Origin: Saccoglossus kowalevskii | Taxonomy: Eukaryota > Hemichordata > Enteropneusta > Harrimaniidae | Length of the DNA: 30,074 nucleotides | NCBI RefSeq assembly: GCF_000003605.2 | Contig: NW_003140078.1 | Coordinates: forward strand, 1-30,074 | Direction of reading: 5' to 3' | Part shown: positions 1 through 30,074 of the stretch, piece after piece | Layout: the number at the start of each line of letters is the position of its first letter | How positions within the stretch are numbered: the first letter of the stretch is position 1 | Made by a program: the position numbers and the translations under genes | The notes under the pieces: model-generated | The model's database searches: none | What the model saw: only the letters and a program-made list of their open reading frames with translations | What the model was told of the DNA's origin: nothing

Positions 1-7
1 AGTTCAT
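1..7. other. Out-of-phase leading bases, possible truncated monomer or sequence edge
   Basis: The first seven bases (AGTTCAT) run directly into CACGATAC at position 8. In a normal monomer the bases before CACGATAC are ATAATGGAAA or ATAATCGAAA. The leader instead resembles the AATTCAT found mid-monomer, which would need about two dozen bases to be missing between. It may be a small internal deletion or the margin of a contig. Too short to decide. Confidence 0.4.
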
Positions 8-62
8 CACGATACACGTGTCATGGTAAGATCATGGCAAATTCATTGAAAATCGTAATCAT

Positions 63-700
63 AATGGAAACACGATACACGTGTCATGGTAAGATCATGG
101 CAAATTCATTGCAAATGTAATCATAATGGAAACACGATACACGTGTCATAATAAGATTATGGCAAATTCATTGCAAATATAACCATGATGGAAACACGAT
201 ACACGTGTCATGTTAAGATCAAGGCAAATTCATTGCTAAAGTAATCATTATCGAAACAAGATACACGTGTCATGGTAAGATCATGGCAAATTCATTGCAA
301 ATGTAACCGTAATGGAAACACGATACGTCGTGTCATGGTAAGATCATGGCAAATTCATTGAAAATGTAATCATAATCGAAAGACGATACACGTGTCATAG
401 TAAGATCATGGCAAATTCATTGCAGATGTAATCATAATGGACTCACGATACACGTGTCATGGTACGATCATGGCAAATTCATAGAAAATTTAATTATTAT
501 GGAAACACGATACACGTGTCTGGTAAGATCATGGCAAATTCATTGCAAATGTAATTATAATCGAAAAACGATACACCTGTCATGATAAGATCATGGCAAA
601 TTCATTGCAAATGTAATCATAATCGAAACATGATACACGTGTCGTGGTAAGATCATGGCAAATTCATTGAAAATGTAATCATAATCGAAACACGATACAC
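63..700 (+). repeat. Alpha variant string, copy 1
   Basis: An ordered run of about ten diagnostic monomers. It holds ATAATAAGATTATGG with ATGATGG (GTGTC at 143), GATCAAGG with GCTAAAG and AAACAAG, AACCGTAATGG, a CGAAAGACG unit, ATAGTAAG with GCAGATG and ACTCACG, TACGATC with AATTTAATTATT, the 61-bp GTCTGG unit (GTGTC at 516), then CACCTGTCATGATAAG and GTCGTGG. Copy 2 lies 1178 bp downstream, exactly 19 monomers. This copy has private changes, including a 1-bp insertion at about 318 (GATACGTCGTG) and another at about 53 (AATCGTAATC). Confidence 0.9.
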
Positions 701-1214
701 GTGTCATGTTAAGATCATGGCAAATTCATTGCAAATGTAATCATATTCGAAACACGATACATGTGTCATGGTAAGATCATAGCAAATTCATTGAAAAAGT
801 AATCATAATGGAAACACGACACACGTGTCATGGTAAGACCATGGCAAATTCATTGCAAATGCAATCATAATCGAAACACGATACTCGTGTCATGGTAAAA
901 TCATGGCAAATTCATTTCAAATGTAATCATAATCGAAACACGATACACGGGTCATGGTAAGATCATGGCAAATTCATTGCAAATGTAATTATAATCGAAA
1001 CACGATACACCTGTCATGATAAGATCATGGCAAATTCATTGCAAATGTAATCATAATCGAAACACGATACACGTGTCGTGGTAAGATCATGGCAAATTCA
1101 TTGAAAATGTAATCATAATCGAAACACGATACACGTGTCATGTTAAGATCATGGCAAATTCATTGCAAATGTAATCATATTCGAAACACGATACACGTGT
1201 CATGGTAAGATCAT
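530..1214 (+). repeat. Four-monomer block present twice at 434-bp spacing
   Basis: CACCTGTCATGATAAG (CCTGTC at 576 and 1010), then GTCGTGG, ATGTTAAG (GTGTC at 701 and 1135) and CATATTCG recur exactly 7 x 62 bp apart. The intervening monomers carry GAAAAAG, AAGACC, ATGCAATC, ATACTCG and CACGGG and are not duplicated here. In the 27.6-28.6 kb region the equivalent interval lacks these seven monomers, giving 12-monomer spacing between GTCTGG units in place of 19. Confidence 0.85.
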
Positions 1215-1240
1215 GGCAAATTCATTGAAAATGTAATCAT

Positions 1241-1880
1241 AATGGAAACACGATACACGTGTCATGGTAAGATCATGGCAAATTCATTGCAAATGTAATC
1301 ATAATGGAAACACGATACACGTGTCATAATAAGATTATGGCAAATTCATTGCAAATATAACCATGATGGAAACACGATACACGTGTCATGGTAAGATCAA
1401 GGCAAATTCATTGCTAAAGTAATCATTATCGAAACAAGATACACGTGTCATGGTAAGATCATGGCAAATTCATTGCAAATGTAACCGTAATGGAAACACG
1501 ATACACGTGTCATGGTAAGATCATGGCAAATTCATTGAAAATGTAATCATAATCGAAAGACGATACACGTGTCATAGTAAGATCATGGCAAATTCATTGC
1601 ATATGTAATCATAATGGACTCACGATACACGTGTCATGGTACGATCATGGCAAATTCATTGAAAATTTAATTATTATGGAAACACGATACACGTGTCTGG
1701 TAAGATCATGGCAAATTCATTGCAAATGTAATTATAATCGAAACACGATACACCTGTCATGATAAGATCATGGCAAATTCATTGCAAATGTAATCATAAT
1801 CGAAACACGATACACGTGTCGTGGTAAGATCATGGCAAATTCATTGAAAATGTAATCATAATCGAAACACGATACACGTG
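1241..1880 (+). repeat. Alpha variant string, copy 2
   Basis: The same monomer order as copy 1, with ATAATAAG at GTGTC 1321 and the GTCTGG unit at 1693. One private difference is GCATATG in place of GCAGATG near 1600. It runs into the GTCGTGG unit at 1816, which also opens the 23-monomer duplication that follows. The segment from about 1280 to 2040 matches 17400-18160 at an offset of 16121 bp. Confidence 0.9.
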
Positions 1881-2124
1881 TCATGGTAAGATCATGGCAA
1901 ATTCATTGAAAATGTAATCATAATCGAAACATGATACACGTTTCATGGTAAGATCATGGCAAATTCATTGAAAATGTAATCATAATGGGAACACGATACA
2001 CGTGTCATGGTAAGATCATGGCAAATTTATTGCAAATATAACTATAATGGAAACACGATACACGTGTCATGGTAAGATCATGGCAAATTCATTGCAAATA
2101 TAACCAAAATGGAAACACGATACA

Positions 2125-3180
2125 CCTGTCATGGTAAGATCATGGCAAATTCATTGCAAATGTAATCATAATCGAAACACGATACACGGGTCATGGTAAG
2201 ATCATAGCAAATTCATTGAAAATGTAATCATAATCGAAAGACGATACACGTGTCATGATAAGATCATAGCAAATTCATTGAAAATGTAATCATAATCTTA
2301 CCACGATACACGTGTCTTGGTAAGATCATAGCAAATTCATTGAAAATGTAATCATAATCGAAACACGATACACGTGTCATGGTAAGATCATGGCAAATTC
2401 ATTGCAAATGTAATCATAATCGAAAGACGATAGACGTGTCATGGTAAGATCGTGGCAAATTCATTGAAAATGTAATCATAATCGAAAGACGATAGACGTG
2501 TCATGGTAAGATCATGGCAAATTCATTGAAAATGTAATCATAATCGAAACACGATAAACGTGTCATGGTAAGATCATGGTAAATTCATTGAAAATGTAAT
2601 CCTAATGAAAACACGATGCATGTGTCATGGTAAGATCATGACAAATTCATTGCAAATGCAATCATAATCGAAACACGATACACGTGTCATGTTAAGATCA
2701 TGGCAAATTCATTGCAAATGTAATCATATTCGAAACACGATACACGTGTCATGGTAAGATCATGGCAAATTCATTGCAAATATAACCATAATGGAAAGAC
2801 GATACACGTGTCATGGTAAGTCAATGGCAAATTCATTGAAAATGTAATCATAATCGAAACACGATACACGTGTCATGTTAAGATCATGGCAAATTCATTG
2901 CAAATGTAATCATATTCGAAACACGATACACGTGTCATGGTAAGATCATAGCAAATTCATTGAAAAAGTAATCATAATGATAACACGATACACGTATCAT
3001 GGTAAGACCATGGCAAATTCATTGCAAATGCAATCATAATCGAAACACGATACTCGTGTCATGGTAAAATCATGGCAAATTCATTTCAAATGTAATCATA
3101 ATCGAAACACGATACACGTGTCATGGTAAGATCATGGCAAATTCATTGCAGATGTAATGATAATCGAAACACGATACACG
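2125..3180 (+). repeat. Beta variant string, copy 1
   Basis: Ordered diagnostic monomers: CACCTG, CACGGG with ATCATAGC, CATGATAAG, ATCTTACC with GTCTTGG, two GATAGACG units (the first with GATCGTGG), GATAAACG, ATGGTAAATTC with ATCCTAATG, GATGCATG (2615), ATGACAAATTC with ATGCAATC, ATGTTAAG, CATATTCG, then a three-unit insert and a second ATGTTAAG/CATATTCG pair. It finishes with GAAAAAG, ATGATAACACG and ATACTCG. It matches 16325-17370 at an offset of 14200 bp, including the rare GATGTAATGATAATCG unit at 3151 and 17351. Confidence 0.92.
2295..2326 (+). repeat. Inverted repeat in a variant monomer, 9-bp arms and 14-nt loop
   Basis: Left arm ATCTTACCA at 2295-2303, loop 2304-2317, right arm TGGTAAGAT at 2318-2326. 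The arms are perfectly complementary, and the loop contains the palindrome ACACGTGT. An ordinary type-B monomer has ATCGAAACA at the left-arm position, so three substitutions within four bases create the dyad. No terminator role is implied; this is satellite DNA. Confidence 0.9.
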
Positions 3181-3550
3181 TGTCATGGTAAGATCATGGC
3201 AAATTCATTGCAAATGTAATCATAATCGAAACACGATACACGTGTCGTGGTAAGATCATGGCAAATTCATTGAAAATGTAATCATAATCGAAACACGATA
3301 CACGTGTCATGGTAAGATCATGGCAAATTCATTGAAAATGTAATCATAATCGAAACATGATACACGTGTCATGGTAAGATCATGGCAAATTCATTGAAAA
3401 TGTAATCATAATGGGAACACGATACACGTGTCATGGTAAGATCATGGCAAATTCATTGCAAATATAACTATAATGGAAACACGATACACGTGTCATGGTA
3501 AGATCATGGCAAATTCATTGCAAATATAACCAAAATGGAAACACGATACA

Positions 3551-4531
3551 CCTGTCATGGTAAGATCATGGCAAATTCATTGCAAATGTAATCATAATCG
3601 AAACACGATACACGGGTCATGGTAAGATCATAGCAAATTCATTGAAAATGTAATCATAATCGAAAGACGATACACGTGTCATGATAAGATCATAGCAAAT
3701 TCATTGAAAATGTAATCATAATCTTACCACGATACACGTGTCTTGGTAAGATCATAGCAAATTCATTGAAAATGTAATCATAATCGAAACACGATACACG
3801 TGTCATGGTAAGATCATGGCAAATTCATTGCAAATGTAATCATAATCGAAAGACGATAGACGTGTCATGGTAAGATCGTGGCAAATTCATTGAAAATGTA
3901 ATCATAATCGAAAGACGATAGACGTGTCATGGTAAGATCATGGCAAATTCATTGAAAACGTAATCATAATCGAAACACGATAAACGTGTCATGGCAAGAT
4001 CATGGTAAATTCATTGAAAATGTAATCCTAATGGAAACACGATGCATGTGTCATGGTAAGATCATGACAAATTCATTGCAAATGCAATCATAATCGAAAC
4101 ACGATACACGTGTCATGTTAAGATCATGGCAAATTCATTGCAAATGTAATCATATTCGAAACACGATACACGTGTCATGGTAAGATCATGGCAAATTCAT
4201 TGCAAATATAACCATAATGGAAAGACGATACACGTGTCATGGTAAGACCATGGCAAATTCATTGAAAATGTAATCATAATCGAAACACGATACACGTGTC
4301 ATGTTAAGATCATGGCAAATTCATTGCAAATGTAATCATATTCGAAACACGATACACGTGTCATGGTAAGATCATAGCAAATTCATTGAAAAAGTAATCA
4401 TAATGATAACACGATACACGTATCATGGTAAGACCATGGCAAATTCATTGCAAATGCAATCATAATCGAAAAACGATACTCGTGTCATGGTAAAATCATG
4501 GCAAATTCATTTCAAATGTAATCATAATCGA
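3551..4531 (+). repeat. Beta variant string, copy 2
   Basis: This is the downstream half of the 23-monomer duplication, with ATCTTACC at 3721, GATGCATG at 4041 and ATACTCG at 4476. It differs from copy 1 at scattered single bases, including AACGTAATC near 3958, CATGGCAAG near 3993 and AAAACGATACTCG near 4470. It ends in a CGAAAGACGATAGACG unit, so its 3' end has recombined with an internal beta monomer. Confidence 0.92.
3721..3752 (+). repeat. Inverted repeat, copy in beta 2
   Basis: Perfect arms at 3721-3729 and 3744-3752, exactly 1426 bp from the copy at 2295. Confidence 0.9.
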
Positions 4532-4779
4532 AAGACGATAGACGTGTCATGGTAAGATCATGGCAAATTCATTGAAAACGTAATCATAATCGAAACACGA
4601 TAAACGTGTCATGGTAAAATCATGGCAAATTCATTTCAAATGTAATCATAATCGAAAGACGATACACGTGTCATGGTAAGATCATGGCAAATTCATTGAA
4701 AACGTAATACATAATCGAAACACGATACACGTGTCATGGTAAGATCATGGTAAATTCATTGAAAATGTAATCATAATGG

Positions 4780-6130
4780 AAACACGATACACGTGTCATG
4801 GTAAGATCATGGCAAATTCATTGCAAATATAACCATAATGGAAACACGATACACGTGTCATGGTAAGATCATGGCAAATTCATTGCAAATATAACCATAA
4901 TGGAAACACGATACACGTGTCATGGTAAGATCATGGCAAATTCATTGCAAATATAACAATAATGGATACACGATACACGTGTCATTGTAAGATCATGGCA
5001 AATTCATTACAAATATAACCATAATGGAAACACGATACACGTGTCATTGTAAGATCATGGCAAATTCATTGCAAATATAACAATAATGGATACACGATAC
5101 ACGTGTCATGGTAAGATCATGGCAAATTCATTGCAGTTGTAATCAAAATGGAAACACGATACACGTGTCATGGTGAGATCATGGCAAATTCTATGCAAAT
5201 ATAACCATAATGGAAACACGATACAGGTATCATGTTAAGATCATGGCAAATTCATTGCAAATATAACCATAATGGAAACACGATACACGTGTCATGGTAA
5301 GATCATGGCAAATTCATTGCAAATATAACCATAATGGACACACTATACACGTATCATGGTAAGATCATGGCAAATTCATTGCAAATATAACCATAATGGA
5401 AACACGATACACGTGTCATGGTAAGATCATGGCAAATTCATTGAAAATGTAATCATAATCGAAACACGATCCACGTGTCATGGTAAGATCATGGCAAATT
5501 CATTGCAAATATAACCATAATGGAAACACGATACACGTGTCATGGTAAGATCATGGCAAATTCATTGCAAATATAACCATAATGGAAACACGATACACGT
5601 GTCATGGTAAGATCATGGCAAATTCATTGCAAATATAACCATAATGGACACACTATACACGTGTCATGGTAAGATCATGGCAAATTAATTGCAAATATAA
5701 CCATAATGGAAACACGATACACGTGTCATGGTAAGATCATGGCAAATTCATTGCAAATGTAATTATAATCGAAACACGATACACCTGTCATGGTAAGATC
5801 ATGGCAAATTCATTGCAAATGTAATCATAATCGAAACACGATACACGTGTCATGGTAAGATCATGGCAAATTCATTGAAAATGTAATCATAATCGAAACA
5901 CGATCCACGTGTCATGGTAAGATCATGGCAAATTCATTGCAAATATAACCATAATGGAAACACGATACACGTGTCATGGTAAGATCATGGCAAATTCATT
6001 GCAAATATAACCATAATGGAAACACGATACACGTGTCATGGTAAGATCATGGCAAATTCATTGCAAATATAACCATAATGGAAACACGATACACGTGTCA
6101 TGGTAAGATCATGGCAAATTCATTGCAAAT
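4780..6130 (+). repeat. Type-A-rich domain 1
   Basis: Mostly GCAAATATAACCATAATGG monomers with scattered A-family variants: GGATACACG with TCATTGTAAG, TTACAAATATAACC, GCAGTTG with AATCAAAATGG (5133), GTGAGATC with TTCTATGC, and GGACACACTATAC (CACTATA at 5341 and 5651). The segment 4690-5440 recurs at 18578-19328, offset 13888 bp, exactly 224 monomers. Two GATCCACG units sit at 5469 and 5903, seven monomers apart. Confidence 0.88.
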
Positions 6131-6224
6131 GTAATTATAATCAAAACACGATACACCTGTCATGGTAAGATCATGGCAAATTCATTGCAAATGTAATCAT
6201 AATCGAAACATGATACACGTGTCA

Positions 6225-6365
6225 TGGTAAGATCATGGGCAAATTCATTGCAGATGTAATCATAATGGACTCACGATACACGTGTCATGGTACGATCATG
6301 GCAAATTCATTGAAAATTTAATTATTATGGAAACACGATACACGTGTCTGGTAAGATCATGGCAA
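6225..6365 (+). repeat. Alpha string fragment
   Basis: Three consecutive alpha monomers (GCAGATG with ACTCACG, TACGATC with AATTTAATTATT, and the 61-bp GTCTGG unit) are embedded in an A/C-type stretch with no other alpha units. The first unit has an extra G (ATCATGGGCAAATTC near 6239). This looks like a short exchange product. Confidence 0.85.
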
Positions 6366-8215
6366 ATTCATTGAAAATGTAATCATAATCGAAACACGAT
6401 ACACGTGTCATGGTAAGATCATGGCAAATTCATTGAAAATGTAATCATAATCGAAACATGATACACGTGTCATGGTGAGATCATGGCAAATTCAATGCAA
6501 ATATAACCATAATGGAAACACGATACACGTATCATGGTAAGATCATGGCACATTCATTGCAAATATAACCATAATGGAAACACGATACACGTGTCATGGT
6601 AAGATCATGGCAAATTCATTGCAAATATAACCATAATGGACACACCATACACGTGTCATGGTAAGATCATGGCAAATTCATTGCAAATATAACCATAATG
6701 GAAACACGATACACGTGTCATGGTAAGATCACGCAAATTCATTGCAAATGTAATTATAATCGAAACACGATACACCTGTCATGGTAAGATCATGGCAAAT
6801 TCATTGCAAATGTAATCATAATCGAAACACGATACACGTGTCATGGTAAGATCATGGCAAATTCATTGAAAATGAAATCATAATCGAAACACGATACACG
6901 TGTCATGGTAAGATCATGGCAAATTCATTGCAAATATAACCATAATGGAAACACGATACACGTGTCATGGTAAGATCATGGCAAATTCATTGCAAATATA
7001 ACCATAATGGAAACACGATACACGTGTCATGGTAAGATCATGGCAAATTCATTGCAAATATAACCATAATGGAAACACGATACACGTGTCATGGTAAGAT
7101 CATGGCATATTCATTGTAAATATAACAATAATGGAAACACGATACACGTGTCATGGTAAGATCATGGAAAATTCATTGCAAATGTAATTATAATCAAAAC
7201 ACGATACACCTGTCATGCTAAGATCATGGCAAATTCATTGCAAATGTAATCATAATCGAAACACGATACACGGGTCATGGTAAGATTATGGCAAATTCAT
7301 TGAAAATGTAATCATAATCGAAACACGATACACGTGTCATGGTAAGATCATGGCAAATTCATTGAAAACGTAATCATAATCGAAACACGATACACGTGTC
7401 ATGGTAAGATCATGGTAAATTCATTGAAAATGTAATCATAATGGAAACACGATACACGTGTCATGGTGAGATCATGGCAAATTCAATGCAAATATAACCA
7501 TAATGGAAACACGATACACGTATCATGGTAAGATCATGGCAAATTCATTGCAAATATAACCATAATGGAAACACGATACACGTGTCATGGTAAGACCATG
7601 GCAAATTCATTGCAAATATAACCATAATGGAAACACGATACACCTGTCATGGTAAGATCATGGCAAATTCATTGCAAATATAACCATAATGGACACACTA
7701 TACACGTGTCATGGTAAGATCATGGCAAATTCATTGCAAATATAACAATAATGGAAACACGATACACGTGTCATGGTAAGATCATGGCAAATTCATTGCA
7801 AATATAACAATAATGGAAACACGATACACGTGTCATGGTAAGATCATGGCAAATTCATTGCAGTTGTAAACATAATGGAAACACGATACACGTGTCATGG
7901 TGAGATCATGGCAAATTCAATGCAAATATAACCATAATGGAAACACGATACACGTATCATAGTAAGATCATGGCAAATTCATTGCAAATATAACCATAAT
8001 GAAAACACGATACACGTGTCATGGTAAGATCATGGCAAATTCATTGCAAATATAACCATAATGGACACACTATACACGTGTCATGGTAAGATCATGGCAA
8101 ATTCATTGCAAATATAACCATAATGGAAACACGATACACGTGTCATGGTAAGATCATGACAAATTCATTGCAAATGTAATTATAATCGAAACACGATACA
8201 CGTGTCATGGTAAGA

Positions 8216-8590
8216 TCATGGCAAATTCATTGCAAATATAACCATAATCGAAACACGATACACATGTCATGGTAAGATCATGGCATATTTATTGCAAATA
8301 TAACAATAATGGAAACACGATACACGTGTCATGGTAAGATCATGGCAAATTCATTGCAAATATAACCATAATGGAAACACGATACACGTGTCATGGTAAG
8401 ATCATGGCAAATTCATTGCAAATATAACCATAATGGAAACACGATACACGTGTCATGGTAAGATCATGGCAAATTCATTGCAAATATAACCATAATGGAA
8501 ACACGATACACGTGTCATGGTAAGATCATGGCATATTTATTGCAAATATAACAATAATGGAAACACGATACACGTGTCATGGTAAGATCA
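8216..8590 (+). repeat. GCATATTTATTG block, copy 1
   Basis: Two GCATATTTATTG monomers 248 bp apart (8283 and 8531), enclosing three type-A units and preceded by a CACATGTC unit. The same block occurs at 24149/24397 and 26133/26381 with the same 248-bp spacing. Confidence 0.88.
8440..8501 (+). repeat. Reference type-A monomer (62 bp)
   Basis: This is a clean example of the commonest subtype. Counting from CACGATAC, it contains ACACGTGT at unit positions 7-14, TCATGG at 14-19 and again at 25-30, CAAATTCATTG at 31-41, and the type-A tail AAATATAACCATAATGG at 43-59. The GATC at 23-26 is present in nearly every monomer of the window. The positions around TCATGGTAAGA, TCATGGCAAAT and TCATTGCAAAT look like three degenerate copies of an 11-bp subrepeat. 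Runs of identical type-A monomers occur, for example four in a row ending near 18361. Confidence 0.95.
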
Positions 8591-9889
8591 TGGCAAATTC
8601 ATTGCAAATATAACCATGATGGAAACACGATACACGTGTCATGGTAAGATCATGGCAAATTCATTGCAAATATAACCATAATGGAAACACGATACACGTG
8701 TCATGGTAAGATCATGGCAAATTCATTGCAAATATAACCATAATGGAAACACGATACACGTGTCATGGTAAGATCATGGCAAATTCATTGCAAATATAAC
8801 AATAATGGAAACACGATACACGTGCCATGGTAAGATCATGGCAAATTCATTGCAGTTGTAATCATAATGGAAACACGATACACGTGTCATGGTGAGATCA
8901 TGGCAAATTCAATGCAAATATAACCATAATGGAAACACGATACACGTATCATGGTAAGATCATGGCAAATTCATTGCAAATATAACCATAATGGAAACAC
9001 GATACACGTGTCATGGTAAGATCATGGCAAATTCATTGCAAATATAACCATAATGGACACACTATACACGTGTCATGGTAAGATCATGGCAAATTCATTG
9101 CAAATATAACCATAATGGAAACACGATACACATGTCATGGTAAGATCATGGCAAATTCATTGCAGTTGTAATCATAATGGAAACACGATACACGTGTCAT
9201 GGTGAGATCATGGCAAATTCAATGCAAATATAACCATAATGAAAACACGATACACGTATCATGGTAAGATCATGGCAAATTCATTGCAAATATAACCATA
9301 ATGGAAACACGATACACGTGTCATGGTAAGATCATGGCAAATTCATTGCAAATATAACCATAATGGACACACTATACACGTGTCATGGTAAGATCATGGC
9401 AAATTCATTGCAAATATAACCATAATGGAAACACGATACACGTGTCATGGTAAGATCATGGCAAATTCATTGCAAATATAACAATAATGGAAACACGATA
9501 CACGCGTCATGGTGAGATCATGGCAAATTCAATGCAAATATAACCATAATGGAAACACGATACACGTATCATGGTAAGATCATGGCAAATTTATTGCAAA
9601 TATAACCATAATGGAAACACGATACACGTGTCATGGTAAGATCATGGCAAATTCATTGCAAATGTAATCATAATGGAAACACGATACACGTGTCATGGTA
9701 AGATCATGTCAAATTCATTGCAAATATAACCATAATGGAAAGACGATACACGTGTCATGGTAAGATCATGGCAAATTCATTTCAAATATAACCATAATGG
9801 AAACACGATTCACGTGTCATGGTAAGATCATGGCAAATTCATTGCAAATATAACAATAATGGAAACACGATACACGTGTCATGGTAAGA

Positions 9890-10620
9890 TCATGGCAAAT
9901 TCATTGCAAATGTAATCATAATCGAAACACGATACACCTGTCATGATAAGATCATGGCAAATTCATTGCAAATGTAATCATAATCGAAACACGATACACG
10001 TGTCGTGGTAAGATCATGGCAAATTCATTGCAAATGTAATCATAATCGAAACACGATACACGGGTCATGGTAAGATTATGGCAAATTCATTGAAAATGTA
10101 ATCATAATCGAAACACGATACACGTGTTATGGTAAGATCATGGCAAATTCATTGAAAACGTAATCATAATCGAAACACGATACACGTGTCATGGTAAGAT
10201 CATGGCAAATTCACTGAAAATGTAATCATAATTGAAACACGATACACGTGTCGTGGTAAGATCATGGCAAATTCATTGAAAATGTAATCATAATGGAAAC
10301 ACGATACACGTGTCATGGTAAGATCATGGCAAATTCATTGCAAATATAACCATAATGGAAACACGATACACGTGTCATGGTAAGATCATGGCAAATTCAT
10401 TGCAAATATAACCATAATGGAAACACGATACACGTATCATGGTAAGATCATGGCAAATTCATTGCAAATATAACAATAATGGAAACACGATACACGTATC
10501 ATGGTAAGATCATGGCAAATTCATTGCAAATGTAATTATAATCAAAACATGATACACCTGTCATGGTAAGATCATGGCAAATTCATTGCAAATGTAATCA
10601 TAATCGAAACACGATACACG
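9890..10620 (+). repeat. Segment matching 24454-25184 at 14564 bp offset
   Basis: Shared rare units in order: CACCTGTCATGATAAG, GTCGTGG, CACGGG with AAGATTATGG, GTGTTATGG (10123 and 24687), AACGTAATC, TTCACTG with ATAATTG, GTCGTGG, type-A units, and ACATGATACACCTG (10547 and 25111). The offset is 235 monomers minus 6 bp, which equals the net indels I count between them. Confidence 0.88.
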
Positions 10621-10726
10621 GGTCATGGTAAGATCATGGCAAATTCATTGAAAATGTAATCATAATCGAATGACGATACACGTGTCATGATAAGATCATA
10701 GCAAATTCATTGAAAATGTAATCATA

Positions 10727-10758
10727 ATCTTACCACGATACACGTGTCATGGTAAGAT
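10727..10758 (+). repeat. Inverted repeat outside a full beta string
   Basis: Perfect arms at 10727-10735 and 10750-10758. The loop ends GTCA, not GTCT, so the neighbouring GTCTTGG change is absent. The unit sits in a short beta remnant (CACGGG, CGAATGACG, CATGATAAG, ATCATAGC) that begins near 10610, and is followed by ordinary monomers. This shows that the inverted repeat does not depend on the GTCTTGG variant. Confidence 0.88.
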
Positions 10759-11029
10759 CATGGCAAATTCACTGAAAATGTAATCATAATCGAAACACGA
10801 TACACGTGTCATGGTAAGATCATGGCAAATTCATTGCAAATATAATCATAATGGAAACACGATACACGTGTCATGGTAAGATCATGGCAAATTCATTGCA
10901 AATATAACAATAATGGAAACACGATACACGTGTCATGGTAAGATCATGGCAAATTCATTGCAAATGTAATTATAATCAAAACACGATACACCTGTCATGC
11001 TAAGATCATGGCAAATTCATTGCAATTGT

Positions 11030-11745
11030 AATCATAAACGAAACACGATACACGGGTCATGGTAAGATCATAGCAAATTCATTGAAAATGTAATCATAAT
11101 CGAAAGACGATACACGTGTCATGATAAGATCATAGCAAATTCATTGAAAATGTAATCATAATCTTACCACGATACACGTGTCTTGGTAAGATCATAGCAA
11201 ATTCATTGAAAATGTAATCATAATCGAAACACGATACACGTGTCATGGTAAGATCATGGCAAATTCATTGCAAATGTAATCATAATTGAAAGACGATAGA
11301 CGTGTCATGGTAAGATCATGGCAAATTCATTGAAAATGTAATCATAATCGAAAGACGATAGACGTGTCATGGTAAGATCATGGCAAATTCATTGAAAACG
11401 TAATCATAATCGAAACACGATAAACGTGTCATGGTAAGATCATGGTAAATTCTTTGAAAATGTAATCCTAATGGAAACACGATGCATGTGTCATGGTAAG
11501 ATCATGACAAATTCATTGCAAATGCAATCATAATCGAAACACGATACACGTGTCATGTTAGGATCATGGCAAATTCATTGCAAATGTAATCATATTCGAA
11601 ACACGATACACGTGTCATGGTAAGATCATAGCAAATTCATTGAAAAAGTAATCATAATGGAAACACGATACACGTGTCATGGTAAGACCATGGCAAATTC
11701 ATTGCAAATGCAATCATAATCGAAACACGATACACGTGTCATGGT
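11030..11745 (+). repeat. Beta variant string, copy 3, short form
   Basis: It carries ATCTTACC at 11161 and GATGCATG at 11481, exactly 7440 bp (120 monomers) from copy 2. Only four monomers separate GATGCATG from the ATGCAATC-following unit at its 3' end, against seven in copies 1, 2 and 5. It lacks the three-unit insert between the two ATGTTAAG/CATATTCG pairs. Private variants are AAATTCTTTG near 11450 and GTTAGGATC near 11559. Both reappear in copy 8. Confidence 0.9.
11161..11192 (+). repeat. Inverted repeat, copy in beta 3
   Basis: Perfect 9-bp arms, followed by GTCTTGG-type context, 434 bp (7 monomers) after the copy at 10727. Confidence 0.9.
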
Positions 11746-11814
11746 AAGATCATGGCAAATTCATTTAAAATGGAATAATAATGGAAACACGATACACGTA
11801 TCATGGTAAGATCA

Positions 11815-12075
11815 TGGCAAATTCATTGCGAAAGTAATCATTATCGAAACAAGATACACGTGTCATGGTAAGATCATGGCAAATTCATTGCAAATGTAAC
11901 CGTAATGGAAACACGATACACGTGTCATGGTAAGATCATGGCAAATTCATTGAAAATGTAATCATAATCGAAAGACGATACACGTGTCATAGTAAGATCA
12001 TGGCAAATTCATTGCAGATGTAATCATAATGGAATCACGATACACGTGTCATGGTACGATCATGGCAAATTCATT
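11815..12075 (+). repeat. Alpha-like fragment with GGAATCACG subtype
   Basis: Units with GCGAAAG, AAACAAG, AACCGTAATGG, CGAAAGACG, ATAGTAAG, GCAGATG and TACGATC recur in alpha order, but with GCGAAAG for GCTAAAG and GGAATCACG for GGACTCACG. The same two changes appear together at 15540-15790. This is a sublineage of the alpha string that separated before amplification, and it lacks the GTCTGG unit. Confidence 0.85.
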
Positions 12076-12652
12076 GAAAATGTAATCATAATCGAAACAC
12101 GATACACGTGTCATGGTAAGATCATGGCAAATTCACTGAAAATGTAATCATAATTGAAACACGATACACGTGTCGTGGTAAGATCATGGCAAATTCATTG
12201 AAAATGTAATCATAATGGAAACACGATACACGTCTCATGGTAAGATCATGGCAAATTCATTGCAAATATAACCATAATGGAAACACGATACACGTGTCAT
12301 GGTAAGATCATGGCAAATTCATTGAAAATGTAATCATAATCGAAAGACGATACACGTGTCATAGTAAGATCATGGCAAATTCATTGCAGATGTAATCATA
12401 ATGGAATCACGATACACGTGTCATGGTACGATCATGGCAAATTCATTGAAAATGTAATCATAATCGAAACACGATACACGTGTCATGGTAAGATCATGGC
12501 AAATTCACTGAAAATGTAATCATAATTGAAACACGATACACGTGTCGTGGTAAGATCATGGCAAATTCATTGAAAATGTAATCATAATGGAAACACGATA
12601 CACGTCTCATGGTAAGATCATGGCAAATTCATTGCAAATATAACCATAATGG
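11909..12652 (+). repeat. Tandem 372-bp duplication (6 monomers)
   Basis: GCAGATG with GGAATCACG at 12014 and 12386, and the rare GTCTCATGG (CGTCTC at 12231 and 12603), both recur at exactly 6 x 62 bp. Units between them also match: TACGATC, TTCACTG with ATAATTG, and GTCGTGG. The first copy has type B at its left end after AACCGTAATGG; the second is preceded by type A. CGTCTC occurs only in these two monomers, so the duplication is recent. Confidence 0.92.
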
Positions 12653-12789
12653 AAACACGATACACGTGTCATATTAAGATCATGGCAAATTCATTGCAAA
12701 TATAATCATAATGGAAACACGATACACGTGTCATGGTAAGATCATGGCAAATTCATTGCAAATGAAACAATAATGGAAACACGATACAC

Positions 12790-14975
12790 GTATCATGGTA
12801 AGATCATCGGCAAATTCATTGCAAATGTAATTATAATCAAACACGATACACCTGTCATGGTAAGATCATGGCAAATTCATTGCAAATGTAATCATAATCG
12901 AAACACGATACACGGGTCATGGTAAGATTATGGCAAATTCATTGAAAACGTAATCATAATCGAAACACGATACACGTGTCATGGTAAGATCATGGCAAAT
13001 TCATTGAAAACGTAATCATAATCGAAACACGATACACGTGTCATGGTAAGATCATGGTAAATTCATTGCAAATATAATCATAATGGAAACACGATACACG
13101 TGTCATGGTAAGATCATGGCAAATTCATTGCAAATATAACCATAATGGAAACACGATACACGTGTCATGGTAAGATCATGGCAAATTCATTGCAAATATA
13201 ACCATAATGGAAACACGATACACGTGTCATGGTAAAGATCATGGCAAATTCCTTACAAATATAACCATAATGGAAACACGATACACGTGTCATGGTAAGA
13301 TCATGGCAAATTCATTGCAAATATAACAATAATGGATACACGATACACGTGTCATGGTAAGATCATGGCAATTTCATTGCAATTGTAATCATAATGGAAA
13401 CACGATACACGTGTCATGGTGAGATCATGGCAAATTCTATGCAAATATAACCATAATGGAAACACGATACACGTATCATGGTAAGATCATGGCAAATTCA
13501 TTGCAAATATAACCATAATGGAAACACGATACACGTGTCATGGTAAGATCATGGCAAATTCATTGCAAATATAATCATAATGGACACACTATACACGTAT
13601 CATGGTAAGATCATGGCAAATTCATTGAAAATATAATCATAATCGAAACACGATACACGTGTCATGGTAAGATCATGGCAAATTCATTGAAAATGTAATC
13701 ATAATCGAAACACGATACACGTGTCATGGTAAGATCATGGTAAATTCATTGAAAATGTAATCATAATGGAAACACGATACACCTGTCATGGTAAGATCAT
13801 GGCAAATTCATTGCAAATATAACCATAATGGACACACTATACACGTGTCATGGTAAGATCATGGCAAATTCATTGCAAATATAACCATAATGGAAACACG
13901 ATACACGTGTTATTGGTAAGATCATGGCAATTTCATTGCAAATGTAATTATAATGGAAACACGATACACGTGTCATGGTAAGATCATGGCAAATTCATTG
14001 CAAATATAACCATAATGGAAACACGATACACGTGTCATGGTAAGATCATGGCATATTCATTGCAAATATAACCATAATGGAAACACGATACACGTGTTAT
14101 TGGTAAGATCATGGCAAATTCATTGCAAATATAACCATAATGGAAACACGATACACGTATCATGGTAAGATCATGGCAAATTCATTGCAAATATAACCAT
14201 AATGGAAACACGATACACGTGTCATGGTAAGATCATGGCAAATTCATTGCAAATATAACAATAATGGATACACGATACACGTGTCATGGTAAGATCATGG
14301 CAAATTCATTGCAGTTGTAATCAAAATGGAAACACGATACACGTGTCATGGTGAGATCATGGCAAATTCTATGCAAATATAACCATAATGGAAACACGAT
14401 ACACGTATCATGGTAAGATCATGGCAAATTCATTGCAAATATAACCATAATGGACACACTATACACGTGTCATGGTAAGATCATGGCAAATTCATTGCAA
14501 ATATAACCATAATGGAAACACGATACACGTGTCATGGTAAGATCATGGCAATTCATTGCAAATGTAATTATAATCGAAACACGATACACCTGTCATGGTA
14601 AGATCATGGCAAATTCATTGCAAATGTAATCATAATCGAAACACGATACACGTGTCATGGTAAGATCATGGCAAATTCATTGAAAATGTAATCATAATCG
14701 AAACACGATCCACGTGTCATGGTAAGATCATGGCAAATTCATTGCAAATATAACCATAATGGAAACACGATACACGTGTCATGGTAAGATCATGGCAAAT
14801 TCATTGCAAATATAACCATAATGGAAACACGATACACGTGTCATGGTAAGATCATGGCAAATTCATTGCAAATATAACCATAATGGAAACACGATACACG
14901 TGTCATGGTAAGATCATGGCAAATTCATTGCAAATGTAATTATAATCAAAACACGATACAGCTGTCATGGTAAGA
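12790..14975 (+). repeat. Type-A-rich domain 3 with clustered 1-bp indels
   Basis: Mostly type-A units with CACTATAC markers at 13587, 13835 and 14457 and a GCAGTTG unit at 14311. Six single-base length changes fall here: ATCATCGGC near 12808, an A loss near 12840, GGTAAAGATC near 13235, GTTATTGG near 13909 and 14098, and GGCAATTC near 14549. The two GTTATTGG monomers share a compound change and must be copies of each other, three monomers apart. Confidence 0.85.
13649..13710 (+). repeat. Reference type-B monomer (62 bp)
   Basis: This clean type-B unit shares unit positions 1-40 with type A but has GAAAATGTAATCATAATCG in place of GCAAATATAACCATAATGG. The final ATCG adds a third CpG per unit. 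Type B dominates the alpha and beta variant strings, while type A dominates the homogeneous stretches between them, so the two subtypes are clustered and not randomly mixed. Confidence 0.93.
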
Positions 14976-15345
14976 TCATGGCAAATTCATTGCAAATGTA
15001 ATCATAATCGAAACACGATACACGGGTCATGGTAAGATCATAGCAAATTCATTGAAAATGTAATCATAATCGAAAGACGATACACGTGTCATGATAAGAT
15101 CATAGCAAATTCATTGAAAATGTAATCATAATCTTACCACGATACACGTGTCTTGGTAAGATCATAGCAAATTCATTGAAAATGTAATCATAATCGAAAC
15201 ACGATACACGTGTCATGGTAAGATCATGGCAAATTCATTGCAAATGTAATCATAATCGAAAGACGATAGACGTGTCATGGTAAGATCGTGGCAAATTCAT
15301 TGAAAATGTAATCATAATCGAAAGACGATAGACGTGTCATGGTAA
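14975..15345 (+). repeat. Beta variant string, copy 4, truncated
   Basis: It contains CACGGG with ATCATAGC, CATGATAAG, ATCTTACC at 15131 with GTCTTGG, and two GATAGACG units, the first with GATCGTGG as in copies 1, 2 and 5. It stops at an AAGACAATGG unit near 15347 and passes into ordinary units, so the GATAAACG to CATATTCG half is missing. A GCTGTC variant stands at the CACCTG position near 14961. Confidence 0.88.
15131..15162 (+). repeat. Inverted repeat, copy in beta 4
   Basis: Perfect 9-bp arms in the truncated beta string. Confidence 0.9.
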
Positions 15346-15534
15346 GACAATGGCAAATTCATTGCAAATGTAATCATAATCGAAACACGATACACGTGTC
15401 ATGGTAAGATCATGGCAAATTCATTGCAAATGTAATCATAATCGAAACACGATACACGTGTCATGGTAAGATCATGGCAAATTCATTTAAAATGGAATAA
15501 TAATGGAAACACGATACACGTGTCATGGTAAGAT

Positions 15535-15795
15535 CATGGCAAATTCATTGCGAAAGTAATCATTATCGAAACAAGATACACGTGTCATGGTAAGATCATG
15601 GCAAATTCATTGCAAATGTAACCGTAATGGAAACACGATACACGTGTCATGGTAAGATCATGGCAAATTCATTGAAAATGTAATCATGATCGAAAGACGA
15701 TACACGTGTCATAGTAAGATCATGGCAAATTCATTGCAGATGTAATCATAATGGAATCACGATACACGTGTCATGGTACGATCATGGCAAATTCA
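15535..15795 (+). repeat. Second copy of the GGAATCACG alpha sublineage
   Basis: It shares GCGAAAG, AACCGTAATGG, GCAGATG and GGAATCACG with 11815-12075, and both are preceded by the same unusual monomer with TCATTTAAAATGGAATAATAATGG (11762 and 15484). A private change is ATCATGATCG near 15685. It then continues into a CACGGG and ATCTTACC unit, unlike the 11.9-kb copy. Confidence 0.85.
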
Positions 15796-15874
15796 TTGAA
15801 AATGTAATCATAATCGAAACACGATACACGGGTCATGGTAAGATCATGGCAAATTCATTGAAAATGTAATCATA

Positions 15875-15968
15875 ATCTTACCACGATACACGTGTCATGA
15901 TAAGATCATAGCAAATTCATTGAAAATGTAATCATAATCTTACCACGATACACGTGTCATGGTAAGAT
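15875..15968 (+). repeat. Two adjacent hairpin monomers
   Basis: Left arms at 15875 and 15937, exactly one monomer apart. This is the only place where the variant occurs in consecutive units. The first has a decayed right arm (TGATAAGAT at 15898-15906, one mismatch) because it also carries the CATGATAAG change. The second is perfect (right arm 15960-15968) with a GTCA loop end. The pair suggests a one-monomer duplication or conversion within the beta remnant that starts near 15825. Confidence 0.88.
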
Positions 15969-16324
15969 CATGGCAAATTCACTGAAAATGTAATCATAAT
16001 CGAAACACGATACACGTGTCGTGGTAAGATCATGGCAAATTCATTGAAAATGTAACCATAATGGAAACACGATACACATGTCATGGTAAGATCATGGCAA
16101 ATTCATTGCAAATATAACCATAATGGAAACATGATACACGTATCATGGTAAGATCATGGCAAATTCATTGCAAATATAATCATAATGGAAACACGATACA
16201 CGTGTCATGGTAAGATCATGGCAAATTCATTGCAAATATAACAATAATGGAAACACGATACACGTGTCATGGTAAGATCATGGCAAATTCATTGCAAATG
16301 TAATTATAATCAAAACACGATACA

Positions 16325-17380
16325 CCTGTCATGGTAAGATCATGGCAAATTCATTGCAAATGTAATCATAATCGAAACACGATACACGGGTCATGGTAAG
16401 ATCATAGCAAATTCATTGAAAATGTAATCATAATCGAAAGACGATACACGTGTCATGATAAGATCATAGCAAATTCATTGAAAATGTAATCATAATCTTA
16501 CCACGATACACGTGTCTTGGTAAGATCATAGCAAATTCATTGAAAATGTAATCATAATCGAAACACGATACACGTGTCATGGTAAGATCATGGCAAATTC
16601 ATTGCAAATGTAATCATAATCGAAAGACGATAGACGTGTTATGGTAAGATCGTGGCAAATTCATTGAAAATGTAATCATAATCGAAAGACGATAGACGTG
16701 TCATGGTAAGATCATGGCAAATTCATTGAAAACGTAATCATAATCGAAACACGATAAACGTGTCATGGTAAGATCATGGTAAATTCATTGAAAATGTAAT
16801 CCTAATGGAAACACGATGCATGTGTCATGGTAAGATCATGACAAATTCATTGCAAATGCAATCATAATCGAAACACGATACACGTGTCATGTTAAGATCA
16901 TGGCAAATTCATTGCAAATGTAATCATATTCGAAACACGATACACGTGTCATGGTAAGATCATGGCAAATTCATTGCAAATATAACCATAATGGAAAGAC
17001 GATACACGTGTCATGGTAAGACCATGGCAAATTCATTGAAAATGTAATCATAATCGAAACACGATACACGTGTCATGTTAAGATCATGGCAAATTCATTG
17101 CAAATGTAATCATATTCGAAACACGATACACGTGTCATGGTAAGATCATAGCAAATTCATTGAAAAAGTAATCATAATGATAACACGATACACGTATCAT
17201 GGTAAGACCATGGCAAATTCATTGCAAATGCAATCATAATCGAAACACGATACTCGTGTCATGGTAAAATCATGGCAAATTCATTTCAAATGTAATCATA
17301 ATCGAAACACGATACACGTGTCATGGTAAGATCATGGCAAATTCATTGCAGATGTAATGATAATCGAAACACGATACACG
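16325..17380 (+). repeat. Beta variant string, copy 5, long form
   Basis: Nearly identical to copy 1, with ATCTTACC at 16495, GATGCATG at 16815 and ATACTCG at 17250. All are 14200 bp from copy 1, which is 229 monomers plus a net 2 bp. It retains the three-unit insert and both CATATTCG units. It carries a private GTGTTATGG near 16638 and is followed immediately by alpha copy 3. Confidence 0.92.
16495..16526 (+). repeat. Inverted repeat, copy in beta 5
   Basis: Perfect 9-bp arms, 1364 bp (22 monomers) after the copy at 15131. Confidence 0.9.
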
Positions 17381-17424
17381 TGTCATGGTAAGATCATGGC
17401 AAATTCATTGAAAATGTAATCATA

Positions 17425-18065
17425 ATGGAAACACGATACACGTGTCATAATAAGATTATGGCAAATTCATTGCAAATATAACCATGATGGAAACACGATA
17501 CACGTGTCATGGTAAGATCAAGGCAAATTCATTGCTAAAGTAATCATTATCGAAACAAGATACACGTGTCATGGTAAGATCATGGCAAATTCATTGCAAA
17601 TGTAACCGTAATGGAAACACGATACACGTGTCATGGTAAGATCATGGAAAATTCATTGAAAATGTAATCATAATCGAAAGACGATACACGTGTCATAGTA
17701 AGATCATGGCAAATTCATTGCAGATGTAATCATAATGGACTCACGATACACGTGTCATGGTACGATCATGGCAAATTCATTGAAAATTTAATTATTATGG
17801 AAACACGATACACGTGTCTGGTAAGATCATGGCAAATTCATTGCAAATGTAATTATAATCGAAACACGATACACCTGTCATGATAAGATCATGGCAAATT
17901 CATTGCAAATGTAATCATAATCGAAACACGATACACGTGTCGTGGTAAGATCATGGCAAATTCATTGAAAATGTAATCATAATCGAAACACGATACACGT
18001 GTCGTGGTAAGATCATGGCAAATTCATTGAAAATGTAATCATAATCGAAATATGATACACGTGTC
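17425..18065 (+). repeat. Alpha variant string, copy 3
   Basis: Full-length alpha string with the ATAATAAG unit at 17442 and the 61-bp GTCTGG unit at 17814, both 16121 bp from their copy-2 counterparts. It begins directly after beta copy 5, as copy 2 sits next to beta copy 1, although the order of the two strings is reversed. A private change is TATGATAC near 18050. Confidence 0.9.
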
Positions 18066-18099
18066 ATGGTAAGATCATGGCAAATTCATTGAAAATGTA

Positions 18100-19330
18100 A
18101 TCATAATGGGAACACGATACACGTGTCATGGTAAGATCATGGCAAATTCATTGCAAATATAACCATAATGGAAACACGATACACGTGTCATGGTAAGATC
18201 ATGGCAAATTCATTGCAAATATAACCATAATGGAAACACGATACACGTGTCATGGTAAGATCATGGCAAATTCATTGCAAATATAACCATAATGGAAACA
18301 CGATACACGTGTCATGGTAAGATCATGGCAAATTCATTGCAAATATAACCATAATGGAAACACGATACACGTGTCATGGTAAGATCATGGCAAATTCATT
18401 GCAAATGTAATTATAATCAAAACACGATACACCTGTCATGGTAAGATCATGGCAAATTCATTGCAAATGTAATCATAATCGAAACACGATACACGGGTCA
18501 TGGTAAGATTATGGCAAATTCATTGAAAATGTAATCATAATCGAAACACGATACACGTGTCATGGTAAGATCATGGCAAATTCATTGAAAACGTAATCAT
18601 AATCGAAACACGATACACGTGTCATGGTAAGATCATGGTAAATTCATTGAAAATGTAATCATAATGGAAACACGATACACGTGTCATGGTAAGATCATGG
18701 CAAATTCATTGCAAATATAACCATAATGGAAACACGATACACGTGTCATGGTAAGATCATGGCAAATTCATTGCAAATATAACCATAATGGAAACACGAT
18801 ACACGTGTCATGGTAAGATCATGGCAAATTCATTGCAAATATAACAATAATGGATACACGATACACTTGTCATTGTAAGATCATGGCAAATTCATTACAA
18901 ATATAACCATAATGGAAACACGATACACGTGTCATTGTAAGATCATGGCAAATTCATTGCAAATATAACAATAATGGATACACGATACACGTGTCATGGT
19001 AAGATCATGGCAAATTCATTGCAGTTGTAATCAAAATGGAAACACGATACACGTGTCATGGTGAGATCATGGCAAATTCTATGCAAATATAACCATAATG
19101 GAAACACGATACACGTATCATGTTAAGATCATGGCAAATTCATTGCAAATATAACCATAATGGAAACACGATACACGTGTCATGGTAAGATCATGGCAAA
19201 TTCATTGCAAATATAACCATAATGGACACACTATACACGTATCATGGTAAGATCATGGCAAATTCATTGCAAATATAACCATAATGGAAACACGATACAC
19301 GTGTCATGGTAAGATCATGGCAAATTTCAT
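18100..19330 (+). repeat. Type-A-rich domain 4
   Basis: It opens with four consecutive identical type-A monomers (ending near 18361), then a C/CACGGG/B series, then 18578-19328, which repeats 4690-5440. The shared markers include GGATACACG with TCATTGTAAG twice, TTACAAATATAACC, and GCAGTTG with AATCAAAATGG at 19021. A private ACACTTGTC appears near 18866. Confidence 0.88.
18423..18484 (+). repeat. Reference type-C monomer (CACCTG variant, 62 bp)
   Basis: This subtype has CACCTG where others have CACGTG, so the 8-bp ACACGTGT palindrome is lost. It almost always follows a unit ending AATTATAATCAAAA or AATTATAATCGAAA and is often followed by a CACGGGTCATGG unit. The fixed order of these three monomers recurs many times (for example near 7200, 10550, 16320, 18430, 23200, 25110 and 28960). 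They therefore travel as a block. Confidence 0.9.
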
Positions 19331-19409
19331 TGCAAATGTAATTATAATCAAAAACACGATACACCTGTCATGGTAAGATCATGGCAAATTCATTGCAAAT
19401 GTAATCATA

Positions 19410-20010
19410 ATCGAAACACGATACACGGGTCATGGTAAGATCATAGCAAATTCATTGAAAATGTAATCATAATCGAAAGACGATACACGTGTCATGATAA
19501 GATCATAGCAAATTCATTGAAAATGTAATCATAATATTACCACGATACACGTGTCTTGGTAAGATCATAGCAAATTCATTGAAAATGTAATCATAATCGA
19601 AACACGATACACGTGTCATGGTAAGATCATGGCAAATTCATTGCAAATGTAATCATAATCGAAAGACGATAGACGTGTCATGGTAAGATCATGGCAAATT
19701 CATTGAAAATGTAATCATAATCGAAAGACGATAGACGTGTCATGGTAAGATCATGGCAAATTCATTGAAAACGTAATCATAATCGAAACACGATAAACGT
19801 GTCATGGTAAGATCATGGTAAATTCATTGAAAATGTAATCCTAATGGAAACACGATGCATGTGTCATGGTAAGATCATGACAAATTCATTGCAAATGCAA
19901 TCATAATCGAAACACGATACACGTGTCATGTTAAGATCATGGCAATTCATTGCAAATGTAATCATATTCGAAACACGATACACGTGTCATGGTAAGATCA
20001 TGGCAAATTC
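19410..20010 (+). repeat. Beta variant string, copy 6
   Basis: It has CACGGG, ATCATAGC, CATGATAAG, the hairpin unit at 19534 (here ATATTACC), GTCTTGG, two GATAGACG units, GATAAACG, GATGCATG at 19854, ATGCAATC, ATGTTAAG and CATATTCG. Two 1-bp losses in A runs near 19946 and 20016 set it apart. Copy 7 follows at 680 bp, which is 11 monomers minus these 2 bp. Confidence 0.9.
19534..19565 (+). repeat. Inverted repeat with one arm mismatch, beta 6
   Basis: The left arm reads ATATTACCA (19534-19542), one base off the perfect complement of TGGTAAGAT at 19557-19565. This is a later decay, since the next copy, 680 bp on, is perfect. Confidence 0.88.
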
Positions 20011-20179
20011 ATTGCAATATAATCATAATGGAAAGACGATACACGTGTCATGGTAAGATCATGACAAATTCATTGAAAATGTAATCATAATCGAAACACG
20101 ATACACGTGTCATGGTAAGATCATGGCAAATTCATTGCAAATGTAATCATATTCGAAACCCGATACACGTGTCGTGGTA

Positions 20180-20645
20180 AGATCATAGCAATTTCATTGA
20201 AAATGTAATCATAATCTTACCACGATAAACGTGTCTTGGTAAGATCATAGCAAATTCATTGAAAATGTAATCATAATCGAAACACGATACACGTGTCATG
20301 GTAAGATCATGGCAAATTCATTGCAAATGTAATCATAATCGAAAGACGATAGACGTGTCATGGTAAGATCATGGCAAATTCATTGAAAATGTAATCATGA
20401 TCAAAAGACGATAGACGTGTCATGGTAAGATCATGGCAAATTCATTGAAAACGTAATCATAATCGAAACACGATAAACGTGTCATGGTAAGATCATGGTA
20501 AATTCATTGAAAATGTAATCCTAATGGAAACACGATGCATGTGTCATGGTAAGATCATGACAAATTCATTGCAAATGCAATCATAATCGAAACACGATAC
20601 ACGTGTCATGTTAAGATCATGGCAAATTCATTGCAAATGTAATCA
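20180..20645 (+). repeat. Beta variant string, copy 7, tandem to copy 6
   Basis: The hairpin unit is at 20214 and GATGCATG at 20534. The string begins inside an ATCATAGC unit following GTCGTGG and AAACCCGATAC, so the CACGGG and CATGATAAG monomers are absent. It ends after ATGTTAAG, where the expected CATATTCG is replaced by an ordinary CATAATCG unit leading into CACGGG with AAGATTATGG. Private variants are GATAAACG next to the hairpin and ATGATCAAAAGACG near 20400. Confidence 0.9.
20214..20245 (+). repeat. Inverted repeat, copy in beta 7
   Basis: Arms are perfect; the loop carries GATAAACG for GATACACG, so the ACACGTGT palindrome in the loop is broken in this copy only. Confidence 0.9.
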
Positions 20646-22017
20646 TAATCGAAACACGATACACGGGTCATGGTAAGATTATGGCAAATTCATTGAAAAT
20701 GTAATCATAATCGAAATACGATACACGTGTCATGGTAAGATCATGGCAAATTCATTGAAAACGTAATCATAATCGAAACACGATACACGTGTCATGGTAA
20801 GATCATGGTAAATTCATTGAAAATGTAATCATAATGGAAACACGATACACGTGTCATGGTGAGATCATGGCAAATTCAATGCAAATATAACCATAATGGA
20901 AACACGATACACGTATCATGGTAAGATCATGGCAAATTCATTGCAAATATAACCATAATGGAAACACGATACACGTGTCATGGTAAGATCATGGCAAATT
21001 CATTGCAAATGTAATCATAATCGAAAGACGATAGACGTGTCATGGTAAGATCATGGCAAATTCATTGAAAATGTAATCATAATGGAAAGACGATACACGT
21101 GTCATGGTAAGATCATGACAAATTCATTGCAAACGTAATTATAATCGAAACACGATACACGTGTCATGGTAAGATCATGGTAAATTCATTGCAAATGTAA
21201 TCAAAATGGAAACACGATACACGTGTCATCGTGAGATCATGGCAAATTCTATGCAAATATAACCATAATGGAAACACGATACACGTATCATGGTAAGATC
21301 ATGGCAAATTCATTGCAAATATAACCGTAATGGAAACACGATACACGTGTCATGGTAAGATCATGGCAAATTCATTGCAAATATAACCATAATGGACACA
21401 CTATACACGTGTCATGGTAAGATCATGGCAAATTCATTGCAAATATAACCATAATGGAAACACGATACACGTGTCATGGTAAGATCATGGCAAATTCATT
21501 GCAAATGTAATTATAATCGAAACACGATACACCTGTCATGGTAAGATCGTGGCAAATTCATTGCAAATGTAATCATAATCGAAACACGATACACGTGTCA
21601 TGGTAAGATCATGGCAAATTCATTGAAAATGTAATCATAATCGAAACACGATCCACGTGTCATGGTAAGATCATGGCAAATTCATTGCAAATATAACCAT
21701 AATGGAAACACGATACACGTGTCATGGTAAGATCATGGCAAATTCATTGCAAATATAACCATAATGGAAACACGATACACGTGTCATGGTAAGATCATGG
21801 CAAATTCATTGCAAATATAACCATAATGGAAACACGATACACGTGTCATGGTAAGATCATGGCAAATTCATTGCAAATGTAATTATAATCAAAACACGAT
21901 ACACCTGTCATGGTAAGATCATGGCAAATTCATTGCAAATGTAATCATAATCGAAACACGATACACGGGTCATGGTAAGATTATGGCAAATTCATTGAAA
22001 ATGTAATCATAATCGAA

Positions 22018-22080
22018 ACACGATACACGTGTCATGGTAAGATCATGGCAAATTCATTGAAAACGTAATCATAATCGATA
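22018..22080 (+). repeat. Monomer with a 7-bp deletion (55 bp)
   Basis: The sequence AATCGATACACG near 22073 stands where neighbours have AATCGAAACACGATACACG. Seven bases are lost between two CGA triplets, as expected from slippage at a 3-bp direct repeat. It is the largest length change in the window and accounts for most of the -9 bp net drift. I saw it once, so it arose after the surrounding amplifications or is an assembly error. Confidence 0.85.
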
Positions 22081-24079
22081 CACGTGTCATGGTAAGATCA
22101 TGGTAAATTCATTGAAAATATAATCATAATGGAAACACGATACACGTGTCATGGTAAGATCATGGCAAATTCATTGCGAATATAACCATTATGGAAACAC
22201 GATACACGTGTCATGGTAAGATCATGGCAAATTCATTGCAAATATAACCATAATGGAAACACGATACACGTGTCATGGTAAGATCATGGCAAATTCATTG
22301 CAAATATAACAATAATGGAAACACGATACACGTGTCATGGTAAGATCATGGCAAATTCATTACAAATATAACCATAATGGAAACACGATACACGTGTCAT
22401 GGTAAGATCATGGCAAATTCATTGCAAATATAACAATAATGGATACACGATACACGTGTCATGGTAAGATCATGGCAAATTCATTGCAGTTGTAATCAAA
22501 ATGGAAACACGATACACGTGTCATGGTGAGATCATGGCAAATTCTATGCAAATATAACCATAATGGAAACACGATACACGTATCATGGTAAGATCATGGC
22601 AAATTCATTGCAAATATAACCATAATGGAAACACGATACACGTGTCATGGTAAGATCATGGCAAATTCATTGCAAATATAACCATAATGGACACACTATA
22701 CACGTATCATGGTAAGATCATGGCAAATTCATTGCAAATATAACCATAATGGAAACACGATACACGTGTCATGGTAAGATCATGGCAAATTCATTGCAAA
22801 TGTAACCATAATCGAAACACGATACACCTGTCATGGTAAGATCATGGCAAATTCATTGCAAATGTAATCATAATCGAAACACGATACACGTGTCATGGTA
22901 AGATCATGGCAAATTCATTGCAAATATAACCATAATGGAAACACGATACACGTGTCATGGTAAGATCATGGCAAATTCATTGCAAATATAACCATAATGG
23001 AAACACGATACACGTGTCATGGTAAGATCATGGCAAATTCATTGCAAATATAACCATAATGGAAACACGATACACGTGTCATGGTAAGATCATGGCATAT
23101 TCATTGCAAATATAACAATAATGGAAACACGATACACGTGTCATGGTAAGATCATGGCAAATTCATTGCAAATGTAATTATAATCAAAACACGATACACC
23201 TGTCATGGTAAGATCATGGCAAATTCATTGCAAATGTAATCATAATCGAAACACGATACACGGGTCATGGTAAGATTATGGCAAATTCATTGAAAATGTA
23301 ATCATAATCGAAATACGATACACGTGTCATGGTAAGATCATGGCAAATTCATTGAAAATGTAATCATAATCGAAACACGATACACGTGTCATGGTAAGAT
23401 CATGGTAAATTCATTGAAAATGTAATCATAATGGAAACACGATACACGTGTCATGGTGAGATCATGGCAAATTCAATGCAAATATAACCATAATGGAAAC
23501 ACGATACACGTATCATGGTAAGATCATGGCAAATTCATTGCAAATATAACCATAATGGAAACACGATACACGTGTCATGGTAAGATCATGGCAAATTCAT
23601 TGCAAATGTAATTATAATGGAAACACGATACACGTGTCATGGTAAGATCATGGCAAATTCTTTGCAAATATAACAATAATGGAAACACGATACACGTGTC
23701 ATGGTAAGATCATGGCAAATTCATTGCAGTTGTAAACATAATGGAAACACGATACACGTGTCATGGTGAGATCATGGCAAATTCAATGCAAATATAACCA
23801 TAATGGAAACACGATACACGTATCATGGTAAGATCATGGCAAATTCATTGCAAATATAACCATAATGGAAACACGATACACGTGTCATGGTAAGATCATG
23901 GCAAATTCATTGCAAATATAACCATAATGGACACACTATACACGTGTCATGGTAAGATCATGGCAAATTCATTGCAAATATAACCATAATGGAAACACGA
24001 TACACGTGTCATGGTAAGATCATGACAAATTCATTGCAAATGTAATTATAATCGAAACACGATACATGTGTCATGGTAA

Positions 24080-24450
24080 GATCATGGCAAATTCATTGCA
24101 AATATAACCATAATCGAAACACGATACACATGTCATGGTAAGATCATGGCATATTTATTGCAAATATAACAATAATGGAAACACGATACACGTGTCATGG
24201 TAAGATCATGGCAAATTCATTGCAAATATAACCATAATGGAAACACGATACACGTGTCATGGTAAGATCATGGCAAATTCATTGCAAATATAACCATAAT
24301 GGAAACACGATACACGTGTCATGGTAAGATCATGGCAAATTCATTGCAAATATAACCATAATGGAAACACGATACACGTGTCATGGTAAGATCCTGGCAT
24401 ATTTATTGCAAATATAACAATAATGGAAACACGATACACGTGTCATGGTA
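24080..24450 (+). repeat. GCATATTTATTG block, copy 2
   Basis: Marker units at 24149 and 24397; the second has a private ATCCTGGC. Unlike copy 1, it is followed by the AATTATAATCG, CACCTGTCATGATAAG, GTCGTGG and CACGGG series. Confidence 0.88.
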
Positions 24451-26064
24451 AGATCATGGCAAATTCATTGCAAATGTAATTATAATCGAAACACGATACA
24501 CCTGTCATGATAAGATCATGGCAAATTCATTGCAAATGTAATCATAATCGAAACACGATACACGTGTCGTGGTAAGATCATGGCAAATTCATTGCAAATG
24601 TAATCATAATCGAAACACGATACACGGGTCATGGTAAGATTATGGCAAATTCATTGAAAATGTAATCATAATCGAAACACGATACACGTGTTATGGTAAG
24701 ATCATGGCAAATTCATTGAAAACGTAATCATAATCGAAACACGATACACGTGTCATGGTAAGATCATGGCAAATTCACTGAAAATGTAATCATAATTGAA
24801 ACACGATACACGTGTCGTGGTAAGATCATGGCAAATTCATTGAAAATGTAATCATAATGGAAACACGATACACGTGTCATGGTAAGATCATGGCAAATTC
24901 ATTGCAAATATAACCATAATGGAAACACGATACACGTGTCATGGTAAGATCATGGCAAATTCATTGCAAATATAACCATAATGGAAACACGATACACGTG
25001 TCATGGTAAGATCATGGCAAATTCATTGCAAATATAACAATAATGGAAACACGATACACGTATCATGGTAAGATCATGGCAAATTCATTGCAAATGTAAT
25101 TATAATCAAAACATGATACACCTGTCATGGTAAGATCATGGCAAATTCATTGCAAATGTAATCATAATCGAAACACGATACACGGGTCATGGTAAGATCA
25201 TGGCAAATTCATTGAAAATGTAATCATAATCGAAAGACGATAGACGTGTCATGGTAAGATCATGGCAAATTCATTGAAAACGTAATCATAATCGAAACAC
25301 GATACACGTGTCATGGTAAGATCATGGTAAATTCATTGCAGTTGTAATCAAAATGGAAACACGATACACGTGTCATCGTGAGATCATGGCAAATTCTATG
25401 CAAATATAACCATAATGGAAACACGATACACGTATCATGGTAAGATCATGGCAAATTCATTGCAAATATAACCGTAATGGAAACACGATACACGTGTCAT
25501 GTTAAGATCATGGCAAATTCATTGCAAATATAACCATAATGGACACACTATACACGTGTCATGGTAAGATCATGGCAAATTAATTGCAAATATAACCATA
25601 ATGGAAACACGATACACGTGTCATGGTAAGATCATGGCAAATTCATTGCAAATGTAATTATAATCGAAACACGATACACCTGTCATGGTAAGATCATGGC
25701 AAATTCATTGCAAATGTAATCATAATCGAAACACGATACACGTGTCATGGTAAGATCATGGCAAATTCATTGAAAATGTAATCATAATCGAAACACAATC
25801 CACGTGTCATGGTAAGATCATGGCAAATTCATTGCAAATATAACCATAATGGAAACACGATACACGTGTCATGGTAAGATCATGGCAAATTCATTGCAAA
25901 TATAACCATAATGGAAACACGATACACGTGTCATGGTAAGATCATGGCAAATTCATTGCAAATATAACCATAATGGAAACACGATACACGTGTCATGGTA
26001 AGATCATGGCAAATTCATTGCAAATGTAATTATAATCAAAACACGATACACCTGTCATGGTAAG

Positions 26065-26435
26065 ATCATGGCAAATTCATTGCAAATGTAATCATAATCG
26101 AAACACGATACACATGTCATGGTAAGATCATGGCATATTTATTGCAAATATAACAATAATGGAAACACGATACACGTGTCATGGTAAGATCATGGCAAAT
26201 TCATTGCAAATATAACCATAATGGAAACACGATACACGTGTCATGGTAAGATCATGGCAAATTCATTGCAAATATAACCATAATGGAAACACGATACACG
26301 TGTCATGGTAAGATCATGGCAAATTCATTGCAAATATAACCATAATGGAAACACAATACACGTGTCATGGTAAGATCATGGCATATTTATTGCAAATATA
26401 ACAATAATGGAAACACGATACACGTGTCATGGTAA
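26065..26435 (+). repeat. GCATATTTATTG block, copy 3
   Basis: Marker units at 26133 and 26381, exactly 1984 bp (32 monomers) after copy 2. The shared segment continues downstream through CACCTGTCATGATAAG (24501 and 26485) and GTGTTATGG (24687 and 26671), which makes copies 2 and 3 a tandem 32-monomer duplication. A private ACACAATAC occurs near 26354. Confidence 0.88.
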
Positions 26436-26779
26436 GATCATGGCAAATTCATTGCAAATGTAATTATAATCGAAACACGATACACCTGTCATGATAAGAT
26501 CAAGGCAAATTCATTGCAAATGTAATCATAATCGAAACACGATACACGTGTCGTGGTAAGATCATGGCAAATTCATTGCAAATGTAATCATAATCGAAAC
26601 ACGATACACGGGTCATGGTAAGATTATGGCAAATTCATTGAAAATGTAATCATAATCGAAACACGATACACGTGTTATGGTAAGATCATGGCAAATTCAT
26701 TGAAAATGTAATCATAACTCGAAACACGATACACGTGTCATGGTAAGATCATGGCAAATTCACTGAAAATGTAATCATA

Positions 26780-27120
26780 ATGGAAACACGATACACGTGT
26801 CATAATAAGATTATGGCAAATTCATTGCAAATATAACCATGATGGAAACACGATACACGTGTCATGGTAAGATCAAGTCAAATTCATTGCTAAAGTAATC
26901 ATTATCGAAACAAGATACACGTGTCATGGTAAGATCATGGCAAATTCATTGCAAATGTAACCGTAATGGAAACACGATACACGTGTCATGGTAAGATCAT
27001 GGCAAATTCATTGAAAATGTAATCATAATCGAAAGACGATACACGTGTCATAGTAAGATCATGGCAAATTCATTGCAGATGTAATCATAATGGACTCACG
27101 ATACACGTGTCATGATAAGA
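26780..27120 (+). repeat. Alpha variant string, copy 4, internally deleted
   Basis: It starts normally with ATAATAAG at 26797 and proceeds through GCTAAAG, AACCGTAATGG and GCAGATG with ACTCACG. It then passes straight into a CATGATAAG unit at about 27112. The TACGATC monomer and the 61-bp GTCTGG monomer are absent, and the joining unit is a hybrid (CACGTG followed by CATGATAAG, where other copies have CACCTG before CATGATAAG). This is a two-monomer deletion by in-register exchange. Confidence 0.85.
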
Positions 27121-27545
27121 TCATGGCAAATTCATTGCAAATGTAATCATAATCGAAACACGATACACGTGTCGTGGTAAGATCATGGCAAATTCATTGA
27201 AAATGTAATCATAATCGAAACACGATACACGTGTCATGGTTAGATCATGGCAAATTCATTGAAAATGTAATCATAATCGAAACATGATACACGTGTCATG
27301 GTAAGATCATGGCAAATTCATTGAAAATGTAATCATAATGGGAACACGATACACGTGTCATGGTAAGATCATGGCAAATTCATTGCAAATATAACTATAA
27401 TGGAAACACGATACACGTGTCATGGTAAGATCATGGCAAATTCATTGCAAATATAACCAAAATGGAAACACGATACACGTGTCATGGTAAGATCATGGCA
27501 AATTCATTGCAAATATAACCATAATGGAAACGCGATACACGTGTC

Positions 27546-27734
27546 ATGGTAAGATCATGGCAAATTCATTGCAAATATAACCATAATGGAAACACGATAC
27601 ACGTGTCATGGTACGATCATGGCAAATTCATTAAAAATTTAATTATTATGGAAACACGATACACGTGTCTGGTAAGATCATGGCAAATTCATTGCAAATG
27701 TAATTATAATCGAAACACGATACACCTGTCATGA
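27546..27734 (+). other. Chance open frame of 62 codons in satellite, not a gene
   Basis: An ATG in GTCATGG opens a frame that stays open for 62 codons and ends at TGA in TCATGATAAG. It spans about three monomers (186 bp). It exists only because the TACGATC monomer removes a TAA, the AATTTAATTATTATGG tail and the 1-bp-short GTCTGG unit keep the frame open, and the junction near 27600 puts a type-A unit with an ATG upstream. In full alpha strings the matching upstream unit reads ATAGTAAG, so the ATG is missing there. The translation repeats itself with the monomer (SWQIH recurs). There is no sign of coding constraint. Confidence 0.93.
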
Positions 27735-27800
27735 TAAGATCATGGCAAATTCATTGCAAATGTAATCATAATCGAAACACGATACACGTGTCGTGGTAAG
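27600..27800 (+). repeat. Alpha string fragment joined to type-A monomers
   Basis: TACGATC (near 27613), the 61-bp GTCTGG unit (GTGTC at 27665), CACCTGTCATGATAAG and GTCGTGG follow directly after several type-A units. The normal upstream alpha monomers (ATAGTAAG and GCAGATG) are missing, so 27600 is a recombination junction. The matching GTCTGG unit lies 743 bp downstream at 28408 (12 monomers minus 1 bp). Confidence 0.85.
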
Positions 27801-27949
27801 ATCATGGCAAATTCATTGAAAATGTAATCATAATCGAAACACGATACACGTGTCATGTTAAGATCATGGCAAATTCATTGCAAATGTAATCATATTCGAA
27901 ACACGATACACGTGTCATGGTAAGATCATGGCAAATTCATTGAAAATGT

Positions 27950-28645
27950 AATCATAATGGAAACACGATACACGTGTCATGGTAAGATCATGGCAAATTC
28001 ATTGCAAATGTAATCATAATGGAAACACGATACACGTGTCATAATAAGATTATGGCAAATTCATTGCAAATATAACCATGATGGAAACACGATACACGTG
28101 TCATGGTAAGATCAAGGCAAATTCATTGCTAAAGTAATCATTATCGAAACAAGATACACGTGTCATGGTAAGATCATGGCAAATTCATTGCAAATGTAAC
28201 CTTAATGGAAACACGATACACGTGTCATGGTAAGATCATGGCAAATTCATTGAAAATGTAATCATAATCGAAAGACGATACACGTGTCATAGTAAGATCA
28301 TGGCAAATTCATTGCAGATGTAATCATAATGGACTCACGATACACGTGTCATGGTACGATCACGGCAAATTCATTGAAAATTTAATTATTATGGAAACAC
28401 GATACACGTGTCTGGTAAGATCATGGCAAATTCATTGCAAATGTAATTATAATCGAAACACGATACACCTGTCATGATAAGATCATGGCAAATTCATTGC
28501 AAATGTAATCATAATCGAAACACGATACACGTGTCGTGGTAAGATCATGGCAAATTCATTGAAAATGTAATCATAATCGAAACACGATACACGTGTCATG
28601 GTTAGATCATGGCAAATTCATTGAAAATGTAATCATAATCGAAAC
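27950..28645 (+). repeat. Alpha variant string, copy 5
   Basis: Full-length alpha string with ATAATAAG at 28036 and the GTCTGG unit at 28408. It lies 1239 bp after copy 4, which is 20 monomers minus the 1 bp lost in the 61-bp unit at 27665. Private changes are AACCTTAATGG for AACCGTAATGG near 28200 and GATCACGG near 28359. The preceding units (ATGTTAAG, CATATTCG, then two units ending ATAATGG) match those before copy 2, so the shared segment extends upstream. Confidence 0.9.
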
Positions 28646-29539
28646 ATGATACACGTGTCATGGTAAGATCATGGCAAATTCATTGCAAATATAACTATAA
28701 TGGAAACACGATACACGTGTCATGGTAAGATCATGGCAAATTCATTGCAAATATAACCAAAATGGAAACACGATACACGTGTCATGGTAAGATCATGGCA
28801 AATTCATTGCAAATATAACCATAATGGAAACACGATACACGTGTCATGGTAAGATCATGGCAAATTCATTGCAAATATAACCATAATGGAAACACGATAC
28901 ACGTGTCATGGTAAGATCATGGCAAATTCATTGCAAATGTAATTATAATCAAAACACGATACACCTGTCATGGTAAGATCATGGCAAATTCATTGCAAAT
29001 GTAATCATAATCGAAACACGATACACGGGTCATGGTAAGATTATGGCAAATTCATTGAAAATGTAATCATAATCGAAACACGATACACGTGTCATGGTAA
29101 GATCATGGTAAATTCATTGAAAATGTAATCATAATGGAAACACGATACACGTGTCATGGTAAGATCATGGCAAATTCATTGCAAATATAACCATAATGGA
29201 AACACGATACACGTGTCATGGTAAGATCATGGCAAATTCACTGAAAATGTAATCATAATCGAAACACGATACACGTGTCGTGGTAAGATCATGGCAAATT
29301 CATTGAAAATGTAACCATAATGGAAACACGATACACATGTCATGGTAAGACCATGGCAAATTCATTGCAAATATAACCATAATGGAAACATGATACACGT
29401 ATCATGGTAAGATCATGGCAAATTCATTGCAAATATAACAATAATGGAAACACGATACACGTGTCATGGTAAGATCATGGCAAATTCATTGCAAATGTAA
29501 TTATAATCAAAACACGATACACCTGTCATGGTAAGATCA

Positions 29540-30074
29540 TGGCAAATTCATTGAAAATGTAATCATAATCGAAAGACGATACACGTGTCATGATAAGATC
29601 ATAGCAAATTCATTGAAAATGTAATCATAATCTTACCACGATACACGTGTCTTGGTAAGATCATAGCAAATTCATTGAAAATGTAATCATAATCGAAACA
29701 CGATACACGTGTCATGGTAAGATCATGGCAAATTCATTGCAAATGTAATCATAATCGAAAGACGATAGACGTGTCATGGTAAGATCATGGCAAATTCATT
29801 GAAAATGTAATCATAATCGAAAGACGATAGACGTGTCATGGTAAGATCATGGCAAATTCATTGAAAACGTAATCATAATCGAAACACGATAAACGTGTCA
29901 TGGTAAGATCATGGTAAATTCTTTGAAAATGTAATCCTAATGGAAACACGATGCATGTGTCATGGTAAGATCATGACAAATTCATTGCAAATGCAATCAT
30001 AATCGAAACACGATACACGTGTCATGTTAGGATCATGGCAATTCATTGCAATGTAATCATATTCGAAACACGAT
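29540..30074 (+). repeat. Beta variant string, copy 8, cut by the window end
   Basis: ATCTTACC is at 29630 and GATGCATG at 29950. It shares AAATTCTTTG and GTTAGGATC with copy 3 and is therefore its closest relative, 18469 bp away. The CACGGG unit that normally precedes the string is missing. Two 1-bp losses in A runs occur in one monomer near 30041-30051. The string continues past the window after CATATTCG. Confidence 0.9.
29630..29661 (+). repeat. Inverted repeat, copy in beta 8
   Basis: Perfect arms at 29630-29638 and 29653-29661, with GTCTTGG context. Confidence 0.9.

What the first reader, a model, noticed from the sequence alone, without database searches (positions are those of the whole stretch)
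2295..2326. Three clustered substitutions create a perfect inverted repeat: a template-switch mutation spread through the satellite
Ordinary type-B monomers read ATCGAAACA where this variant reads ATCTTACCA. The three changes within four bases make it the exact reverse complement of TGGTAAGAT, which lies 14 nt downstream in every monomer. Independent point mutations are an unlikely route. Copying from the nearby opposite strand during replication (template switching at a stalled fork) explains all three at once. Nine intact copies (2295, 3721, 10727, 11161, 15131, 15937, 16495, 20214, 29630) and two with one arm mismatch (15875, 19534) show that later amplification carried it. The ACACGTGT palindrome in the loop gives a nested dyad that might itself favour hairpins.
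Basis: partly seen in the sequence, partly recalled or inferred. Interest (0 to 1): 0.72.

Follow-up and report, generated by a model that had tools for sequence, protein, structure and literature searches.

The report
Template-switch hairpin mutation in satellite DNA
Within a 62-base satellite repeat, three neighbouring base changes turned a nearly matching hairpin into a perfect one, most likely in one copying slip that later repeat shuffling multiplied; the slip is a known kind of mutation and nothing points to a function.

Summary
The window is a 62-bp satellite (484 complete monomers) with nine perfect 9-bp inverted repeats and two with one arm mismatch, as stated; a second contig of the same 572-Mb genome holds 13 more. 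The plain form equals an existing monomer (21 copies in the window) plus only the three substitutions. Best explanation: one quasipalindrome-to-palindrome template switch copying TGGTAAGAT. For: 1 of 27 triples at these positions gives a 9-nt arm (2 of 27 in the actual neighbourhood); random triples do so locally in 61 of 20,000 trials; no direct donor over 5 nt in the window; no close intermediate found. Against: three changes are too few for proof. A simplified log-probability ratio passes the published cutoff in 1 of 40 settings, the fragment lacks G and so fails a published filter, and 5 of 17 control clusters also lack close intermediates. The copies are not independent: about one event, spread by duplication and exchange. 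No other cluster makes an arm of 9. A clean instance of a known mutation type.

The parts
8..30074 (+). 62-bp satellite array, 484 complete monomers, about 91% mean pairwise identity, no dominant higher-order period among lags 1-299
2295..2303 (+). left arm ATCTTACCA, differing from ATCGAAACA at 2298, 2299 and 2301; extended arm 2291-2303
2304..2317 (+). 14-nt spacer CGATACACGTGTCT; its last base is the linked A48T change
2318..2326 (+). right arm TGGTAAGAT, unchanged and inferred to be the template sequence
3721..3752 (+). intact copy with T48; 8 left and 13 right flanking monomers shared with the 2295 copy (at most 2 differences each)
10727..10758 (+). intact copy without T48; whole monomer equals ordinary monomer B plus the three substitutions
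11161..11192 (+). intact copy with T48
15131..15162 (+). intact copy with T48
15875..15906 (+). chimeric monomer: variant left half, neighbour-type right half (A51, A61); one arm mismatch, arms not paired in the predicted fold
15937..15968 (+). intact copy without T48, equal to monomer B plus the three substitutions
16495..16526 (+). intact copy with T48
19534..19565 (+). copy with T48 and a C28A change in the left arm (ATATTACCA)
20214..20245 (+). intact copy with T48; spacer also carries C40A
29630..29661 (+). intact copy with T48
2357..2388 (+). ordinary monomer B at the same register (ATCGAAACA...TGGTAAGAT), the inferred ancestral form, with three arm mismatches

Best explanation
One quasipalindrome-to-palindrome template switch in an ordinary monomer of type B. 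Shown: B holds imperfect arms (6 of 9 matching; 9 of 13 over the longer arm), and the plain variant equals B plus G29T, A30T and A32C, which makes the 9-nt arms perfect. Inferred: a stalled nascent strand briefly copied TGGTAAGAT, either by folding back on itself (bottom-strand synthesis) or by moving to the complementary parental or sister strand (top-strand synthesis). It wrote 4 to 9 reverse-complement bases, then returned to its normal template. Shown by shared neighbours: the variant multiplied by segment duplication and unequal exchange, giving a T48/A61 haplotype (15 copies), a plain haplotype (8 copies) and one chimera over two contigs. No function is indicated.
For: Exact three-base difference from B, which has 21 copies in the window and 44 in both contigs. 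At these positions 1 of 27 triples gives an arm of 9 or more; the next best is 5. Site-averaged null: 6 of 3,348, 61 of 20,000 with a local template, and 5 of 20,000 reach the observed 13-nt match anywhere in the array. Longest direct-orientation match in the rest of the window 5 nt, against 13 nt in reverse complement. Only 1 of 25 cluster types makes an arm of 9. Nearest partial carrier 4 or more differences away while an exact ancestor exists. Shared flanks and the same neighbours show descent. Arm homogenisation by template switching is documented in yeast (PMC8604942, section 5 read).
Against: The log-probability ratio in my simplified version of the Walker et al. model exceeds their cutoff of 9 in 1 of 40 settings; at the array's own divergence (t=0.09) it is at most 1.79. 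ATCTTACCA contains no G, so it fails their all-four-nucleotides filter (filter). In the actual neighbourhood 2 of 27 triples reach arm 9, and with the array's spectrum the outcome has probability 0.032 given three changes there. Transversions are common here (63 of 105 other minor alleles), so three transversions carry no weight. The monomer is rich in near-palindromes: 84 pairings of 9-mers with 1 to 3 mismatches. With the whole array as template 711 of 20,000 random triples give 9 or more. Five of 17 other clusters also lack close intermediates.
Confidence: 0.75

Rival explanations
1. A one-step multinucleotide error of another kind (for example error-prone translesion synthesis) changed three bases without an inverted template, and the match to TGGTAAGAT is luck.
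For: Such errors are a known source of small mutation clusters (PMC7954356 passages). Site-specific chance is 1 to 2 in 27, not negligible.
Against: Site-averaged chance is 0.2 to 0.3%.
Confidence: 0.13
2. Stepwise point mutations in one monomer lineage, with intermediates lost by turnover of the array.
For: Copies of 189 distinct monomers make up 484, so forms multiply and are lost. Five other clusters also lack close intermediates. T30 exists without the other two changes in two monomers of C3793 and, with A29, in three of the window.
Against: The two T30-only carriers differ from the variants at 4 or more other positions. All three changes lie within four bases and fit one template.
Confidence: 0.07
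3. Gene conversion or insertion of a short tract from an unrelated direct-orientation donor.
For: Exchange probably shaped the 15850 monomer.
Against: No direct match over 5 nt to the changed core in the rest of the window. In the own genome the full intact pattern was reported only in the two satellite contigs; the core alone was not searched genome-wide.
Confidence: 0.05

Closest known systems
Quasipalindrome-associated template-switch mutation (arm homogenisation), e.g. UTP5 in S. cerevisiae (PMC8604942; abstract and section 5 read)
   Same: An imperfect inverted repeat becomes perfect through clustered substitutions on one arm; arm length (9 here, 7-16 there) and spacer (14 here, at most 70 there) fall in their range.
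   Different: Here in a satellite, then multiplied by array duplication; no strain phylogeny to polarise the change, only monomer paralogues.
Short-range template switches in great apes, four-point model (PMC7954356; abstract, sections 7 and 14, passages)
   Same: A reverse-complement template within 100 nt explains a cluster of changes.
   Different: Below their significance cutoff in 39 of 40 settings tried, and the fragment lacks G, failing their four-nucleotide filter. The authors state that many conversions of near-perfect to perfect inverted repeats are classed as non-significant.
Template switching creating or repairing stems of RNA genes (PMC8794818; abstract, outline and opening text seen)
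   Same: One event makes or perfects a stem.
   Different: No RNA gene or selection on pairing is indicated here.

Membership tests
Quasipalindrome-associated template-switch mutation | Ancestor holds an imperfect inverted repeat that the change makes perfect | tested here: met
   6 of 9 to 9 of 9 matching arm positions; exact ancestral form present
Quasipalindrome-associated template-switch mutation | All clustered changes explained by one nearby inverted template, more than chance | tested here: met
   6 of 3,348 and 61 of 20,000 site-averaged; but 1 to 2 in 27 site-specific
Quasipalindrome-associated template-switch mutation | Changes arose in one step | tested here: inconclusive
   No close intermediates among 952 monomers, but 5 of 17 control clusters also lack them
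Quasipalindrome-associated template-switch mutation | Arises by polymerase switching at a stalled fork | not testable with these tools
   Needs mutation assays
Significant four-point template switch (PMC7954356) | Log-probability ratio of 9 or more | tested here: not met
   1 of 40 settings of a simplified re-implementation passes
Significant four-point template switch (PMC7954356) | Copied fragment contains all four nucleotides | tested here: not met
   ATCTTACCA, and CATAATCTTACCA, contain no G (sequence; filter)
Regular higher-order repeat satellite | Fixed multi-monomer unit repeated along the array | tested here: not met
   Of lags 1-299, the best exact-match lag (206 monomers) covers 8% of monomers

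The most novel reading that the evidence does not exclude
Template switching may recur in this satellite between monomers, not only within one. The variant left arm in the 15850 monomer does not match that monomer's present right arm, which would have given ATCTTATCA, and the longest match to the event (13 nt) lies in other monomers, those carrying T58. Satellites would then act as recorders in which each switch is amplified and can be counted. Plain exchange between neighbouring monomers explains 15850 more simply.
Probability: 0.08. Interest if true: 0.55.

Novelty: new member of a known kind. Interest (0 to 1): 0.3.

Why it matters
Satellite monomer variants are often treated as independent point mutations (recalled). 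If clustered variants arise in one step by inverted copying, monomer trees and divergence dates are distorted. Because arrays amplify such events, they could help measure template switching where single-copy scans lack power. Three paper searches on satellites plus template switching (20 of 37, 4 of 4 and 2 of 2 papers listed) showed no title or abstract start describing such an event in satellite monomers; only listings were seen, so this is no proof that none is in print.

Tried and rejected
Nested ACACGTGT hairpin: not in the predicted folds. Nine copies as independent support: rejected because flanks are shared. T48 as exclusive to the variant: true in the window, false with the second contig, where four GAAA monomers carry T48. 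Window-only control suggesting that the variant is unique in lacking intermediates: softened after adding the second contig. Function or selection: not supported; 32 of 104 minor alleles reach 11 or more copies in the window. Other template-switch clusters: none with arm 9 or more among 25 types; that scan used one copy of each type and dropped monomers with indels. One single-copy two-change cluster makes a self-palindrome of 8 (ACAGCTGT), which falls to 2 when the template is the unchanged sequence. Public collections: no exact match to a 28-base or a 22-base consensus word in genome contigs or to the 28-base word in viral contigs; no blastn match of window 2000-4000 in plasmids or phages; no paper held any of six sequence words. 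Related species could not be compared: the genome has no relatives in the genome search.

Full report
WHAT IS THERE. The window is one satellite array, period 62 (TRF). A cyclic alignment to the consensus gives 484 complete monomers, 189 distinct, with 91.3% mean identity over 20,000 sampled pairs. Four columns are major polymorphisms (12 C/A, 17 G/A, 21 T/C, 28 G/C). The own genome has 572,110,611 bases in 4,830 contigs and the window is 1-30074 of contig C3118. The size, and a Ty3/gypsy-type pol fragment at the edge of the second array (RNase H and integrase domains; the Ty3/gypsy label is recalled), suggest a eukaryote; I could not name it.

CHECK OF THE OBSERVATION. Nine perfect copies and two one-mismatch copies are where stated. 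Genome-wide the intact pattern was reported at 22 places, 9 in the window and 13 in C3793; the tool warns that counts of repeats are lower bounds. TGGTAAGAT is in 383 of 484 monomers. The match extends beyond nine bases: the variant's CATAATCTTACCA is the reverse complement of TGGTAAGATTATG, present in 10 other window monomers that carry T58. Within its own monomer the pairing is 12 of 13 in the two plain window copies, 11 of 13 in seven of the eight T48 copies, and 10 of 13 in the eighth and in the chimera.

ANCESTRY AND SPREAD. Eight window copies share T48 and A61; seven of the eight follow the same preceding monomer (A12 C28 G33 A51 A61). Two copies (monomers 10702 and 15912) equal ordinary monomer B (A12 C28) plus the three substitutions, and one (15850) joins a variant left half to that neighbour's right half. 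Pairs share up to 8 monomers to the left and 14 to the right, at most 2 differences each. C3793 has 509 aligned units, of which 468 complete ones at 75% identity or more were kept; 13 are further copies, 7 with T48/A61 and 6 plain, each plain one followed by a C9 monomer. Together there are 24 copies in 952 monomers. Three of the 13 (monomers 14092, 17006 and 18863 in reverse-complement coordinates) have a different preceding monomer. A monomer with G33 and A51 is followed by the variant in 18 of 19 cases; the exception looks like loss of the variant monomer. This is descent from about one event. Whether the plain form is ancestral or a recombinant that lost T48/A61 is undecided.

TESTS OF ONE-STEP ORIGIN. 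On monomer B, 1 of 27 triple changes at these positions makes an arm of 9 or more; the next best gives 5. In the true neighbourhood of 2295 it is 2 of 27. Over all placements of three changes within four bases (outer two plus one inner), 6 of 3,348 reach 9. On real monomers 61 of 20,000 reach 9 with a local template; 711 of 20,000 reach 9 and 5 of 20,000 reach 13 with the whole array, variant monomers excluded, as template. With the array's own mutation spectrum the three outcomes have joint probability 0.032 given change; transversions are common in it (63 of 105). No direct-orientation match over 5 nt exists in the rest of the window. Of 25 cluster types only this one makes an arm of 9; the other two independent three-change types give 6 and 0, and the one-copy C28A derivative gives 5 (one copy per type, monomers with indels dropped).

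INTERMEDIATES. In the window no monomer has one or two of the changes with the other cluster columns ordinary; three carry T30 together with A29. With C3793 added, two monomers carry T30 alone, on a background 4 or more differences away. All 18 multi-copy clusters in the combined set have some partial carrier; for this cluster and five others the nearest is 4 or more differences away, while only this cluster among those six has an exact ancestor at distance 0. This favours one step but does not prove it.

MODEL SCORE. A simplified log-probability ratio after Walker et al. (PMC7954356; sections 14 and 7 read; passages) passes their cutoff of 9 in 1 of 40 settings (20 with and 20 without a template-position penalty). 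The copied fragment has no G and so fails their four-nucleotide filter. They say that many conversions of near-perfect to perfect inverted repeats are classed as non-significant because they often produce few changes. In yeast, all 10 genes with arms of 9 to 11 bp exceeded simulation (PMC8604942 section 5).

STRUCTURE. Predicted DNA folds put the nine-base arms together in the variant (2295-2326: -6.5 kcal/mol against -4.5 for the ordinary 2357-2388; whole monomer on the minus strand -8.9, z -3.53, 0 of 200 shuffles as good, against -6.6, z -1.37). The 15850 chimera does not pair the arms. The ordinary monomer's ACACG/CGTGT hairpin competes; that stem is intact in 283 of 484 monomers and ACACGTGT in 339.

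MECHANISM (inferred). If the bottom strand was being made, the right arm was copied first and the nascent strand could fold back with a 2-base foothold (TG) and leave over GAT. If the top strand was being made, the foothold is CATAATC against GATCATG or GATTATG on the complementary template, 6 or 7 matching bases, with exit over CA. The second has the longer foothold, but the data do not decide.

VERDICT. A good example of a known mutation type in an unusual setting. Favoured at about 0.75; interest modest.

Noticed in passing
window monomers 101, 1279, 17400, 26755, 27994: A50 A51 T58 together make a perfect 6-bp inverted repeat CATAAT-AAG-ATTATG from CATGGT-AAG-ATCATG; another possible arm-perfecting change, but the single changes also occur.
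   Followed up: partly
window 22049-22103: A 55-bp monomer with a 7-bp deletion (ATCGAAACACGATACAC to ATCGATACAC), possibly between short CGA repeats.
   Followed up: no
window about 2819-2826: AGATCATGG reads AGTCAATGG, three adjacent changes perhaps better read as a one-base deletion plus one-base insertion; single copy.
   Followed up: partly
C3793 (L007, L008): Edge of the satellite next to a Ty3/gypsy-type pol fragment; in reverse-complement coordinates a non-satellite stretch at about 4307-4626 repeats part of the flank.
   Followed up: partly
columns 39-46 of the monomers (register), window-wide: ACACGTGT palindrome, containing an E-box-like CACGTG (name recalled), intact in 339 of 484 monomers.
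   Followed up: no
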